The notes beneath the pieces are model-generated. The model ran no database searches. It was not told where the DNA came from and saw only the letters and a list, made by a program, of their open reading frames with translations. Below are positions 1 through 64,000 of a stretch of DNA of 64,000 bases, in pieces. Position 1 is the first letter of the stretch, and each line of letters starts with the position of its first letter. Source of the DNA: Nitrobacter sp. Nb-311A (GTDB taxonomy: Bacteria; Pseudomonadota; Alphaproteobacteria; Rhizobiales; Xanthobacteraceae); NCBI RefSeq assembly GCF_000152905.1, contig NZ_AAMY01000004.1, positions 62,001-126,000 of the forward strand, written 5' to 3'. The translations under genes were made by a program, and so were the position numbers.

Positions 1-87
1 CCGGGCCGCGCTACCGGGTCGCTCTATAGCGCCAACACGGCTGCTCAAGCCTAGACCTATCCACCAACACCACAAGGTAAATCGATG

Positions 88-1504
88 GAGCTATCGCTGA
101 AAGTTGGTGACATCGGGCCTTGGGAAGGCGGCATATCATGGGGGTGCTTGCCGCCTCCACTTCTCCACCGAAGGAGCGATATGCCGTGTCCAAAGATAAC
201 GTCATCGAGCTGATTCATCCAGGAAACGTCGACGATCAACTCACGGAAATCTTTCGCGATGGGGCGCGTGCTCTGTTGGCGCAGGCGGTCGAGGCCGAGG
301 TCACGGACTTTCTCGGCAAGCATGCCGATTTGAAGACTGCGGACGGCCACCAGCGCGTCGTGCGCCATGGTCACCTGCCGGAACGCGAGGTGATGACCGG
401 CATCGGTCCAGTTGCCGTACGCCAGCCGCGTGTACGCGATCGCGAGGCGGATGCTGCCAACCCCGACCGCATCCGGTTCTCTCCGTCGATCCTGCCGCCC
501 TACATGCGCCGCTCGAAATCGATCGAGACGCTGCTGCCGATCCTTTACCTGAAGGGTATCTCTACCGGCGACTTCTCCGAGGTTCTGGCGGCGCTGCTCG
601 GCAAGGATGCTGCCGGGCTGTCGGCATCCGCCATCGGCCGGCTGAAGGACGGTTGGCTTGATGAACACACCGCGTGGCAGAGGCGCGATCTGTCGGCGAA
701 GCGCTACGTCTATATCTGGGCCGATGGCATCCATCTCCAGGCGCGCCTCGAAGACGAAAAGCAGTGCATCCTGGTGCTGATCGGCGCGACGCCGGAAGGC
801 CGCAAGGAACTGGTCGGCTTCACCGATGGCGCCCGCGAGAGCGCGCAAGACTGGCGCGATCTGCTGCTTGACCTGAAGCGGCGCGGGCTCGACGTGCCGC
901 CGCAGCTTGCCATCGCCGATGGCGCGCTCGGGTTCTGGAAGGCCGCGGGTGAGGTCTGGCCGAAAACGCGCGAGCAGCGCTGCTGGGTGCACAAGACCGC
1001 GAACGTGCTCGCCAAGTTGCCGAAGAGCCAGCAGCCGAAAGCCAAACGCGCGTTGCAGGAGATCTGGATGGCTGAAACCAAGGTCGCCGCCAAGTTGGCG
1101 TTCGACGCCTTCATCGAGAGCTACACGCCCAAATACGCGAAGGCGGCCGACTGCCTGAGCAAGGATCGAGACACGCTACTAGCGTTCTACGACTTCCCGG
1201 CCGAGCATTGGAAACATCTGCGGACGACCAATCCCATTGAAAGCACCTTCGCTACCGTGCGCCACCGCACGATCCGATCGAAGGGTTGCCTGTCCAACAG
1301 GACGGCGCTCGCAATGGTTTTCAAGCTGCTTGAGGCCGCGCAGAAAAGCTGGCGTCGTCTCGATGGTCACAACCAGTTGTCAAAACTCGTCCTCGGTGTG
1401 ACATTCAACGACGGGATCGAGGTCATCGCCAAACCGACTGACCGTCAGTCCTCAACCGCCGCCGCCTGATCGGCCCGGCCGTCACCAAAAATTGGCGATA
1501 GCTC
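88..1504 (+). mobile_element. Complete IS256-family insertion sequence with 9-bp target duplication
   Basis: The ends are visible. Imperfect terminal inverted repeats lie at 88-111 and 1481-1504: both begin GAGCTATCGC reading inward and share TTGGTGAC after a 6-base divergent block. The direct repeat AAATCGATG flanks the element at 79-87 and 1505-1513. A 9-bp (8-9 bp) duplication is typical of IS256-type insertion. The element is 1417 bp and carries one intact transposase, so it looks recent and potentially active. Confidence 0.93.
186..1469 (+). CDS. IS256-family (Mutator-type) transposase
   Basis: DDE transposase of about 427 aa that moves the surrounding element. The GTG start at 186 is preferred because AAGGAG lies about 9 nt upstream and the protein then begins MSKDNVIELIHPGN, as expected for this group; upstream in-frame starts lack a ribosome site. 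Candidate catalytic residues are Asp in YIWADGIHL, Asp in AIADGALGFWKA and Glu in TTNPIESTFATVRHRT, the usual Mutator signature. Length matches full-size IS256 transposases and there is no frameshift. A long open frame on the opposite strand is a shadow of this gene. Confidence 0.95.
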   Translation: MSKDNVIELIHPGNVDDQLTEIFRDGARALLAQAVEAEVTDFLGKHADLKTADGHQRVVRHGHLPEREVMTGIGPVAVRQPRVRDREADAANPDRIRFSPSILPPYMRRSKSIETLLPILYLKGISTGDFSEVLAALLGKDAAGLSASAIGRLKDGWLDEHTAWQRRDLSAKRYVYIWADGIHLQARLEDEKQCILVLIGATPEGRKELVGFTDGARESAQDWRDLLLDLKRRGLDVPPQLAIADGALGFWKAAGEVWPKTREQRCWVHKTANVLAKLPKSQQPKAKRALQEIWMAETKVAAKLAFDAFIESYTPKYAKAADCLSKDRDTLLAFYDFPAEHWKHLRTTNPIESTFATVRHRTIRSKGCLSNRTALAMVFKLLEAAQKSWRRLDGHNQLSKLVLGVTFNDGIEVIAKPTDRQSSTAAA

Positions 1505-1714
1505 AAATCGATGACCCTGCGACTTCTTGCGGCGGTGCTGCTGTGGGACAAAGGACGAGAGCAATCGTAGGTAGCTTTAACGCTTCCTGGCCAGTTTTCT
1601 TCTTCCTCTCTATGGCGTTTTTTGCCTTCCGGGGTCCTATCGGCGGCGAGCCCATGGCGCGCATGGCCAGTTAGGCATTCGATGGCTTCACGATTGACGC
1701 CGCCCCGATAGCAG

Positions 1715-1807
1715 CTAACGCAACCACACGGAAATGACGACGAGACAGATAAGAAACGCCGGCACCAGAATTGGCGGAACAAGCCAGCTTCGGAGGCCCT
1801 TGATCAC
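1715..1807 (-). CDS. 30-aa single-pass membrane peptide
   Basis: Very short gene starting GTG at 1807 and ending at a TAG at 1715. The peptide runs MIKGLRSWLVPPILVPAFL and then a hydrophobic stretch ending VISVWLR, so one membrane helix with a basic end. GGAGG lies about 8 nt before the GTG, and the GTG overlaps the TGA of the upstream zinc-ribbon gene (GTGA), which suggests coupled translation. No function is recognised; it may be a partner or regulator peptide of the zinc-ribbon protein. Only proteomics or conservation would prove it. Confidence 0.55.
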   Translation of the reverse strand: MIKGLRSWLVPPILVPAFLICLVVISVWLR

Positions 1808-2070
1808 GATTGATCTCCTCCGTTGGCGCTGCTGATGTCAGCCTCAGTTTTGCAGCTGCGACCGCAACGGCTACATTTCCAACTATTGGTCACAGCACTT
1901 GGAGAATAGCTGGAGCCAGCCGGAGCTGTAACAATGTACCCACACGAACAAATGTCAGTCCCTTCGCGTCGAGAACGCCGCGGCATGGCAAGGCTCATGG
2001 CTTGAACTCGCGAAGCCGAACGCCGCTCAAAAATTTGGTGAAAATGTATCGGGTAGGTAATGCCGCTCAT
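1804..2070 (-). CDS. Small zinc-ribbon-like protein (88 aa)
   Basis: AGGAGGT sits about 5 nt before the ATG at 2070, a strong ribosome site. The C-terminal half has the spacing ICSCGYI ... SWKCSRCGRSC, two Cys pairs about 25 residues apart, as in small rhizobial proteins carrying a degraded zinc ribbon. The N-terminal half is basic and has no recognised domain. The stop overlaps the GTG of the 30-aa membrane peptide, making a two-gene unit. Function is unknown; nucleic-acid or metal binding is only a guess from the Cys pattern. Confidence 0.6.
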   Translation of the reverse strand: MSGITYPIHFHQIFERRSASRVQAMSLAMPRRSRREGTDICSCGYIVTAPAGSSYSPSAVTNSWKCSRCGRSCKTEADISSANGGDQS

Positions 2071-2133
2071 CGCGCACCTCCTGTCTAAGGCGGGAGCGCT
2101 GTAGCGTCTCTCAGCCGTCAGCGCCCTTTAAGA

Positions 2134-2316
2134 ATGGCCGACGATCGCCTCAATATAGACACTAGATGCCAGATAGATAGAGGGCGATTCCATTTCGCGG
2201 GGGGGCTCACCTATGCAAACGAAGCTGATCCTGAAAATGTCAGAGTATTAAAGAAGCTGTTAGTCGAAGAAGAGGCCAAGCTGACGGATTGGTGCGCTCA
2301 AAAAAAAGAACCGTAG
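2134..2316 (+). CDS. Small hypothetical protein (60 aa)
   Basis: Open frame beginning MADDRLNIDTRCQIDRGR and ending with an acidic/lysine-rich helix (VLKKLLVEEEAKLTDW). Composition is that of a soluble helical protein rather than a random frame, and it resembles in style short Nitrobacteraceae hypothetical proteins. The ribosome site is weak (AAGA just before ATG). No function is recognised. Confidence 0.42.
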   Translation: MADDRLNIDTRCQIDRGRFHFAGGLTYANEADPENVRVLKKLLVEEEAKLTDWCAQKKEP

Positions 2317-3029
2317 TTAGCGCCCACCATGGCCTAAGTTGCGGTTTGCGATGCTTTCCCTAGCTTCCGCTCTTGGGATCCAGCCGCTGAAGGGAGCGCT
2401 GAAATAATCTGGTGACGCTTAAAAAAGATTCGTTCATTGTCAATTTCGGGAGCACATTATAGCCAATAATTTTTAGGGGCCTAGGTGTTCCATAAGCAGT
2501 TTAATTTGGAAGCATGAAGCCTGATGAACCTGAGGACGTCGCATGGACGCCTTTCAGTGATGGCCGTGGTCTCGAATGTTGAAAGAGAAGACTCGGCGCT
2601 CCTTGTATGGAGCAGGAGCCGAAACACGCCTCGCCGGGCTGCAGGCAACTTCTCCAGCGGGCGACGGCCGATCCCGCGTTGCCGCTGGCTAGATTCCTTC
2701 TTGATGAGACGCACCTGCTGGCACTCATGGTCGAACACGGCGAGGGGCGTGCGGGTCTAAAAGTCCCATCGTTGGCCTTTCGCCACAGCTTGCGCGGCGA
2801 AGGACCTGTCCGAAGTTGGCGTTAGACTGGAAGTCGTTCAACCGAAACCCGACCCGCTTTTGACCCAGCGGTTTCGCACCAGTTTGCCATCTCAATTCGT
2901 CGGTTCCACAGTCCAGCTGGCTGACAGCTTCTCGCGGATATGATATGCTTAAAAATAGCTCGCCCTTGGGCGCGACTGGGGGCCACAAATCGATGCGATA
3001 GGCGGCTAGGCCACACGATGGAGGAGGCT
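2317..3029. other. Stretch without a convincing gene
   Basis: Several short open frames exist on both strands, for example 2607-2825 plus and 2481-2738 minus, but they overlap one another, lack good ribosome sites and have arginine-rich, random-looking composition. One plus-strand segment (DETHLLALMVEHGEGR near 2700) looks protein-like and could be a decayed gene fragment. Nothing else is supportable. Confidence 0.5.
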
Positions 3030-3461
3030 ATGTCCATCGAAAGCATTCTGAGGCAGAAGGGTACCGACGTCACAACAATAGGTCCGGAAGCTAATATCAA
3101 AAGCGCGGCGGGTTGGCTCCGTGCAAAGAATATTGGCGCTCTGGTGGTGACGAGGGGCGACACAGTTCTCGGCCTCGTTTCCGAACGTGAAATCGTTGAT
3201 GCATTTTCTCGCTACGGCGAGGCTGCCGGGTCGATGCGTGTGAAGGAGATCATGCCACACGGTCTGACCACCGTGTCTCCGGACGAAAGCGTCACTCGCG
3301 TGATGAGGCTGATGACGCATCATCGTGTGCGCCACTTGCCGGTGCTACGGGGCGGCAAGCTAGCCGGTATTGTCAGCATCGGCGATGTGGTCAAGTATCG
3401 ACTGGAGGAGCTGGAGCTTGAGACGAACGTCCTCCGCGATGCCTACAGCGTCTCGCGTTGA
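3030..3461 (+). CDS. CBS-domain-pair protein (143 aa)
   Basis: Stand-alone pair of CBS domains: the first covers about residues 10-60 (VTTIGPEANIKSAAGWL ... VLGLVSEREIVDAF), the second about 75-130 (TTVSPDESVTRVMRLM ... LAGIVSIGDVVKYRL). Such proteins bind adenine nucleotides and act as cytosolic energy or stress sensors. The ATG at 3030 follows GGAGGAGG at 3020-3027; an ATG at 3018 overlaps that ribosome site and is less likely. Usual length for this rhizobial family. No target gene is adjacent, so its partner is unknown. Confidence 0.9.
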   Translation: MSIESILRQKGTDVTTIGPEANIKSAAGWLRAKNIGALVVTRGDTVLGLVSEREIVDAFSRYGEAAGSMRVKEIMPHGLTTVSPDESVTRVMRLMTHHRVRHLPVLRGGKLAGIVSIGDVVKYRLEELELETNVLRDAYSVSR

Positions 3462-4019
3462 CGGCTCGTCTCATAGGCGTGACCGTGTTTTCTGACCGAA
3501 GCCCAAATCGCTTGGGCTGGGGATGCGTGTTCGTGCGCATCCGATGATGATCTCCACCCAAGAAGTCCATTAGTTTCCAGGGTAGCGTCCGCTTGAATCG
3601 ACTGATCCACCTCCCGGCCTCCGCCCCGTTGCGGCCCAAGGGGCGGGGCGAGTAGTCACTCCGATCTCTGCCTATGTAGGAAAAGGTCATCTCGCATTCT
3701 TTTGTCGGGGGAGTCGAACGCCGCATCAGTCAAATCCGGCCGACGCACTATTCTGTCGATACAGGCGGCCACGTGCCCTTCAGGCCACGTATAGCGACCC
3801 TAAGTCAGACTTGTCAGTGAGATTGCCCTGAATGGTCGCGGTCGAAGTCGCCACACGACGGATCCACTGAGGGAAGGTCATAGAAACCTCAGGTTGGCTC
3901 GGAGCGTTGGGAAACCGAGGCGTCGCATGATTCCCACTGGCGGCTTCCGAGCGAGGCCAGGTGCCGTTCGTCTCAGCAGGAGCCATGCTTTTCATTTCTG
4001 CTTCGGGAAGGAAAATACC
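3462..4019. other. Gene-poor stretch with two hairpins
   Basis: No convincing coding region. AGCCCAA/TTGGGCT pairs at 3500-3518, about 40 nt after the CBS gene, and CCGCCCC/GGGGCGG pairs at 3621-3646. Neither is followed by a T-run, so terminator function is uncertain. Minus-strand frames here have no ribosome site or recognisable domain. Confidence 0.45.
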
Positions 4020-4250
4020 ATGTCAAACGTCAAGGAGCTTTCTGTCGTTTTTCTTTTGGCTCTGCTTGTCGGAGTGTGGGTCTGGGCATTTTCAGCGTGG
4101 ACGAGCGATATCCCCATGATCAACTGGGTCGCCTTAGGGCTTGGAGGTCTGTTCACACTCATCGTCGGAAGCGGATTGATAGGCCTGATGTTCTACAGCA
4201 GCCGGCGCGGCTACGACGACGAGGCGTTCCGCAAAAGGCGTCCGAAGTAG
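4020..4250 (+). CDS. Small two-helix membrane protein (76 aa)
   Basis: ATG at 4020 with GGAAGGA about 10 nt upstream. Two hydrophobic segments are evident, about residues 8-26 (VVFLLALLVGVWVWAFSAW) and 36-57 (WVALGLGGLFTLIVGSGLIG), followed by a charged tail SSRRGYDDEAFRKRRPK. This fits a small inner-membrane protein with a cytoplasmic C-terminus. No family function is recognised. Confidence 0.75.
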   Translation: MSNVKELSVVFLLALLVGVWVWAFSAWTSDIPMINWVALGLGGLFTLIVGSGLIGLMFYSSRRGYDDEAFRKRRPK

Positions 4251-4292
4251 TGGCAATTGCCGTTGAGCCTGGAAAAAAGGAGGTCTCTCAGT

Positions 4293-4517
4293 TCATTCCG
4301 GCGGGGTTTTAACGCGAGAGCTTGGCGGTTTTGGCTCGCCCGATTTGATCGCTCGGTCCATTTCCACCGCGGTCTCAGCTTTCTTGAGCTTCTTGAGTAT
4401 TTCGTCGCGCTGCGGGCCGGGTCCGACGAGCTCGGCGCGTTCTTGCATCGCGTGGATAAATGCTGAAAGGCGATCACCCAGCGGAAGGGACTGTTTGAAA
4501 CGGCGCCGTTGTACCAT
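4293..4517 (-). CDS. Small soluble hypothetical protein, MVQRRRFKQ family (74 aa)
   Basis: The ATG at 4517 follows AAGGAG with good spacing. The protein starts MVQRRRFKQSLPLGDRL and contains ELVGPGPQRDEILKKLKKAE, the layout of a short helical protein family widespread in Bradyrhizobium and relatives (basic N-terminus, GPxR turn, then a second amphipathic helix). Function unknown. An upstream in-frame ATG at 4586 lacks a ribosome site and would add an unrelated tail. Confidence 0.8.
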   Translation of the reverse strand: MVQRRRFKQSLPLGDRLSAFIHAMQERAELVGPGPQRDEILKKLKKAETAVEMDRAIKSGEPKPPSSRVKTPPE

Positions 4518-4718
4518 AGCGCTGCTCCTTACTCTGTGCTGCCCCACTTGTCTCACCCATAATGCTAGATGCCGAATTTGGTTCATGAAACGCAGCGCAT
4601 ACGTTCCGTGGACCCCTTAGGAACGTTCCTTGGCAGCTGGCATTGAAGCGTCGAGGTGCGTCTGAGCCATCCCACGGCTCGTCGGTAGCCATCTTCAAGT
4701 GGTTAAGAGGTGTTCCCA

Positions 4719-5222
4719 ATGAATAAGATCGAAGAGAACTTTATGGCGTGGCTTCACAACGCGCACGCGATGGAGGAACAAGCCGTCACTATGCTGACCA
4801 GCTTGGCAAGCCGCACTCGCGACTATCCGGAACTCAAAAGCCGGATTGAGAGCCATCTCGCTGAAACCCGCAGTCAGATTGACGCGCTGGAGGAATGTAT
4901 CAAGCGCCGCGGGGGCGAGACCTCGACGTTGAAAGACGTGGCCGCAAAGATTGTAGCTTTGGGCCAAGGCATAAGCGGCATGTTTGCTGAGGACGAGATC
5001 GTCAAAGGCGCCATGGCAAGCTATACGTTCGAGCACATGGAGGCGGCGGCCTACCGCGCGTTGATCGCTGCTGCCGAAGCCGTTGGCGATACGCAAACAA
5101 AAGCGGTTTGCGAGCGCAGCTTAGAGGAAGAGCTTTCGATGGCTTCCGATCTGGAGCGCCAATTGCCGAGCTTGACGCGCCACTATCTCAGCCGTTTGGA
5201 AGGGGAGCGCGCGAGCGCTTAA
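4719..5222 (+). CDS. DUF892/YciE-type ferritin-like protein
   Basis: 167-aa all-helical protein of the DUF892 ferritin-like family, relatives of YciE/YciF that are usually stress-induced. Conserved features include the N-terminal FMAWLHNAHAMEEQAVTML, a central ESHLAETRSQIDALEECI and a late TFEHMEAAAYRALIAAAE; the Glu and His residues in these helices form the expected di-metal site. Start chosen at ATG 4719 with AAGAGG about 8 nt upstream. Cytosolic; substrate not known. Monocistronic here. Confidence 0.88.
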   Translation: MNKIEENFMAWLHNAHAMEEQAVTMLTSLASRTRDYPELKSRIESHLAETRSQIDALEECIKRRGGETSTLKDVAAKIVALGQGISGMFAEDEIVKGAMASYTFEHMEAAAYRALIAAAEAVGDTQTKAVCERSLEEELSMASDLERQLPSLTRHYLSRLEGERASA

Positions 5223-5552
5223 GTCAGCGCCACGCGAAGCGGTTTGCGGTCGAGCTCGTCCGCTCGATTGTTTTGGACTCTTCGGAGGGCTTTCATCTGG
5301 CATGTAGTCTTCACTTACCAAGTCGGTGCAGGAAGCCCCAGGCGACGCGGGTCGAGCCTTTGTTCGCCGCCGAGGTGGAGTACCGCGACACCACCTTGCT
5401 GCGGGTCCAAGGGGACTCGCAAAAGCGTAGTACCCACAATTTATCTCGACAGGACAGGAGCCCCGGGGAACCCCATTAGTTGGAAGCGGTCGGCCATTTT
5501 TAGGCAGTCGGCGGACTGAGAGCAAGCAGAGCTTCCGCCTAAGGAGCGAAGA
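5223..5552. other. Intergenic stretch without a recognised gene
   Basis: Short frames on both strands are arginine- and serine-rich and have no ribosome sites; nothing protein-like was recognised. It probably holds the end of the DUF892 transcript and the promoter of the small gene at 5553. Confidence 0.4.
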
Positions 5553-5750
5553 ATGTGCCGCAAGTGCGACAATCTGCGCCGGGAGATCGCCGCCAACCGC
5601 CAGCTTTCCACGGGATTGACGGACCCGAGCAGCATTCTCCTGAGGAGGGATGATATTAAAACTCTTGAAGAGAAAATGATCAGAATGACCGCAGAGCTCC
5701 ATCCTGTCGCGAAGTACAAGTCGCGCGCCAGCAACGACAAGTCAGCATGA
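5553..5750 (+). CDS. Small hypothetical protein with N-terminal CxxC (65 aa)
   Basis: ATG preceded by AAGGAGCGAAGA, a good ribosome site. Begins MCRKCDNLRREIAANRQLS and continues as an amphipathic helical pair (LEEKMIRMTAELHP). The CRKC motif at the very N-terminus followed by a helical region is typical of a short Bradyrhizobium-type protein. Function unknown. Confidence 0.65.
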   Translation: MCRKCDNLRREIAANRQLSTGLTDPSSILLRRDDIKTLEEKMIRMTAELHPVAKYKSRASNDKSA

Positions 5751-5859
5751 AATCGCCCCGGCGCGATTTCTAGTCCTGGTGAAGAAGCCACATTACCTTG
5801 CGCAAAATGCGCGATCTGCTAAACCGCGTGCTCCTACGATCGAATGAAGGAATGACGAT

Positions 5860-6036
5860 TTGCCAAAGACGAAAACGGCTGTTCGTCGCGAGTGGACGAA
5901 GGACGACGTTCGCACTCTCAAGACGCTCGCGAAGCAAAAGGCGGGCGTCACGAAGATTGCGAGGACGTTGAAACGAACGCCCGGTGCAACGGCGGCCAAG
6001 GCGCATACCATGGGTGTGTCGCTAAGCACTCAATAG
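5860..6036 (+). CDS. Small basic protein, REWTKDDVRTLK family (58 aa)
   Basis: TTG start at 5860 with AAGGA about 8 nt upstream. The protein reads MPKTKTAVRREWTKDDVRTL and ends SLSTQ; the middle (KIARTLKRTPGATAAKAHTM) resembles a helix-turn-helix of SANT/Myb type, seen in many small Nitrobacteraceae proteins. DNA binding is plausible but unproven. Its TAG stop overlaps the GTG of the following VanZ-like gene, so the two are probably co-translated. Confidence 0.72.
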   Translation: MPKTKTAVRREWTKDDVRTLKTLAKQKAGVTKIARTLKRTPGATAAKAHTMGVSLSTQ

Positions 6037-6395
6037 TGGTACGGACACTGAAGGCAACGGCCTGGACACTCTTGCTCCTCCTGTTCGTTCTTACGGTTAG
6101 TCCGCTTGGCTGGCGTCCGACGTTGGGGCATCCAAATGCTGAGCGACTATTGGCGCTCGCCGTGCTCGGGTTTGCCTTCTCGCTTGCCTATCCCCGCCGA
6201 CTGCTTGTCGTCTTAACTCTGCTTGCGGGCGCTCTTTGCTGTTTTGAATACCTGCAGCACTTCGTGAATTACAGGCACGCCACTGTGCATGATGTCGCGA
6301 TCAAATTGGCAGGCGCGGTGGTGGGGGCCGGCGGTGGCATCGTCGTTTCAAAATTGGTCGGCAACATTAGATCGGATTCAAACGGCATCAATTAG
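6036..6395 (+). CDS. VanZ-like membrane protein (119 aa)
   Basis: The GTG at 6036 overlaps the stop of the preceding gene. Hydrophobic segments near residues 8-24, 37-55, 58-78 and 92-112 give a small polytopic protein; PLGWRPTLGHPNAERLLALA and the terminal glycine-rich helix (GAVVGAGGGI) match small VanZ-like proteins in alphaproteobacteria. The family name comes from teicoplanin-resistance VanZ, but this short form has no demonstrated role in resistance. Confidence 0.68.
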   Translation: MVRTLKATAWTLLLLLFVLTVSPLGWRPTLGHPNAERLLALAVLGFAFSLAYPRRLLVVLTLLAGALCCFEYLQHFVNYRHATVHDVAIKLAGAVVGAGGGIVVSKLVGNIRSDSNGIN

Positions 6396-6465
6396 ACACG
6401 CCGCTTCAGTATGCCCGACGAAATTTGCCAAGCTCGTCGTCTTCCTCTTAGAAAATGGCCTAGCG

Positions 6466-6987
6466 ATGGCACGCTTGTTCCTTGCCGCCCTCGCGTTTGT
6501 ATTGGCAAGCCCTTCCTCTGCGGAAACAATCACCGGCCAAGCGTCCGTGGTGGACGGTGACACTCTTGAAATCCATGGGCACCGTATACGCCTAATAGGC
6601 GTAGATGCGCCCGAATCCGATCAACTCTGCCGTGGGGACAATAGCCTACAATATCGCTGCGGTGCGAAGGCTGCGAACGAGCTGGCTCGGTTCATTGCGG
6701 GTAGGCCGGTTAGCTGCAAAAGCGTGGACGTTGACCGATATCGCCGTGTTGTCGCTATCTGCTCTGTCGGTGGACGAGACATTGGGGAATGGATGGTTAG
6801 GGCCGGACTTGCGGTTGATTGGCCTCGATACTCAAAGGGCACTTATGCTGGTGCTCAAAAGGAAGCGGAGCGCGAAGAGCGAGGCGTTTGGGTCGGTAGC
6901 CACGTCGCGCCGTGGAACTACAGAGCTTGCAGGCGGGACGGCGGGCGACCCAAAGGATGTTCGGATGATGCGAGCGGGTTGGACTAG
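6466..6987 (+). CDS. Secreted thermonuclease (staphylococcal nuclease-like)
   Basis: 173-aa protein with an N-terminal signal peptide (MARLFLAALAFVLASPSSA) and an SNase domain from about residue 22. Core motifs are SVVDGDTLEIHG, RIRLIGVDAPES with catalytic-type Arg and Asp, and later DRYRRVVAICSVGG and EAEREERGVW, which supply the conserved Glu/Arg. Six cysteines suggest an exported, disulfide-stabilised form. It would cleave DNA or RNA in the periplasm or outside the cell. ATG 6466 is chosen because it begins the signal peptide; the ribosome site is weak. Confidence 0.88.
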   Translation: MARLFLAALAFVLASPSSAETITGQASVVDGDTLEIHGHRIRLIGVDAPESDQLCRGDNSLQYRCGAKAANELARFIAGRPVSCKSVDVDRYRRVVAICSVGGRDIGEWMVRAGLAVDWPRYSKGTYAGAQKEAEREERGVWVGSHVAPWNYRACRRDGGRPKGCSDDASGLD

Positions 6988-7479
6988 CATTTCCGCTTGC
7001 CGGCATAGAAGCAAGTTCGGGTCGGCCGGGAATGGTGGAACGATCCGTGTTTCCCCGGTTCACGTAGCGCCACAACATTTACCGGGCTCATCCGGATTTC
7101 GTGCAAGCGTTTCTGGGGCGTCATCAATGACCCCAGCTCGCCATGTTGTTCTCATCGTAACCTGCTCCAGGTTAGATCGACCACGAAGCCGCGAGAGCAC
7201 CTTAACTGCACGTCACTTCGCAAGCGCGTGAGCAGCCGCTTGATTGCCGAGCCTCGGCAGTGTTCGATCGACAACGGCTGTTCGGAACGCTCAGCAGCCG
7301 CGTCGTCTAGGACCGAACTGACACCGTCGTATGAACGGATGTTCAGCTACTTAGGGGACATTCTGGTTCACCCGCAGGAATCGACAAGCCCGTCGGCGCG
7401 GAGATTGCTGGCGAAGTTGACGCCGCCACTCGCATAAGGGACAACTTTGGACCTCTGTGCTTCGTCTTGGAGGAGCCAT
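6988..7479. other. Intergenic stretch with one small hairpin
   Basis: No convincing gene. AACCTG/CAGGTT forms a perfect 6-bp stem at 7159-7173, not followed by a T-run. Short plus-strand frames (for example 7228-7437) have no ribosome site and random composition. The segment just before 7480 carries the ribosome site TTGGAGGAG of the next gene. Confidence 0.45.
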
Positions 7480-8166
7480 ATGAAAAAGCTGCACGTTTTT
7501 GCACGCGCCGTGATCGCGATCGGCCTTGCTGCGGTTTTCTGCTCGTTGGACCCGGGGCCTAGTATGGCTGCAGGTTGGGAGTTCTGTCACGCCTATAGCC
7601 AGAATGCGGCAGTGCAAATAGAAGCCAAAGATAGGTTTCGCTGTGGTGGGACCGGACCACAATGGGGAACCAATCGTCGGGAGCATTTCGACTGGTGCCG
7701 AGCAGCCGAGCAAGACAGTGCGGAACGAGAAGAAAGAAATCGCCTCGGGCGCTTGGCTGCTTGTTCAAAACAGGCCGTTTGTGCGGCATATGCTAAAACG
7801 GCAGTAGGTCTTAATCGCCAGCGCGAGAGTTTGCGATGCCACGTTGGAGGCGCGCGCTGGCACAGCAACGAGGGCAGCCATTTCGGGTGGTGCATGAGCG
7901 CTCCCCAAAATTGGATTGAGAGTGAAAGCATCAGTCGGCTCCACGAGATCAATGCGTGCGACAAGTGCGCTCGTTATGCCGAAATTTCGGTCGTTCACAA
8001 CAAACTAAACCGAGACAGAGGCTGCAACTTTTCAGGCGATCCATGGAGCGACGATTGGGGAGGCCATTATCGATGGTGTGTGGGGGCGGATCAATCAGAG
8101 CTAAACCAGGAGCATAGCCATCGTAGAGGCGCTCTGAGAAGCTGCGGTATTGGCTTTCCGCCCTGA
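7480..8166 (+). CDS. Secreted Cys-rich protein with three tandem repeats
   Basis: 228-aa protein with a signal peptide (MKKLHVFARAVIAIGLAAVF ... MAA) and then three repeats of about 60 residues. Each repeat has the pattern C-x(2)-Y-x(10-12)-N..C-x(6-8)-W-x(6)-HFxWC-x(2)-A, then a charged stretch ending LxxC: YSQNAAVQ/HFDWC, YAKTAVGLN/HFGWC and YAEISVVHN/HYRWC. Paired cysteines suggest disulfides in the periplasm or outside. Similar repeat proteins occur in alphaproteobacteria without assigned function. The ribosome site GGAGGAG lies 6 nt before the ATG. Confidence 0.8.
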   Translation: MKKLHVFARAVIAIGLAAVFCSLDPGPSMAAGWEFCHAYSQNAAVQIEAKDRFRCGGTGPQWGTNRREHFDWCRAAEQDSAEREERNRLGRLAACSKQAVCAAYAKTAVGLNRQRESLRCHVGGARWHSNEGSHFGWCMSAPQNWIESESISRLHEINACDKCARYAEISVVHNKLNRDRGCNFSGDPWSDDWGGHYRWCVGADQSELNQEHSHRRGALRSCGIGFPP

Positions 8167-8256
8167 GCGCGCTCGGCTACATTCGACAAATAGGGGCGAC
8201 CAGCAAAGCTGTCCTCAGCCACCCTCAGCCACCAGCACGTGTTCCATCTCACATGA

Positions 8257-8280
8257 AAAACCCGCCGGCGCGGCGAGTTT
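8257..8280. terminator. Likely bidirectional rho-independent terminator
   Basis: AAAAACCCGCCG, a GCG loop and CGGCGAGTTT form a GC stem (CGCCG/CGGCG) flanked by an A-run on the left and a T-run on the right. It lies between the convergent repeat-protein gene and the Nudix gene, as expected for a shared terminator. The stem is short. Confidence 0.5.
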
Positions 8281-8395
8281 GCCGATCATTTGTGTCCAGC
8301 AGGTATCGAGCTGAAAGGGTGTCGCCACTGCACGCCATGCGATGCAGGATCTGACCGCTATTTTCCAGGAAACGCTGCGGACACTCGATCACTCG

Positions 8396-8833
8396 TCAAC
8401 CCGCTGCAGTTATCTGAAGGAAGGCATTCAGCGCCAGCAGAGTTGCTGGCGTCAGCTCCGACCGCATGTCCCATATGGCGTCTGGAGGAACTTTCAAGGG
8501 CTTGCCTTCGGTAACCACTAGGGTGTCGGTCTGAACACCGTAAGAGATGAAAAACTCCCCTCTCAGGTGACCGCCGGGTCTCTCCGGATCAGCACCGTCC
8601 AAGCTGAATAGATGTTGAAAGCGTTCGGCAGGAATGTGTTGGGTGATCTCTTCGGCGATCTCTCGGACCACACACTCCAAGAATGTTTCATCGCCTTCGC
8701 GGTGTCCTCCGAAGAGGCCGACTTTTCCGGGCTGAATGATGTGAGGGACGTTATCGCGCCGCTGCAAAAGCAGATTGCCGCTAACATCGATCAGAAGGGC
8801 CGCAGCGATTTCGCGGGTATACTGATTGCTCAT
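8396..8833 (-). CDS. Nudix hydrolase
   Basis: 145-aa enzyme of the MutT/Nudix superfamily that hydrolyses a nucleoside diphosphate linked to another moiety. The Nudix box is GHREGDETFLECVVREIAEE at about residues 43-62, with the REIAEE helix that binds Mg; the usual Gly after EE is replaced. Start placed at ATG 8833 (MSNQYTREIAAALLIDVSG), where the domain begins; the frame stays open another 35 codons upstream to a TTG but that part is not Nudix-like. Substrate cannot be told. Confidence 0.85.
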   Translation of the reverse strand: MSNQYTREIAAALLIDVSGNLLLQRRDNVPHIIQPGKVGLFGGHREGDETFLECVVREIAEEITQHIPAERFQHLFSLDGADPERPGGHLRGEFFISYGVQTDTLVVTEGKPLKVPPDAIWDMRSELTPATLLALNAFLQITAAG

Positions 8834-9195
8834 CAGAAACTCTAACGACAGGGCTATCGACTTCGGGCGATGGAAAAGCTCCGTAAAGCGGGCCACCGCA
8901 ATATCGGAACGCGACAGGCCAAGGCTAGTGCGGCCCAATCACCAGTCGGCACGCTCGGACAATCCTCCCGCCGAGCTGGCATGAGTGCGGGGGCCCGAGT
9001 CCAACTCTCTGCGACTTCCGCCCAGAACGAATGGCGGCGGATGATAGCAAACGGTAACCGACAACAATGGATAAATCGACCCCAACCCGTACCCGCATCG
9101 CCTAATGAAAAAAGCCGATCTATCTCTGAATCTTCGAAATCTTTGATAGGCGATGCGAGCTCGAACCTCGACCCGCTACCTAAAATCGGTGTTGG
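8834..9195. other. Intergenic stretch, no gene recognised
   Basis: Divergent/upstream region of the Nudix gene. The frame on the minus strand immediately upstream of the Nudix ATG (to 8938) reads like protein (SRSDIAVARFTELFHRPKS) but has no ribosome site. Nothing else is supportable. Confidence 0.4.
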
Positions 9196-9372
9196 TTACG
9201 TTGGTTGCGCGTCCAGCTTTTGTCTGAGTTCATCGATCAACTGCTGGTCGTCGGTCTGAACGCGAAGATATCCGTTCCAGGTAATCGGACCGCATTTGGT
9301 GTGTTCGCTCGCGATCTGATTCTTCAACGACGGGAACAACTCCCTATGGCGAGGAGGAATGAGAAGGTTCAT
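9196..9372 (-). CDS. Small hypothetical protein (58 aa)
   Basis: ATG at 9372 preceded by GGTGGAG at 7 nt. The protein begins MNLLIPPRHRELFPSLKNQI and ends DDQQLIDELRQKLDAQPT; it is soluble, with a Pro/Arg-rich front and a C-terminal helix. It lies downstream of minE on the same strand, 260 nt away. No function recognised. Confidence 0.55.
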   Translation of the reverse strand: MNLLIPPRHRELFPSLKNQIASEHTKCGPITWNGYLRVQTDDQQLIDELRQKLDAQPT

Positions 9373-9398
9373 GTCGTATCTCCACCTATGAGAATGAT

Positions 9399-9635
9399 TC
9401 AATGTGGACTGCCGAGATGATCTCCGAGATAGCGCACAAGAGACGTCTCCGAGGAATCAATACTCACCATGGGGCGGGTAGTTTCTGGCCAGAGTATGAT
9501 CACCGTTCGAAGACATTCGCCACGAACTCTTAGCGAGTAGCGGAAGAGTGGAAAATGCGGTTCAATCGCGTCCAGCCAGGCACTTCCGGCGATCTTGACG
9601 GAGTGGTTGGTCCTTTGCAGAATCGAATGGGTCAA
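9399..9635 (-). CDS. Possible small gene overlapping the end of minE (78 aa)
   Basis: Open frame whose TTG start overlaps the minE TGA (TTGA). It reads MTHSILQRTNHSVKIAGSAW and has a protein-like middle (PHFPLFRYSLRVRGECLRTV). No ribosome site is obvious, so expression would rely on coupling from minE. It could equally be a chance frame; no domain is recognised. Confidence 0.32.
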   Translation of the reverse strand: MTHSILQRTNHSVKIAGSAWLDAIEPHFPLFRYSLRVRGECLRTVIILWPETTRPMVSIDSSETSLVRYLGDHLGSPH

Positions 9636-9913
9636 CTGGCGACGGCGATCCGTTTGTCAAAGCCGTTCGGAAGCTCGATATCGACTTCGAGGGTAGACAC
9701 GGTTTCCCCTCTGTCCATTCGGACAACCACCTTTTCCGGATCCAGCGCGACGTGTCGCGAGACCACCGCAAGAATCTCCTCTCGCAAGACCCCAAGTAAG
9801 TCGGGCTGGCTACGTAACCCACGCTCGTGCGCGAGGAGAATTTGCAGCCTTTCCCGAGCAACCGGCGCGGAACCGGTGCGGCGCCGAATGAACTGCAGAA
9901 GGTTCAGGCTCAT
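9632..9913 (-). CDS. minE: Cell division topological specificity factor MinE
   Basis: 93-aa MinE. The N-terminal amphipathic membrane-targeting/anti-MinCD segment MSLNLLQFIRRRTGSAPVAR is followed by RERLQILLAHERG and the dimerising topological-specificity domain (ILAVVSRHVALDPEKVVVRM, then STLEVDIELP). MinE stimulates MinD ATPase and drives pole-to-pole oscillation. It overlaps minD by 4 nt (ATGA), completing minCDE in that order on the minus strand. Confidence 0.97.
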   Translation of the reverse strand: MSLNLLQFIRRRTGSAPVARERLQILLAHERGLRSQPDLLGVLREEILAVVSRHVALDPEKVVVRMDRGETVSTLEVDIELPNGFDKRIAVAS

Positions 9914-10731
9914 GCTGCCCTCCGTCCAAGTAGCCGGTCCATGAAACGTCGGCGCTGCTCGGTCGGCACCATCATGGCGATCGTCTCGCCGTTGAGGCGC
10001 CGCGCGGCGTCTGTGTAAGCCCGCGCCGGCAGGCTCGCAGCATCGTTCAACGTGACCGGAGAGCCGACGTTCGACGCTTTCAGGACGTCCTGGCTTTCAG
10101 GAATAATCCCCAGAAGGGGAATCGCCAGGATCTCGAGGATGTCGTCAATGCTGAGCATTTCACCGCGTGCCGCTCGGCCCGTGTCATAGCGGGTGATCAA
10201 GACATGCTTCTTCATTTGTTCGCCTGCCTCCGCTTTGACGGTCTTAGAATCAAGCATGCCGATGATTCGGTCGGCATCGCGAACAGATGAGACTTCAGGG
10301 TTGGTGACGACAATGGCTTCATCCGCGTAGCGCATCGCCAGCGTTGCACCACGTTCGATGCCCGCGGGGCTGTCGCAAATCACCCAGTCGAACTTCGTCC
10401 GCAAATCGGCGATGATGTCGCGAACGCCGTCGTCCGTCAGGGCGTCCTTATCCCGCGTCTGCGACGCAGGAAGTAACCACAGGCTCTCGAGTCGCTTGTC
10501 GCGGATGAGGGCCTGCGAGAGCTTGGCGACGCCCTGTGCTACGTTGACAAGGTCGAAGACCACACGGCGCTCCGCTCCCATGATAAGATCGAGGTTACGG
10601 AGGCCGACGTCGAAATCAACGACCACGACTTTCTCGCCGTCCCGCGCGAGCGCTGCACCAATCGCGGCCGTGGACGTGGTTTTGCCGACGCCGCCCTTGC
10701 CTGATGTCACGACCAAGACTTTGGCCATCAT
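9910..10731 (-). CDS. minD: Septum site-determining ATPase MinD
   Basis: 273-aa ParA/MinD ATPase. The deviant Walker A GKGGVGKTTSTAAIG is at residues 11-25, the switch VVDFDVGLRNLDLIMG at about 38-53 and the Walker-B region FDWVICDSPAGIERG at about 115-129. The C-terminal amphipathic tail (RRRFMDRLLGRRAA) is the membrane-targeting sequence. It recruits MinC to the membrane and is cleared by MinE. GGAGG precedes tandem ATG codons; 15 nt separate it from minC. Confidence 0.98.
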   Translation of the reverse strand: MMAKVLVVTSGKGGVGKTTSTAAIGAALARDGEKVVVVDFDVGLRNLDLIMGAERRVVFDLVNVAQGVAKLSQALIRDKRLESLWLLPASQTRDKDALTDDGVRDIIADLRTKFDWVICDSPAGIERGATLAMRYADEAIVVTNPEVSSVRDADRIIGMLDSKTVKAEAGEQMKKHVLITRYDTGRAARGEMLSIDDILEILAIPLLGIIPESQDVLKASNVGSPVTLNDAASLPARAYTDAARRLNGETIAMMVPTEQRRRFMDRLLGRRAA

Positions 10732-10746
10732 GGCCTCCTTTGTAGG

Positions 10747-11442
10747 TTAATTGAGCGGTGTTATTCGAATGACTTCGCCGTCCAGCCAAGCCTGTGCGGG
10801 TCGGCGACGCAGCGTTTCACCGATATCTTCTGCGGTCTGGTAGTAGCCGTCGATGGCAACAAGTTCCGCCTCGATTTTCTGACAATAAATCCGCGCGGCC
10901 GCATTGCCGTTAATGCCGGCCATCGCTCGTCCTCGCAGCGTCCCGTAAACGTGGATAGAGCCTCCGGCGACAATCTCCGCACCGGAGCCCACAGAGCCCA
11001 GCACAGTGATGTCGCCTTCGGCAAATACGATCCGCTGGCCCGATCGGACCGGGGTCTGGAGCAGAAGCGATGGTGTCGGCGGCCGCGGGTCCTCCACTTG
11101 CTTCGGCTCGGCCTGCTCGATTGCACAACCGCGCCCGCCGATCAGTACGGGCGGCAAGCCTGCATCCAGCCCTGTCGCTTCCACGCCTTCAAGGCCGAGA
11201 ACGCGGATGCCGCGGCTCTCAAGGTTCGAGACCAGATGCGCGATACCATGGGAGCTCAGATCGACCGCGGAAAGATCGAGGACGATCGGGCGCCCGACGA
11301 AAAAGCCGGGTGAACGGGCAAGCGTCGCATCAATTTCCTCAAGCCAGTTCACGATCGGCATAAATGGCGAGAAAACAAACGCGATGTAAGACCGGCCACG
11401 GAGGCGCATCACCTGGCGCTGGGGCTCGACTTTTGAGTCCAT
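10747..11442 (-). CDS. minC: Septum site-determining protein MinC
   Basis: 231-aa FtsZ inhibitor. The N-terminal domain (about 1-110) is followed by a proline-rich linker (DPRPPTPSLLLQTP) and the C-terminal beta-helix domain with GSVGSGAEIVAGGSIHVYG and LRGRAMAGINGN, the conserved MinD-binding face. With MinD it blocks Z-rings away from midcell. First gene of the operon; its promoter should lie in the 300-nt divergent gap before 11743. Confidence 0.96.
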   Translation of the reverse strand: MDSKVEPQRQVMRLRGRSYIAFVFSPFMPIVNWLEEIDATLARSPGFFVGRPIVLDLSAVDLSSHGIAHLVSNLESRGIRVLGLEGVEATGLDAGLPPVLIGGRGCAIEQAEPKQVEDPRPPTPSLLLQTPVRSGQRIVFAEGDITVLGSVGSGAEIVAGGSIHVYGTLRGRAMAGINGNAAARIYCQKIEAELVAIDGYYQTAEDIGETLRRRPAQAWLDGEVIRITPLN

Positions 11443-11742
11443 GAATGACGGCTCTCGGGCTTGAATTGTTTAGCATTGTTTAATTTCAGATTGACCAGCG
11501 GTGGTTAATGACTGGTTAACGAGCCCGCTTTTGTTTGCGAAATGTTAAGGAACTCCAGCGGGCTGCTGGCTCGATGCGCTCAACTGGCGAGGTCATAGCA
11601 AATTCGATGCATCGATCGCCGCGGTACCCCCGTGCGCTGGCCCGAATTTCCGCTTTCTCTGCTGAAAAGGGACGCCGGACTTGCCGGTTTCTGCTATAGC
11701 CCGCACTTAATTACGGTGTGAATCCATGAACGGGGCTCATAG
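11443..11742. promoter_or_regulatory. Divergent promoter region between minC and the DUF6481 gene
   Basis: AT-richer 300-nt gap between divergently transcribed genes. The segment 11460-11550 contains repeated GGTTAA/GTTTAA-type words (GGTTAATGACTGGTTAAC) that could bind a regulator or RNA polymerase. No single promoter can be assigned with confidence. Confidence 0.4.
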
Positions 11743-12090
11743 ATGAGTGGATACAAGGAACCCAGCTTCGCTGCCCGGCAAAAGGCGGCGCTTGAGGCCC
11801 GAAAAAATAGTCTCGACAAGTTTCGCGCGCGGCCCGGTCCAGACGACCCCTCGGTAAAGCAAAGACAGGCCCAGCGCGAAGCCCAGGCAGCTGCCCGCGA
11901 GAAGACCCGGCAGTCTCGCGAGATCGAAAAGGCCGCGCGAAAAGCTCTCGAGGCGGAGGCCGCCGCGACCGCCGCAACGCGTCTCGCCCGCGAGAAGAAA
12001 GAAGCAGCGGACGCCGAGGCCGCGCTCAAAGTCGAGCGTAAGGCAGCGCGCGACGCCCGTTACGCGGCCAGAAAAGAGCGGAAGAAATAG
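11743..12090 (+). CDS. DUF6481 family protein
   Basis: 115-aa protein that is almost entirely Ala/Lys/Arg/Glu after the conserved N-terminus MSGYKEPSFAARQKAALEAR and KFRARPGPDDPSVKQRQAQR. The rest is a long charged single helix or coiled coil (AAREKTRQSREIEKAARKAL ... RDARYAARKERKK). It matches the DUF6481 family of Nitrobacteraceae in length and start. Function unknown; such basic helical proteins may bind nucleic acid. Confidence 0.82.
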   Translation: MSGYKEPSFAARQKAALEARKNSLDKFRARPGPDDPSVKQRQAQREAQAAAREKTRQSREIEKAARKALEAEAAATAATRLAREKKEAADAEAALKVERKAARDARYAARKERKK

Positions 12091-12272
12091 CTCGACCAAC
12101 CTTGGTCAGAGCCTTGCAACTCAAAGCCAGAAAGAAAGGAGTTTCACGGTTGAGTCTGGCGGATGGCTGCAACTAGAGTGCCGTCGGATTTCGGCGTAGA
12201 CACTCTTGCTGGATGTCCTGAAGATTTAGGCGGTCAAACATGGCCACTCTGAGCTTCCGATAGGAAAAAATT

Positions 12273-13301
12273 CTAAGATGGGAGCGTCCGAGCAACCCGA
12301 AAACCAAGGTACCTGAGCCGGTAGTCGGAGGCGAACCAATAACGGCTCGCCGAGCGGAGGAAGGCCGGAGCGAGGAGGAAGGACCCTCCACGCACGACCC
12401 GATGATAACAGTTCCCCCCTTCGATCCAAGCAGAGCCATCCGTGGGCGCGCCGTTGTATGTGTCGTGGTAGCAATCCTCCGTCCACTCCCGGACATTGCC
12501 TACCAAATCATTGAGACCGAACCTGTTAGCCGCAAATGATCCAACAGGTGCGGTTTGTTTCGCATCCCATTGGCTGCCACAGGAGTGGCAGTTGGCGTGG
12601 TTGGTGCCGACTGCGTCTCCCCACGGATAGACCGTCTGTGTGCCAGCGCGCATGGCATACTCGTATTCGGATCCCGAGAGCAGCCGATACGACTTGCCCG
12701 TCTTCTTCGATAACCACGCGACGTAAGCTTGGGCATCGTCCCAGGAAACGTTGATCACCGGGCGACGGCCACGGCCCCAGCCTTCGTCGGAGGGCTTATA
12801 GCCGTTGCAGCCGCCTTCGGCGACGCAGGCATCCCATTCGTCGAAAGTCACCTCAAAGCGGCCAACTGCGAACGGTCGAGCAATCGTGACTCGATGTTGC
12901 GGGCCTTCTTCGGGGGAATGCCCAGGCTCGCTTTTCAGTGACCCCATCTTGAAGCTTCCGGCTGGAACCACCACCATCTCGGGGCAATTTGCACAGTCTT
13001 TAAACATCTCCTTGGTCTTCAGCACCTGCTGCTGCATCGAGGGTGGCGCTACCTCCTGAGCGGAGGCGCCCGTCACCGCGACAATGAACGCGGCGCCAAG
13101 GACGCAAAACTTAAGCAACGATGTCAGTGCTGGCAGAGCGCACCACCTGTCGACGCCGCGTGCTGGAGTTCCTGACTGCCGCCGCGTTTCATCTTCGAGG
13201 CATTTTTTTCGTTGTTCGGGTTCGAACGGCGCAGGTTCATGCGAGCAACTGAAAAAGCCAATGCGTTTCGAAAGCTCAAGGAGGGAGGACATGAAATACA
13301 T
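12273..13301 (-). CDS. Exported formylglycine-generating-enzyme-like (SUMF1/FGE-sulfatase) protein
   Basis: About 342 aa if the first ATG is used. A hydrophobic segment (SLLKFCVLGAAFIVAVTGAS, then AQ) looks like a signal peptide lying about 60 residues in, so the true start is uncertain and may be a non-ATG codon closer to it. The mature part has the FGE-sulfatase fold: MVVVPAGSFKMGS, VGRFEVTFDEWDACV, PVINVSWDDAQAYVAWLSKK, YPWG, GNVREWTEDC and VVRGGSFL. The paired cysteines of true FGE are not clearly placed, so it may be a catalytically inactive or NirV-like relative. It follows the nitrate transporter by 54 nt on the same strand. Confidence 0.78.
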   Translation of the reverse strand: MYFMSSLLELSKRIGFFSCSHEPAPFEPEQRKKCLEDETRRQSGTPARGVDRWCALPALTSLLKFCVLGAAFIVAVTGASAQEVAPPSMQQQVLKTKEMFKDCANCPEMVVVPAGSFKMGSLKSEPGHSPEEGPQHRVTIARPFAVGRFEVTFDEWDACVAEGGCNGYKPSDEGWGRGRRPVINVSWDDAQAYVAWLSKKTGKSYRLLSGSEYEYAMRAGTQTVYPWGDAVGTNHANCHSCGSQWDAKQTAPVGSFAANRFGLNDLVGNVREWTEDCYHDTYNGAPTDGSAWIEGGNCYHRVVRGGSFLLAPAFLRSASRYWFASDYRLRYLGFRVARTLPS

Positions 13302-13355
13302 CCGTCAGCAGGGGCTGTTACGAACAGAGAATTGCAAAGAGAGAAGCGATCGTCG

Positions 13356-14621
13356 TCACGCACCGCTTGCCGTTAGTATCTCCGCAGTCGCACTCGTTTG
13401 TTCAATGAGCGGTTTTGCATTCCTGAAGCCGATCCGCGAAAGCACGATGTAGAATGCCGCGACATTCATTAGCGCCCAGATCGCAAAGCCCAGGGTATAG
13501 TCGCCGAGAAGTTGCTTGCTGGTGGCCAGGATCAACGTCATGGCGAAGCCGCAGGCCGCGCCGGCGGCCTTGGCTAGCCCGCTGACCGCACCGACATGGA
13601 CAAAGTACATCGGGATCAACTTGATGACCGCCGCTGCGGCGGCGCCGGACAGCAGCGCAAGCCCATACATGGCAAACAGCTGGACGGGTAACGAGATTTG
13701 CACGGCCATGAGCACGGCCAGAACGACCATTAGCCCGAACAGCCAGCTCAAAATTCTGAATGGATCCGAACGGTCCGCCAACCAGCCGCCCAGCGGCCGG
13801 GTGGCCGCGACACAGACCACCAAGGGGGGAGTATATACCATGGAAGCCCGGATGGCATCCACATGCCAGCGGTCAAGCAGATAGATCGACATCGCCGACG
13901 CGAAGAAGGTAAGGGTGCCAAACGAGACCCAGTAAAGGTAGGTCACCAGCCACACCACCACACCTGAACGGTAGACGGCGAAGATTTCACGCAGGGAGGT
14001 CTTTTTGAGCTTCCTGTTCGGCGGATCCGACGTGAAGAACCAGTAGACCAGAGCCATCAAAAGGGTAACACCGGCGAAGATTGGGAATATCATGCGCCAG
14101 CCATCGGGGCCACTCAGAACGCGGGTAATCAGGAAAGTGACGGTCACCATGCCGACGGTGATTCCGACATTGCCCATACCGAAGATACCGAGCGCTGTAC
14201 CCTGCTTGGATTTGGGGTACCACGACGATACATGAGCGTTGCCGACAACGAAGCTCGCACCTCCCAGTCCGAGAAGGGTCCCGACCAGAAGGAAGGCGTA
14301 ATAGCCGCGGGCAAAGTATCCAACAAGAAGAGGAAGGGTGAGAGTCAGAAGCAGGAGGGTGAAAACGCCCCGGCCGCCGAACTTGTCGGTCAAGATGCCA
14401 AGCGGAATGCTGACCGCAGCGGCGAAAAAAGGCTCCATCGCCGTCAGAACCAGCACCTGAGTCGCGCTGAAATCGTACCATTTGATTAGAAAAGGGGCGA
14501 GCGCGGCAAACATCCCCCACACCGCAAACCCCAGTGCAAATGCCAGGGATGAAATCCACAAAACCCTGGAGTTGCCCGAGGGTTCAACCTTCACATCAGT
14601 TACGAGAGCCGGATTTTCCAC
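13356..14621 (-). CDS. NarK-type nitrate/nitrite MFS transporter
   Basis: 421-aa, 12-helix major facilitator of the nitrate/nitrite porter (NNP) group. Supporting motifs are GILTDKFGGRGVF after helix 2, GNAHVSSWYPKSKQGTALGI with GMGNVG (the nitrate signature region), and PLGGWLADRSDPFR between helices 8 and 9. GTG start at 14621 with AGGAG 6-7 nt upstream. In nitrite oxidisers and denitrifiers these move nitrate, nitrite or both; direction cannot be told. Probably co-transcribed with the downstream FGE-like gene. Confidence 0.82.
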   Translation of the reverse strand: MENPALVTDVKVEPSGNSRVLWISSLAFALGFAVWGMFAALAPFLIKWYDFSATQVLVLTAMEPFFAAAVSIPLGILTDKFGGRGVFTLLLLTLTLPLLVGYFARGYYAFLLVGTLLGLGGASFVVGNAHVSSWYPKSKQGTALGIFGMGNVGITVGMVTVTFLITRVLSGPDGWRMIFPIFAGVTLLMALVYWFFTSDPPNRKLKKTSLREIFAVYRSGVVVWLVTYLYWVSFGTLTFFASAMSIYLLDRWHVDAIRASMVYTPPLVVCVAATRPLGGWLADRSDPFRILSWLFGLMVVLAVLMAVQISLPVQLFAMYGLALLSGAAAAAVIKLIPMYFVHVGAVSGLAKAAGAACGFAMTLILATSKQLLGDYTLGFAIWALMNVAAFYIVLSRIGFRNAKPLIEQTSATAEILTASGA

Positions 14622-14639
14622 GACATCTCCTACTAGAGA

Positions 14640-14822
14640 TCACGCTACACCAACTTCAAGCTCCGCTTCCGATCGCGCGGTAAAGTGCGAGTCGCAGACG
14701 AGTCTTCCGGTAAGAATATCTCTTGGTGATCTCAGGTTCATCAATTTTCTAGGCCAACAATCGACGATCACGCCTATTAGTTCCGCGCGCTGCTCGATCT
14801 CAGCCAGCCGCCGTTTGTCCAT
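14640..14822 (-). CDS. Possible small protein upstream of the nitrate transporter (60 aa)
   Basis: Frame starting MDKRRLAEIEQRAELIGVIV and ending EAELEVGVA, with protein-like composition, 18 nt before the transporter on the same strand. The ribosome site is poor. No domain recognised. It could be a leader gene or chance. The rest of the 14622-15067 gap holds nothing else supportable. Confidence 0.38.
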   Translation of the reverse strand: MDKRRLAEIEQRAELIGVIVDCWPRKLMNLRSPRDILTGRLVCDSHFTARSEAELEVGVA

Positions 14823-15067
14823 CTCGCGAGGCTACGAATGTCAGCGATTAAGGAGATTAAACAATCCCGGGGGGATAACGGTGCGGGGCTCACGTGAGGA
14901 GCTGGGAATGCGAAGGCCATGACCTCCATTCGGAGCAGGAAGGGCTTATTTCTGGCAGGTATCGCATATTCGTCTGACCGAACTCGGGGGCGAAACTTAG
15001 GGTTACCTTGGCGCAAGAGGAACCTAATTCGCAACCTGGCGTTCCTGGCTTAAACGGAGGAACGTCA

Positions 15068-15262
15068 ATGCTTAAGGACGAGCAAATCGCCCTGCTTAAG
15101 GATATCAGCGCATCCATAGCTTTCGATGACAGGCGAGCCGCCGTGGATGAACTGGTTATGGAAGGGTACCTCGTGAAGGATGGCGACCTCTATGAGCTCA
15201 CGGCGAAGGGTGAGATGGAGGTAGAGTCTCACGCCGCATTGCAAGGTTCCCGTAGCTTGTAA
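15068..15262 (+). CDS. Small hypothetical protein, winged-helix-like (64 aa)
   Basis: ATG at 15068 follows CGGAGGAACGTCA, a strong ribosome site. Sequence MLKDEQIALLKDISASIAFD then AVDELVMEGYLVKDGDLYEL has the helix-helix-wing rhythm of the C-terminal part of a winged-helix domain (LVxxGYLVxxGxxYxLTxKG). A DNA-binding role is possible but the protein is very short. Function unknown. Confidence 0.68.
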   Translation: MLKDEQIALLKDISASIAFDDRRAAVDELVMEGYLVKDGDLYELTAKGEMEVESHAALQGSRSL

Positions 15263-15412
15263 CTCGGCCTCGCAACCCCTTTATTCGATTTTGAGCACAT
15301 CCACGGCATTATGTTCGCATTCAATCTGCGATGTGCGATTTAACCCGCCTGCTGGGTGACATCTGTTGCTAGTTGGCGCGCAATGCTGGAAGGAGGTCAG
15401 CCCTTGCCCAGA

Positions 15413-16741
15413 TCAACAGCCGGTCGGAACTCCAGAATTGCTTCCTGTCAACGCATCATCTGATTTGCGGAGCTTGGAAACCATGCCTCCGGCCACGCCC
15501 ACCCCCATTACGTAGATCCAGCCTTCTACGTAGTCGGAGAGGTGTGAATTGAAGAGGGAGCCCAAGACGTTCTGGCTGACCACGATGATTCCGAGCCAGG
15601 AGATCCAGCGCATTTCCGTGAACATCAGGAAGTGAGTGATCCACATCGCATAGAGCAAGATGACCCCGATCACACCCCATTCGATCGCGAAATAGAGCGT
15701 CTGGTTGTGCGGGTTAGCGACGATTTGATCGCCCGTCACTGTTTTACCGATTGCCTCGCGCTCGAAGAGGCCGCGGATCGAGCCTGTGCCGTGCCCGCCG
15801 AGCGGCGAGTTGTGGATGAATTTAAGTGATTTCGTCCAGTATTCGAGACGAAGGCCGACCGAGGTTTGCTGGCTCTGGCTCAACATGTATTGCTGCTGGA
15901 TGCTGGCGATCCGTTCTCGCAGATTGGGAGCAAGGAACCAAGTGAACGCGGCGGTGAGGGCAATCGCCAGATACAAAACGAGCACATCGCGCCATTTCAT
16001 ATATCGAAACGTTGAAATCAGCAGGAGAACGGGGAGCGAGACGAGGGCGGTTCGTGACGAGGCCACAAGGGCCATGTTGGAAAGAAACGCCACGCCAAGC
16101 AAGGCGAATGCGGTTGCCGCATAACGTCTTTGCTTCCGCCACATCGCGATGGCGAGCGCGGCGCTACCGAAGATGCACAGCACGAACTCCACGCCCTGGG
16201 TGATCCAGTTCTTGACCGGAACCCCAGGAATTTTATTCGGTGTCAGGTTAATCCGCGGCTCGAACCAGCTCAGCCACGACAGGATCAGCAGAACGGTGGA
16301 TGATGCCAAAAACGCGAGAAAGACGGTGAAGCCTTTCCCGGAGCGCTCGAACTGGTGCATCAGCAGCGGAATGGCGAGCAGCTTGACCATCGATCCCGCG
16401 GCGTGAATCCGGGCGGCCCACGTGGCGTCGGCCCACAGCATTCCAAGCGCTGCGAGACAGAACAATGCAACGGGCAGCCAGTATACCGGGCGGCGAAACT
16501 GCGCCCGGAACTGCTGCGCGTCGATCACGGTCAGGAGCGCGATCAGCCAAAGTACTGTAAAAACGCCGAAGATTGTAGTGGACCACGGTAGCGAAAATGC
16601 CATCAAGACGGCGAGATGATCCGCCATTCGGGATCGGGGTGCCGCGTTGGTCCAATCAGCCATGAGTTGGTTCAAGCGCATCGCATCTGTTCGCCCTGAG
16701 AGTCCGCGTTGAGTTTCGCGAGAAACGTCATGCTCAGCCAA
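15413..16741 (-). CDS. O-antigen ligase-like (WaaL/Wzy_C) membrane protein
   Basis: About 442 aa with roughly 11-12 hydrophobic helices. The large periplasmic loop in the C-terminal half contains NSPLGGHGTGSIRGLF and then NPHNQTLYFAIEWGVIGVIL, the Wzy_C ligase/polymerase signature with His and Arg residues. It either joins polymer to lipid A-core or polymerises repeat units. It is the outermost gene of the polysaccharide locus, divergent from the adenylation cassette. TTG at 16741 opens the frame without a clear ribosome site; ATG codons 20-30 residues in (MRLNQLM) are alternatives. Confidence 0.82.
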   Translation of the reverse strand: MAEHDVSRETQRGLSGRTDAMRLNQLMADWTNAAPRSRMADHLAVLMAFSLPWSTTIFGVFTVLWLIALLTVIDAQQFRAQFRRPVYWLPVALFCLAALGMLWADATWAARIHAAGSMVKLLAIPLLMHQFERSGKGFTVFLAFLASSTVLLILSWLSWFEPRINLTPNKIPGVPVKNWITQGVEFVLCIFGSAALAIAMWRKQRRYAATAFALLGVAFLSNMALVASSRTALVSLPVLLLISTFRYMKWRDVLVLYLAIALTAAFTWFLAPNLRERIASIQQQYMLSQSQQTSVGLRLEYWTKSLKFIHNSPLGGHGTGSIRGLFEREAIGKTVTGDQIVANPHNQTLYFAIEWGVIGVILLYAMWITHFLMFTEMRWISWLGIIVVSQNVLGSLFNSHLSDYVEGWIYVMGVGVAGGMVSKLRKSDDALTGSNSGVPTGC

Positions 16742-17019
16742 AAGTTAAAACCGAAATCGATTCGACGCAGACCGATCGAACCCACCCCCTATCGTCCCTG
16801 CCGCCCGTTTTGAGTATGACACGTATTGAGCCGATGGAATGAGCACCACCCGCGTCGTTGCCAGGTGACCGGGAAAATTGAGGTTCTGCAAGGTGGGAGG
16901 GACGCTTTTGAACTCGCGCACCGCGCATGCAACCGCTTGCGAGGCAATTATTGATATTCGGGATCAACGAAGCTAACAAGTCGCCGGCAAGGACGCTGTT
17001 GACCCACGGATGACGTTTT

Positions 17020-18600
17020 TTGACCCCGCTCGCAGCATCATTCGTAAAATCGGCAACGCAATTCAGAGACAAGGCCGCTCTTTGGGTTGATGGCGAGAAT
17101 TACACCTATGGCGATCTCCATGAGTTTGCGTTGCGTCTCGCCGGCGGATTTCCGCTATCGTCTAAAAGCGGCTTCGATACGTGCGCTATCTTCGCCCACC
17201 GAAGCCTTGTCGCCTACGCTGCCATCGCCGCGTGTCATCTGGCCCGATATGCCTATGTCGCGCTGACACCCGCGCAGCCGATTGGCCGTTCACAATCGAT
17301 TATTACCCAGTCCCAGCCAGCGGTCATCGTCGTCGACGCAAAGTGTTTGAAAAGTTTGCCGCTGCTTTTGCAGAAGGTAAGGGGTCCGACTGTGATCCTG
17401 CTCCCTGATCAGGATGCGATCCCGGACTGGGCGGCTGACTTTCCGCAGCATCAGTTTCTGAACAAGAGCCTTTTGACATCGCCGGGTGAACCGCAGCAGG
17501 GCAGCGGCCACGACCTAGCGTACGTCATGTACACCTCAGGCTCGACCGGCGAACCGAAGGGGGTCATGGTCTCCCATGGTAATGTCGCAACGTATGTACG
17601 GAACGTCGTGGACCATTTCTCCTACAGCGAAGCCGATCGCTTCGTTCATTTACCTGAATTGAATTTTGATCTTTCGGTGCATGACTTGTTTTCAGCATGG
17701 TCGGTTGGCGGAACTTTGTATTGTGTCCCGCAAGAGGAGGTGTTGATACCGGACGGGTTTGTGAAACGTCATCGATTGACCGCCTGGACTTCCGTTCCAT
17801 CCGCCGTGTTGATTCTCAAGAAGTTCAACAAGCTGCGAACCGACGCCTTCGAAAGTATTCGGGCCAGTATGTTCTGTGGCGAGCCGTTTCCAGGTGCGTT
17901 GGCGGCGGAATGGATGGTGGCGGCTCCGAACTCGCGCGTTGACAATTTCTATGGACCAACGGAGGCAACCGTTGCCGTGACGGCCTATCCTTGCAGCCGT
18001 GGCACGGACTTTTCCGTTTTGCCGCTTGGAGAGCCTTTTGCGGGGCAGGAAGCGGTAGTCTGTGATGCCGATCTAAGACCCGTAAGTGACGGCGAGACGG
18101 GAGAACTGTTATTAGGCGGCACTCAGGTATCGGCCGGATACTGGAACCGGCCCGATCTGACCGACGCTCAATTTATCGAGAGACATTTTCCCGGCCTGTC
18201 AAGCGGCCGCTGGTATCGTACAGGAGACCTTGCGTGCAATCAGGCGGGGATCGGCCTGATATACAAGGGACGCGCGACCCGGCAGATAAAAATTCACGGC
18301 TATCGCGTCGAACTGGGAGAGATAGAAGCAACTTTGAGGAAGTTCAGCGATAAGGAGTTTGTGGCCGTCATTTCGATTCATGGCAGCGGCGGGGAAGTTC
18401 TTTACTTATCCGCCTTCATTGAAGGGCTGTCGTCGGATGCGGAAAAATTTATGAGGGCCGAAAGTGCTAAGGTGCTGCCAAACTATATGATGCCTCGTTA
18501 CATTTTTAGCATCGACGCGATGCCCCTCAACTCAAATGGTAAAATCGATTATGCCGAGCTTGGAAGAATCAATGAAAGACGCATCAAAGTCGGAAGTTGA
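17020..18600 (+). CDS. Stand-alone amino-acid adenylation enzyme (NRPS A-domain/DltA-like)
   Basis: 526-aa AMP-forming ligase. Core motifs are in order: MYTSGSTGEPKGVMVSH (A3), LNFDLSVHDLFSAWSVGGTL (A4, whose Asp normally binds the alpha-amino group), NFYGPTEATVAVTAYP (A5), GELLLGGTQVSAGYWNRPDL (A6), RWYRTGDLA (A7), GRATRQIKIHGYRVELGEIE (A8) and LNSNGKIDY with the A10 Lys. It should activate an amino acid and load it on the carrier protein encoded next. TTG at 17020 is the only in-frame start before the domain and has a weak ribosome site. Substrate not predicted. Confidence 0.88.
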   Translation: MTPLAASFVKSATQFRDKAALWVDGENYTYGDLHEFALRLAGGFPLSSKSGFDTCAIFAHRSLVAYAAIAACHLARYAYVALTPAQPIGRSQSIITQSQPAVIVVDAKCLKSLPLLLQKVRGPTVILLPDQDAIPDWAADFPQHQFLNKSLLTSPGEPQQGSGHDLAYVMYTSGSTGEPKGVMVSHGNVATYVRNVVDHFSYSEADRFVHLPELNFDLSVHDLFSAWSVGGTLYCVPQEEVLIPDGFVKRHRLTAWTSVPSAVLILKKFNKLRTDAFESIRASMFCGEPFPGALAAEWMVAAPNSRVDNFYGPTEATVAVTAYPCSRGTDFSVLPLGEPFAGQEAVVCDADLRPVSDGETGELLLGGTQVSAGYWNRPDLTDAQFIERHFPGLSSGRWYRTGDLACNQAGIGLIYKGRATRQIKIHGYRVELGEIEATLRKFSDKEFVAVISIHGSGGEVLYLSAFIEGLSSDAEKFMRAESAKVLPNYMMPRYIFSIDAMPLNSNGKIDYAELGRINERRIKVGS

Positions 18601-18823
18601 GCTGGCTTCATTGATTCTCGGTTACCTTTGCGAAGCGGCTCCCGATCAGGCGGCCAGCCTGACGGTCGACGCGAAAATTCTGGATGTGATCGACTCGTTC
18701 TCGTTCGTCGAAATGTTTGGATTCATCGAGGCGGAAAGGGGAGCTGCGATCGATCTTTCGAAAGCCGGCCCGCAGGACCTCGAAACCGTGCAAAGTTTCG
18801 CCCGGTTTTTGAGCCGAATATAG
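18572..18823 (+). CDS. Acyl/peptidyl carrier protein (DltC-like)
   Basis: 83-aa carrier protein. The phosphopantetheine-attachment region is ILDVIDSFSFVEMFGFIE, with Ser in DSF replacing the usual DSL, followed by the acidic helix. ATG 18572 follows GGAAGA at 8 nt and lies 29 nt inside the end of the adenylation gene, so the two are translationally coupled and almost certainly partners. It would carry the activated amino acid as a thioester for transfer by a downstream enzyme. Confidence 0.78.
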   Translation: MKDASKSEVELASLILGYLCEAAPDQAASLTVDAKILDVIDSFSFVEMFGFIEAERGAAIDLSKAGPQDLETVQSFARFLSRI

Positions 18824-19729
18824 ATGCCAGCGTTTGTGATCACGGGTGACGGCCATCCCGCTTATACAGTGTTGAAAGCGGTCCATGAGACGCAAGGCGC
18901 CTCGATATCCGCCTTTATTCCGGGGTCGTCGTCTGCGGTCAAGGCGACGGCCTACGCAGAGAACAACGCCATACCGATTTTGCCGCGCGCGATGCTGATG
19001 GGCAGGGAGCCGTTTTCGAAAAGCTTTCGAGCGGAGTGGCTGGTCAATATCAACGGCACCACGATTATCGATCCTGGCGTTATCCGTATGTTCGCCGGAC
19101 GAGCGTTGAACATGCACCCCGGTCTGCTTCCGAAATACGCGGGACTGCATTGTCATCAGTGGGCTATTCGAAATGGAGAATCGGTTCAGGGTTTGACAGT
19201 GCATGTCATGGACGCGGGGATAGATACTGGTCCCATTATGGCGCAGCAAACCATTCCCATATACGATTCCGATACCGGTCTGTCGTTGTTCATGCGCGCG
19301 ATGGAAATGGGAGCTCACCTGCTGATCGGTGTGCTCACGAGGATCATCGCGAACGATATTCCGCCAGCGGTGCCTCAGAACCTGTCGCAGCGAACCTTGT
19401 ATCGCCACAAGGACGCGCTTGACGGCGAGGTCGATTGGAACTGGAGCGCGCGCCGTATTCGCGATTTCGTGCGCGCCGCAAACTATGATCCGCTCGTTTG
19501 TCCGACTTATGTACCGACCGCGCTCGTCTCCGGCGTTCCGGTTGTCCTGCGCGTGTGTGACGTGGCGCGGCCGGGAGAGCATATTGAGCCGGGAGTTCTG
19601 AGAGAGGTCGACGGAAGCCCGGTCATCGGATGCGGAAACGGCGAGGTCGTCGTTATCAAGCGGGCGTTACGGCAAGGGCGCATCATGACCGGCAGCGATT
19701 GGCAACAGCTGGTCGGTTCGGAAAGATGA
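18824..19729 (+). CDS. Formyltransferase of the Fmt/sugar N-formyltransferase type
   Basis: 301-aa enzyme using N10-formyl-tetrahydrofolate. The catalytic Asn-His-Asp set is visible: LNMHPGLLPKYAG (Asn and His) and VHVMDAGIDTGPI (Asp). Shorter front than true methionyl-tRNA formyltransferase, with a C-terminal domain of Fmt_C type. Its ATG directly follows the carrier-protein stop, and its own TGA overlaps the next ATG. Likely substrates are the carrier-bound amino acid or an amino sugar such as GDP-perosamine (as with Brucella WbkC), given gmd and a perosamine-synthase-like gene nearby. Confidence 0.8.
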   Translation: MPAFVITGDGHPAYTVLKAVHETQGASISAFIPGSSSAVKATAYAENNAIPILPRAMLMGREPFSKSFRAEWLVNINGTTIIDPGVIRMFAGRALNMHPGLLPKYAGLHCHQWAIRNGESVQGLTVHVMDAGIDTGPIMAQQTIPIYDSDTGLSLFMRAMEMGAHLLIGVLTRIIANDIPPAVPQNLSQRTLYRHKDALDGEVDWNWSARRIRDFVRAANYDPLVCPTYVPTALVSGVPVVLRVCDVARPGEHIEPGVLREVDGSPVIGCGNGEVVVIKRALRQGRIMTGSDWQQLVGSER

Positions 19730-20328
19730 TAACCCGTCCTGTTCAACAAGCCGATGCAGAAAGTATTGCCCGCGTGCATGAGCATGCGTTGCCCTGGTCC
19801 ATCAACGGTCGCTTGGGCTATTCACATCTGAAGGGCATGTACGAGCGGCTACTCAGCGGGCCGGATTGCGTCGGCTATGTTTCAGTTCACAAAGACGAAA
19901 TCATCGCATTCCAGATCAGCACGACGAACTGGGAGGCAGCGCGCAAGCGCCTCGCCGAAATCGATTGGCGAAGCAAGGCGAGGGTTGTCGGAACTTGTTT
20001 GTTGCATCCATACGATCTGATTGCGCTGTTTGAGGCTGTTTTTTTGATTCCCTGGGCATTCAAGCGAACAAAAGTCAAAGCTGAAATCATGGCCTGGGCC
20101 GCGGAGCCTGCCAATCCAATTGCTGTCATGGGAGCGTATCAGTGTCTGCTTTCTTCAATCGCCGAACTGGCACGCCGAGGCGAAACAAGATGCCTTGGAC
20201 AAATGCAAAAGCCAAACGAACGTCCTACGAAAGCTCTCAGCAAGCTGTCACCGGTCATTTTTTCGAAGTATATTCGAAATGACGTTTTGATTTTTAATTG
20301 CGCCGAGATCGCAAAGAAGGTGGTTTGA
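19726..20328 (+). CDS. GNAT-like acyltransferase (200 aa)
   Basis: Starts at ATG 19726, overlapping the formyltransferase stop (ATGA). The N-terminus [20 protein letters not shown] and [20 protein letters not shown] has the opening beta-alpha layout of the GNAT fold; the C-terminal half ([20 protein letters not shown]) is helical. No strong acetyl-CoA loop is apparent, which would fit a donor other than acetyl-CoA, for example the aminoacyl-carrier protein. Family assignment is tentative and function inferred from context. Confidence 0.55.
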
Positions 20329-20371
20329 CACGCTTCTTTTTTTTCATGTCGATCCTGGCTCGGGAGGCAAT

Positions 20372-21481
20372 ATGGTTGACGGGAACGGGCAGCGCCGGGT
20401 CGCCCTGATTACGGGCGTAACGGGGCAGGACGGCGCTTATCTGGCCGAATTTCTGCTCGGAAAAGGCTATCTCGTTCATGGCGTCAAGCGGCGGTCGTCC
20501 TCCTTTAATACAGCACGCATCGACCACCTCTATTCGGACCCGCTGGCCGGGGAGGTGCCGTTTCTGCTGCACTACGGGGATATGACGGATTCCACCAATC
20601 TGATCCGTCTCGTGCAGCAGATTCAGCCAACCGAGATTTACAACCTCGCGGCGCAGAGCCATGTCGGCGTCAGCTTCGAAAGCCCGGAATACACGGCAAA
20701 TGCGGATGCCGTCGGCGTGCTACGAACGCTGGAGGCAATCCGGATACTAGGTATGTCGGATAAGGTCCGCTTCTATCAGGCCTCGACGTCCGAACTGTTC
20801 GGCCTTGCGCAGGAGATTCCGCAATCGGAAACCACGCCGTTCTATCCGCGCTCGCCATACGGTGTTGCAAAGCTGTACGGCTACTGGATTACGGTCAACT
20901 ATCGTGAGGCCTACGGAATGTTCGCCGCTAACGGGATTCTATTCAATCACGAAAGCCCGATCCGCGGCGAAACGTTCGTCACGCGCAAGATCACGCGCGC
21001 CGTCGCGCGGATCGAGATCGGTCTGCAGGAAACTCTGTTTCTTGGCAATCTTGAAGCCAAGCGCGACTGGGGGCATGCCAAGGATTTCGTCGAGGGCATG
21101 TGGAAAATCCTTCAGGCGGATAAGCCGGACGATTATGTGCTCGCGACCGGGGAGTGTCGCTCGGTGCGAGAATTCGTGGAGATTGCCTTTGCCGAGATCG
21201 GCCGCCGTATTGAGTGGCAAGGCAGGGGCGTTGACGAAACCGGGGTCGACGCAAGGACCGGCGCCGTCCTGGTTCGGATCGATCCCGTCTACTTTCGTCC
21301 CACCGAGGTCGACTTGCTCGTCGGCGATGCTTCAAAAGCTCGCGCCGAACTGGGATGGCAGCCGAAAACGTCTTTCTCGCAGATGGTGAAGGAAATGGTT
21401 GCGAGCGATCTGCAAGCGGCCAGACTGGAACGCGCAACTCATCAGCATTCGCTCGAGCAGCATCCAGTGCCTGCGCGGTGA
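20372..21481 (+). CDS. gmd: GDP-mannose 4,6-dehydratase
   Basis: 369-aa SDR enzyme converting GDP-mannose to GDP-4-keto-6-deoxymannose. Motifs: [14 protein letters not shown] (NADP site), [37 protein letters not shown] and [10 protein letters not shown] (catalytic Tyr/Lys), plus [19 protein letters not shown], all diagnostic of Gmd. The ribosome site GGGAGG lies 5 nt before the ATG. The product feeds GDP-perosamine, rhamnose or fucose branches; the perosamine-synthase-like aminotransferase encoded at 22329-23450 is the obvious next enzyme. Confidence 0.95.
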
Positions 21482-21527
21482 GAGGCGGCGGCAGCTTCAG
21501 TTCGCCGGCAAACGGAGGCGTTCGGAG

Positions 21528-22325
21528 TCAGACTTTGCGCAGGGCATAGAAGACCAGCGAACTTCCGGCTTCTCGCTTTAGCCTGCCGTGAATTGCCGCT
21601 ATTAACCAGTATACCAGGGCCGCATAATACTGGCGCAGCTCCGGGAACAGGAACCAGCGCCCGAACAGCCGCTTGGCTGCCATTGACGGAAGGGCGCAAG
21701 GCATCAGAAGATCATAAAATGACGAGAAGTTCGGCGATGCATAGAGTCGTTCCTCGGCCACCTCGAATCCTGCAGCGGTGAACAGCTCCCGCCATCCGGC
21801 GCGTGAATGCACGTTGTAGTGCTGCCAGAAACGATTGTGGAATTTGCCGTATCGCGCTTCCAGCCCGGTCGCACCGAAAAGGTTGAACAGCCGCGCGGGC
21901 AGCGAATTGTGCTCCAGACGGTCTGTCGGAATAGTAAGAAAAAGCTGTCCGTTCGGGGCCAGAAGGCGATGCACTTCTTTCAGCACCGGCATCAGAGCGG
22001 GAATGTGTTCGATGACGCTGTTCGATAGGATGGTGTTGTAGGCTTGATCGGGTTTCGGAATCCTGTCTCCCGCGCACACCATTAGTTCGTGGTAGGAATC
22101 CTGTTGCTTGGCGCGCTCGACTTCCGCCGGATCGAGGTCGATGCCCGTATCCAGCTTTTCGTCGAACAGGATCGCTGCGAAAATTCCATCGCCGCATCCG
22201 ATATCAAGGATCGGCCGGACCCATTCGCGTTCCTTGAGAATCTCGCATTCGACGGCGCGCTCAAATGCGAGCGCGGCGGGAGCCAGATCGAGATAGCGGC
22301 GAAAAAAATTGTTTCTGAAGATCAC
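21528..22325 (-). CDS. Class I SAM-dependent methyltransferase
   Basis: 265-aa methyltransferase. The SAM-binding motif is ILDIGCGDGIFAAILFDE; then YNTILSNSVIEHIPAL (post-I) and a helical C-terminus with one hydrophobic stretch. It probably O- or N-methylates a sugar of the polymer. GTG start at 22325, 3 nt after the stop of the aminotransferase gene; last gene of a four-gene minus-strand operon. Confidence 0.82.
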   Translation of the reverse strand: MIFRNNFFRRYLDLAPAALAFERAVECEILKEREWVRPILDIGCGDGIFAAILFDEKLDTGIDLDPAEVERAKQQDSYHELMVCAGDRIPKPDQAYNTILSNSVIEHIPALMPVLKEVHRLLAPNGQLFLTIPTDRLEHNSLPARLFNLFGATGLEARYGKFHNRFWQHYNVHSRAGWRELFTAAGFEVAEERLYASPNFSSFYDLLMPCALPSMAAKRLFGRWFLFPELRQYYAALVYWLIAAIHGRLKREAGSSLVFYALRKV

Positions 22326-22328
22326 TGC

Positions 22329-23450
22329 TCAACCCGCGTTGCGGATGTGGTGACAAAAACGGTCGCAAATATATCCGATCTGCTCACCGGTGAGATCAAG
22401 AAAGGTAGGTAGCGAGATAACGCCGGCGCTTGCGACCAGCGCATGGGGTAGCTCAGGTGCGTCGTAAGGCGGCATCAGGCTGAGCGCGTAAAAACCTGGA
22501 CGCGTTTCGATGCCGTCCTCGAGCATCGCGGCCATGATCCTGTCCCGTCTGGATCGCTGCCGTGAGGGATCGGTGTCCTCGATCAGTACGGCGATGACCC
22601 AAAGCACCGGATCAACACGATCCGCAAAATGCTGCAATCGAACCCCGGAACAGGATTGCAGGGCGTCGCGGTACAGCGCATGGATGCGGCGGCGATCCGT
22701 CAGGATGTCGTCAAGGCGCGCGAGTTGCGCGCAGCCAATGGCGGCCTGCAGATTGGTCAATCTGAAATTGTAGCCGACCACGTCGTGCCAGTACCTCTTG
22801 TCCTGGCGCATCCCGTGGTCTCGTAAGACCCTCATGCGCCGGGCGAGGTCGGGGTCGTTCGTCACGACGAGACCGCCTTCGCCCGTCGTGATCGTTTTGG
22901 TAGCGTGAAGGCTGAACGTGCCGACGCTTCCCATCGTGCCGGCGCATTTGCCGTCGAAACGAGAAAAGGCCGCTTCGGCGGCGTCTTCAAGGATAGCCAG
23001 ATTATGCGCCTTCGCGCATGAGGTGATCGCGTCCATGTCGGCCACGTTGCCGTAGAGATGAACGGGGAGCACGGCCCTGGTGCGAGGCGTCACCAGCCGA
23101 TCAATCTCATCCGGGTCGAGCAGCCAGGAGTGTGCGTCGATATCGGCGTACAGGGGGGTGGCGCCCACTGACAGGATCATGTTGGCGGCGGCCACGAACG
23201 TGAATCCCGGTACGATGACTTCGTCTCCGGGGCCAATTCTCAGACCACGAAGTGCCAGCTCCAAAGCGACCGTTCCGTTTGCTACCGCCACGGCTTCGGC
23301 GACCTGCATGCGCTCGGCCGCCACCCGTTCCAGCCGCTGGACATACGGTCCGCCCGAAATCCATGCCGACCGCAGCGCTTCGATGACCATCGATTCTTCG
23401 TTCCCGAAAAGCTTTGGCCGTGCCCAAGGGATATGGACTGTTTGAGTCAT
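22329..23450 (-). CDS. DegT/DnrJ/EryC1-type sugar aminotransferase, perosamine-synthase-like
   Basis: 373-aa PLP enzyme. Conserved parts: LRSAWISGGPYVQRLE near the N-terminus (as in GDP-perosamine synthase Per/RfbE), VANGTVALELALRGL, PVHLYGNVADMDAI, EDAAEAAF and SLHATKTITTGEGGLV with the PLP Lys. It would transfer an amino group from glutamate to a 4-keto sugar, most simply GDP-4-keto-6-deoxymannose from Gmd. It overlaps the upstream methyltransferase by 4 nt. Other keto-sugar substrates cannot be excluded. Confidence 0.83.
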   Translation of the reverse strand: MTQTVHIPWARPKLFGNEESMVIEALRSAWISGGPYVQRLERVAAERMQVAEAVAVANGTVALELALRGLRIGPGDEVIVPGFTFVAAANMILSVGATPLYADIDAHSWLLDPDEIDRLVTPRTRAVLPVHLYGNVADMDAITSCAKAHNLAILEDAAEAAFSRFDGKCAGTMGSVGTFSLHATKTITTGEGGLVVTNDPDLARRMRVLRDHGMRQDKRYWHDVVGYNFRLTNLQAAIGCAQLARLDDILTDRRRIHALYRDALQSCSGVRLQHFADRVDPVLWVIAVLIEDTDPSRQRSRRDRIMAAMLEDGIETRPGFYALSLMPPYDAPELPHALVASAGVISLPTFLDLTGEQIGYICDRFCHHIRNAG

Positions 23451-24739
23451 GGCGTTCTGGAGCGTATCCCGCTGGGACCCGTGTCGGATGCGTTTCCCAC
23501 CACTTCAAATTCTGGAAGTGGAAAAATCAGGTGGCCGCCGTCGGCGAGAAACGCCGCTTCGCGCGCAACGAACTCTTCCCGGAAGTGCCACGGCAGAACA
23601 AGAAAATAGTCTGCATCCTGGCGCGCTAATTCTTCGGATATGATTGGAATGGCCGTTCCGGGTGTGCGCCGGCCCCATTTTTCCGGATTTCGGTCGGCGC
23701 AGGCCGTCAGCAGATTTCCATCCAGTCCGAAATGCTGCAACAGCACGTTGCCTTTGGTCGATGCGCCATAGACATAGACGCGCTTTCCGCGCCCAACCTC
23801 CTTGGTAATGAAATCCTTCAAGCGGGAGCCTAGCGCCGCAACATTGGCGCGGAATGCCGCAAACGGTTTGTCCGTGGTGATCTCGAGCGCGGTCTCGCGT
23901 GCGCGCAGCGCGTCAATGATGTCCCGGTTTTCGGGATAGGCGGCATCATTGTGACACACCCAAAGCTGGAAGCTACCGCCATTGATATCGTTCAACTTGA
24001 TGTCGAAAACCCTCAGATTTTTGTCCCTGGTAAGCCTTTCGATTTGCGCCAACGCATAATATTCAAGATGTTCGTGGCAGATCGTGTCGAACGAGTTCTT
24101 GTCGAGCATATCGGGAAGATAGCTCTGTTCGAGCACCCAGACGCCGTCGGGAGCGAGCACCGTGGCGATGTCCCCGACAAAACTGCCGGGGTCTTCAAGA
24201 TCATAGAACATCGCGATTGATGTGATGGCGCGAGCTTTGCGGCCGGGGAGCAGATCAGCGAACGATTTGGCGTCAAAGAAGCCGGCATGAATCCTGAACT
24301 CGCCGGGATACTGATTGGCGAACGAGCGGGCGATCGGATCGATTCCGGCGCGCACAAGATCCGGCATCGGATAGCTCTTGAGCAATGTTCCGTCGTTGCA
24401 GCCGATATCGAGCACCACGTCGCCGGAAACGATCGCCGCGCGTGACGCCACGGCATTCGCGATCTGGCCGAGGTGGTTGCGCATCGTCGCATTGGTGCCC
24501 GATCGATAGCCGTAATTGTCTCCGAACATTTCGGATACACGGACTGAATGCCGCAACTGCGTCAGCCCGCATTCGTCACAGCGCACGAGCTGCAGCGGCG
24601 CTTTCGGGGGGGGCGGTTCTTCCGCGGCCGGGAAGCGTCCGGTCAAGGCTTGCAGTCCGAGGTCGATCGCAGCGTGCAGATCCGAACTGCCGCAAATCCG
24701 GCACTTGGTTATTGCGTGAAACAGGTCCGGAGTTACCAT
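23447..24739 (-). CDS. Sugar C-methyltransferase-like protein (Methyltransf_13/14)
   Basis: 430-aa protein of the TylC3/NovU type. An N-terminal zinc site (TKCRICGSSDLHAAIDLGLQ with a second CDECGL) is followed by a SAM domain (VVLDIGCNDGTLLKSYP) and a C-terminal Rossmann-like domain (GRGKRVYVYGASTKGNVLLQ). These enzymes add a methyl to a deoxysugar carbon, so a branched sugar is predicted. It overlaps both neighbours by a few bases, indicating one operon. Confidence 0.82.
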   Translation of the reverse strand: MVTPDLFHAITKCRICGSSDLHAAIDLGLQALTGRFPAAEEPPPPKAPLQLVRCDECGLTQLRHSVRVSEMFGDNYGYRSGTNATMRNHLGQIANAVASRAAIVSGDVVLDIGCNDGTLLKSYPMPDLVRAGIDPIARSFANQYPGEFRIHAGFFDAKSFADLLPGRKARAITSIAMFYDLEDPGSFVGDIATVLAPDGVWVLEQSYLPDMLDKNSFDTICHEHLEYYALAQIERLTRDKNLRVFDIKLNDINGGSFQLWVCHNDAAYPENRDIIDALRARETALEITTDKPFAAFRANVAALGSRLKDFITKEVGRGKRVYVYGASTKGNVLLQHFGLDGNLLTACADRNPEKWGRRTPGTAIPIISEELARQDADYFLVLPWHFREEFVAREAAFLADGGHLIFPLPEFEVVGNASDTGPSGIRSRTP

Positions 24740-25485
24740 CGGTTGGCCGCCCTGAGATAGATCAGCCGCGCAACCTCGCGCGTGTAGCGCATGAATATCG
24801 ATATAAAACGGGTCTTGCTACCCCCCGCTGCTCGCTCGCCATAGAAGACGGGGACTTGCACGTGAGTCATCCGCTCGCGTTGCGACAGCAACAGAAGCCG
24901 GAAAAAGTAGTCGCCGTAGCCCCAGAAGATTTTGTCGAAATCGAGCTTGAATAACGCGGCGCGCTGGATCGCAAACAGACCGCTCAGGTTGTCGTCTATG
25001 CGTGTACCCAGTGAGATGCGCATGAAGATATTGTAGAGGTAGCTCAGAAAGTAGCGCAGCCGGTTCGGCATTCCGCCGCCAAAGATGAACCGCGATCCGA
25101 TCCCCAGATCGACCAGTCTGGCCACTTCGAAAATGAGTACGGCGTCCTTCGGCTGGTGATTGAAATCCGTATCCATGACCAGGATGACCGAGCCTTGCGA
25201 CTTCTCGATCCCCTCGCGGATCGAAAATGCAAGCCCGGGATTGGCGGCACGCTCGATCACGACTACGCCGCTGTCATCGGCGAATGCCGCGCGCGCAGCC
25301 ATTGCGGTGCCGTCAGGACTTCGATCGTCGATCACCAGAATTTCGTATCTGACGCCGACACGTTTGAATTCCCGACGCAGCTCGTGCACCAGCGGAACGA
25401 TATTCTCACGTTCCTGGAATGTCGGCAGTATAACGCTGACATCAGGCTGGCCGGTCGGCTTGTATGGCTCGGTCAATGGCATCAC
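24733..25485 (-). CDS. Family 2 glycosyltransferase (polyprenyl-phosphate type)
   Basis: 250-aa GT-A enzyme. SVILPTFQERENIVPLVHEL, VIDDRSPDGTAMAARAAF and VMDTDFNHQPKDAVL are the usual donor and DxD regions of dolichol-phosphate-mannosyltransferase-like proteins. No membrane helices at the C-terminus, so it is membrane-associated at most. First gene of the minus-strand operon. It could make a polyprenyl-linked sugar for the GT-C-like membrane protein encoded divergently at 25807. Confidence 0.83.
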   Translation of the reverse strand: MMPLTEPYKPTGQPDVSVILPTFQERENIVPLVHELRREFKRVGVRYEILVIDDRSPDGTAMAARAAFADDSGVVVIERAANPGLAFSIREGIEKSQGSVILVMDTDFNHQPKDAVLIFEVARLVDLGIGSRFIFGGGMPNRLRYFLSYLYNIFMRISLGTRIDDNLSGLFAIQRAALFKLDFDKIFWGYGDYFFRLLLLSQRERMTHVQVPVFYGERAAGGSKTRFISIFMRYTREVARLIYLRAANRW

Positions 25486-25806
25486 TTGCGGAAAACGCGC
25501 GATCAGGCGGGATTTATTGCCGGCGTGAATGAGATGTTGACGTCTTTGGGTCTGTGCCGTTCGTCGGTCGGGGTTGATCGATCATTTAAGTGGCCTTGTC
25601 AACGTGAGCTTAATCGCCTTTGGCGCCTGTCAAGCGGCGCAAAATGCTGCTATCCCCGCAATATTGATGCTCGCAGGGCAGGCCCTGACAGTCCGCAGGG
25701 AGGGGCATTGCGGACCCCTGACTTTGATGTCAGAAACCCGAATGTGCTTCGCCATTCGGCGTGCAGTCGCTTATCATGGAATGATAAATCTGTAGCGGGA
25801 CCGCCA
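25486..25806. promoter_or_regulatory. Divergent intergenic region with two hairpins/palindromes
   Basis: Separates the minus-strand glycosyltransferase operon from the plus-strand membrane protein. GTCCGCA/TGCGGAC forms a perfect stem at 25691-25715, and TTATCAT GGA ATGATAA is a perfect palindrome at 25771-25787, 19 nt before the ATG at 25807. Either could be an operator or an RNA hairpin controlling translation. No promoter motif is certain. Confidence 0.45.
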
Positions 25807-27666
25807 ATGCCGACCTGGCGCTCGGTCGTAATCTATCTGTTCGCCTCGCTTCTGGTATCGGCGATTTTCCATTCCAACCTGTTGGCGCGGCTTGCCGTCG
25901 ACAATCAGCAAAAGGTCGGCGTGCCGCTTGCGAGTTCCCGAACGGACGCGAGTGACAACTACGCCTATTTCAGTCTGATCGAGCAGGGCTTGGGAGCGTG
26001 CAATAGGGCGACATATCCCGAGGCCACAAGAATTGAAGGCAATTCTCTTGCCTGCACATATATCGGCGGCGTGCTCGTCGGTAACGTCATGTGGCGTCTC
26101 TCTCATGCCGTCACACCCTCGAAGCGTGCAGCGATTTCATTGCTGCTGATTCTCAGCACAGCGCTTCTGGCGATGTCCTTAATCCTTGCATTCGGTGCAG
26201 TTCTCGACCGGCAGTTTGGCTTCGCCTCAGCGTTGTCGATTGCAGGAATATCGTTATTTCTGCTCGATAACTTCGCCCTCAGCTTTTATCTGCAGTCGCT
26301 GCAGCTGGATTTTGTCGGAGTGCTTGATCTCGAGCCAGGCTTCGCCCGTCTTCTCAACCCTTCTATTTTCTGGTCGTTCGGGCTTCTGACGCTTACCGGC
26401 GTGCTTCTTGCCATGCGCCAACGCAGCCGTGCTCTGGCGGGATGCGCAGCGGTTGCCGCCGCCATATGCGCCACCGCGGGGCTTGCCGTGACGGCTGCGT
26501 TGATCGGCGGATTGGCGCTCTTTCTCGGTCTTCAACTCGTCATAAAACGGCGAATCGATTGGCTAGTGTTTTGCGTGACCGCGGTGCTGGTTTCTGGTGC
26601 GGCCTATATGCTGCTCGGCTTTTCTACGTTTCACAACACCCAGCTCGGTGCGAGCGTCCACCATGGCGAAATGATGCGACTGCGCGCCAATTTCTACTTT
26701 CTCTGGCTGCTTGTTCCGGTCGCGATCGGCAAGATCAGCATCGCGGGGCGAGAGCAGAACATGCTCATGAAATGTCTGCTGCTGTCTTCCGCAATGATGG
26801 GAATGTTTTGCGACTCGGTCGAATTGGGGTCGCGATTGTGGCTGCGCGGCTCGTGCGTATTTGCCTTTCTTGCGGTCGCCGCGTGGTCATGGAACCTTGC
26901 GGAATCTGCTGTCGGAACGGCTCGCGGCCCGCGGTCGGCCGATTTTCCGCTGCGGGTGAGATGGAGTATTCGCGCCGGGTCCGCGCTCTCCGCTATCGCT
27001 GTCGCCGCCATTCTGTTTGGCGCGATGCAGATCGTTCGTCCGTTCCATCTCGACCGGCCGCGAGGTTTCGTCGATCGCGACAAATATGAGATGCTCACTT
27101 GGCTCGAAGGACATGCGCCGTCCGGTTCGGTGATCGCCTCGACCAGTATCGAGGACAGTTTTCTGATCGAATTCTATACGTCAGGACGTCCTTACGTTCC
27201 GCTCTTTGGTCTTACGATCCTGCCGCAGTCTGAAATCGTCAGACGTTACTTCCGCACTATCGGCGAGATCGAGGAAGGCCGGCTGCTTTTTGACCGGCTT
27301 TCCGCGATCACACCGAATGCGTTATCGTCTTACAACGTTGCGCTGAAAGATGGTCTAGGGCGTCCATTCGACGAAACCGCCTATCAGTCGTTGGCGTTTT
27401 ATTTGATGCTGCTCTATTATCCCTTTACCACGGAAAGTCGGAATATCTTCTCAGCGAACGCACCGACGGCCGTCTTTCTCGACTGGCTGCGCGGGTTGCG
27501 CGACCAATCGCGCGGGGAATGCACACGCTATGACTATCTCATCATTCGGGCGTCTGAACATCTGACCGAGGGCGGCCGGCACGATGAACTGTACCGCAAC
27601 GCAAGCTACGCCGTGCTCCATCCGAAAAGTTCGGCCGATGGAAACCGCGCGATCGATTGCCGCTAG
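25807..27666 (+). CDS. Large polytopic membrane protein, possible GT-C glycosyltransferase
   Basis: About 619 aa with ATG at 25807. One helix at the N-terminus (VVIYLFASLLVSAIF), an exposed loop (ASSRTDASDNYAYFSLIEQG), then about 9 more helices and a soluble C-terminal domain from about residue 410 (DKYEMLTWLEGHAPSGSVIA). The DNYAYFS loop after helix 1 and the extracytoplasmic C-terminal domain are the layout of GT-C/PMT-like transferases that use polyprenyl-phosphate sugars. No specific family is recognised; function is inferred from topology and the neighbouring GT2. Confidence 0.6.
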   Translation: MPTWRSVVIYLFASLLVSAIFHSNLLARLAVDNQQKVGVPLASSRTDASDNYAYFSLIEQGLGACNRATYPEATRIEGNSLACTYIGGVLVGNVMWRLSHAVTPSKRAAISLLLILSTALLAMSLILAFGAVLDRQFGFASALSIAGISLFLLDNFALSFYLQSLQLDFVGVLDLEPGFARLLNPSIFWSFGLLTLTGVLLAMRQRSRALAGCAAVAAAICATAGLAVTAALIGGLALFLGLQLVIKRRIDWLVFCVTAVLVSGAAYMLLGFSTFHNTQLGASVHHGEMMRLRANFYFLWLLVPVAIGKISIAGREQNMLMKCLLLSSAMMGMFCDSVELGSRLWLRGSCVFAFLAVAAWSWNLAESAVGTARGPRSADFPLRVRWSIRAGSALSAIAVAAILFGAMQIVRPFHLDRPRGFVDRDKYEMLTWLEGHAPSGSVIASTSIEDSFLIEFYTSGRPYVPLFGLTILPQSEIVRRYFRTIGEIEEGRLLFDRLSAITPNALSSYNVALKDGLGRPFDETAYQSLAFYLMLLYYPFTTESRNIFSANAPTAVFLDWLRGLRDQSRGECTRYDYLIIRASEHLTEGGRHDELYRNASYAVLHPKSSADGNRAIDCR

Positions 27667-27693
27667 GTTGAGCCGAGTATCGGGGCCAAACCC

Positions 27694-28695
27694 GTGACAG
27701 CGAATGTGAAACACATGCGCGGGATTTTGTTACTTGTCATCAAGATTGCGGTTTCAATCGCATTACTGGTTCTCGCACTGCGAAAAGTCGATTTTTCTGA
27801 TGTCGCCGCGCGGATCGATCTGGTTACGCTGTGGTGGCTTATCTTTGCGCTCGCCGCTGTCCTGTTGCAGATTTTTTTCGGCGCTCTGCGATGGCGCGAG
27901 ATCGCGCAGCTTTGCGGCGCGCCGTTGACGATTTGGCACGCTTTCCGTTTGAACATGATCGCGGCGTTCTTCAATCAGGCGCTACCGTCTTCCGTCGGCG
28001 GCGACGCGATGCGCGTGTGGTTCGTCGGCCGTGGCGGCGCTGGCTGGCGTGCAGCCGGCTATTCGGTCTTGATTGATCGCGCAATCGGTCTTGCGGTGCT
28101 GGCGGTTCTTATAGCCGGGAGCCTGCCATGGAGCTTGCGACTGATCGCGGATCCGCACGGTCGCGTGGCGCTCCTGCTGGTCGACGTTGCGGCGATAGCC
28201 GGCGGGATTGGCTTCCTGGTGTTGGGCTTCCTGCCATGGAGGTGGCTGACCCGCTGGCAAATTATACGGCATGTTCGGGCGTGTTCCCAAATCGCCGGGC
28301 GGCTGGTCACCAGCCGCGTTCACGGTCCTTCGCTTGTCATTCTGTCTTTGCTGGTCAACGTCCTGAATGCAGTAGTGGCGTGGGCCGTCATCCGATCCAT
28401 CGGGGCCGACGCGTCGTTTGCACAGCTCTTTTTGCTGATTCCCCCTGTCATGCTCGTCACGACGATACCTGTATCGATCGCGGGCTGGGGCTTGCGCGAG
28501 GCGACGATGGCGCTGGCCTTCGCTTACGCAGCATTGCGCCCCGAGGATGGGGTGGGGGCATCGCTATTGTTCGGAATCGTGAACTTTCTCGCGGGCGGCC
28601 TTGGGGGGGTGGTCTGGATTGTGAGCTCCAAACTGGCAGACCCGGACGATTCGGCTGTGGATGAGGCCGGCGAGGTACCAAGTCGGGTTCGCTAA
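27694..28695 (+). CDS. Lysylphosphatidylglycerol synthase TM-region/flippase-like protein (UPF0104)
   Basis: 333-aa integral membrane protein of the AglD/YbhN family with about 8 helices. Conserved pieces: FFNQALPSSVGGDAMRVWFV after helix 3, and SIAGWGLREATMALAFAY near the C-terminus. GTG start at 27694; 27 nt after the previous gene, same strand. Members accompany glycosyltransferases and are suspected to move or process polyprenyl-linked sugars; the exact role is unknown. Confidence 0.8.
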   Translation: MTANVKHMRGILLLVIKIAVSIALLVLALRKVDFSDVAARIDLVTLWWLIFALAAVLLQIFFGALRWREIAQLCGAPLTIWHAFRLNMIAAFFNQALPSSVGGDAMRVWFVGRGGAGWRAAGYSVLIDRAIGLAVLAVLIAGSLPWSLRLIADPHGRVALLLVDVAAIAGGIGFLVLGFLPWRWLTRWQIIRHVRACSQIAGRLVTSRVHGPSLVILSLLVNVLNAVVAWAVIRSIGADASFAQLFLLIPPVMLVTTIPVSIAGWGLREATMALAFAYAALRPEDGVGASLLFGIVNFLAGGLGGVVWIVSSKLADPDDSAVDEAGEVPSRVR

Positions 28696-28704
28696 CAACG
28701 TTGT
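28695..28704. promoter_or_regulatory. Palindrome in the promoter region of the winged-helix regulator
   Basis: Perfect palindrome ACAACGTTGT, immediately followed by AATATAA that could serve as a -10 box. It starts on the last base of the flippase-like gene's stop codon. Operator function is a guess. Confidence 0.35.
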
Positions 28705-28733
28705 AATATAAACGAAAATCCGAGAACCCTCGC

Positions 28734-28775
28734 GTTCACGGCATGAACAAAAGGCTTGACGTTCACAGTGTGAAC
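28734..28775. promoter_or_regulatory. Tandem palindromic operators over the start of the regulator gene
   Basis: GTTCACGGCATGAAC at 28734-28748 and GTTCACAGTGTGAAC at 28761-28775 share the half-sites GTTCA...TGAAC and are spaced 27 bp start to start. The first overlaps the putative ATG at 28743. Twin 15-bp palindromes at the start of a winged-helix gene suggest self-repression by a dimer. Confidence 0.6.
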
Positions 28776-29486
28776 GGGGTAAGCGGCAGTCCGATAAACG
28801 GGGCGATCAAGGTGTCGGACACCGCCAATACCAAGGACAGTGAGAACGGGATTATCCTGGGATTGCTGACGTCCCTCGCCGAGGATGGCGGGCTGTCGCA
28901 ACGGCGGCTGGCTGCGGAACTTGGTATCGCGCTGGGTCTTGTCAACGCGTATCTGAAGCGCTGTGTCAGTAAGGGGCTGGTTAAAGTCCAGAACGTTCCA
29001 GCGCGCCGCTACGCTTACTATCTTACGCCGAAGGGATTCGCGGAAAAGTCGCGCCTGACTGTCACTTACCTGTCGCAATCCTTCAGCTTCTTTCGTCAGG
29101 CGAAAAGCGACTGCGTCGCCATGTTCGAGGCGGCCAAGTCGCGCGGCCTGCGCACCGTCGTCTTGATGGGGCGTTCGGATCTGGCCGAGATCGCCGTGCT
29201 GTGCGCGATAGAAAGCGGCGTCGAGATTGTTGCGCTGATTGATGCCGAAACCAAATCGGGCCGGTTTCTGGGGATTCCTCTTGTCGCCTCGATCGGCGCC
29301 GTCGAGAGGAATTTCGACGCGGTCGTTATCACGGATTTGGTCGGCGCCCACGAGAGCCGGAATCTGGCCGCGCTGGCGGTTGGCAGGGATAGGGTTCTGC
29401 TTCCGCGTCTTCTAGGTATCGTGGAGGACCGTGAAGATTCGAATGATCAGAAAGATCCTGGCGGTCAGAAAGACTTGGCGTCATGA
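28743..29486 (+). CDS. Winged-helix regulator with C-terminal Rossmann-like domain
   Basis: 247-aa protein. Residues about 35-95 form a MarR-like winged helix (SQRRLAAELGIALGLVNAYL, then RRYAYYLTPKGFAEKSRLT). The rest (RTVVLMGRSDLAEIAVLCAI ... FDAVVITDLVGA) is a nucleotide-binding-like fold, perhaps sensing a nucleotide sugar or NAD. Start at ATG 28743 is uncertain; a GTG at 28770 is an alternative. Its stop overlaps the ATG of the RfaH-like gene (ATGA). Twin palindromes at its start suggest autoregulation. Confidence 0.82.
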   Translation: MNKRLDVHSVNGVSGSPINGAIKVSDTANTKDSENGIILGLLTSLAEDGGLSQRRLAAELGIALGLVNAYLKRCVSKGLVKVQNVPARRYAYYLTPKGFAEKSRLTVTYLSQSFSFFRQAKSDCVAMFEAAKSRGLRTVVLMGRSDLAEIAVLCAIESGVEIVALIDAETKSGRFLGIPLVASIGAVERNFDAVVITDLVGAHESRNLAALAVGRDRVLLPRLLGIVEDREDSNDQKDPGGQKDLAS

Positions 29487-29995
29487 CCGCTTCCGGACAA
29501 CAGTGGTATGTGGTGCAGACCCATCCGCATGCGGAAGGCAAGGCGGCCGCGCATCTGCGACGCCAGGGCTTTGAGGTCTATTTACCACGCTATGCCAGGC
29601 GACGCCGCCATGCACGTCGCGTTGACATCACGGCATCGCCGCTGTTTCCACGATATTTGTTCGTGGCGATCGATCTCGTTCATCAGAGGTGGCGTGCCAT
29701 ACGCTCGACGGTCGGTGTCACGAACCTCGTCTACAGTGGCGACGAGCCAGCGCCGGTGCCGGACGATGTCGTCCGGCGTCTGAAACAACGTGAAGATTCG
29801 AAGGGCTGCGTTCAACTCGATCTTGCGCCCCGATTTTCCGCCGGCGATACCGTTCGCGTCGTCGACGGCGCGTTTTCTGATTGCCTGGGCCTGTTCGAGT
29901 CGATGAGCGACGGCGAGCGTGTTCTGGTGCTGCTTGATCTTCTGGGCCGCAAGGTCCGGGTGACCATGGATATCGATACGATCGAGGCCGCGTAG
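29483..29995 (+). CDS. RfaH/NusG-family specialised transcription antiterminator
   Basis: 170-aa NusG paralog. NGN domain at residues 1-100 (WYVVQTHPHAEGKAAAHLRR, VYLPRY, FPRYLFVAID) and KOW domain at about 115-168 (FSAGDTVRVVDGAFSDCLGL, then GERVLVLLDLLGRKVRV, close to the RfaH GEARSMLLLNL region). Such proteins ride RNA polymerase and prevent Rho termination in long polysaccharide operons, being recruited at ops sites. An ops-like GGCGGTAGCAT lies 67 nt after its stop, at the head of the leg operon. Coupled to the regulator gene by ATGA overlap. Confidence 0.9.
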   Translation: MTASGQQWYVVQTHPHAEGKAAAHLRRQGFEVYLPRYARRRRHARRVDITASPLFPRYLFVAIDLVHQRWRAIRSTVGVTNLVYSGDEPAPVPDDVVRRLKQREDSKGCVQLDLAPRFSAGDTVRVVDGAFSDCLGLFESMSDGERVLVLLDLLGRKVRVTMDIDTIEAA

Positions 29996-30033
29996 AGCCA
30001 TCGGTTTTGATCACATCGGCGCTCACGGCGGGC

Positions 30034-30053
30034 GAGAGGGATGAATCCCTTTC
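30034..30053 (+). promoter_or_regulatory. RNA hairpin preceding the ops-like element
   Basis: GAGAGGGA, loop TGAA, TCCCTTTC: an 8-bp stem with one G-U pair and a 4-nt loop, ending 8 nt before the ops-like site. No T-run follows, so it resembles a pause or anti-pause element rather than a terminator. Confidence 0.5.
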
Positions 30054-30061
30054 ACCCGAAT

Positions 30062-30072
30062 GGCGGTAGCAT
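30062..30072 (+). promoter_or_regulatory. ops-like (operon polarity suppressor) element
   Basis: GGCGGTAGCAT matches the enterobacterial ops consensus GGCGGTAGnnT at every defined position. It lies downstream of the RfaH-like gene and about 33-43 nt before the likely legB start, in the leader of the 29-kb operon, just where RfaH would be loaded. Confidence 0.68.
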
Positions 30073-30104
30073 GGCTGTCGCAGATGACATTGTCGAATGA
30101 ACCG

Positions 30105-31115
30105 ATGAAACTTCAGGGCAAGAAAGTTCTAGTAACCGGCGCCGATGGCTTTATCGGATCGCACCTCACCGAGCACCTCATCGCGCAGGGCGCGAATGTG
30201 CGTGCATTCGTTTATTATAACAGCTTCAACTCCTGGGGTTGGCTCGACGAGACCGATGCGCAAGTCAAGCGCGAACTTGATGTGTTCGCCGGTGATATCC
30301 GTGATCCGAATGGCGTGCGGACGGCAATGCGTGGATGCGACGTGGTGTTTCATCTTGCCGCACTTATCGCAATTCCATACTCGTACCATTCTCCCGATGC
30401 GTATGTGGACACCAATGTCAGGGGTACGTTGAATGTCGTGCAGGCCGCGCGCGATCTCGGCGTTGAGCGGGTGGTTCATACCTCGACCAGCGAAGTTTAC
30501 GGGACAGCCCGTATCGTGCCGATTACGGAGGAGCATCCGCTCCAGGGACAATCGCCTTATTCGGCGACGAAGATTGGTGCGGACCAGCTCGCGATGAGCT
30601 TCCACCTTTCGTTCGGTACGCCGGTCAGCATCATCAGACCGTTCAACACGTATGGCCCGCGACAGTCGGCGCGGGCGGTGATCCCCACGATCATCACGCA
30701 AATCGCTTCGGGCGTGAAACGGATCAAGCTCGGTGCAATGACGCCGACGCGAGATTTCAATTACGTTCGCGACACTGTGCGAGGGTTCGTTGCAGTCGGC
30801 GAATGCGACCAAGCCGTTGGGAAGGTTCTGAATGTCGGCAGCAATTTCGAGATTTCGATCGGAGACACGGCCAGCTTGATTGCCCAACGGATGGGGAAGG
30901 ACGTCGAGTTCGAACTTGACCAGCAGCGCGTGCGTCCGGCCGGCAGCGAGGTCGAGCGCTTGTGGGCCGATAATACGAAAATCAACGAGCTGACAGGGTG
31001 GACGCCGGAGTATGCGCGCCGGGACGGGCTCTGTCGCGGCCTGGATGAAACCATCGCCTGGTTCAGCGACGCCGCCAATCTGCGACGCTACAAGGCCGAC
31101 CTCTACAATATCTGA
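30105..31115 (+). CDS. legB: GDP/UDP-GlcNAc 4,6-dehydratase LegB
   Basis: 336-aa SDR enzyme if started at ATG 30105 ([20 protein letters not shown]), the usual family start; upstream in-frame ATGs at 30060 and 30084 would put the ops element inside or very near the coding region. Motifs: [16 protein letters not shown] (NAD site), HTSTSEVYGTARI and SPYSATKIGADQL (catalytic Tyr and Lys). LegB makes the 4-keto-6-deoxy intermediate on the way to legionaminic acid, in the GDP-linked route known from Campylobacter. First gene of the operon. Confidence 0.88.
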   Translation: MKLQGKKVLVTGADGFIGSHLTEHLIAQGANVRAFVYYNSFNSWGWLDETDAQVKRELDVFAGDIRDPNGVRTAMRGCDVVFHLAALIAIPYSYHSPDAYVDTNVRGTLNVVQAARDLGVERVVHTSTSEVYGTARIVPITEEHPLQGQSPYSATKIGADQLAMSFHLSFGTPVSIIRPFNTYGPRQSARAVIPTIITQIASGVKRIKLGAMTPTRDFNYVRDTVRGFVAVGECDQAVGKVLNVGSNFEISIGDTASLIAQRMGKDVEFELDQQRVRPAGSEVERLWADNTKINELTGWTPEYARRDGLCRGLDETIAWFSDAANLRRYKADLYNI

Positions 31116-31117
31116 CG

Positions 31118-32350
31118 ATGCGCGAAACGACGGCTCCACGCGTGAACGGCGACCGGATGCAAATACATCCCGAACGTGCATCGAATGTGGTGGCGTCGGT
31201 GCTCGCAGCCATGCACGGATTGTTCGGCACGCCGGACAAGCGGATTGCGCTGCACGAGCCGGAGTTTCGCGGCGAAGAATGGACCTACGTCAAGGAGTGC
31301 ATCGATACCGGATGGGTATCGTCGGTGGGCTCCTATGTCGACCGGTTCGAGCGCGATCTGGCGGCGTTTGTGGGCTGCAAGCATGCCGTTGCGACATGCA
31401 ACGGAACATCCGCGCTTCACATCTGCTTGATTTTGGGAGGCGTGGAGGCGGATGATGAAGTTCTTATTCCGGCGCTGACCTTCATCGCGACCGCGAACGC
31501 GGTATCGTATATCCGCGCGGTGCCGCACTTTGTCGACAGCGAGACAATTTCGCTGGGAGTCGATGCAGGGCGGCTGGAGCGTTATCTCGAGCGTGTCGCA
31601 CAGGTTATCGGTGGCGTTTGCGTCAATCGCGCCACGGGTCGACGGATACGGGCGCTCGTCGTCATGCATGTGTTCGGGCATCCATCGGATCTCGATGCAC
31701 TAGTGGAAGTGGCCCGGCGATGGAAACTGGCCTTGGTCGAGGATGCCGCCGAATCTCTCGGTTCGTATTACCACGGTCGCCATACCGGAAATTTCGGATG
31801 CCTCGCTGCGCTGAGTTTCAACGGCAACAAGGTGATGACCACGGGCGGGGGCGGTGCGGTCCTTACAAACGATTCCGAACTGGCGAAGCGGGCGAAGCAT
31901 ATCAGCACGACGGCGCGCGTCGCGCATGAATGGAATTTCCTGCACGACGAGGTAGGCTACAACTACCGGATGCCGAATATCAACGCCGCGCTCGGCTGTG
32001 CGCAGCTCGAGCGGCTGCCGTCGATGCTGCAACGCAAGCGCCATCTGGCGGACCGTTACGGACAGGCATTTGCGGGGATCAATGGCGTCCGGCTTCTGCG
32101 CGAGCCACCGGGCACATCGAGCAACTACTGGCTGAACGCTATCATGCTGGATAATGGATTGGCCGCACGTCGCGATGAACTGCTCGGCACGCTCAACGAG
32201 GCAGGTTTCATGTCTCGTCCTGTCTGGACGTTGATGCACAGGTTGCCCATGTATCATGCCTGTCCGCGTATGGACCTCGATGTCGCCGAACGCATCGAGG
32301 CGCAACTCGTTAACCTCCCCAGCAGTCCCGGGTTGATCGCCTCACCATGA
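31118..32350 (+). CDS. legC: PLP aminotransferase LegC
   Basis: 410-aa DegT/DnrJ-type enzyme converting the LegB keto sugar to the 4-amino sugar. TCNGTSALHICLILGGV, LVEDAAESLGSYYHGRHTG and SFNGNKVMTTGGGGAVLTND (PLP Lys) are the typical LegC features. Starts 2 nt after the legB stop and overlaps legG by 4 nt. Paralog of the perosamine-synthase-like enzyme at 22329 but clearly of the Leg branch (longer, with the extended loop VAQVIGGVCVNRATGRR). Confidence 0.88.
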   Translation: MRETTAPRVNGDRMQIHPERASNVVASVLAAMHGLFGTPDKRIALHEPEFRGEEWTYVKECIDTGWVSSVGSYVDRFERDLAAFVGCKHAVATCNGTSALHICLILGGVEADDEVLIPALTFIATANAVSYIRAVPHFVDSETISLGVDAGRLERYLERVAQVIGGVCVNRATGRRIRALVVMHVFGHPSDLDALVEVARRWKLALVEDAAESLGSYYHGRHTGNFGCLAALSFNGNKVMTTGGGGAVLTNDSELAKRAKHISTTARVAHEWNFLHDEVGYNYRMPNINAALGCAQLERLPSMLQRKRHLADRYGQAFAGINGVRLLREPPGTSSNYWLNAIMLDNGLAARRDELLGTLNEAGFMSRPVWTLMHRLPMYHACPRMDLDVAERIEAQLVNLPSSPGLIASP

Positions 32351-33513
32351 ACCGACGAATTTGCGTCGTGACGGGCAGCCGCGCCGAATACGGATTGCTG
32401 CGCTGGATCTTGAGCGATTTGCGGGCCGCGGTCGATGTCGATCTTCAGCTGGTTGTGACCGGCATGCACCTGTCGCCGGAATTCGGCGGCACGGTCGGGG
32501 AGATCGAGAGGGACGGCTTTTCCATCACTCGCCGTGTGGACTCGCTGCTGTCGAGCGGCACTCCCGGGGGCATAGCAAAGTCGATCGGTCTCGGGGTGAT
32601 CGGCATGTCGGATGTCCTGGAAGATCTCAAGCCGGATATCGTGCTGATACTTGGCGACCGGTTCGAGATCTTCGCCGCCGCGCAGGCCTGCCTGGTCCAT
32701 AACATTCCGATCGCCCATATCGCGGGGGGAGACACGACCGAAGGCGCGATCGATGAAGCTATGAGGCATGCCATTACCAAGATGGCGCATGTCCATTTTG
32801 TCACGAATGCGGAATCAGCACACCGGGTGCGCCAACTCGGGGAAGATCCGTCGCGCATCTACGAGGTTGGAAGTCCGGGTCTTGACCATCTGCGTCGGCA
32901 GCCGCTCCTCGACCGGTCGGCGGTGGAATCCAGACTTGGAGCGCGGCTCGGCGAGAAAAATCTTCTGATTACTTTTCATCCGGTCACGCTTGAAGCCGCG
33001 CATGGCGAAGCGCAGTTCGCCGCACTGCTGGATGCACTCGATATGCTCGATGACGATACCGCGCTGTGGTTTACCCATCCAAACGCCGACGCCGGCGGCC
33101 GGACGATGGCTGCAAAGCTGAAGGCGTGGGTGCAGGCCCACCCGAATCGTGCGCGTCTGTATACGTCGCTTGGCCAGTCGCTTTACCTCAGTCTCATGGC
33201 TCAGGTGGACGCTGTAGTCGGAAATTCGTCGAGCGGACTTTACGAGGCGCCATCGCTCGGTGTCGCGACCGTCGATATCGGCGACCGGCAGCGTGGCCGT
33301 CTCGCCGCGACTTCGGTGCTGCACTGCGCGCCCGATTGCAACGCCATTCGGGAAGCGATCGCGAGAGCGATCCAGCTTGATTGTTCGGGAACGAAGAGTC
33401 CCTATGGTGACGGACATTCGTCGGAGAGAATCGTCGAAGTCCTAAGAGCGCTACCTCCGGCAATGGAGCTGATCGGCAAGCGGTTTCACATGATCGGGAA
33501 CGCCGATGCCTGA
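32347..33513 (+). CDS. legG: Hydrolysing NDP-sugar 2-epimerase LegG (NeuC-like)
   Basis: 388-aa GT-B-fold epimerase that removes the nucleotide and inverts C2 to give 2,4-diacetamido-2,4,6-trideoxymannose. Motifs: VTGSRAEYGLLRWIL, VTGMHLSPEFGGTVGEI, LGDRFEIFAAAQACL, AHIAGGDTTEGAIDEAMRHA and VVGNSSSGLYEAPSLGV, all matching NeuC/LegG. Overlaps legC (ATGA) and legI by 8 nt. Confidence 0.92.
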   Translation: MNRRICVVTGSRAEYGLLRWILSDLRAAVDVDLQLVVTGMHLSPEFGGTVGEIERDGFSITRRVDSLLSSGTPGGIAKSIGLGVIGMSDVLEDLKPDIVLILGDRFEIFAAAQACLVHNIPIAHIAGGDTTEGAIDEAMRHAITKMAHVHFVTNAESAHRVRQLGEDPSRIYEVGSPGLDHLRRQPLLDRSAVESRLGARLGEKNLLITFHPVTLEAAHGEAQFAALLDALDMLDDDTALWFTHPNADAGGRTMAAKLKAWVQAHPNRARLYTSLGQSLYLSLMAQVDAVVGNSSSGLYEAPSLGVATVDIGDRQRGRLAATSVLHCAPDCNAIREAIARAIQLDCSGTKSPYGDGHSSERIVEVLRALPPAMELIGKRFHMIGNADA

Positions 33514-34582
33514 GCGCACCCTGATCATCGCTGAAGCGGGCGTCAACCACAACGGCTCGGTCGAGCAGGCGCTCAGGCTTGTCGATGTCGCCGCCGATGC
33601 CGGCGCTGATATTGTCAAGTTTCAGACTTTCAAGGCGGACAAACTTGCGACGGCAAAGGCCGCGAAGGCGGAATATCAGGTCGTCAACACCCATGAAGCC
33701 GGTTCGCAGCTCGACATGCTTAGCGCGCTGGAACTATCGCTTGCGGATCATCGGATCATTGCGGAGCGTGCCCGCAGCCGGGGCATCGGCTTCATGTCGA
33801 CGGCGTTCGATGTCGAAAGTCTGGCGATGCTTGCGGCGTTCGAGATGCCGGCGATCAAGATTCCGTCCGGCGATGTGACCAGCGTCGATCTCTTGTTGCG
33901 ATCGGCGCGATCGGGAAAGCCGCTGATCATTTCGACGGGCATGGCGACCTTGGGAGAGGTGGAGCAGGCGCTGGGCGTCGTGGCTTTCGGACTCGTTACA
34001 GACAAGATGCCGAAGTTTCGCAAGGATTTCGAAGAAGCCTATTGCAGCAACGCAGGTCGCAACGCTTTGCGCGAAAAGATCACGTTGCTGCACTGTGTGA
34101 CGGAATATCCCGCGCTGCCGCAAACGATCAATTTGCGCGCGATGACCGCCATGGCCGCGGCGTTCGGCCTGCCCGTGGGATATTCCGACCATACGATCGG
34201 CATCGAGATCGCGCTTGCCGCGGTCGCGCTGGGGGCGGTCGCCATTGAGAAGCATTTCACGCTCGATCGCGGTCTGCCGGGCCCTGACCACAATGCGTCG
34301 CTTGAACCGCACGAATTGAAACAACTGGTGATGTCGATCCGCAATATCGAAAGCGCGTTGGGAAACGCCGTGAAGGGTCCGGACGCCCATGAGATGCGCA
34401 ATCGCGCGGTGGCTCGCCGCAGCCTCGTCGCCGCGCGTGCGATCCGCAAGGGGGATATCCTGACGCAGGACATGCTCGCCGAAAAGCGGCCCGGCACCGG
34501 CTTGCCGCCGATCGAGGCGCTGAGACTGATCGGCCGCCCCGCTGGGCGCGACTATATGCCTGATGATTTGATCGAACCATGA
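33506..34582 (+). CDS. legI: Legionaminic acid synthase LegI (NeuB family)
   Basis: 358-aa sialic-acid-synthase-type enzyme condensing the 6-deoxy-diacetamidomannose with phosphoenolpyruvate. TIM-barrel part: IIAEAGVNHNGSVEQALRLV, VKFQTFKADKLAT, IKIPSGDVTSVDLLLRSA, HCVTEYPALPQTINLRA and GYSDHTIGIEIALAAVALGA. A C-terminal SAF antifreeze-like domain (ARRSLVAARAIRKGDILTQD) completes the normal architecture. Overlaps legH by 4 nt. Confidence 0.94.
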   Translation: MPERTLIIAEAGVNHNGSVEQALRLVDVAADAGADIVKFQTFKADKLATAKAAKAEYQVVNTHEAGSQLDMLSALELSLADHRIIAERARSRGIGFMSTAFDVESLAMLAAFEMPAIKIPSGDVTSVDLLLRSARSGKPLIISTGMATLGEVEQALGVVAFGLVTDKMPKFRKDFEEAYCSNAGRNALREKITLLHCVTEYPALPQTINLRAMTAMAAAFGLPVGYSDHTIGIEIALAAVALGAVAIEKHFTLDRGLPGPDHNASLEPHELKQLVMSIRNIESALGNAVKGPDAHEMRNRAVARRSLVAARAIRKGDILTQDMLAEKRPGTGLPPIEALRLIGRPAGRDYMPDDLIEP

Positions 34583-35223
34583 AGCCCGTCATCATCATTG
34601 GAGCGGGTGGACACGCAGCCGTCGTCGCCGATGCCTTACAGGCGGCGGGTGTCAGTGTGTTGGGATTCACCGACGCCGACTCCACCAAGCATCAATCGCG
34701 GCAGTGCGGCCTGCCGATTCTGGGCGGCGATGCCATCGTTCTGGCTGGTTACGATCGGAATGAAGTGTTGCTGGCTAACGGCGTCGGCGGCGTGAGAGGG
34801 ACCGATGCGCGCAGGGCTCTGCAGTTGCGCCTTCAGGAAGCGGGTTGGCGGTTCACGACGGTGATACATCCGACCGCGATCGTCTCTCCTCATGCGCGGG
34901 TCGGCCACGGTGTTCAACTTCTCGCGGGCAGCATCGTTCAGGTTTCCGCAGTGATAGGTGAGGGGACAATCGTGAATACCGCGGCGATCGTCGAGCATGA
35001 TGTCGAGGTCGGAGACTATGTGCATGTGGCGCCGCGTGCGCTGTTATGCGGCGCGGTAACGGTCGGGAATTTAAGCCACATCGGAGCCGGCGCGGTGGTG
35101 CGTCAAGGTATTCAGCTTGGACAACATACGTTGGTTGGTGCCGGGGCCGTCGTCGTCAAGGATTTTGACGGAGGCGGGGAACTGGTTGGCATGCCGGCCC
35201 GTCCCGCCGGAGGTATCGCATGA
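34579..35223 (+). CDS. legH: NeuD-family acetyltransferase, probable LegH
   Basis: 214-aa enzyme with an N-terminal nucleotide-sugar-binding Rossmann part (VIIIGAGGHAAVVADALQAA) and a C-terminal left-handed beta-helix of hexapeptide repeats (HPTAIVSPHARVGHGVQLLA ... GAVTVGNLSHIGAGAVVRQG). Expected to N-acetylate the 4-amino sugar made by LegC with acetyl-CoA. Overlaps legI and ptmE by 4 nt on each side. Confidence 0.87.
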   Translation: MKPVIIIGAGGHAAVVADALQAAGVSVLGFTDADSTKHQSRQCGLPILGGDAIVLAGYDRNEVLLANGVGGVRGTDARRALQLRLQEAGWRFTTVIHPTAIVSPHARVGHGVQLLAGSIVQVSAVIGEGTIVNTAAIVEHDVEVGDYVHVAPRALLCGAVTVGNLSHIGAGAVVRQGIQLGQHTLVGAGAVVVKDFDGGGELVGMPARPAGGIA

Positions 35224-36269
35224 AAAACTGGGAGATCGTTCTTATTGATCCCGAGTTGTCGCTGCGAGAAGCGCTCGAGGTGATCGACAGGGCAGGGACG
35301 CGCATGGTTCTGATTGTCGATGAAAATCGCAGGCTGCTCGGGACGCTCAGCGACGGCGACGTACGCCGCGGGCTTCTGCGGGGGCTTACGCTGACCGATA
35401 GAGTTTCGCAGTCGATGCACGTCAATCCGACCGTCGCGAAGTCCGACGAGGACATTCCGGCTATCATCGCATCGATGCGGAGCCGGGGTGTCTATCAGAT
35501 GCCCATCCTCGATCATGAAGGCATCGTCGTTGGCCTGCAGACCATCGATGATTTGCTGACAACGCCGAAGCGTGACAATTGGGTTGTGATCATGGCCGGC
35601 GGCCGGGGCGCGCGGCTGGCCGAACTGACCAGCGAGACGCCCAAGCCGATGTTGAAGGTCGGCTCACGGCCCTTGCTTGAGACCATCATCTCGAGTTTCT
35701 CGCAGCAGGGGTTCCACCGTATCTTGCTGGCGGTCGGTTACAGAGCCAGGCAGATCGAGGACCACTTCGGCGACGGGTCGTCGTTTGGGGTGGATATCTC
35801 GTATCTTCGCGAGGACAAGCCGCTCGGGACCGCAGGCGCGCTGAGCTTGCTGACCGAGCAGCCAACGCTGCCATTGGTCGTGACCAATGCCGACCTTCTG
35901 ACCAAGGAAGATTACGGCCATATGCTCGACAGACATGTCGAGTCGAGAGTCGACGGGACAATGGCTGTTCGTACCTATGACATGCAGGTTCCGTTCGGCG
36001 TTGTGCGCGAAAATGGCGCGGGAATTGAGGCGATCGAGGAGAAGCCAATTCAGAGCTTTATCGTCAATGCAGGCATGTATGTGCTGTCGCCATCGAGTCT
36101 GGGTCTGATCCCGAAGAATGCGACGTTCGACATGCCGTCGCTGTTTGATGCGATGATGAAGCATGGAATGACGACGCGGTGCCATCACATCGATGGCTAT
36201 TGGCTCGATATCGGTCGAATGGCTGACTATGAGCGGGCGAACGTCGATTTTGCAGAGATTTTTAGATGA
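35220..36269 (+). CDS. ptmE: CBS-pair plus sugar nucleotidyltransferase, PtmE-like
   Basis: 349 aa. Residues 1-115 are two CBS domains (LREALEVIDRAGTRMVLIVD and the second repeat ending VVGLQTIDDLLTT); residues 120-349 are an NTP_transferase domain (VVIMAGGRGARLAELTSETP, KPMLKVGSRPLLETII, LVVTNADLLTKEDY). This fusion is the signature of PtmE, which makes GDP-GlcN(Ac) as entry to the GDP-based legionaminic pathway. The CBS part may sense nucleotides. ATGA overlaps with both neighbours. Confidence 0.88.
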   Translation: MKNWEIVLIDPELSLREALEVIDRAGTRMVLIVDENRRLLGTLSDGDVRRGLLRGLTLTDRVSQSMHVNPTVAKSDEDIPAIIASMRSRGVYQMPILDHEGIVVGLQTIDDLLTTPKRDNWVVIMAGGRGARLAELTSETPKPMLKVGSRPLLETIISSFSQQGFHRILLAVGYRARQIEDHFGDGSSFGVDISYLREDKPLGTAGALSLLTEQPTLPLVVTNADLLTKEDYGHMLDRHVESRVDGTMAVRTYDMQVPFGVVRENGAGIEAIEEKPIQSFIVNAGMYVLSPSSLGLIPKNATFDMPSLFDAMMKHGMTTRCHHIDGYWLDIGRMADYERANVDFAEIFR

Positions 36270-36982
36270 TCGACGGGCGGTCGGTTCTCGCGATCATCGC
36301 GGCCCGCGGCGGATCGAAGGGAGTGCCGGGCAAGAACATCGTGCCGATCGCCGGGCGTCCGCTGATCCAGTGGAGCATCGATGCTGCCCGAAAATCGTCT
36401 CATGTGGATCGGCTGATCCTGTCGTCTGACGATGCGGCAATCATCGAAGTCGCCAAACGCGCGGGATGTGATGTGCCGTTTATCCGAGATGCGGCGCTCG
36501 CCACCGATGAGGCGTCATCGATGGATGTCGTGGCTGACGCGTTACGCCGCGTCCCCGGTCATGACATCGTCGCTCTGTTGCAGCCGACGTCGCCGCTGCG
36601 AACGGCAGCCGACATCGACGGCGCATTGATGAAACTTGTTGAAAGCGGCGCGCCGGCTTGCGTTAGCGTCCGCGAAGCAGAAGATCATCCCTATTGGACT
36701 TTTCGGCTCGATTCAGCCGGCCGGCTCGCGCGATTTACTGAACCGGATGGCGATCTACCGCAGCGCAGGCAGGATTTGCCGCCGGCGTGGTGTTTGAACG
36801 GCGCAGTCTATGCCGCCCGTGTCGACTGGTTCATGCGTGCGCGGACGTTTCTGTCGGATGAAACCGTCGGTTTCGTCATGCCGGCCGACCGTTCGCTCGA
36901 CATCGATACATTTGCCGACATCGAGCGGCTTAGGAATATAGCAGGAGAGAATGGCAATGGATCGATACCCTCGTCACCGTGA
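36266..36982 (+). CDS. legF: CMP-legionaminic acid synthetase LegF (NeuA family)
   Basis: 238-aa cytidylyltransferase activating the nonulosonic acid. Motifs: AIIAARGGSKGVPGKNIVPI (CTP binding), LILSSDDAAIIEVAKRAG, LLQPTSPLRTAADIDGAL and LDIDTFADIERL (metal-binding Asp pair). With legB-legC-legG-legI-legH-ptmE it completes CMP-Leg5Ac7Ac synthesis. The next gene starts inside its 3' end (36951), so the amidotransferase is part of the same translation chain. Confidence 0.93.
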   Translation: MIDGRSVLAIIAARGGSKGVPGKNIVPIAGRPLIQWSIDAARKSSHVDRLILSSDDAAIIEVAKRAGCDVPFIRDAALATDEASSMDVVADALRRVPGHDIVALLQPTSPLRTAADIDGALMKLVESGAPACVSVREAEDHPYWTFRLDSAGRLARFTEPDGDLPQRRQDLPPAWCLNGAVYAARVDWFMRARTFLSDETVGFVMPADRSLDIDTFADIERLRNIAGENGNGSIPSSP

Positions 36983-38273
36983 CGTCGACATGGCGCCGTT
37001 TTCGTCCGAGCGGCCTAATCATGCGCGTTACGGCCTGCCGGTGCAGGTTTGCTTTTGCAAGAGCTGCGTAATTTCCAACCAGCGTCCTAACTCCACGATC
37101 GAGTACGAGCACACGAAGAACAGCAAGAAAAAAACCATCAACTTCGACGCCGAAGGCGTCTGCGACGCCTGTCGGGTGGCTGAGCACAAGGCTAGGACTA
37201 TCGATTGGTCGGCCCGCGAAGCGGAGTTGCGCGAACTTTGTGATCGTCATCGCAAAACCGACGGGACCTATGACTGCATTCTGCCCGGCTCTGGCGGAAA
37301 GGACAGCTTTTATGCGGCGCACATTCTGAAGACCAAATACAATATGCATCCACTGACGGTCACCTGGGCGCCTCATATCTATACGGATTGGGGGTGGCGC
37401 AACTTCCAGTCATGGGTCCATGCCGGGTTCGATAACTTCCTCTGCACGCCGAATGGTCGGGTTCATCGCCTGCTCACGCGCCTCGCGGTGGAAAATCTTT
37501 TTCATCCGTTTCAGCCGTTTATCTTCGGCCAAAAATCTCTCGCGCCGAAGATGGCGCTTCTGCACAAGATTCCGCTGGTATTCTACGGCGAGAACGAAGC
37601 GGAGTATGGTAATCCGGTCGCCGACACGCAAACGGCGCGCCGCGACTGGTCGTATTTTGCGGCTCAGGACAAATCCAAGATTTACTTGGGGGGGACGTCA
37701 ATTGCCGATCTGCAGGATCAGTTCGGCGTCGACCTACACGAACTGCAGCCGTACATGCCGGCCGATCCCGTGGCAGTCGAACGGCAGAAAGTCGATGTGC
37801 ACTACCTTGGCTATTACCTGAAGTGGCACCCGCAAAGCTGTTACTACTATGCCGTTGAGCATGGCGGCTTCCAGGCTTCGCCGGAGCGAACCGCGGGGAC
37901 TTACAGCAAATACAATAGCATCGACGATCGCATTGATGATTTTCATTACTACACGACGTTCATCAAGTTCGGTATCGGCCGTGCTACCTACGATGCGGCT
38001 CAAGAAATTCGTTCCGGCGACATTACCCGTGAAGAGGGTGTCAGCCTAGCGCGTCGCTTCGACGGAGAATTTCCCGAGCGGTTCGCCGAAGAAATCTTTC
38101 GCTACCTGAGCATTCCCGAGGCTGAGTTTCCAAAGGCATCAAAGATGTTCGAGCAACCCGTCATGGATCGGAGATATTTCGATAATCTGGCTGACTCCTT
38201 CCGGTCGCCGCATCTTTGGAAGTACGAGAAGGGCGCGTGGTCATTGCGCAAGACAGTCTGGAACGAAGAATAG
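36951..38273 (+). CDS. N-acetyl sugar amidotransferase 1 (PseA/WbpG type)
   Basis: 440-aa PP-loop ATPase that turns a sugar N-acetyl group into an acetamidino group using ammonia. N-terminal Cys pairs VCFCKSCVISNQRPNS and VCDACRVAEH give a zinc site; the PP-loop is LPGSGGKDSFYAAHILK. Longer than the WbpG-like paralog at 46995. Its overlap with legF and the following hisF/hisH-like genes suggest it makes 5-acetamidino-legionaminic acid or its CMP form, as in Legionella and Campylobacter sugars. AGGAGAG immediately precedes ATG 36951; ATG 36957 is equally possible. Confidence 0.86.
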   Translation: MAMDRYPRHRDVDMAPFSSERPNHARYGLPVQVCFCKSCVISNQRPNSTIEYEHTKNSKKKTINFDAEGVCDACRVAEHKARTIDWSAREAELRELCDRHRKTDGTYDCILPGSGGKDSFYAAHILKTKYNMHPLTVTWAPHIYTDWGWRNFQSWVHAGFDNFLCTPNGRVHRLLTRLAVENLFHPFQPFIFGQKSLAPKMALLHKIPLVFYGENEAEYGNPVADTQTARRDWSYFAAQDKSKIYLGGTSIADLQDQFGVDLHELQPYMPADPVAVERQKVDVHYLGYYLKWHPQSCYYYAVEHGGFQASPERTAGTYSKYNSIDDRIDDFHYYTTFIKFGIGRATYDAAQEIRSGDITREEGVSLARRFDGEFPERFAEEIFRYLSIPEAEFPKASKMFEQPVMDRRYFDNLADSFRSPHLWKYEKGAWSLRKTVWNEE

Positions 38274-38276
38274 AAC

Positions 38277-39035
38277 GTGGCCAACGTACGTCTCATCGCC
38301 CGGCTCGATGTCAAGGGCCCCAACCTGATCAAGGGAGTGCATCTTGAGGGTTTGCGGGTTATCGGCGATCCCCAGGAGTATGCGCGCCGTTACTACGAGC
38401 AAGGCGCGGATGAGCTTATCTATATCGACATTGTCGCAAGTCTCTACGGGCGCAATAACCTGACGGATATCGTCCGGCATGCGGCGCGCGATGTTTTCGT
38501 TCCCATGACCGTCGGCGGCGGCATCCGCAGTTCCGATGATGTGCGGGATCTGTTGCGCGTGGGCGCGGACAAGGTTGCGATAAATACCGCGGTAGTGAAA
38601 CGGCCGGAGCTGATCACCGAGGTCTCGCGCCGGTTCGGTTCGCAATGCATGGTATTGTCGATCGAGGCGAAATCACGCGGCGATGGCCGCTGGGAGGTCT
38701 ACACCGATTGCGGCCGCGAGCGTTCGGGTCTCGACGCCGTTGAATGGGCGCGGCGCGGCATCGAGCTTGGTGCAGGTGAAATCCTGTTGACGTCAATCGA
38801 TCGCGAAGGAACGCGCAAGGGTTTTGACGCGGAATTGACCAGGGCGGTCGCCTCTGCCGTCTCCGTTCCCGTTATAGCGAGCGGCGGATATGGCGAGCCA
38901 CGCCATCTCGCCGAGGTTGTTTCCGCGGGCGCGGACGCAATCGCAGTTGCCGACGCACTTCACTACAATCGTACGACCGTTCCTCAGTTGCGCGAAGCCG
39001 CGCAGGCGCAAAACATTCCTGTGAGGGCGGTGTGA
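38277..39035 (+). CDS. HisF-like ammonia-channel partner 1
   Basis: 252-aa beta/alpha barrel of the HisF type (LIARLDVKGPNLIKGVHLEG, PMTVGGGIRSSDDVRDLLRV, LLTSIDREGTRKGFDAEL). In histidine biosynthesis the two catalytic acids are Asp11 and Asp130 (Thermotoga numbering). The first is kept here (RLDVK), but the second is Glu (SIEAK), and no other his genes are near. It is therefore expected to channel ammonia from the HisH-like glutaminase to amidotransferase 1 rather than make imidazole glycerol phosphate. GTG start; overlaps hisH-like by 4 nt. Confidence 0.86.
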   Translation: MANVRLIARLDVKGPNLIKGVHLEGLRVIGDPQEYARRYYEQGADELIYIDIVASLYGRNNLTDIVRHAARDVFVPMTVGGGIRSSDDVRDLLRVGADKVAINTAVVKRPELITEVSRRFGSQCMVLSIEAKSRGDGRWEVYTDCGRERSGLDAVEWARRGIELGAGEILLTSIDREGTRKGFDAELTRAVASAVSVPVIASGGYGEPRHLAEVVSAGADAIAVADALHYNRTTVPQLREAAQAQNIPVRAV

Positions 39036-39676
39036 GCAAGGCCAGAGTGACCGTCGTCGATTATGGCACCGGTAATCTCTTCAGCGTGCAACGGGCGCTG
39101 GACCATTGCGGTGCGGACGTCAAGATGTCTTCGAAGACGGACGACATCGTTGCCGCGGATCGGCTTGTGTTACCCGGGGTCGGCGCCTTTGCCGATGGAA
39201 TGAAGGGATTGCGTGATCGCGGCCTTATCGAGCCGTTGCTGCAATTTGCTGCGACGGAGCGACCGATGCTCGGAGTCTGTCTCGGAATGCAAATGCTGGC
39301 AACGACGAGCGAGGAGTTCGGCCAGCACCAAGGACTTGGCCTGATACCCGGCCGGGTCAGGCAGGTTCCGACGCAAGCAGTCAACGGAGAGCCTAACAAG
39401 ATTCCTCATATCGGCTGGAGTGAAATATCGCCCGCATCCGGCGGCACGTGGAAGGAGACGATGTTGGAGAATACTACGGCCGGCACGCCTGTGTACCTGG
39501 TGCATTCGTTCCATCTTATTCCCGACGATCCTGCGCATCTGCTGGCCGATTGCGGCTATGGAGGCCATCGCGTGACGGCGGCCGTTCGCTCAGGCGCGAT
39601 AGTGGGAGCTCAGTTTCACCCCGAGAAGAGCGGCAAGGAAGGTCTGAAAATGCTGACCGCGTTTCTCCGGCTGTAA
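39032..39676 (+). CDS. HisH-like glutaminase 1
   Basis: 214-aa class I glutamine amidotransferase. Nucleophile Cys in MLGVCLGMQMLATTSE, and His/Glu in GAQFHPEKSGKEG; VDYGTGNLFSVQRALDH at the start is typical HisH. It releases ammonia from glutamine for the preceding HisF-like/amidotransferase pair. GTG start overlapping the hisF-like stop (GTGA). Order here is amidotransferase-HisF-HisH. Confidence 0.9.
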   Translation: MSKARVTVVDYGTGNLFSVQRALDHCGADVKMSSKTDDIVAADRLVLPGVGAFADGMKGLRDRGLIEPLLQFAATERPMLGVCLGMQMLATTSEEFGQHQGLGLIPGRVRQVPTQAVNGEPNKIPHIGWSEISPASGGTWKETMLENTTAGTPVYLVHSFHLIPDDPAHLLADCGYGGHRVTAAVRSGAIVGAQFHPEKSGKEGLKMLTAFLRL

Positions 39677-39694
39677 GGTCCGACTGTATCTGAC

Positions 39695-41017
39695 ATGAAG
39701 GTGTTCCGAGCCGGGGCCATCTACGCGGCCGCCAATGTAGCGTCAGCAGCGGTACCGTTTTTGCTCTTGCCGCTCCTCACCCGGGTGCTTTCTCCTGCCG
39801 AATATGGGCACATCGTTGCCTTCGCACTGCTGATGACGTTCTGCATGCCTTTCGCAGGGCTTAGTGTACATGCGGCCGTTGGAGTCGCCTGGTTTTCGCG
39901 GCCGCGCGATCAGATCCCGGCGTACAACGGCACGGCTTTGGTCCTCGCGATCGGGGCCACGTTGCTGGTTGCGCCGATTGCTGTTCTGATCGTGATGGCA
40001 GCGCCCTCGCTGGTCGCGGACCTTCCGGCGCCATGGGCGGCGGTGGCGGCGCTAACCGCTGGCGCGAATGTCATTCTTCAGTGCCGCCTGGTGCTGTGGC
40101 AAAGCCAGCAGCAGCCATTCAAAAATGCGCTTCTGCAAGTGACGGCGAGCGTGCTGAATGTCGGCTTGTCGTTGATTGCGGTTCTTTGGCTTGGGTGGGG
40201 CGCCGCTGGCCGTAATGGGGGGATCGCGCTTTCAGCCGTCGCCATGGCGTCTGGAGCGCTCATCATATTCGCAGTTTCGCGGGACGCGGTTTTGTCAATC
40301 CGCGTCGACTATTTGAAACAGCAGATACGCTACGGACTGCCGTTGATTCCCCATGTGATGGCAGGGGTCATTCTCGCGACGGTCGATAGATGGATGGTTT
40401 CGACGCAGCTCGGTTCGAAAATACTCGGCATTTACGGAGCCGGGGCCCAGCTGGGAATGGTGATGACCATCCTCGCCGATGCCTTCGTGAAAGCCTATAA
40501 CCCCTGGCTCTACGCGAGGTTGAAAACAGGGGATGCGAGCGACAAGCTTCGCATCGTGGGAGTGATCTATATCGCCGCGCCGATCTTTCTCGGCCTGGCG
40601 GCTGCGGTTGAGGTCGGTTTGCACTGGACCAGCGGCCTTTTGCTTGGCCCGCGCTACGCGGAGGCTGTGCAGATGCTTCCCTGGTTCGTGCTTGGCGGGG
40701 CCTTCAGCGGCGTCTATTTCTGCACATCGAGCATCTATTTCTTTCAAGAGCGGACAGCTCTCCTGGCGTCGTCCTCGGTCAGTGCGGCCGCGTTGGGTGC
40801 GATCGTCGTCTGGGTATTGATCTTGACGTTCGGCGCGCAAGGCGCGGCGATAGGGTATGCCGCCACGCAAGGCATTCTGGCTTTGTTTGCGACGACCGTC
40901 GCCATAAGAAGCTTCGATCTGCCGTGGTTCGAACCGCGGCGTGCGATAGCCGCGTTGTTGCATGGCGCTTACATTTCAAATCCCCTTGAATCCCCAAGCC
41001 TCCAGGATCGCCCTTGA
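39695..41017 (+). CDS. wzx: Polysaccharide flippase (Wzx-type)
   Basis: 440-aa MATE-like membrane protein with about 12 helices, starting MKVFRAGAIYAAANVASAAV. LPLLTRVLSPAEYGHIVAFA is the characteristic first conserved block of Wzx/RfbX transporters. Moves undecaprenyl-linked repeat units across the inner membrane. ATG 39695 lies 18 nt after the glutaminase; the following gene begins 1 nt after its stop. Confidence 0.88.
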   Translation: MKVFRAGAIYAAANVASAAVPFLLLPLLTRVLSPAEYGHIVAFALLMTFCMPFAGLSVHAAVGVAWFSRPRDQIPAYNGTALVLAIGATLLVAPIAVLIVMAAPSLVADLPAPWAAVAALTAGANVILQCRLVLWQSQQQPFKNALLQVTASVLNVGLSLIAVLWLGWGAAGRNGGIALSAVAMASGALIIFAVSRDAVLSIRVDYLKQQIRYGLPLIPHVMAGVILATVDRWMVSTQLGSKILGIYGAGAQLGMVMTILADAFVKAYNPWLYARLKTGDASDKLRIVGVIYIAAPIFLGLAAAVEVGLHWTSGLLLGPRYAEAVQMLPWFVLGGAFSGVYFCTSSIYFFQERTALLASSSVSAAALGAIVVWVLILTFGAQGAAIGYAATQGILALFATTVAIRSFDLPWFEPRRAIAALLHGAYISNPLESPSLQDRP

Positions 41018-41018
41018 T

Positions 41019-42062
41019 ATGACAATACGCTCTTCCGCTCCCACCGGCTTGCGTGCGGCTGTTACCGGTCTTGGCCGCATGGGAATGCGGCACCTCGAGG
41101 CGATCACCGGTCTCGGAATGACGGTCTGTGGCGTGTCCGATATAGCGGAGCAAGCCCGCGCCGCAGCAAGAGAAGCCTGCAAGCTCGATCCATCCGCGAG
41201 CTTCGCCGACGGTGTTGAAATGCTGCGCAGCGTTCGTCCCGATGCGCTTGTCGTAGCGACAACGGCGCCATCTCATGCGCCGCTCGTCGTGGCGGCGGCC
41301 AAGGCGGGAGTGCGTTATATCCTCTGCGAGAAGCCAATGGCGACCTCGCTTGGCGAGGCGCGTGAGATGATGGATGCGTGCAGGCGCTCAGGAACCCTGC
41401 TGGCGATCAATCATCAGATGCGCTTTATGGAGCAATACACCCGCATGAAAGCCTTGATCGGGTCCGAGCAACTCGGACCCCTGGCGAGCGTCGTGGTGGC
41501 CGCGTCGAATTTCGGGCTGGCGATGAATGCCAGTCATTACTTCGAGATGTTCCGGTATGTCAGCGGCGTTCCCGTCCACTCGGTCAACGCTTGGTTTGAA
41601 GACGCCAAGCTCGCTAATCCGCGCGGCCCGCAGTTCGAGGACAGATCGGGACGTATTCTGGCGCACAGCCAGAGCGGCCCGTCATTGTATCTCGATTTTT
41701 CGGTCAACGCCGGCAACGGCATCAACGTCGTTTACATTTGCCGGTATGGCCAGATCGTGGTGGACGAACTGAACGGCGCGATGCGGGTGATCGCCCGAAA
41801 GAGCGAGTTTCGCGATCTTCCCACGACCAGATACGGCATGCCGTCTGACATTCGTACGGAAAGTATTGCGCCCGCGGACGTGGTGGGACCGACGAAAGCG
41901 CTCTGGACAGCGCTTCTCGCCGGACAATCCTATCCCGATGGCGAAGCCGGAATTCATGCGCTGGCGTGCTGTGTTGCCGCGCACGTCTCGCACGAAAATG
42001 ACGGGGCCGCCGTTGCAATCGGGCAGTCGTTGCCTGATGCGCGCCGGTTTCAATGGGCCTGA
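41019..42062 (+). CDS. Gfo/Idh/MocA oxidoreductase 1
   Basis: 347-aa NAD(P)-dependent sugar dehydrogenase. Rossmann part AAVTGLGRMGMRHLEAITGL and ILCEKPMATSLGEAREMMDA (catalytic Lys in EKP), followed by the alpha/beta substrate domain. ATG 41019, directly after the wzx stop, is the first start fitting the family; an upstream in-frame ATG lies inside wzx. Paired with the next oxidoreductase. Oxidoreductase pairs occur in nonulosonic-acid loci, but their reaction is not known. Confidence 0.85.
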   Translation: MTIRSSAPTGLRAAVTGLGRMGMRHLEAITGLGMTVCGVSDIAEQARAAAREACKLDPSASFADGVEMLRSVRPDALVVATTAPSHAPLVVAAAKAGVRYILCEKPMATSLGEAREMMDACRRSGTLLAINHQMRFMEQYTRMKALIGSEQLGPLASVVVAASNFGLAMNASHYFEMFRYVSGVPVHSVNAWFEDAKLANPRGPQFEDRSGRILAHSQSGPSLYLDFSVNAGNGINVVYICRYGQIVVDELNGAMRVIARKSEFRDLPTTRYGMPSDIRTESIAPADVVGPTKALWTALLAGQSYPDGEAGIHALACCVAAHVSHENDGAAVAIGQSLPDARRFQWA

Positions 42063-42087
42063 GACGAATGCGAGCTGAGCGTTGATC

Positions 42088-43041
42088 ATGAAAAGATGGA
42101 AGATTGCGATCGTCGGGGCCGGGCACATGGCTCAGGAACACGCGAGGGCGATCCATTCGCTGACCGAGGTGGATATCGCCGGAGTTTGCAGCCGCACCCG
42201 GTCGCGTGCGGAAGCGCTTGCACAGACCTATTCGGTGCCTGTTTTTAACAGCATTGAAGAGATGTATGATGCCACGCGAGCCGATGCTGTCGTGGTTGCC
42301 GTCAACGAGCTGTCGATGCCGGAGGTCTGTGGCGAGTGTTTCAGGTTTCCGTGGGTATGTCTGCTCGAAAAGCCGGCCGGCGTCGATCTCGCCGCCGCGG
42401 AGCGCATTCTCGATAACAGCCGCCGGACCGGCAGCCGCGCATACGTGGCGCTAAATCGTCGGTCGTACGCCGCCACGAGGCAGGCGCTTGCCGAATTGGC
42501 GGCTGACGATAGTCCGCGGTTGATTTCGATTCTCGATCAGGAGGATCAGGAAGCAGCACGCGGTGCGGGACAGCCAGAGGAGGTTGTTCGCAACTGGATG
42601 TATGCCAATTCGATCCATCTCATCGACTATTTCAGTTTCATGGCGCGGGGCGACGTTGTTTCCGTCGAACATGGCATCCCCTGGTCGCCGGACTCGCCCG
42701 GGTTCGTCGTTGCCACGATCCGGTTTTCCAGCGGCGATGTCGGCGTGTATCAGGTTGCATGGAACGCGCCGGGGCCATGGTCGGTGAGCGTCACGAATCG
42801 TAGCCTCCGTCTCGAGATGCGCCCGATCGAGAAGCTTGCGGTTCAGCGGCGCGGCGAGCGCCGTCTGACCGATGTCGCTCCTGAATCCATCGATTCCGAA
42901 TACAAGCCCGGTCTGCGTTATCAGGCGGAGCAGCTCGTGGAGGCGCTCAAGGGACATGCGCCGAACCTCGCCTCGCTCGAGGAGGCGACGCGCTCCATGG
43001 CGTTGTGCGCAAGAATCTACGGACTTGGCTCCCGTGACTAG
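42088..43041 (+). CDS. Gfo/Idh/MocA oxidoreductase 2
   Basis: 317-aa enzyme beginning MKRWKIAIVGAGHMAQEHAR (NAD site), with CLLEKPAGVDLAAAERILDN carrying the EKP Lys. The C-terminal half has NWMYANSIHLIDYFSFMARG, the conserved His region. A TTG 6 nt upstream (42082) is an alternative start. It overlaps the next gene by about 8 nt. Probably modifies the same sugar as oxidoreductase 1, or the pair acts as an oxidation/reduction couple. Confidence 0.84.
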   Translation: MKRWKIAIVGAGHMAQEHARAIHSLTEVDIAGVCSRTRSRAEALAQTYSVPVFNSIEEMYDATRADAVVVAVNELSMPEVCGECFRFPWVCLLEKPAGVDLAAAERILDNSRRTGSRAYVALNRRSYAATRQALAELAADDSPRLISILDQEDQEAARGAGQPEEVVRNWMYANSIHLIDYFSFMARGDVVSVEHGIPWSPDSPGFVVATIRFSSGDVGVYQVAWNAPGPWSVSVTNRSLRLEMRPIEKLAVQRRGERRLTDVAPESIDSEYKPGLRYQAEQLVEALKGHAPNLASLEEATRSMALCARIYGLGSRD

Positions 43042-44482
43042 TGGCGAAGAGCGGGCGGCGCGGCTTGAGAAGCTGTTCGCGCTTGAGCGTCGGCACGATT
43101 TTTTCTCATATCGGGCCGATGGATGGTCGGCATGGCGCGTGATGAGAAACCCGGTTTACTGGCGTGTTGCCGACCTGCCGTTTTCAAAGCCGGCGAGGCC
43201 GATTTACATCCGCATTCTTGAGGCGCTGCGCGGGACGCTGGGAGCGCTCTGGCTTCTGATCGCGAGCAGGAAAAAGGATCTGCTCATCAAGACCTGTCGT
43301 TCCGCGCTACGCACGAAGCATGGTGACAAGTACGAAGACCTGCATTTCGATAGTCTTCTTCGCCGTGGCTATTCCTGCGTCAAGCTTGAGGAAATCAACT
43401 CGTCCGACTTTAAGGTCCAAGCGGCCGCGGCCTGGCGGCCCTCTGACCTCAACCCGGTGGTGTTTACATTCTGGGGCCGCGTTCTTGGCCGATTGTTTCC
43501 GGCTGACGCAATGCCGTTCTGCCGGTTTGTCGCAGAGCACCTTCAATCTGAACTGCAGGTCGCGGTGGATCCACGCTGGTTGCAGATGCGACTATCCACT
43601 GTAATCTGGCAGGCGAAGCTCTATGGCGCTCTTCTTGCCCGCATAAAACCTCGCGCGGTTCTCGTTTCTGATACCGGTGAATACGGATTGCGCATCGCTA
43701 CGCATCGCGCAAACATCAGGTTCATCGAGGTGCAACACGGCGTGTTCGATGCAACACAGCCTGATGCTATTCCGCTGTGGGTCGAAGGATCTGGTGCTGA
43801 ACTGGTCCTGCCTGATGTTCTTGCTATCCGCGGGAGCTACTGGATGAAGAAACTGGCCGCGACGCGGCAGGGGCGAGACCATGCGGTCGCGGTCGGCGAT
43901 GCAATGACGGACTCGGCAAGAGCCAGGCGCGCTGCCAAGGTCAGCGACGGTCGTATCCGTCTCGTGCTGACGTCCCAAGGACTCGATACGGAACGACTCG
44001 TGGCCTGGATCGGTGAACTGGCGCGCGCTGCGCCGCCGTCTCTTGATTGGCATTTGTCGATCAAACTGCATCCGATCTATGATTCCAGCCCCGAGAAATT
44101 TGATGCGCTGAAATCTCACGCGAGAATCAGGATCATATCGGGCGCCGAGCAGCCGAACGTGTTTGATTTGTTGGCCGACAGTGATCTGCATCTGACTATC
44201 GCGTCGGCGTGCCATTTCGATGCCGGTGCAATCGGCGTGAGGAGCGTGATCATCCCGCTCGATGGCCATGAACTGCTAATGGATACCGTCGACGGCCGTT
44301 TGTTCTATCGCGCCGCTAGTCCACGGGACGTCTGGGATATCGTGGCAAGTCCGCCGTCCTTTGATTCCGCGGAATCAGACCACTTTTCCGCACCCGGCTA
44401 TGTCGACAATCTGGCGGCTCTGCTGCCCGCTTCGTCTCTTGATTCTTGCAGGCGCCAGCTTCAGGAGTCGCTGGGGCATTGA
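43034..44482 (+). CDS. Unrecognised protein, probable GT-B glycosyltransferase for the nonulosonic acid
   Basis: About 482 aa; GTG 43034 overlaps the stop of the preceding gene, and a TTG at 43025 is another option. No helix-rich membrane region. Motifs resembling capsule or sialyl-type GT-B enzymes: VEVQHGVFD-like IRFIEVQHGVFDATQPDA mid-protein, LSIKLHPIYDSSPEKFDA (an HP motif) and LHLTIASACHFDAGAIGV (a Ser-rich motif) near the C-terminus. HP and Ser motifs bind CMP in bacterial sialyltransferases. In this operon it is the best candidate for legionaminic acid transfer, but no family can be named with certainty. Confidence 0.6.
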   Translation: MTSGEERAARLEKLFALERRHDFFSYRADGWSAWRVMRNPVYWRVADLPFSKPARPIYIRILEALRGTLGALWLLIASRKKDLLIKTCRSALRTKHGDKYEDLHFDSLLRRGYSCVKLEEINSSDFKVQAAAAWRPSDLNPVVFTFWGRVLGRLFPADAMPFCRFVAEHLQSELQVAVDPRWLQMRLSTVIWQAKLYGALLARIKPRAVLVSDTGEYGLRIATHRANIRFIEVQHGVFDATQPDAIPLWVEGSGAELVLPDVLAIRGSYWMKKLAATRQGRDHAVAVGDAMTDSARARRAAKVSDGRIRLVLTSQGLDTERLVAWIGELARAAPPSLDWHLSIKLHPIYDSSPEKFDALKSHARIRIISGAEQPNVFDLLADSDLHLTIASACHFDAGAIGVRSVIIPLDGHELLMDTVDGRLFYRAASPRDVWDIVASPPSFDSAESDHFSAPGYVDNLAALLPASSLDSCRRQLQESLGH

Positions 44483-45750
44483 GCACTCACGTCTTGTCTG
44501 TCGGAACCCCAGCAGCCTTGCCAATGGCCGCGCGGATGAATCGACCACAGCGGCTGATGACCGTATTTATTGCCTTGTCATTGACGGTAACGATGTCGCT
44601 TGGGCAGTTGAACAGCTTTGAACGTGGTTCTTTCCAATACTGGTTGCTTGTAACTCCGGCGTTGCTGTTTCCTCTGCTGGATCCGCATGTGCTTCTAAAA
44701 ACCCTGTTTGGCAGAGCAAAGCTACTGCTCGTCATGGTGCTGTGGGCCGGTAGTTGGTATTTTGTGATTGGCGACATACGCGTCATTATTCAACTCGGCG
44801 GGTTTGTTCTGGTCTTGGCCTGGATCTCGACGGATCAGGCGACGCTTGATGTGCAGGATCTGGTCCGGCTCTACGTGCTGCTGATCCTGGTCGGCGTCTC
44901 TATCAAATTTCTGTCTGACCTCAACCACTATGGTTTGATACCGGGCTATTCCGATCCGGTTTATGGCCGGATGCGGGTATCATTCTTTCCGAACGTGGCT
45001 TATACGGGTCTCCTCTCACTAGGGATGCTGATGGTGTTGACCAGCAGCAAACAGCGCGCGAAACGTCATCCAATCGTTCTCGCCGTTGCTGTTTATTTCC
45101 TGGTGTTTTCGTTCGTGAGAGCGGCGTTGATCGCAGCCCTGATATATCTGGCTTTGCATCATTTTTTTAGCAAGTATCGCAGGCCAAGACCCGTGCGCCT
45201 GTTCTGGATCGCCATCATTGTGGGGTTCGGTTTCAATCTGGCAATCTTTTCATCCGCTCCGATCCTGTATCTGCTGCAGGATAATCAAGTGATCTCAACG
45301 TTTCTCTTGCGTGGTCAGACCAATTTATCCATTTCGGATATTCTTTATTCGCTGTATCGCCCGTGGTTATGGAATGCCCACCTCCATCTCTTTTTCTCCA
45401 GTCCGGGTTGGATGGGGTGGGGATCGTCTTATCAGGCCATATTTGAGGCAAGTGAAAAGCCGCTTGCGACAAATGGCTCGGAGTCCTTGCCAACTCGGCT
45501 GCTGGCGACCTACGGGTTAGCCGGCATACTATTCACGCTTTATCTCGTCGGCCGGCTACGCGTGTCTGCATTTCGCGATGACCGCTGGGCGTGCGCCTCT
45601 TTTCCGGCGATTTTGATCCTGATGATGAACTGGGGAAGTGTCTTTCATCCCACCGATGGAATGTTTGTCCTCTTGATGTTGATGATCACCAGGGGGTCTG
45701 CCGGCTTCATGGAGCGCTCCCAAATCTCGCGATCTCCCACTGTTCTGTGA
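44479..45750 (+). CDS. wzy: O-antigen polymerase (Wzy-type) membrane protein
   Basis: Polytopic protein of 409-423 aa with about 10-11 helices and a large loop (LLRGQTNLSISDILYSLYRP, GWMGWGSSYQAIFEASEKPL). TTG 44479 overlaps the previous stop (TTGA); ATG 44524 or 44536 are alternatives, giving MAARMNRPQRLMTVFIALSL. The PG..S..E..PTRLLATYGLAG part resembles Wzy/O-antigen ligase proteins. Wzy sequences are very divergent; the call relies on topology and position between wzx and glycosyltransferases. Confidence 0.75.
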   Translation: MSTHVLSVGTPAALPMAARMNRPQRLMTVFIALSLTVTMSLGQLNSFERGSFQYWLLVTPALLFPLLDPHVLLKTLFGRAKLLLVMVLWAGSWYFVIGDIRVIIQLGGFVLVLAWISTDQATLDVQDLVRLYVLLILVGVSIKFLSDLNHYGLIPGYSDPVYGRMRVSFFPNVAYTGLLSLGMLMVLTSSKQRAKRHPIVLAVAVYFLVFSFVRAALIAALIYLALHHFFSKYRRPRPVRLFWIAIIVGFGFNLAIFSSAPILYLLQDNQVISTFLLRGQTNLSISDILYSLYRPWLWNAHLHLFFSSPGWMGWGSSYQAIFEASEKPLATNGSESLPTRLLATYGLAGILFTLYLVGRLRVSAFRDDRWACASFPAILILMMNWGSVFHPTDGMFVLLMLMITRGSAGFMERSQISRSPTVL

Positions 45751-46979
45751 TGAAGGTTCTGTACATTGATAGTGATGGGCCGCTCGGCGGCGCTTCCCGG
45801 AGCCTGTTCGAGGTAGTGCGGCCGTTGTCTGCTGAGGCGGTTGATCCGTATTTCGTCGCAGTCGAGGGGACGGCGTTGCAGTTCTACCGGCAGATCGCTA
45901 AAGACAGCATGACCACACGCGGCCTGACAAAGTTCGACAATACCCGATATAGTCACTACAAGGGCGTCCGCTGGCTGGTCGTGCTGCGCGAGATATTCTA
46001 TTTGCCTTTCACCGTAGCTGTACTGCTGCGAGCCAAGCGGAAGTGGAATCGGATTGATGTGATTCACATCAACGAGTTCTTGGGCATCATTCCAGGCATG
46101 ATCGCCAAGTGGCTGTTCCGGGCTCCGCTGGTCGTGCATGCCCGCTCCCTCGCGTGGCAGGATGAGCATTCATTGCGGTGCCGCTGGCTGAAGAAACGGC
46201 TAAGAGCCAACGCCTCTGCCGTGGTAGCGATCGATCAGAATGTTCGCGCCACACTGCCGGCCGACATTGAGGTCGACGTCATCCAGAATTCTTTTACACC
46301 GAAAGTTCTCTCCTCGCCGGATCGTGCCATGCTGGCGCGGCTTGATGGATTACGGTTGGGGTCACTGAAGGTGGGTTTCGTGGGCAACCTGCATCGCTCG
46401 AAGGGAATATTCGATTTGCTCGAGGCCGCGAAACTCGTGAAGGCGACGGGTCGTGATGTCGAGTTCTTGATCGTTGGCGGAGGCACCGTGTCCGACAAGG
46501 GTTTGAAGGCATGGGCGCTAAATCGCGCCGGGCTTGCGCAGAACGTTCAGAAGGAACTGACCGAGCGCGTCAGCGTGGAGGGGCTTTCCGATATTTTCCA
46601 TCTGCTTGGGCCGACCGTTGATATCCAACGGGTTTATGAGCGCATGGATGTAGTGGCGTTTCCGTCGCACTTCGATGCACCGGGCCGTCCCGTGTTCGAG
46701 GCGGCATTCTCCTCGGTTCCTTCGATCGTGGCGGTCGAAAATCCTTATCCCGATACGCTGGTACATGGCGAAACAGGGCTGGTAATCCCGGCGAGAAACC
46801 CGCAGAAACTGGCCGAAGCCATCATGCATTTTGCCGATAATCGCGACGACGTACGTCGAATGGGGAGAAACGCCAGGCAACTAGCCGAAACGAACTGTCA
46901 CCCTGAGAGCAACGCAAAAAAACTGCTAGCGGTTTATACGCGCGTTATCAGAAACGGCCGTTCGAATCACGGTGTCTGA
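45750..46979 (+). CDS. Family 4 glycosyltransferase
   Basis: 409-aa GT-B enzyme. Start ATG 45750 overlaps the wzy stop (TGATG). N-terminal acceptor motif LYIDSDGPLGGASRSLFEVV; donor-binding half with VGFVGNLHRSKGIFDLLEAA, DVVAFPSHFDAPGRPVFEAA (the E-x7-E region) and HGETGLVIPARNPQKLAEAI. Adds one sugar of the repeat unit on the cytoplasmic face. Donor unknown. Confidence 0.87.
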   Translation: MKVLYIDSDGPLGGASRSLFEVVRPLSAEAVDPYFVAVEGTALQFYRQIAKDSMTTRGLTKFDNTRYSHYKGVRWLVVLREIFYLPFTVAVLLRAKRKWNRIDVIHINEFLGIIPGMIAKWLFRAPLVVHARSLAWQDEHSLRCRWLKKRLRANASAVVAIDQNVRATLPADIEVDVIQNSFTPKVLSSPDRAMLARLDGLRLGSLKVGFVGNLHRSKGIFDLLEAAKLVKATGRDVEFLIVGGGTVSDKGLKAWALNRAGLAQNVQKELTERVSVEGLSDIFHLLGPTVDIQRVYERMDVVAFPSHFDAPGRPVFEAAFSSVPSIVAVENPYPDTLVHGETGLVIPARNPQKLAEAIMHFADNRDDVRRMGRNARQLAETNCHPESNAKKLLAVYTRVIRNGRSNHGV

Positions 46980-46994
46980 AAGCTGGAAGAGAAT

Positions 46995-48140
46995 GTGGTG
47001 CCGGCAAAACGTCCTTACATGATCTGCAATAACTGCATCATGGATACTTCGGATTCGAACATCACGTTCGATTCACGCGGCTGGTGCGATTACTGCAACA
47101 ACTATCATCAGAATATCCTGCCCAACTGGCGTCCCGACGAGCGCGGCGAGCGCGAGATACTTGCCGAAGCCGAACGAATTCGGTCGGAGGGCAAGGATCG
47201 CGATCACGACTGCATCATCGGCGTCAGCGGCGGCGTCGACAGTTCGTATGTCGCCTACCTCGCCAAGGAGAGGCTTGGCCTGCGACCGTTGATCTTCCAT
47301 GTCGACGCCGGCTGGAACTCGCAGCAGTCAGTGAACAACATCGAGAAGATGGTGGACGGACTCGGACTCGATCTCCACACCGAGGTGATCGACTGGCAGG
47401 AAATGAAAGATCTTCAACTCGCGTTTTTCAAAGCTCAAGTGCCGCATCTGGATACGCCGCAGGATCACGCTTTCTTTGCCGCGCTCTACAACTTCGCGGC
47501 GACCCACGGATTCAAGTACGTTATCACGGGCGCCAACTATTCGACAGAATGCGTGCGCGAGCCACTGGAATGGCACTATCACGCCACCGACCTGCGGCAA
47601 TTACGCGATATTCATCGCCAGTTCGGGACGCGGCCGCTGAAAACGTTCCCGCTCACCGATATCTTCACCTATCGGGTCTATTATCGTTTTTTCAAGGGAA
47701 TGCGGGTCGTCAAGCCTCTCAACCATTTTCCTTATATCAAGGACGATGCGATGCAGGAGCTGGCGGATCGTTTCGGATGGCAGAAGTACGCGCACAAACA
47801 TTATGAGTCGCGCTTTACCCGGTTTTACGAAGGATACTGGCTGCCGACGAAATTCGGTTTCGACAAGCGCCGCGCGCATTTTTCGAGTCTGATACTCACC
47901 AAGCAGATGACCCGGGATGAAGCGCTTCGCAAGATATCCGAGCCGGCCTATGACAGGGATGATGTCGAGCACGAGTTCGAGTACGTCGCCACCAAGCTCG
48001 ATCTAACGGCTTCCGAGCTTCGAGCATTGATGGCCGGTCCGAACAAAAGTTATCGCGACTACAAGTCGATGATGCCGCTCATCGATCTGGGAACGCGGGT
48101 TCTGCGGATGCTTGGCGTGCAAAGAATGGTCGTTCGATGA
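46995..48140 (+). CDS. N-acetyl sugar amidotransferase 2 (WbpG type)
   Basis: 381-aa PP-loop enzyme of the length usual for WbpG. Zinc-type Cys pairs in MICNNCIMDTSDSNITFD and WCDYCNNY; PP-loop IIGVSGGVDSSYVAYLAKER. GTG at 46995 follows GGAAGAGA; the ATG at 46993 is out of frame. With its own HisH and HisF partners downstream it should create an acetamidino group, in P. aeruginosa O5 on a ManNAc3NAcA-type sugar. The wbpA/B/D-like genes at 55.4-58.4 kb fit that role here. Confidence 0.9.
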   Translation: MVPAKRPYMICNNCIMDTSDSNITFDSRGWCDYCNNYHQNILPNWRPDERGEREILAEAERIRSEGKDRDHDCIIGVSGGVDSSYVAYLAKERLGLRPLIFHVDAGWNSQQSVNNIEKMVDGLGLDLHTEVIDWQEMKDLQLAFFKAQVPHLDTPQDHAFFAALYNFAATHGFKYVITGANYSTECVREPLEWHYHATDLRQLRDIHRQFGTRPLKTFPLTDIFTYRVYYRFFKGMRVVKPLNHFPYIKDDAMQELADRFGWQKYAHKHYESRFTRFYEGYWLPTKFGFDKRRAHFSSLILTKQMTRDEALRKISEPAYDRDDVEHEFEYVATKLDLTASELRALMAGPNKSYRDYKSMMPLIDLGTRVLRMLGVQRMVVR

Positions 48141-48751
48141 TCGCAATCGTCGATTATGGCCTGGGCAATATCGCCGCCTTCGTCAACGTCTACAACCGAG
48201 CCAACATCAAGGTGACGGTTGCGAAGAGTAGCGACGAGCTCAAGAGCGCGTCGAGGCTGATCCTGCCTGGCGTCGGCCATTTCGATCACGCCATGGAATT
48301 GTTGCAGCGTTCGGGTATGCGGGACACGCTCGATCGGCTGGTGCTCGGCGACAAAGTGCCCGTCATCGGCATTTGCGTCGGAATGCAAATTCTTGCCCGA
48401 CGCAGTGAGGAAGGCGCCTTGCCGGGGCTTGGATGGATCGATGCCGACGTCAGGGCGTTCAGTTCCTGGGAGGCAGCCAGGGACATGCCGCTTCCGCACA
48501 TGGGCTGGAACGATGTCCGCCCGCGCGGAGCCGATCCGCTATTCAACGGCCTCGAGCGGGACGCGCGATTTTACTTTCTGCATTCGTACTACGTCGGTTG
48601 CGATCGTCAGGATGATGTGCTGGCAACCTGCGACTACGGCGCGGAGTTCAGTTGCGCGATTCGTCACGCCAACGTGTATGGCGTTCAGTTTCATCCTGAA
48701 AAGAGCCACAGCTTCGGCAACCGGCTTCTCAAGAATTTTGCAGAGCTTTAA
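48137..48751 (+). CDS. HisH-like glutaminase 2
   Basis: 204-aa class I amidotransferase starting MIAIVDYGLGNIAAFVNVYN. Cys in VIGICVGMQILARRSEEG and His/Glu in GVQFHPEKSHSFGNRLL. Supplies ammonia to amidotransferase 2 through the HisF-like protein that follows. Overlaps the amidotransferase by 4 nt (ATGA). Gene order (amidotransferase-HisH-HisF) is the reverse of cassette 1. Confidence 0.91.
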   Translation: MIAIVDYGLGNIAAFVNVYNRANIKVTVAKSSDELKSASRLILPGVGHFDHAMELLQRSGMRDTLDRLVLGDKVPVIGICVGMQILARRSEEGALPGLGWIDADVRAFSSWEAARDMPLPHMGWNDVRPRGADPLFNGLERDARFYFLHSYYVGCDRQDDVLATCDYGAEFSCAIRHANVYGVQFHPEKSHSFGNRLLKNFAEL

Positions 48752-48753
48752 GC

Positions 48754-49560
48754 GTGCTGAGACCGAGAATCATTCCCGGCCTGTTGATTCACAAGGGCGG
48801 TCTGGTCAAGACAGTCGGTTTCAAGCAGCCGAAGTATGTCGGCGATCCGATCAATGCGGTTAAGATTTTCAACGAAAAGGAGGCCGATGAACTCTCGGTG
48901 TTCGACATCGATGCGACGGCAAACGGAGCGGAGCCAGATTTCCGGATGATCGCCAATCTGGCGATGGAGTGCCGGATGCCGCTTTGTTACGGCGGCGGCA
49001 TCAAGACCGTCGAACAGGTGAAGCGTATCGTCGGGCTCGGCGTCGAGAAGGTAGCCATCAGTTCGGCCGCGATTGCGTCGCCCGAGCTTGTCGGGGCGGC
49101 GGCGCAGGAGATCGGCGGGCAGAGCGTTGTTGTTGTGATCGATGCCAGGAAGGACGGCCGCACCGGACAAAGCCAGGCGTGGACCCACAATGGCACCCGG
49201 TCGACGGGGCGTTCGGTGATCGATATCGCAAGACAGGTCGAGGCGCTGGGCGCCGGTGAGATCGTGATCAATTCGATAGACAACGACGGGATGATGAAGG
49301 GTTATGATCTTGAGCTTGCCGTCGAGGTTCGAAAGGCGGTGCGCTTGCCTGTGACGTTTCTTGGTGGCGCCGGATCGCTTTCCCACATGGAGGCGGTGGT
49401 TGCCGCATGCGGCGTGGTCGGTGTTGCGGCCGGAAGCTTCTTCGTGTTCAAGGGGGCGTATAAGGCTGTCTTGATCAGTTACCCTTCCGCCGACAAGAAG
49501 GACGAGCTTGTTCGAGCGGCCGCTTCAGCCTCGCCGCCCGGCGCGGGCGCGATTGCATGA
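48754..49560 (+). CDS. HisF-like ammonia-channel partner 2
   Basis: 268-aa HisF-type barrel (LCYGGGIKTVEQVKRIVGLG, VINSIDNDGMMKGYDLEL, VTFLGGAGSLSHMEAVVAAC). The first catalytic Asp of true HisF is absent: the N-terminal strand reads IPGLLIHKGGLVKTVGF instead of CLDV. The second is retained (VVVIDARKDG). This pattern argues against histidine biosynthesis and for an ammonia-conducting role with amidotransferase 2. GTG start 2 nt after the glutaminase stop. A C-terminal extension is Ala/Pro-rich. Confidence 0.87.
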   Translation: MLRPRIIPGLLIHKGGLVKTVGFKQPKYVGDPINAVKIFNEKEADELSVFDIDATANGAEPDFRMIANLAMECRMPLCYGGGIKTVEQVKRIVGLGVEKVAISSAAIASPELVGAAAQEIGGQSVVVVIDARKDGRTGQSQAWTHNGTRSTGRSVIDIARQVEALGAGEIVINSIDNDGMMKGYDLELAVEVRKAVRLPVTFLGGAGSLSHMEAVVAACGVVGVAAGSFFVFKGAYKAVLISYPSADKKDELVRAAASASPPGAGAIA

Positions 49561-49585
49561 CAAGCCTAGGATCGCGTAAGGCTTG
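49561..49585 (+). promoter_or_regulatory. Hairpin directly after the second hisF-like gene
   Basis: CAAGCCT and AGGCTTG form a perfect 7-bp stem around an 11-nt loop, starting right at the TGA. No T-run follows and the operon continues, so it is more likely a processing, stability or attenuation element than a full terminator. An RfaH-type factor could be needed to read through. Confidence 0.4.
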
Positions 49586-49623
49586 GACAGGCATGACATT
49601 CTGGCGGAGACGCGGGTTTATTC

Positions 49624-50652
49624 ATGTTCAGTGACAAGGTATTGCTCATTACGGGCGGAACAGGGTCGTTCGGTAAAGCCGTGTTGAAGCGATTTTTGTC
49701 GTCTGACCTGCGTGAGATCCGAATTTTCAGCCGCGATGAAAAGAAGCAGGACGATCTTCGGAAGCGATATCCTGATGCAAAGCTAAAGTTCTATATTGGC
49801 GATGTCCGGGATTCGCGAAGCGTACGAGCCGCGATGCGCGGCGTGAACTATTGTTTTCATGCCGCTGCCTTGAAGCAGGTACCTTCCTGCGAATTTCATC
49901 CGATGGAAGCGGTCCGGACCAACGTTCTGGGAACAGAGAATGTGCTTGAATCTGCGATCGCCTCGAACGTGGAGCGGGTTGTCTGCCTGAGCACCGACAA
50001 GGCCGTTTATCCGATCAATGCCATGGGCATATCCAAGGCGATGATGGAAAAGGTGATGGTTGCGATCTCTCGCAATCTGGAGAACACCGTTATCTGCGGT
50101 ACCCGGTATGGCAATGTGATGGCGTCGCGCGGATCGGTGATTCCGCTGTTTGTCGAGCAGCTCGTGGGAGGCAAGCCGATCACGATCACGGATCCGGCCA
50201 TGACCCGGTTCATGATGACGCTGGATGAGTCGGTCGAGCTGGTTCTGCATGCGTTCGTGCATGGCAACAACGGCGATATTTTCGTGCAGAAAGCCCCGGC
50301 TGCGACGGTTGCGGTGCTGGCGCGAGCGCTGACATCGCTGATGGGTAAGCCGGATCACCCGATCGTCGAGATCGGAACGCGGCACGGCGAAAAACTCTAT
50401 GAAACGCTGCTGAGCCGCGAGGAGATGAGCCACGCTGAGGACAGGGGCAATTATTATCGGGTTCCGGCCGATGGTCGCGACCTGAATTACACGAAGTTTG
50501 TGGAAGAGGGGGAGCGGCGTATCAGTTCCGAGGACGACTACAACTCCCACAATACCGTCCAGCTCGATGAATCCGGTATGACGCAGCTTCTTCTCAAGCT
50601 CGATCTCGTTCAGCGCATCGCGCGCGGCGAGAATGTGGTGATGGACGAATGA
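49624..50652 (+). CDS. fnlA: UDP-GlcNAc 4,6-dehydratase/5-epimerase FnlA (WbjB/CapE)
   Basis: 342-aa SDR enzyme, first step to UDP-N-acetyl-L-fucosamine. TGGTGSFGKAVLKRFL (NADP site), HAAALKQVPSCEFHPMEA and VCLSTDKAVYPINAMGISKA, where Met takes the place of the catalytic Tyr (MGISK), a feature of the CapE/FnlA group. TRYGNVMASRGSVIPLFVEQ is also conserved. Followed by fnlB with a 4-nt overlap. Confidence 0.93.
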   Translation: MFSDKVLLITGGTGSFGKAVLKRFLSSDLREIRIFSRDEKKQDDLRKRYPDAKLKFYIGDVRDSRSVRAAMRGVNYCFHAAALKQVPSCEFHPMEAVRTNVLGTENVLESAIASNVERVVCLSTDKAVYPINAMGISKAMMEKVMVAISRNLENTVICGTRYGNVMASRGSVIPLFVEQLVGGKPITITDPAMTRFMMTLDESVELVLHAFVHGNNGDIFVQKAPAATVAVLARALTSLMGKPDHPIVEIGTRHGEKLYETLLSREEMSHAEDRGNYYRVPADGRDLNYTKFVEEGERRISSEDDYNSHNTVQLDESGMTQLLLKLDLVQRIARGENVVMDE

Positions 50653-51770
50653 CGATCATGAAGATCATCATCACGGGCGCTGACGGCTTTATCGGCACCA
50701 ATCTCCGGATCCGCTTGCGTGAGCTCGGTCATACCGACGTCGTGCGCGTCACTCGCGAAACAGAACCCGAGCAGCTTGCTGACGCGCTGTCATCCTGTGA
50801 TTTCATCTTTCATCTTGCCGGCGTGAATCGTCCGAAGACCGAAGCCGAGTTTCTTTCAGGTAACGCCGGCTTCACCGACCGGTTGTGCAGCGCGCTTACC
50901 GTCAGCAGCCGTTCGGTGCCGATTGTGATGTCTTCTTCGACGCAGGCCGCTCTCGATAACCCGTATGGACGCAGCAAGCTCGCGGCGGAACAGCGGCTGC
51001 GCGCGTATCGTCGCGAGACGGGGGCGCCGATCCACATCTTCCGGCTGGCGAATGTGTTCGGGAAGTGGGCTCGCCCGAATTACAACTCCGCTGTCGCCAC
51101 TTTTTGCCATAACATCACGCGGGGCCTTCCGATCTGCGTCAACGATCCGGCCGCAACGCTGCGGCTGGTTCATATCGACGACGTCGCGGATGCGTTCATC
51201 AAGTGTCTTGAGGGAGCATCGTCTTCGGTCGAATTTGCCGAGGTCTCGCCGGTCTATGAAACGACTGTCGGTGCGGTCGCCGAGGCGATCAGGGCATTTG
51301 CTGAAAGCCGGTCGTCGCTGATCAGTCCGCCGGTCGGCGTCGGCCTCATGCGGGTGCTCTATTCTACTTATGTCAGTTATCTGCCGGCGGAATCGTTCGT
51401 CTACGACGTGCCACGGTACGGCGATCAGCGTGGCATGTTCTCGGAGGTGCTCAAGACCACGGATAGCGGTCAGTTTTCATATTTCACTGCGCTTCCAGGC
51501 ATTACACGCGGTGAGCACTATCATCATACGAAGACGGAGAAATTTATCGTGATCCGCGGCAAGGCGCGGTTCGGATTCCGTCATATTGAAACCAATGAGC
51601 GTCACGACATCTTCGTCCAGGGTGGCGAAGGTCAGATCGTTGAAACGGTTCCCGGCTGGGCCCATGACATTACAAACGTTGGCGACGACGAGTTGATCGT
51701 GATGTTATGGGCCAATGAGATCTTTGACCGGTCTCGCCCCGACACCATCGCCATGAGAGTCTCGGCGTGA
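50649..51770 (+). CDS. fnlB: UDP-2-acetamido-2,6-dideoxy-hexulose reductase FnlB (WbjC/CapF)
   Basis: 373-aa bifunctional protein. N-terminal SDR domain ([40 protein letters not shown] with YGRSK) and C-terminal cupin domain ([20 protein letters not shown]), the CapF architecture, with epimerase and reductase steps to UDP-6-deoxy-L-talNAc. ATG at 50649 overlaps the fnlA stop; an ATG at 50658 starts nearer the domain. Overlaps fnlC by 4 nt. Confidence 0.92.
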
Positions 51771-52900
51771 AAAAGCTCAAGGTCGTCACGATCGTCGGAA
51801 CACGACCGGAAATCATTCGGCTCTCCCGCGTGATTGCTCGACTTGACCAGTATTGCGATCACGTTCTCGTTCATACGGGTCAAAACTACGATTACGAGCT
51901 CAATCAGATTTTTTTCGACGATCTTGAGGTACGCGAGCCCGATCATTTTCTGGACAGCGCCGGGTCGAGCGCGGCTCAGACCATTGGCAACGTGATCGCC
52001 AATGTCGATCGCGTGTTTTCGGAAGCGAAGGCTGACGCGATGCTCGTGCTCGGCGACACCAATAGTTGTCTTGCCGTCATTCCCGCGAAGCGCCGCCGAA
52101 TCCCCGTGTTTCATATGGAGGCGGGCAATCGATGCTTCGATCAGCGGGTGCCGGAAGAAATCAACCGCCGCATTGTCGATCACACCGCGGACGTCAACCT
52201 GACCTACAGTACGATTGCCCGGGAATACCTGTTGCGCGAAGGCTTGCCGCCGGATCTGGTCATCAAGACCGGGAGTCCGATGTTTGAAGTCCTGACGCAC
52301 TATCGCCCGAAGATCGATGCGTCCGATGTGCTTACGCGGCTGAATCTGTTGCCGGAGGATTATTTTGTCGTCAGCGCGCATCGCGAGGAAAACATCGACA
52401 CGTCGTCGGCCTTCACGAAACTGGTGGCCGTGCTCAACGCGGTTGCCGAAGACCACGGGCTGCCGGTGATCGTCTCGACCCATCCTCGCACTCAAAAACG
52501 GATCGACGAGCGAAAGGTGACGTTTCATTCGGGCGTTCGATTGCTCAAGCCGCTTGGCTTTTCGGATTACGTCAAGCTGCAGGTCTCCGCGCGCGCGGTG
52601 ATATCCGACAGCGGCACCATCAGCGAAGAATCATCGATCCTGAATTTTCCGGCGCTGAATCTGCGCGAGGCTCATGAGCGCCCCGAGGGCATGGAGGAGG
52701 CCGCGGTCATGATGGTCGGCCTTGATGCCGATCGTGTCCGCCAGGGGCTCGCCATTCTTGCCGATCAGCCGCGCGGCGAACGGCGCGGGCTCCGGCTAGT
52801 CGGGGATTACGCAGTTCCCAACGTCTCGGAGAAGGTTGTTCGAATCATTCATAGCTACACAGACTACGTCGATCGCGTGGTCTGGCGTAAGTACGACTGA
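51767..52900 (+). CDS. fnlC: UDP-L-FucNAc-forming 2-epimerase FnlC (WbjD/CapG)
   Basis: 377-aa non-hydrolysing UDP-GlcNAc 2-epimerase family protein making UDP-L-FucNAc. [80 protein letters not shown] and [18 protein letters not shown] are the WbjD signature blocks. GTG start overlapping fnlB (GTGA). Third enzyme of the complete fnlABC set. Confidence 0.94.
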
Positions 52901-52981
52901 TACGATGCTAATCGGTGTTGAGGTCATTACTGTTGCAGCGTTTCCCTGCGTGCTAAGCTGAGTCTGATCCACATCCAAGGA

Positions 52982-54214
52982 ATGCGAATACTGTTTATCA
53001 CCCAATGGTTCGAACCCGAACCGACGGTTAAGGGCATCATGTTTGCGAAGGCTCTTGCCGAGCGCGGGCATCACATCGAGATCGTTACGGGCTTTCCCAA
53101 TTATCCGGCCGGCAAGACCTATCCAGGATACCGTGTTGAATACTACAAACGAGAGATCATCGACGGAATTACCGTTCATCGGGTGCCGCTGTACCCGAGT
53201 CACAACAATTCCAGCGTTGGCCGTATTTTGAATTATTTGACCTTTATGGCGAGCGCCGCGCTGTTCTCTGCATTCCGCGCGCGCCGCTTTGATGTGGTCT
53301 ATTGTTATCCGCCGATAACGGGCGGTCTTGCTGCGATCTTCGCCACTTTACTTTCGCGGCGCCCATTCCTGATCGATATACAGGACTTGTGGCCGGATTC
53401 CGTGGTGAAGTCCGGTATGGCAGGCACGCGGAAGATGGAGAAAATTCTCGCTCTGATGTGCGATTTTGTGTACCGCCGCGCGGCGGGAATCGTTGCGCAA
53501 TCCAAAGGTATCAAGACCCGGCTAATTGAGCGAGATGTCCAGCCCGACAAGATATCCGTTGTCTATAACTGGGCGGATGAGCGGGCGGCAGCACCCGCCG
53601 GGCTGGCGGACCTTTCATCCTATGGATTCGATAACAAGTTCAATATCGTTTACGGCGGCAATCTCGGGCGTGTCCAGGGATTGGAGGTTATGGTACGGGC
53701 AGCACACTTTGCGCGGCGAAAGGTACCCCATTTACAGCTGCTGCTGATCGGAGATGGGATCGAAAGCGATAGTTTGAAGCAATTAGTGCAGCAGCTCGGC
53801 GCGGAAAATGTGCGAATAGCGCCGGGTGTTCCGCGAAGGATGATCGGCGACATCTTCGCGGCTGCGGATGTCCTGGCCATGCATTTGTGGAGCGATCCAT
53901 TGTTCAGGATCACGATTCCTCAGAAAACCCAATTCTATATGGCAATGGGGAAGCCGATACTGATCGGAGTGGAGGGCGAAGCGGCCGACTTTGTTACCCA
54001 AGCTGGTGCCGGGGTCGCAGTGCCTTCCGATAATGTCCAGGCAATGGCGGATGCGATGATACGGCTGTCGCTGATGCCGAAGGAACTGTTGACGGACATG
54101 GGTCGGCGCGGGCACGAGGCATATTGGAGGATATTTTCGTTCTCGACCGCGATCGCAGAAACCGAATCAACTCTTCAGAAAGCCATTCAGGATATTCGCG
54201 GCAACGCTGCATAA
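52982..54214 (+). CDS. wbuB: Family 4 glycosyltransferase, WbuB-like (L-FucNAc transferase)
   Basis: 410-aa GT-B enzyme. The N-terminus RILFITQWFEPEPTVKGIMF and VTGFPNYPAGKTYPGY are typical of WbuB, which normally follows fnlABC and adds L-FucNAc. Donor half has FNIVYGGNLGRVQGLEVMVR and TIPQKTQFYMAMGKPILIGV. ATG at 52982 with AAGGA 3-4 nt upstream. An 81-nt gap separates it from fnlC. Confidence 0.87.
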   Translation: MRILFITQWFEPEPTVKGIMFAKALAERGHHIEIVTGFPNYPAGKTYPGYRVEYYKREIIDGITVHRVPLYPSHNNSSVGRILNYLTFMASAALFSAFRARRFDVVYCYPPITGGLAAIFATLLSRRPFLIDIQDLWPDSVVKSGMAGTRKMEKILALMCDFVYRRAAGIVAQSKGIKTRLIERDVQPDKISVVYNWADERAAAPAGLADLSSYGFDNKFNIVYGGNLGRVQGLEVMVRAAHFARRKVPHLQLLLIGDGIESDSLKQLVQQLGAENVRIAPGVPRRMIGDIFAAADVLAMHLWSDPLFRITIPQKTQFYMAMGKPILIGVEGEAADFVTQAGAGVAVPSDNVQAMADAMIRLSLMPKELLTDMGRRGHEAYWRIFSFSTAIAETESTLQKAIQDIRGNAA

Positions 54215-54296
54215 GCGATTGGGCTAGACCGAACTTAATCACACACTCCAATACCCCCAACAATGGTCCGCTCAGACATGATGAAAGGAATTGCGT

Positions 54297-55250
54297 ATGG
54301 ACTCGCATTCAATCTCCAAGTCTGACGAACGCATGCTTGAAGATCGCGAGTTGGACTATTGGGGGATGTTTCTCGATCTTATTCCATCCTTCTTGCAAGC
54401 ATGGAAACCTATTCTACTGACAACGATAGCTGCTGGTGCTATCGCTTTCTTCTTAAGTTCGTCCGATTCTCCTTACCCCGCGAAGAGTTATAGCAGCGTC
54501 GCTTACGTTGGTCCTCTGGATGAGACGAAGGCGAAATATGCCGAGTCGATTCTGCGCTCGGAGCCAATTTTGAAATCGGTTTTGGAGAAAGTTCCCGTTC
54601 ATTCGCAGCTGGAGACGTCAGATCGAAATCGCCGCGAGCTCTTGGCGAAGAATGTTCGGCTCTTTCCTGCGTCGGGGGCCGACCCGCACCGACCCTCGCT
54701 TTATGTGTTGGAAGTTTCGGACTCCGAGCCTGCCCGGGCGCAGGCACTTGGATCGGCGCTTATCGAGGCGTGGCTTGCGACCACGAAACCCAAGCCGGAT
54801 GCGGCGGCGCGGCTGAACCGTCTCCTTGAAGCCATCCAAATCCAAATATCGGACCTGTCGGCCGTGACCAGAGAACTGCTCAAGAATCCCGAACTGATTG
54901 TACCGAAGCCGGGATACTCTCCTCCAGACGTCGCAGGACTAATCGAGCTTCGAACAAACAGCATTGGCAAGGCGGAAGATATCAAAGGCGAGCTCTCGGG
55001 CATAAGTAAAGATATCATCTTTTCGCCACCCACGATGCCGGACAGATCGGTGCCAGACCCACCCAAGAGTTCGCCGTGGCGGGGAGTTGTCCGGGCCATG
55101 GGGGTTACTTTCATCTTATTGGCCGCGATCATTGTGCTTCGCCATATCTTGATCAAGAGTATGAGCAACCCGCTTTATAGAGCGAGGGTGCAGCGTATTC
55201 GTGAGGCCCTGCCATGGCAGTTCGCAACGAAGAACCCCCTTAACCAGTAG
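54297..55250 (+). CDS. Wzz-like chain-length determinant protein
   Basis: About 317 aa, ATG 54297 with AAAGGA at 7 nt. Two hydrophobic helices flank a long helical periplasmic part: one at about residues 36-53 (PILLTTIAAGAIAFFLSSS), one near 270-288 (GVTFILLAAIIVLRHILIKS) preceded by a proline-rich segment (PPTMPDRSVPDPPKSSPWRG). This is the Wzz topology for polysaccharide co-polymerases setting chain length. Sequence similarity to known Wzz is not obvious, so the call rests on topology and location. Confidence 0.68.
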   Translation: MDSHSISKSDERMLEDRELDYWGMFLDLIPSFLQAWKPILLTTIAAGAIAFFLSSSDSPYPAKSYSSVAYVGPLDETKAKYAESILRSEPILKSVLEKVPVHSQLETSDRNRRELLAKNVRLFPASGADPHRPSLYVLEVSDSEPARAQALGSALIEAWLATTKPKPDAAARLNRLLEAIQIQISDLSAVTRELLKNPELIVPKPGYSPPDVAGLIELRTNSIGKAEDIKGELSGISKDIIFSPPTMPDRSVPDPPKSSPWRGVVRAMGVTFILLAAIIVLRHILIKSMSNPLYRARVQRIREALPWQFATKNPLNQ

Positions 55251-55423
55251 CTTCCAACCAAGCAGAGGGTCGCAAGGGGGGAGTGTTGACCTCGTAACTT
55301 TAGAGCGACAGCTAAAAGCTCCCGCACAAGCCCATGATGCGCCGCATAGTGCGTCGCTTTGCGGTTTCTGGCTCGTTTCCTATGTCACCAGTTTCCAATT
55401 TAGCATTTAGCCGGAAGATCCAG
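55251..55423. other. Gap between the Wzz-like and wbpA-like genes
   Basis: 173 nt, the largest gap in the operon. It contains TTGACC near 55288 as a possible -35 word but no convincing -10 at the right distance. An in-frame extension of the wbpA-like gene up to 55334 has no ribosome site and is not protein-like. Confidence 0.35.
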
Positions 55424-56728
55424 ATGAAATCCGACTTGATCGAAAAGCTCGAATTGAAAAAGGCTGTCATCGGGATTGTTGGTCTTGGCTATGTCGGATT
55501 GCCGCTAACGCTGAGGTATTGTGAGGTCGGCTACAATGTAATTGGTTTCGATATTGACCAGAATAAGGTAGAGGCGCTGAAGCGCGGCGAATCCTATATC
55601 GAACATATATCGGCTACAGCTATCAGACAGGCGGTGGCGGATCGTTTCGATCCGACCTCAGATTTTTCGCGCGCTAGCTATGTCGATGCTCTGATTCTAT
55701 GCGTGCCGACGCCGCTCAATCGATACCGCGAGCCTGACTTGAGCTTCGTCGTCAGTACCACGGAAGCGCTTGTTCCTTTTTTGCACAGAAACATGGTGAT
55801 TTCGCTCGAAAGCACCACTTATCCGGGCACAACGGATGAAGAGCTGAAGCCGCGCATCGAGCGGCGTGGCCTGACGGTCGGCAAAGATCTCTTTCTCGTG
55901 TTCTCACCTGAGCGGGAAGATCCAGGCAATTCGGATTTCTCGACAAGAACTATTCCGAAAGTCTGCGGCGGTCACACGCCGGATTGTCTCGAGGTCGGTC
56001 TCGCACTCTACGGCAGTGTCATCGATAGGGTTGTTCCCGTCAGTTCGACGCGCGCCGCCGAACTGACCAAGCTTCTCGAGAACATTCATCGCTCGGTCAA
56101 CATCGGGCTTGTCAATGAAATGAAGATGGTAGCGGATCGTATGGGAATTGATATCCACGAGGTGATCCGCGCGGCGGCAACCAAACCCTTCGGTTTCGTG
56201 CCGTACTATCCGGGCCCTGGCATTGGCGGTCACTGCATCCCGATTGATCCGTTCTATTTGACCTGGAAGGCACGGGAGTATGGCATGCATACCCGCTTCA
56301 TCGAGCTTGCGGGTGAGATCAATTCATCCATGCACGATTACGTCGTCGCGAAGGTCGTTGATGGATTGAATTCACGACGAAAACCGGTGAATGGCAGCAA
56401 GGTTCTGGTCCTTGGCATCGCTTACAAAAAGAATGTGGACGACATGCGAGAATCTCCATCTGTCTTTCTGATGGAGAAGCTGCGCGATCTCGGCGCAGAA
56501 ATTGCTTACAGCGATCCACATATTCCGATTTTCCCAAAAATGCGCCAGCACAGCTTTGCGCTGTCCAGCATTTCACTTACAGCGGAAGCACTGGAGAAAT
56601 TTGATTGCGTTTTGCTGGCGACCGATCACGACAGGTTCGACTATGATTTTATCAAGGCGCACGCGCGGCTATTGGTTGACTGTCGAGGACGATTTCGTAA
56701 GGGCGCTCCCCACATCGTCAAGGCATGA
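55424..56728 (+). CDS. wbpA: UDP-N-acetylglucosamine 6-dehydrogenase, WbpA-like
   Basis: 434-aa UDP-sugar dehydrogenase, same length as WbpA. ATG 55424 has GGAAG at 7 nt. [20 protein letters not shown] (NAD site), [46 protein letters not shown] and [19 protein letters not shown] with the catalytic Cys. Oxidises UDP-GlcNAc to the uronic acid, the first step to UDP-GlcNAc3NAcA/ManNAc3NAcA. Overlaps the next gene by 4 nt. Confidence 0.92.
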
Positions 56729-57792
56729 CCATGATCGAATATTCAGCCGGGATTACTGATCGCAAGATCAAGTTTGCGCTCGCAGGCTGCGGACGAATTG
56801 CGCAGAACCATTTGGCGGCCATCCAGCGGCATCATAACCAGGCAGAGCTTGTGAGCGTCTGCGACGTCAACGCGGCGGCACTTAAGGTGGCTGTTGAGAC
56901 GACGGGTGCCAAGCCTTATGCGAATCTTGGTAATATGCTCGCGAAGACTGACGCTGACGTCGTGGTGCTAACCACCCCCAGCGGGTTGCACGCCGAGCAA
57001 GCGATTAGGGTTGCGGCATCGGGTCGCCACGTCATGACTGAAAAGCCCATGGCCACTAAGTGGGCAGACGGTCTGCGGATGGTGAGAGCCTGCGATGATG
57101 CCGGTGTCCGCTTATTCGTGGTGAAACAGAATCGCGCGAATGCGACGCTTCAGCTTTTGAGAAGGTCTGTGGAAAGCGGCCGCTTTGGCCGCATCTACAT
57201 GGTCAATATCAACGTGTTCTGGACTCGCCCGCAAAATTATTACGACAGCGCGAAATGGCGAGGCACGTGGGAGTTCGACGGCGGCGCCCTGATGAATCAG
57301 GCGAGTCACTATGTCGACCTCCTAGAGTGGCTTATTGGCCCCATTGAAAGCCTACAAGCTTATACCGCAACTTTGGCACGCAATATTGAAGTCGAGGATA
57401 CCGCCGTGGTCAATTTGCGTTGGCGCTCCGGTGCACTCGGCTCGATGAATGTGACCATGCTGACTTACCCGAAGAACTTTGAAGGAAGTATCACCATTCT
57501 CGGCGAGAGGGGAACGGTTCGGGTCGGCGGCGTTGCAGTCAACGCCATCCAGCATTGGGAGTTCGCGGAGCCGCACCCCGACGACGAGAAGATCAAATCG
57601 GCAAGCTACGAGACCACGTCCGTCTATGGTTTCGGCCACCCACTGTATTATGACAACGTCATCGGAGTTTTGCGCGGCGAAGCCGAACCCGTAACTGACG
57701 GCCGCGACGGCCTCAAGTCGCTCGAGGTTTTGATTGCCTCCTATCTTTCGGCGCGTGATGGCAAGCGGGTTTGTCTGCCGTTGGATTATTGA
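56725..57792 (+). CDS. wbpB: UDP-GlcNAcA 3-dehydrogenase, WbpB-like (Gfo/Idh/MocA)
   Basis: 355-aa oxidoreductase. [20 protein letters not shown] (NAD site) and [20 protein letters not shown] (EKP Lys), with [20 protein letters not shown] and [20 protein letters not shown] typical of WbpB. It should make the 3-keto sugar for amination by a WbpE-type aminotransferase, which is not encoded next to it. ATGA overlap with wbpA; 1 nt before the WbpD-like gene. Confidence 0.9.
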
Positions 57793-57793
57793 T

Positions 57794-58372
57794 ATGACGG
57801 TGACGATTCATCCCACTGCGATTGTCGATGAGGGCGCCAAAATCGGTGATGGCTCGCGTATCTGGCACTGGGTTCATGTCTGCGGCAAGGCTCGCATTGG
57901 GCGCGGCTGCTCGCTCGGCCAGAACGTTTTCGTCGGCAACGATGTGCTGATCGGTGATAACGTCAAGATCCAGAACAATGTTTCGATATATGACGCGGTT
58001 CGCCTGGAAGACGATGTGTTCTGCGGTCCGAGCATGGTCTTCACCAACGTCTACAATCCACGCTCTGCAATTATCCGCAAGGACGAATATTGCGAAACGA
58101 TTATTCGCAAGGGGGCGACGCTCGGCGCCAACTGCACCATTATCTGCGGAACCACCGTAGGCCGTCATGCCTTCGTGGCCGCCGGTGCGGTTGTTAATCG
58201 CGATGTCGCTCCGTTTGCGCTGGTGGCGGGCGTTCCCGCAAAGCGGATAGGCTGGATGTGCCGATGCGGAACGAAACTTACTGGACCAGCGGGCGAGGTC
58301 GTCTGCGAGTCTTGTGGGGACGCCTATCGTATTGACCTGGAGTCGTGCGAGCCAACAGGATCGCAGAGATAG
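57794..58372 (+). CDS. wbpD: UDP-3-amino-GlcNAcA N-acetyltransferase, WbpD-like
   Basis: 192-aa hexapeptide-repeat enzyme beginning [60 protein letters not shown] and the terminal [10 protein letters not shown] match WbpD; a C-terminal zinc ribbon (CRCGTKL ... [10 protein letters not shown]) is the usual extension in this group. Acetylates the 3-amino group with acetyl-CoA. ATG 57794, 1 nt after wbpB; upstream in-frame starts lie in wbpB. Confidence 0.92.
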
Positions 58373-58474
58373 ATTGGCGTCGAACGGGTAAGCGAGCAGA
58401 AAGATTGAAAAGCCGTGCCCGACGAGGTGAAGAGTTGGGACAGGAAGTTCTGACGGATTGAATCGGGCATAAGC

Positions 58475-59395
58475 ATGTCTTTTCGGATACTCGTTACCGG
58501 CGCGTCCGGCTTTATTGGCTCCGCTCTCGTGCCCGCTCTGGCCTCCGCGGGACACCATGTGCGCGCGGCGTCACGCCAGCCGATCAGAGGCGGAGAAAGC
58601 ATCGATCCCGTCGAGCTTCCCGACTTCGAGGATAATTTCGACTGGGGCCCGCTTCTTGCCGGTATCGACATTGTCATCCATCTCGCTGCCGTCGCCCATC
58701 GTCAGGGCGGTGATGCGGTCGACTACGATAAGGTCAACCGCGGTGCGGCGGTGAGCCTGTCGGAGGCTTGTTTGCGGCATCCCGTGCGGCGCTTGATTTT
58801 TCTGTCGTCAATTGGTGCGCAAACCGGATCGGCATCCGACCGCGTTCTGACGGAAGACGATGAGCCGCATCCGGTGACTGGATATGATCAAGCCAAACTT
58901 GCGGCGGAGGTCGCGATCCGCAAAAGCGGCGTTCCTCACACGATCCTGAGACCGGTAATCGTATATGGCCCGAACGCCAAGGCTAACATCGCTTTTCTGG
59001 TTCGTATTGCGGCGCTACCGCTTCCTCTTCCACTCGGTTCGTTTCACAATCGACGCTCGCTGCTGGCCATCGGAAATCTTGTCGAGGCGATCATGTTGAG
59101 CCTCGACAGCCCGTCGACTCTCAATGAGACATTCATCGCCGCTGATCCCGAGGCAATGTCAATTGCCGAGATATTCGGGTGTCTTCGTGAGGCAGATGGC
59201 GGTCGCGCACGGTTGGTTTCAGTTCCGCCGCGCTTGATCAAAGGATTGCTTGATCTTGCCGGTCGAGGTACGGTCTGGGACCGCATCGGCCGGGATCTCG
59301 TGGTAAATCCTGCGAAACTTCTGCAGGCTGGATGGGAGCCGTCCGTTACGACCCGCGAAGGCCTTCGCAAGATGATTAGTAAGGCAAGCGCATGA
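58475..59395 (+). CDS. NAD-dependent sugar epimerase/reductase, WbpV/WreQ-like
   Basis: 306-aa SDR enzyme. ILVTGASGFIGSALVPALAS (NAD site), HLAAVAHRQGGDAVDYDKVN, FLSSIGAQTG and GYDQAKLAAEVAIR (catalytic Tyr/Lys). The AAVAHR block is typical of WbpV/WreQ 4-reductases that form UDP-QuiNAc or D-FucNAc beside a WbpL/WreU initiating transferase, which is the convergent gene here. Starts 102 nt after wbpD with a weak ribosome site. It could alternatively be a 4-epimerase. Confidence 0.8.
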   Translation: MSFRILVTGASGFIGSALVPALASAGHHVRAASRQPIRGGESIDPVELPDFEDNFDWGPLLAGIDIVIHLAAVAHRQGGDAVDYDKVNRGAAVSLSEACLRHPVRRLIFLSSIGAQTGSASDRVLTEDDEPHPVTGYDQAKLAAEVAIRKSGVPHTILRPVIVYGPNAKANIAFLVRIAALPLPLPLGSFHNRRSLLAIGNLVEAIMLSLDSPSTLNETFIAADPEAMSIAEIFGCLREADGGRARLVSVPPRLIKGLLDLAGRGTVWDRIGRDLVVNPAKLLQAGWEPSVTTREGLRKMISKASA

Positions 59396-59448
59396 GGGTG
59401 CATAATCGGGCTGGTTTGCCCCGGTCTCTTGAAACCATAATCAGTCGG

Positions 59449-60483
59449 CTATTGCGTCGGCCGAGGCCGCGAAAACGTAAACAGGGCAAGGCCGACTAGC
59501 ATCGCTCCTACGACTAGCGCCATGATCTTTGCGGCAGGCGAGATCACCAGCGTGGAAGTGATAGCCAACACCACCAGCGCAAGATTGAGGCAGAAAACAG
59601 TCCCCACGACATTCAGAACGGAAAACCCGTTGTTCGTTGCACGCTGATAGAAATGGGAGCGATGGGCCGTCCAGACTTTCTCGCCTGCAAACAAACGGTG
59701 CAGCATTGTTAACGTCGCATCGGCAAGATAATACAGCGGCAGCAGGAGGGCCGCGACCATATGGCCTTGATAGACGAGCATCAGAAGGCACCAGCCTAGT
59801 ATTAGCCCGATTGGCAGGCTGCCGGCGTCGCCGAGAAACACCTTTGCGACCGGGCGATTGAATGGAGCGAAGCCGAGCAGAGCGCCGCCGAGCGTGGCGG
59901 CCACCATGGTAGCTCCAATCGACAGAACGCCGGTGTAGCCGAATATGACAAGTGCGATAGTGATGGGGACGGATTCCGCTACAGTCATCCAGTCGATGCC
60001 ATCCATGAAATTGACGAGATTGACGAACCAGACGCCTGCAAGCAGCAGCACTCCACGTTCAATCCAGAAAGGGCAGGCGGGAATGATTCGAAGTTCGGCG
60101 GGCACTATCAGTACGATCGAGCCGACTGCCAATCCTTGACCGATCAGGCGAGGAAGCACGGAAATCGATTTAATATCATCGGCGGCGCCGAGAGCAGCCA
60201 TGAAGAGCGTTGCCAGAACAACAGTCGTTGGAATCCGCGATTCGATTGAACCGCTCGGCGCAAGGAAGGCGATCGAAACCATCAGCGTAGCGGCGATAAC
60301 AGCGATTCCTCCGCCCTGAGGCGTCGGAATGATGTGAGAGGAACGTGCGTTTGATTTTGCAAGCGCATAGCGTTGGAGCAAAGGCATCAGAAGCCACATC
60401 AAGCCAAATGAAAGGGTGGCCGAAACGATGCTAGCCAGTGCTAACGAAAAGAGAGCCAATTTAATTCCACCATCAGCGGTCAA
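59449..60483 (-). CDS. Initiating glycosyl-1-phosphate transferase, WecA/WbpL/WreU-type
   Basis: 344-aa MraY/WecA superfamily protein with about 11 helices. HIIPTPQGGGIAVIAATLMV, AALGAADDIKSISVLPRLIG (DDxxS metal motif), NLVNFMDGIDWMTVAESVPI and FLGDAGSLPIGLILGWCLLM are diagnostic; HRLFAGEKVWTAHRSHFYQR is the cytoplasmic HIHH-type loop. It loads the first HexNAc-1-phosphate on undecaprenyl phosphate. Start is TTG 60483 with a weak ribosome site. Convergent with the reductase gene, 53 nt apart. Confidence 0.92.
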   Translation of the reverse strand: MTADGGIKLALFSLALASIVSATLSFGLMWLLMPLLQRYALAKSNARSSHIIPTPQGGGIAVIAATLMVSIAFLAPSGSIESRIPTTVVLATLFMAALGAADDIKSISVLPRLIGQGLAVGSIVLIVPAELRIIPACPFWIERGVLLLAGVWFVNLVNFMDGIDWMTVAESVPITIALVIFGYTGVLSIGATMVAATLGGALLGFAPFNRPVAKVFLGDAGSLPIGLILGWCLLMLVYQGHMVAALLLPLYYLADATLTMLHRLFAGEKVWTAHRSHFYQRATNNGFSVLNVVGTVFCLNLALVVLAITSTLVISPAAKIMALVVGAMLVGLALFTFSRPRPTQ

Positions 60484-61126
60484 GCTGCAATTTGCGATTG
60501 AGCCATATAAACCCTTGGAGGTTTCCGGTCGAGCCTTGGATGCGCATCGACCATTAGAATATCGATGGCTCTCTCTCTACATTCCGCCGCAGGACGCCTG
60601 TCGGAGTGAGGTACTGTAGCCGGATCTTGGGTGCAGATCGTGTTCGCCCAGATTATTCAACTATGCCTTGCTACCGCAGGCCTGACCGAAGCGGCGATCG
60701 CCGTAGAACTCGAACTCCTCGCAGTTCGGGAATGGCTTCGAGGATTGTGGTGTCGTCGGTCTTTCGAGATACGGATGCTCAATATGTTGGTAAAGGCGAA
60801 GCTGGCGAACTGCGAGCCTTGTTCGATGTTGAAGATATCCGGCTTCCCATTGCCGGGCATGGCTTCTACCGACTCCGCAACGCAGAAGGCTAAGACCCTT
60901 GCGGTTGGCTCAGTTCATGGTCGCGACCAGATATATGAATCCAGCCGCATGGGATATGCAGGAAGGTAAGGAGAAACGCGGCGCAATTGACTGGTGAAGT
61001 CCATCTCGGCTTTGCCGCAAATCGTCCCGGAAATCGGAACGACTCAGCTGCAACTGGGACAGATGGGTCTGAGGATCGCTCACGATGCCCCTCTTTCCCA
61101 TCTGATCTACTGCTTTGTATTTTAGA
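60484..61126. other. Gene-free stretch before the nested IS elements
   Basis: Apart from the IS3 remnant at 60735-60905 no coding sequence was recognised. Frames on the plus strand (for example 60631-60969) are shadows of that remnant. 60906-61126 shows no ribosome site or domain. Confidence 0.5.
60735..60905 (-). pseudogene. Remnant of an IS3-family transposase (orfB core)
   Basis: The minus strand reads AFCVAESVEAMPGNGKPDIF, then NIEQGSQFASFAFTN and LSIRISKD, closely matching the integrase core of IS3-type OrfB (GKPEIFNTDQGSQFTSxAFT ... IRISMDG). The catalytic Asp of DQGSQF has become Glu (IEQGSQF), a short deletion follows AFTN, and both ends are missing. A decayed fragment, not a functional gene. 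Confidence 0.75.
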
Positions 61127-61143
61127 CTAGGGTCAGGACTTCT

Positions 61144-61414
61144 GTGGTTGCCACCCGTGATGCAAGAAGTTTCTGACCCTATGGATTGGTGATCGAGTGC
61201 GCTCTTCTGTAAGGCCTTTAAGTACGGCATTTCAGAAGCCGCTGGCCGGTATGGTGATCCGCGGATCAGATCCAAATCTCATTGGCGAGCTGTATCGCTC
61301 AGAGTCCTGAACTGGTTTTTCTGACCCAGATCTGTTCGATCATTTTGCCCATTCGGGTCATCGCCTTCTCACACCTCCCTCATCCGACGACAGGCTGACT
61401 TCGCGGCACCTTGT
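61144..61414 (-). ncRNA. Candidate bridge-RNA region of the IS1111-type element
   Basis: Non-coding 271 nt between the transposase stop and the element end, the location expected for the guide (bridge) RNA of IS1111-type elements. AGAAGTTTCTGACCCT at 61165-61180 is nearly complementary to the adjacent target flank AGGGTCAGGACTTCT at 61129-61143. No RNA boundaries can be set from sequence alone. Confidence 0.35.
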
Positions 61415-62446
61415 TCATGCTGCTGCCACCTGTGCCGGAACTCGGTAATCCTGATTCTTTGTGATCAGCGCCCAGATCGTCCGCGCCATCTTGTTGGCCA
61501 AAGCAATAGCTACAAGCATCCGTGGCTTTCGCGCGGCGATGCGCGCCAGCCACGAACCTTCCGGGATTGATTTACGGCCCAGCCAGCTCAGCCGCGACAT
61601 CGCGCCGATGATCAGCAGTCTGCGGATATCAGTCTGCCCCGCCTTCGAAGTACGACCAAGGCGCTCTTTTCCGCCTGAGGAGAACTGGCGCGGAACGAGG
61701 CCGAGCCACGCAGCGAAGTCGCGACCGCACCGGAAGCTTTCCATGGACGGGGCAAAGGCTTCGACTGCCATGGCAGTCAATGAGCCCACCCCAGGGATCG
61801 TCTGCAGACGCCGCGCTGTGTCAGCTTCAGCCGCCAGTGCCTTAATTTTACCGGTCCGAACATTGATGTGCGCCGTCTTCTCGCCAATCTGCTCCATCAG
61901 ATCGAGGCACTCTTCGCGCACCAAATCAGGCAAATCGCCGCTCGCCGCAGCTAGAATTTCTTCAATACGTTTGAGCTGATGAATTCCCTGTGGGACAACG
62001 TAGCCGTATTCATAGAGGCATGCCCTAAGTGCGTTGACCAATTCGGTGCGCTGGTGAACGAGGCGTTCTCGAGCGCGAAATAAAACCGCCCGGCTTTGTT
62101 GCTCCGCAGACTTCGGGTCGACGAAACGCATTTCCGCCCGCTGCGCCGCGATCACAATGGCCTCCGCGTCTGCAGCATCGTTCTTCTGTCGCTTTACAAA
62201 CGGCTTCACGTAATGCGGAGCTATCAGCTTCACCTCATGACCGAGCCTGATCATCTCGCGGGCCCAGTAATGGGCGCTGCCACAAGCCTCCATCACGACT
62301 GCCGCTGGAGGCAGCTCGGCCATGAACTTCAGGAAGCTCTGCCGCGATAGCTTCTTGCGGAACTTCAGCTCTCCCGTCATCGACGCAGCGTGTAGTTGAA
62401 AAACAGACTTTGCCAGATCCACGCCAATCATCGTATCTTTCATCAT
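61415..62446 (-). CDS. IS110-family (IS1111-type) DEDD transposase
   Basis: 343-aa recombinase. N-terminal RuvC-like DEDD domain: MIGVDLAKSVFQLHA (Asp), VVMEACGSAHYWAREM (Glu) and KRQKNDAADAEAIVIAAQ (Asp pair). C-terminal Tnp20 domain: LQTIPGVGSLTAMAVEAF and PRQFSSGGKERLGRTSKAGQ with the catalytic Ser. Start at tandem ATGs 62446/62443 after GGAAAGGA. Intact, so probably active. Confidence 0.94.
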   Translation of the reverse strand: MMKDTMIGVDLAKSVFQLHAASMTGELKFRKKLSRQSFLKFMAELPPAAVVMEACGSAHYWAREMIRLGHEVKLIAPHYVKPFVKRQKNDAADAEAIVIAAQRAEMRFVDPKSAEQQSRAVLFRARERLVHQRTELVNALRACLYEYGYVVPQGIHQLKRIEEILAAASGDLPDLVREECLDLMEQIGEKTAHINVRTGKIKALAAEADTARRLQTIPGVGSLTAMAVEAFAPSMESFRCGRDFAAWLGLVPRQFSSGGKERLGRTSKAGQTDIRRLLIIGAMSRLSWLGRKSIPEGSWLARIAARKPRMLVAIALANKMARTIWALITKNQDYRVPAQVAAA

Positions 62447-62539
62447 GGTTGCCGTCCTTTCCGCTCAGTGGCTTCAACACCACTTTCTTGGCACATTGCG
62501 ATACCGTCTGGGAGGGCGGCAACCACCCCATCTCATTGA

Positions 62540-63294
62540 TCAGAGCCAAAAGATGACGGCTGCTGCGATGCAGATGGCGGACATGAAGGTGTGAGCGCAT
62601 CGGTCGTAACGGGTATGGATGCGCCGCCAGTCCTTGAGCCTGCCGAACATGTTCTCGATCTTGTGCCGCTGACGATAGAGTTCGCGGTCATGTTCGATCG
62701 GCTTTTTACGGTTTGACTTCGACGGGATACATGGCGTGATGCCGCGCGCGGCGAGCGCCTGGCGGAGCCAGTCGGCATCGTAGCCCTTATCGGCGAGCAA
62801 TTGCCTGGCGGGCGGCAGCGCATTGAGCATCAATGCAGCCCCCTTGTAATCGCTCATCTGGCCTTCGCTGAGCAGCATGATGACAGGGCGTCCCTGACCA
62901 TCGCATACGGCGTGCAGCTTCGAGTTCAGGCCGCCCTTCGTGCGCCCGATACGTCGGGGAAGAGGCCCTTTTTTAAAAGGCTCGCGGCGGTGCGATGCGC
63001 CTTTAGATGGGTCGCATCGATCATCAGCCGGGATGGCTTGCCGGCCTTACGCGCCAATTCAGCAAAGATTTTGTTGAAGACGCCGAGGCGGCTCCAGCGC
63101 ACGAACCGATTGTAGATGGTCTTATGCGGACCATACTCACGCGGCGCATCGCGCCAGCGCAATCCGTTCCTGATCACGAAGATGATCCCGCTGATCACCC
63201 GCCGGTCGTCAACCCTCGCAACTCCGTGCGACAAAGGAAAATAGGGTTCGATCCGGCGCATCTGCGCCTCGGTGAGCAAAAGCAAATCAGCCAT
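62540..63294 (-). CDS. IS5-family transposase made by programmed -1 frameshift
   Basis: Upstream frame from ATG 63294 (GAGGAGG ribosome site) reads MADLLLLTEAQMRRIEPYFP and RWRDAPREYGPHKTIYNRFV with the first Asp in LMIDATHLKAHRTA; alone it ends at 62926. A slippery A AAA AAG at 62974-62968 shifts to the -1 frame, which continues through KGGLNSKLHAVCDGQGRPVI and LADKGYDADWLRQAL (second Asp) to RQRHKIENMFGRLKDWRRI (Glu), ending at 62540. The total of about 251 aa is typical of IS427-type transposases. Confidence 0.88.
62968..62974 (-). promoter_or_regulatory. Slippery heptamer A AAA AAG for -1 frameshifting
   Basis: The zero frame reads TTA AAA AAG; the heptamer A AAA AAG fits the X XXY YYZ rule, and the -1 frame is open from here through the rest of the transposase domain. 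This is where orfA and orfB of the IS5 element join. Confidence 0.8.
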
Positions 63295-63365
63295 GATGAC
63301 GCCTCCTCGCGTCACCAATGAATCAGCCAATCATGCTGACCGCAAGAATTTAATAGGTCCTGATC

Positions 63366-64000
63366 CTAGGAAACTTTCGGGTGAATTGGGCTGTTATCCC
63401 AAAAATCTCGTGCGTTTGAGAGTGGATTGATTTTGAGATTGGTCCACCAGGATGCCTCGTTGCCGTGGCGGTGCAGTTCATCGTGATGCTCACGACAAAG
63501 CGGTACAGTATATTCGTCGCTGACCTTTAGTCCTAAGGCTTTCGGCTGGGCGAACCGCACATGATGAGCGTCGCAAGGTGTACGCCTACAAATGAGGCAT
63601 GGCTGAGCAGCTACGAATGCGAGATGCGCCTTGCTTCGCTGTCGGACTGTTTTAGTGCGGGGAGTGACGGAAGGCGATGATTGTGATGCTTGGGTGGATG
63701 GAGCAATGTTCTCATTGTGCTCTTGCGAAGAATCATTTGCTTGTTCGGTAACTTGGTATGTTCGCAATAGTTTGCGACAGGCAGTATCGACGATACCCGC
63801 ATCGTCTCTATTCAATGTATTTTTGTCTTTCATACGTCGGTGCGCCCATATCGCCAGAGCGTCCTCCCCGGTGACATCGTTTAGTTCCGCAAGCAATTGA
63901 TCTCGCAGCTGAGCGGAGGAATCTCGATCCAGCTGGGGTGGTTTATGAACGATTTTGGTTTGTTTCTGCCTTCCTTCTGGAAGTCGTTGGCTAGATTTTG
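63366..64000 (-). CDS. HNH/DUF968-like zinc-binding protein, 5' end beyond the window
   Basis: The minus-strand frame stays open from the TAG at 63366 to the window edge, so the start is missing. The central part is charged and helical (LNDVTGEDALAIWAHRRMKD); the C-terminal domain has RSKAHLAFVAAQPCLICRRT, CDAHHVRFAQPKALGLKVSD and TVPLCREHHDELHRHGNE, the Cys/His pattern of a DUF968-like HNH fold often fused to phage recombination or hypothetical proteins. Nuclease activity is unproven. Its stop codon lies in the CTAG flanking the IS5 element, which inserted exactly at the gene end. Confidence 0.75.
   Translation of the reverse strand, partial: KSSQRLPEGRQKQTKIVHKPPQLDRDSSAQLRDQLLAELNDVTGEDALAIWAHRRMKDKNTLNRDDAGIVDTACRKLLRTYQVTEQANDSSQEHNENIAPSTQASQSSPSVTPRTKTVRQRSKAHLAFVAAQPCLICRRTPCDAHHVRFAQPKALGLKVSDEYTVPLCREHHDELHRHGNEASWWTNLKINPLSNARDFWDNSPIHPKVS

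Follow-up and report, generated by a model that had tools for sequence, protein, structure and literature searches.

The window, a 64,000-nucleotide stretch of the Nitrobacter sp. Nb-311A genome, carries on its forward strand two small regulatory genes, a predicted RNA hairpin followed by a sequence resembling the Escherichia coli ops element, and then a long run of polysaccharide genes (Table 1). A first-pass annotation had reported a NusG paralog, an ops-like 11-mer (GGCGGTAGCAT) preceded at 8 nt by an 8-bp hairpin, and a same-strand operon of roughly 29 kb, and each of these was recovered. The 11-mer occupies positions 30062-30072, its first base being the 67th after the stop codon of the paralog gene. 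The inner stem of the hairpin (8 bp, 30034-30041/30046-30053) ends 8 nt before the 11-mer, as claimed, and the full predicted hairpin is larger, with 12 bp and one mismatch. The gene run comprises 28 same-strand ORFs from 30060 to 59395 with no gap above 102 nt (about 29 kb). A rival ORF on the other strand (57713-58558, 281 amino acids) is without a Pfam match; the + strand ORF there has hexapeptide repeats.

Table 1. Features of the locus, in window coordinates
Feature	Position	Strand	Basis
MarR_EPS-like winged-helix regulator with C-terminal extension	28743..29486	+	HTH_24 42.3 bits; TIGR04176 65.2 bits, cut-off 88 not reached
NusG paralog, putative RfaH-like antiterminator (P0001), 170 aa	29483..29995	+	Pfam NusG 88.8 bits, cut-off 22.2
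Predicted RNA hairpin, 12 bp, one C-A mismatch, 5' half of element	30029..30058	+	folding; covariation across loci; match to covariance model R1 at 30027-30075, 39.7 bits
Putative ops-like pause/loading sequence GGCGGTAGCATG, G1 to G12 in E. coli ops numbering	30062..30073	+	kept in relatives
LegB-type NAD-dependent 4,6-dehydratase, first gene past element	30105..31115	+	TIGR04180 535.7 bits, cut-off 475
LegC, NeuC-type, NeuB-type, PglD-like, CBS/NTP-transferase and CMP-transferase (CMP-sugar synthetase-like) genes	31118..36982	+	nonulosonic-acid pathway
Remaining presumed operon	36951..59395	+	ORF chain; Pfam
Within the remaining operon: HisF/HisH-like pairs, flippase-like protein, GFO/IDH/MocA oxidoreductases, glycosyltransferases			
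Also within the remaining operon: CapD-like, WecB-like, UDP-glucose dehydrogenase-like, hexapeptide transferase, epimerase			

The regulator gene overlaps the start of the paralog gene, which makes co-transcription probable. Among loci L026-L045, 15 of the 16 examined have a regulator-type ORF (204 to 243 amino acids) that overlaps the paralog match or ends at most about 20 nt from it, and all 10 upstream ORFs scanned match TIGR04176 (MarR_EPS), each under the cut-off. Regulator and putative antiterminator are, at the level of sequence, a conserved gene pair. No intrinsic terminator was predicted between the paralog gene and the operon, nor was a T-tract terminator predicted at the hairpin; four terminator-like matches (1.5 expected) were set aside, as they lie inside the paralog gene (29855) or legB (30190-30211) and not between the two.

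From its first genes (LegB, LegC, NeuC-type, NeuB-type, PglD-like, CBS/nucleotidyl-transferase and CMP-sugar synthetase-like), the operon was assigned a legionaminic-acid-type nonulosonic acid pathway. For the first of these, the longest ORF nominally starts at 30060 and so overlaps the 11-mer. The LegB family match, however, covers this ORF only from residue 23 onward, and position 30105 offers an in-frame ATG; the element was therefore read as leader, and is most likely untranslated and not coding. Two HisF/HisH-like pairs stand inside the one polysaccharide gene run (38277-39676 and 48137-49560); we presume that they may serve an amidotransferase-dependent sugar modification. Past the run, on the other strand, are a glycosyl transferase family 4 protein (59449-60483) and an IS110-type transposase (61415-62446, -). 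Nitrobacter winogradskyi NBRC 14297 has a paralog 87% identical to that of the window. At the N. winogradskyi loci L013/L026, the legB-like gene diverges from the window sequence about 50 nt past its start in a manner resembling an insertion or deletion; paralog and element are intact there.

The window paralog scored best with the RfaH family (TIGR01955, 134.9 bits) without meeting its cut-off of 144.5. Scores with UpxY (NF033644, 83.5 bits), LoaP (NF033641, 45.3 bits) and housekeeping NusG (TIGR00922, 70.9 bits) were likewise under the respective cut-offs of 100, 125 and 135.7, and a stronger NusG match lies elsewhere in the window genome, at C41. Strict membership in RfaH, LoaP or UpxY was rejected on these scores. 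Aligned with E. coli RfaH, the paralog reads K10H, H20H, R23R, Q24Q, R73V, E48S and F56F, with T72 kept. Among the ops-contact side chains used for comparison, taken from the part of PMC5995543 available, K10, H20, R23 and R73 correspond to H, H, R and V, so that two of four are kept. The autoinhibition test of RfaH was failed: E48 is replaced by S, and the C-terminal domain was modelled as a beta-barrel and not as an alpha-helical KOW (AlphaFold2 on a 25-sequence alignment, mean pLDDT 84.7; prediction only). In Foldseek searches, NusG chains took the best E-values and RfaH chains appeared from rank 5; the modelled N-terminal domain superimposed on the RfaH-NTD/ops structure 5OND with an rmsd of 2.2 A over 94 columns. 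Being under the TIGR01955 cut-off, with two of four ops contacts replaced and the autoinhibition residue lost, the window protein falls outside RfaH as strictly defined.

The 11-mer alone was discarded as evidence, since its consensus, GGCGGTAGNNT, has 24 matches across the 4.1-Mb genome; the window itself holds one further exact match (23970-23980, -) and, with at most one mismatch allowed, 20 matches against 10.6 expected. The case beyond chance is supplied by conservation, whose absence in related loci had been named beforehand as grounds for refutation. A close orthologue of the NusG paralog was found in 4 of 9 genomes of the genus (83-100% identity, the window's own counted), and all four carry an identical GGCGGTAGCAT at a stop-to-11-mer gap of 57-66 nt; the element recurs in the family and the class, so the test was passed. 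The core common to more distant relatives is TTCACCCGGAnTGCGGTAGCNTG. Among the 24 loci L026-L049, no such element was present in the stretch after the paralog in six (L033, L041 and L046-L049); L033 has a variant element about 4.6 kb downstream of its paralog, and L045 has the variant core GCGGCAGC.

A survey of 296 genomes of the family returned 92 copies of the paralog profile in 83 genomes and 111 places in 95 genomes matching the exact pattern CACCCNNNNNGCGGTAGC. For 50 of the 92 family paralogs, that pattern (CACCC-N5-GCGGTAGC) follows the profile match in the same orientation at a distance of 42-300 nt (42-98 nt in 46 of them), where about 0.002 coincidences would be expected by chance (estimated from 111 matches over about 3 Gb on both strands, with 5-Mb genomes assumed). 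The remaining 42 have no exact element adjoining, and relaxed scans found near-variants, such as CACCGGGGCTGCGGTAGC, at some of them. As judged from these comparisons, the association of 11-mer and paralog is not chance. As in ops, the core is followed by TG (T in 35/43, G in 36/43); position 1 is usually T (36/43). The invariance of GCGGTAGC in the training set of the position weight matrix (PWM) is by construction, as an exact core was demanded there. In a scan of paralog-adjoining elements that required CACC and GCG..AGC, so that only bases 5 and 6 could vary, G5 was found in 72 of 73 and T6 in 66 of 73. CACC stood 38-102 nt past the paralog stop in 64 of 66 cases. The variant cores were GCGGCAGC (n = 5; L045, L143, L208, L228 and L229), GCGGAAGC (n = 1) and GCGTGAGC (n = 1), the last two at L146 and L227.

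When 125 distinct paralogs scoring at least 110 bits were compared over at most about 320 nt past the stop, 66 were followed by GCGGTAGC, 7 by a variant core and 52 by nothing. Of the 66 that adjoin a T6 element, Q24 is present in 65 and R23 in 51. Ten paralogs have E/D-R at positions 23-24, nine of them without an adjoining element and one with GCGGCAGC; none has GCGGTAGC. R-Q at these positions also occurs in 29 of the 52 paralogs without an adjoining element, so that the pocket alone does not predict one. An acidic residue 23 accompanies C6 in 3 of 5 cases and T6 in 0 of 66 (p = 0.00017), and Arg at residue 73 does so in 4 of 5 and 7 of 66, respectively (p = 0.0016). This putative protein/DNA covariation at ops base 6 is suggestive, a lead resting on five C6 cases only, and these are not independent, as the paralogs of L208, L228 and L229 share one nearest T6 relative. 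The seeds of the related-loci search included FEVYLPRY, and the conservation of that motif in the paralog profile (A2) is partly selected.

The first-pass annotation had taken the 11-mer as the signal. It is indeed kept in relatives; the conserved unit is nevertheless wider and, by the comparative evidence, is a JUMPstart-like hairpin plus ops of about 45 nt. The hairpin was counted as part of the element because its arms covary. In an arm-swap test on 64 non-redundant elements, own arms gave a mean predicted folding energy (MFE) of -13.99 kcal/mol versus -10.88 when swapped (sd 0.30, lowest -11.80 in 200 permutations); all 64 had a PWM score of at least 20, and they include L094, located within an ORF and possibly background. 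The 3'-arm variants CCCAAAGT, CCCGAAGT, CCCTGTGT and CCCGTGGT are each paired with a fitting 5' arm. In the model-fitted alignment A4 (89 copies), paired cells amounted to 56.5% versus 52.3% when shuffled and two-sided changes to 64 versus 43.6, while pairs with two-sided change and further pair types were not above shuffles. This pair count agrees more weakly with arm covariation, being only modestly above shuffles, and the arm-swap test was given more weight because the stem register varies. In 28 of 64 elements, the predicted helix extends up to the base that precedes GCGGTAGC, which leaves about 10 nt to the pause position T11; in 43 of 64, it ends no more than 2 bases from the core. The window helix stops earlier, with 3 nt left to the 11-mer and four bases between it and GCGGTAGC. 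A known RNA family was rejected as the identity of the element, as an Rfam scan found no family over its cut-off and only two weak matches, both far under theirs.

To compare element and paralog by genome, the covariance model R1 and the paralog profile were run on the same 367 alphaproteobacterial genomes. R1 was built from alignment A3, for which 42 of the 64 non-redundant elements were picked by hand, so structured copies are favored, and its E-values are rough. Genome counts from R1 and A2 are lower bounds, with at most 16 R1 and 9 or 12 A2 candidates scored per genome and stricter filters for R1, and the surveyed genomes are related, so that counts are not independent. At an E-value of at most 1e-4, R1 gave 54 matches: 25 follow a paralog on its own strand at less than 500 nt, 25 lie elsewhere in paralog-bearing genomes (15 on a different contig from the paralog and 10 on its contig), and 4 come from genomes in which no paralog was detected. 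Counted by genome, element and paralog are both present in 47, the element alone in 4, the paralog alone in 36 and neither in 280 (Fisher p = 1e-31, uncorrected for relatedness); no strong R1 element was thus found in 36 of the 83 class genomes with a paralog. At E-values up to 1e-3 (70 matches used, weaker ones left out), 14 of 70 were in genomes without a detected paralog, and weak R1 matches therefore include noise. Together, co-occurrence and the covarying hairpin point to what would be a dedicated factor/site pair.

The earlier proposal of a cis-encoded RfaH/ops circuit fits the window, where the circuit looks purely cis because the element at 30029-30073 is the only R1 match in the genome at an E-value of at most 0.01. 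It is too narrow for relatives, whose elements stand also or only away from the paralog, so that the circuit is not purely cis. Two elements are plainly distant, one at 647 kb (G556, class survey) and one at 362 kb (G086, family survey, single-contig chromosome). A place away from the paralog does not always prove trans action: some elements lie on the same strand within a few kb, among them three of the 25 non-adjoining class elements, 1.6-5.8 kb downstream, which may share the transcript, and another contig in a draft assembly may be near. First genes were annotated for 10 non-adjoining elements, all from the family survey, of which four (L111, L112, L114 and L115) are 2-9 kb downstream of the paralog and six on other contigs or more than 30 kb away. 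Seven of the 10 first genes encode clear sugar or polysaccharide enzymes (dehydratases, DegT aminotransferases, a CapD-like protein, a glycosyltransferase and UDP-glucose dehydrogenase); the other three encode asparagine synthase (the 362-kb case), a methyltransferase and a Band_7 protein. In G051/G080 (L120, L121), G354, G476, G649 and G571, the element lies on the strand opposite the paralog, 1.4-2.9 kb away, as if it served a divergent operon. A survey of 378 genomes of the phylum gave 19 R1 matches at an E-value of at most 0.001, seven of them outside the class; at L204 (G736, another class of the phylum), a strong R1 element stands 49 nt after an A2-type paralog, which suggests an older origin or transfer.

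Overall, the RfaH/ops-circuit interpretation of the first-pass annotation is supported, with Rho suppression and an effect on distal genes remaining inference. We consider it likely that the 45-nt element at 30029-30073 is an alphaproteobacterial counterpart of JUMPstart/ops at which the NusG paralog encoded just upstream is loaded, and that this paralog would antiterminate the operon; pausing, binding, antitermination and coupling are inferred. RNA polymerase would transcribe the regulator and paralog genes, form the hairpin and pause at the junction of GGCGGTAGCAT and the following G. In the bubble, non-template GCGGTAGC would fold into a small hairpin, of which the N-terminal domain of the paralog would read T6. 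The paralog would then displace NusG on the polymerase, suppress Rho-dependent polarity and probably couple a ribosome, so that transcription of the 29-kb sugar operon reaches its end; the tight spacing to the stop codon would favor loading on the factor's own transcript. Anatomy, conservation, hairpin covariation, co-occurrence by genome and copies away from the paralog come from the sequence comparisons themselves, while loading, NusG exclusion and read-through are inferred from RfaH biology. That the sequence is read is argued from the copies away from the paralog and from the conserved recognition bases, and that the factor is less restricted than E. coli RfaH, from the loss of the autoinhibition residue and the beta C-terminal domain. 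Counting against this reading are the replacement of K10 and R73, both needed for ops reading in E. coli RfaH, the loss of E48, the predicted beta C-terminal domain, the many paralogs without an adjoining element, which have no traced target, the window helix that stops 3 nt short of the 11-mer, the merely modest excess of the pair count over shuffles, the view in PMC13015549 that proteins of this type work in cis and need no ops, and the lack of pausing, binding and expression data; the whole case rests on comparative evidence.

Several of these points would also suit a monomorphic, always-active NusG-type factor that loads in cis while it is being made, with the element a mere strong pause, keeping polymerase close to the translating ribosome, whose sequence the factor does not read. 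The predicted beta C-terminal domain, the lost E48, the unkept K10 and R73 and the tight spacing of CACC to the stop codon are as expected for such a factor, and PMC13015549, in the part available, reports ops-independent activity of monomorphic, beta-CTD RfaH homologues in E. coli. We hold this improbable, because 25 of the 54 class elements occupy other sites in genomes with a paralog (though three of these follow it on its strand by a mere 1.6-5.8 kb, perhaps on one transcript) and one family element lies 362 kb from its paralog on a single-contig chromosome. Moreover, G5, needed for RfaH and not for pausing according to the portion of PMC5995543 at hand, is G in all but one of the 73 adjoining elements, and residue 23 varies with base 6, being acidic in 3 of 5 C6 cases and in no T6 case.

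The covarying hairpin, together with the MarR_EPS-like gene that immediately precedes the paralog in all 10 scanned loci, could instead mean that the element is an attenuator, a riboregulator or the site of another factor, such as the MarR_EPS-like protein, and that its link to the paralog is operon hitch-hiking. This appears very improbable: the hairpin has no predicted T-tract terminator, no Rfam family is over cut-off, the 3' half matches the E. coli ops core, and even elements that stand apart from the paralog follow its distribution among genomes (no separate count was made for the MarR-like gene). That the 11-mer arose by chance, or that the module is merely inherited and has no function, draws only on the loose-consensus and one-mismatch counts given above and is scarcely credible, given the exact extended element beside 50 of 92 paralogs, the covarying hairpin arms, the unalike flanking DNA, and the co-occurrence by genome in the class survey. 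The element is thus probably an ops-type site of a co-encoded RfaH-like elongation factor, acting in cis in the window and elsewhere also in trans, its function being inferred. More speculative, and in our judgment rather doubtful, is a class-wide system whose single factor recognises a signal in two parts: T6 of the non-template ops hairpin, by way of the H20/R23/Q24 pocket, and the nascent RNA hairpin next to it, by way of a conserved basic HAR loop or the KOW domain, as LoaP does with RNA. The RNA-contact residues E40/R41 of LoaP would fall near this HAR loop, as placed solely by an offset in the family alignment. If true, the RfaH and LoaP modes of recruitment would be joined, and a non-autoinhibited, co-encoded factor would pick its own transcript and also serve distant operons.

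A hairpin-ops element tied to an operon-linked paralog in dozens of alphaproteobacterial genomes would be a concrete recognition signal, in contrast to the proposal in the 2026 preprint PMC13015549, as far as its available part goes, that operon-linked beta-CTD RfaH homologues act in cis without ops. From the element, a regulon can be predicted for each genome. It also suggests that JUMPstart architecture is not confined to Gammaproteobacteria, and covariation-guided mutants could serve to test what the JUMPstart hairpin does. Within the sections of PMC7593976 (2020) available, the recruitment of operon-encoded NusG paralogs is called unknown, E. coli RfaH is the sole representative with a detailed known mode, and Alphaproteobacteria hold RfaH-like proteins (18% of rfaH genes), one cluster of which is associated with an HTH regulator. 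No account of an alphaproteobacterial ops or JUMPstart was found among the matches listed, a weak negative because only open-licence papers, without supplementary files, were covered.

Among known systems, the closest is JUMPstart/ops of Gammaproteobacteria (RF01707), whose conserved stem-loop is described in the part of Weinberg 2010 available (PMC2864571). Both have a stem-loop and then directly ops (GGCGGTAGCNTG) in the leaders of polysaccharide operons; the E. coli waaQ copy checked shows the same order, and the window element meets the JUMPstart criterion of a stem-loop directly 5' of ops ahead of envelope genes. The two differ in hairpin sequence (TTCACCCGG arm), in ops position 1, which in the alphaproteobacterial element is mostly T and stem-paired in 28 of 64 predicted folds, and in that element's frequent place directly behind the gene of its own factor. 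RF01707 itself (gathering score 35) had no match in 19 related loci and none at an E-value of at most 10 in window positions 29950-30150, whereas the E. coli positive control scored 55.2 bits. With E. coli RfaH, the window paralog shares the NGN and KOW domains, F56, H20, R23, Q24, T72 and a likely role in antitermination of long envelope operons, and it meets the RfaH criterion of an ops-like element in the leader of the target operon, the operon as target being inferred; it differs at K10, R73 and E48 and in its predicted beta C-terminal domain. It is also encoded beside its presumed target, whereas E. coli RfaH acts in trans (PMC7593976, in part). In this position it resembles the cis-encoded UpxY, TaA and LoaP (PMC7593976, in part) and the monomorphic RfaH homologues (PMC13015549, in part), which likewise stand in or next to their presumed operons. 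LoaP uses an RNA hairpin helped by a downstream pause, according to the available text of PMC12691694; unlike UpxY and LoaP, the window paralog falls under the cut-offs of both families and has an ops-like site. What would be new, on sequence comparison, is an alphaproteobacterial JUMPstart-like element with a co-encoded factor, and the kind to which it would belong, JUMPstart/ops with RfaH, is already known.
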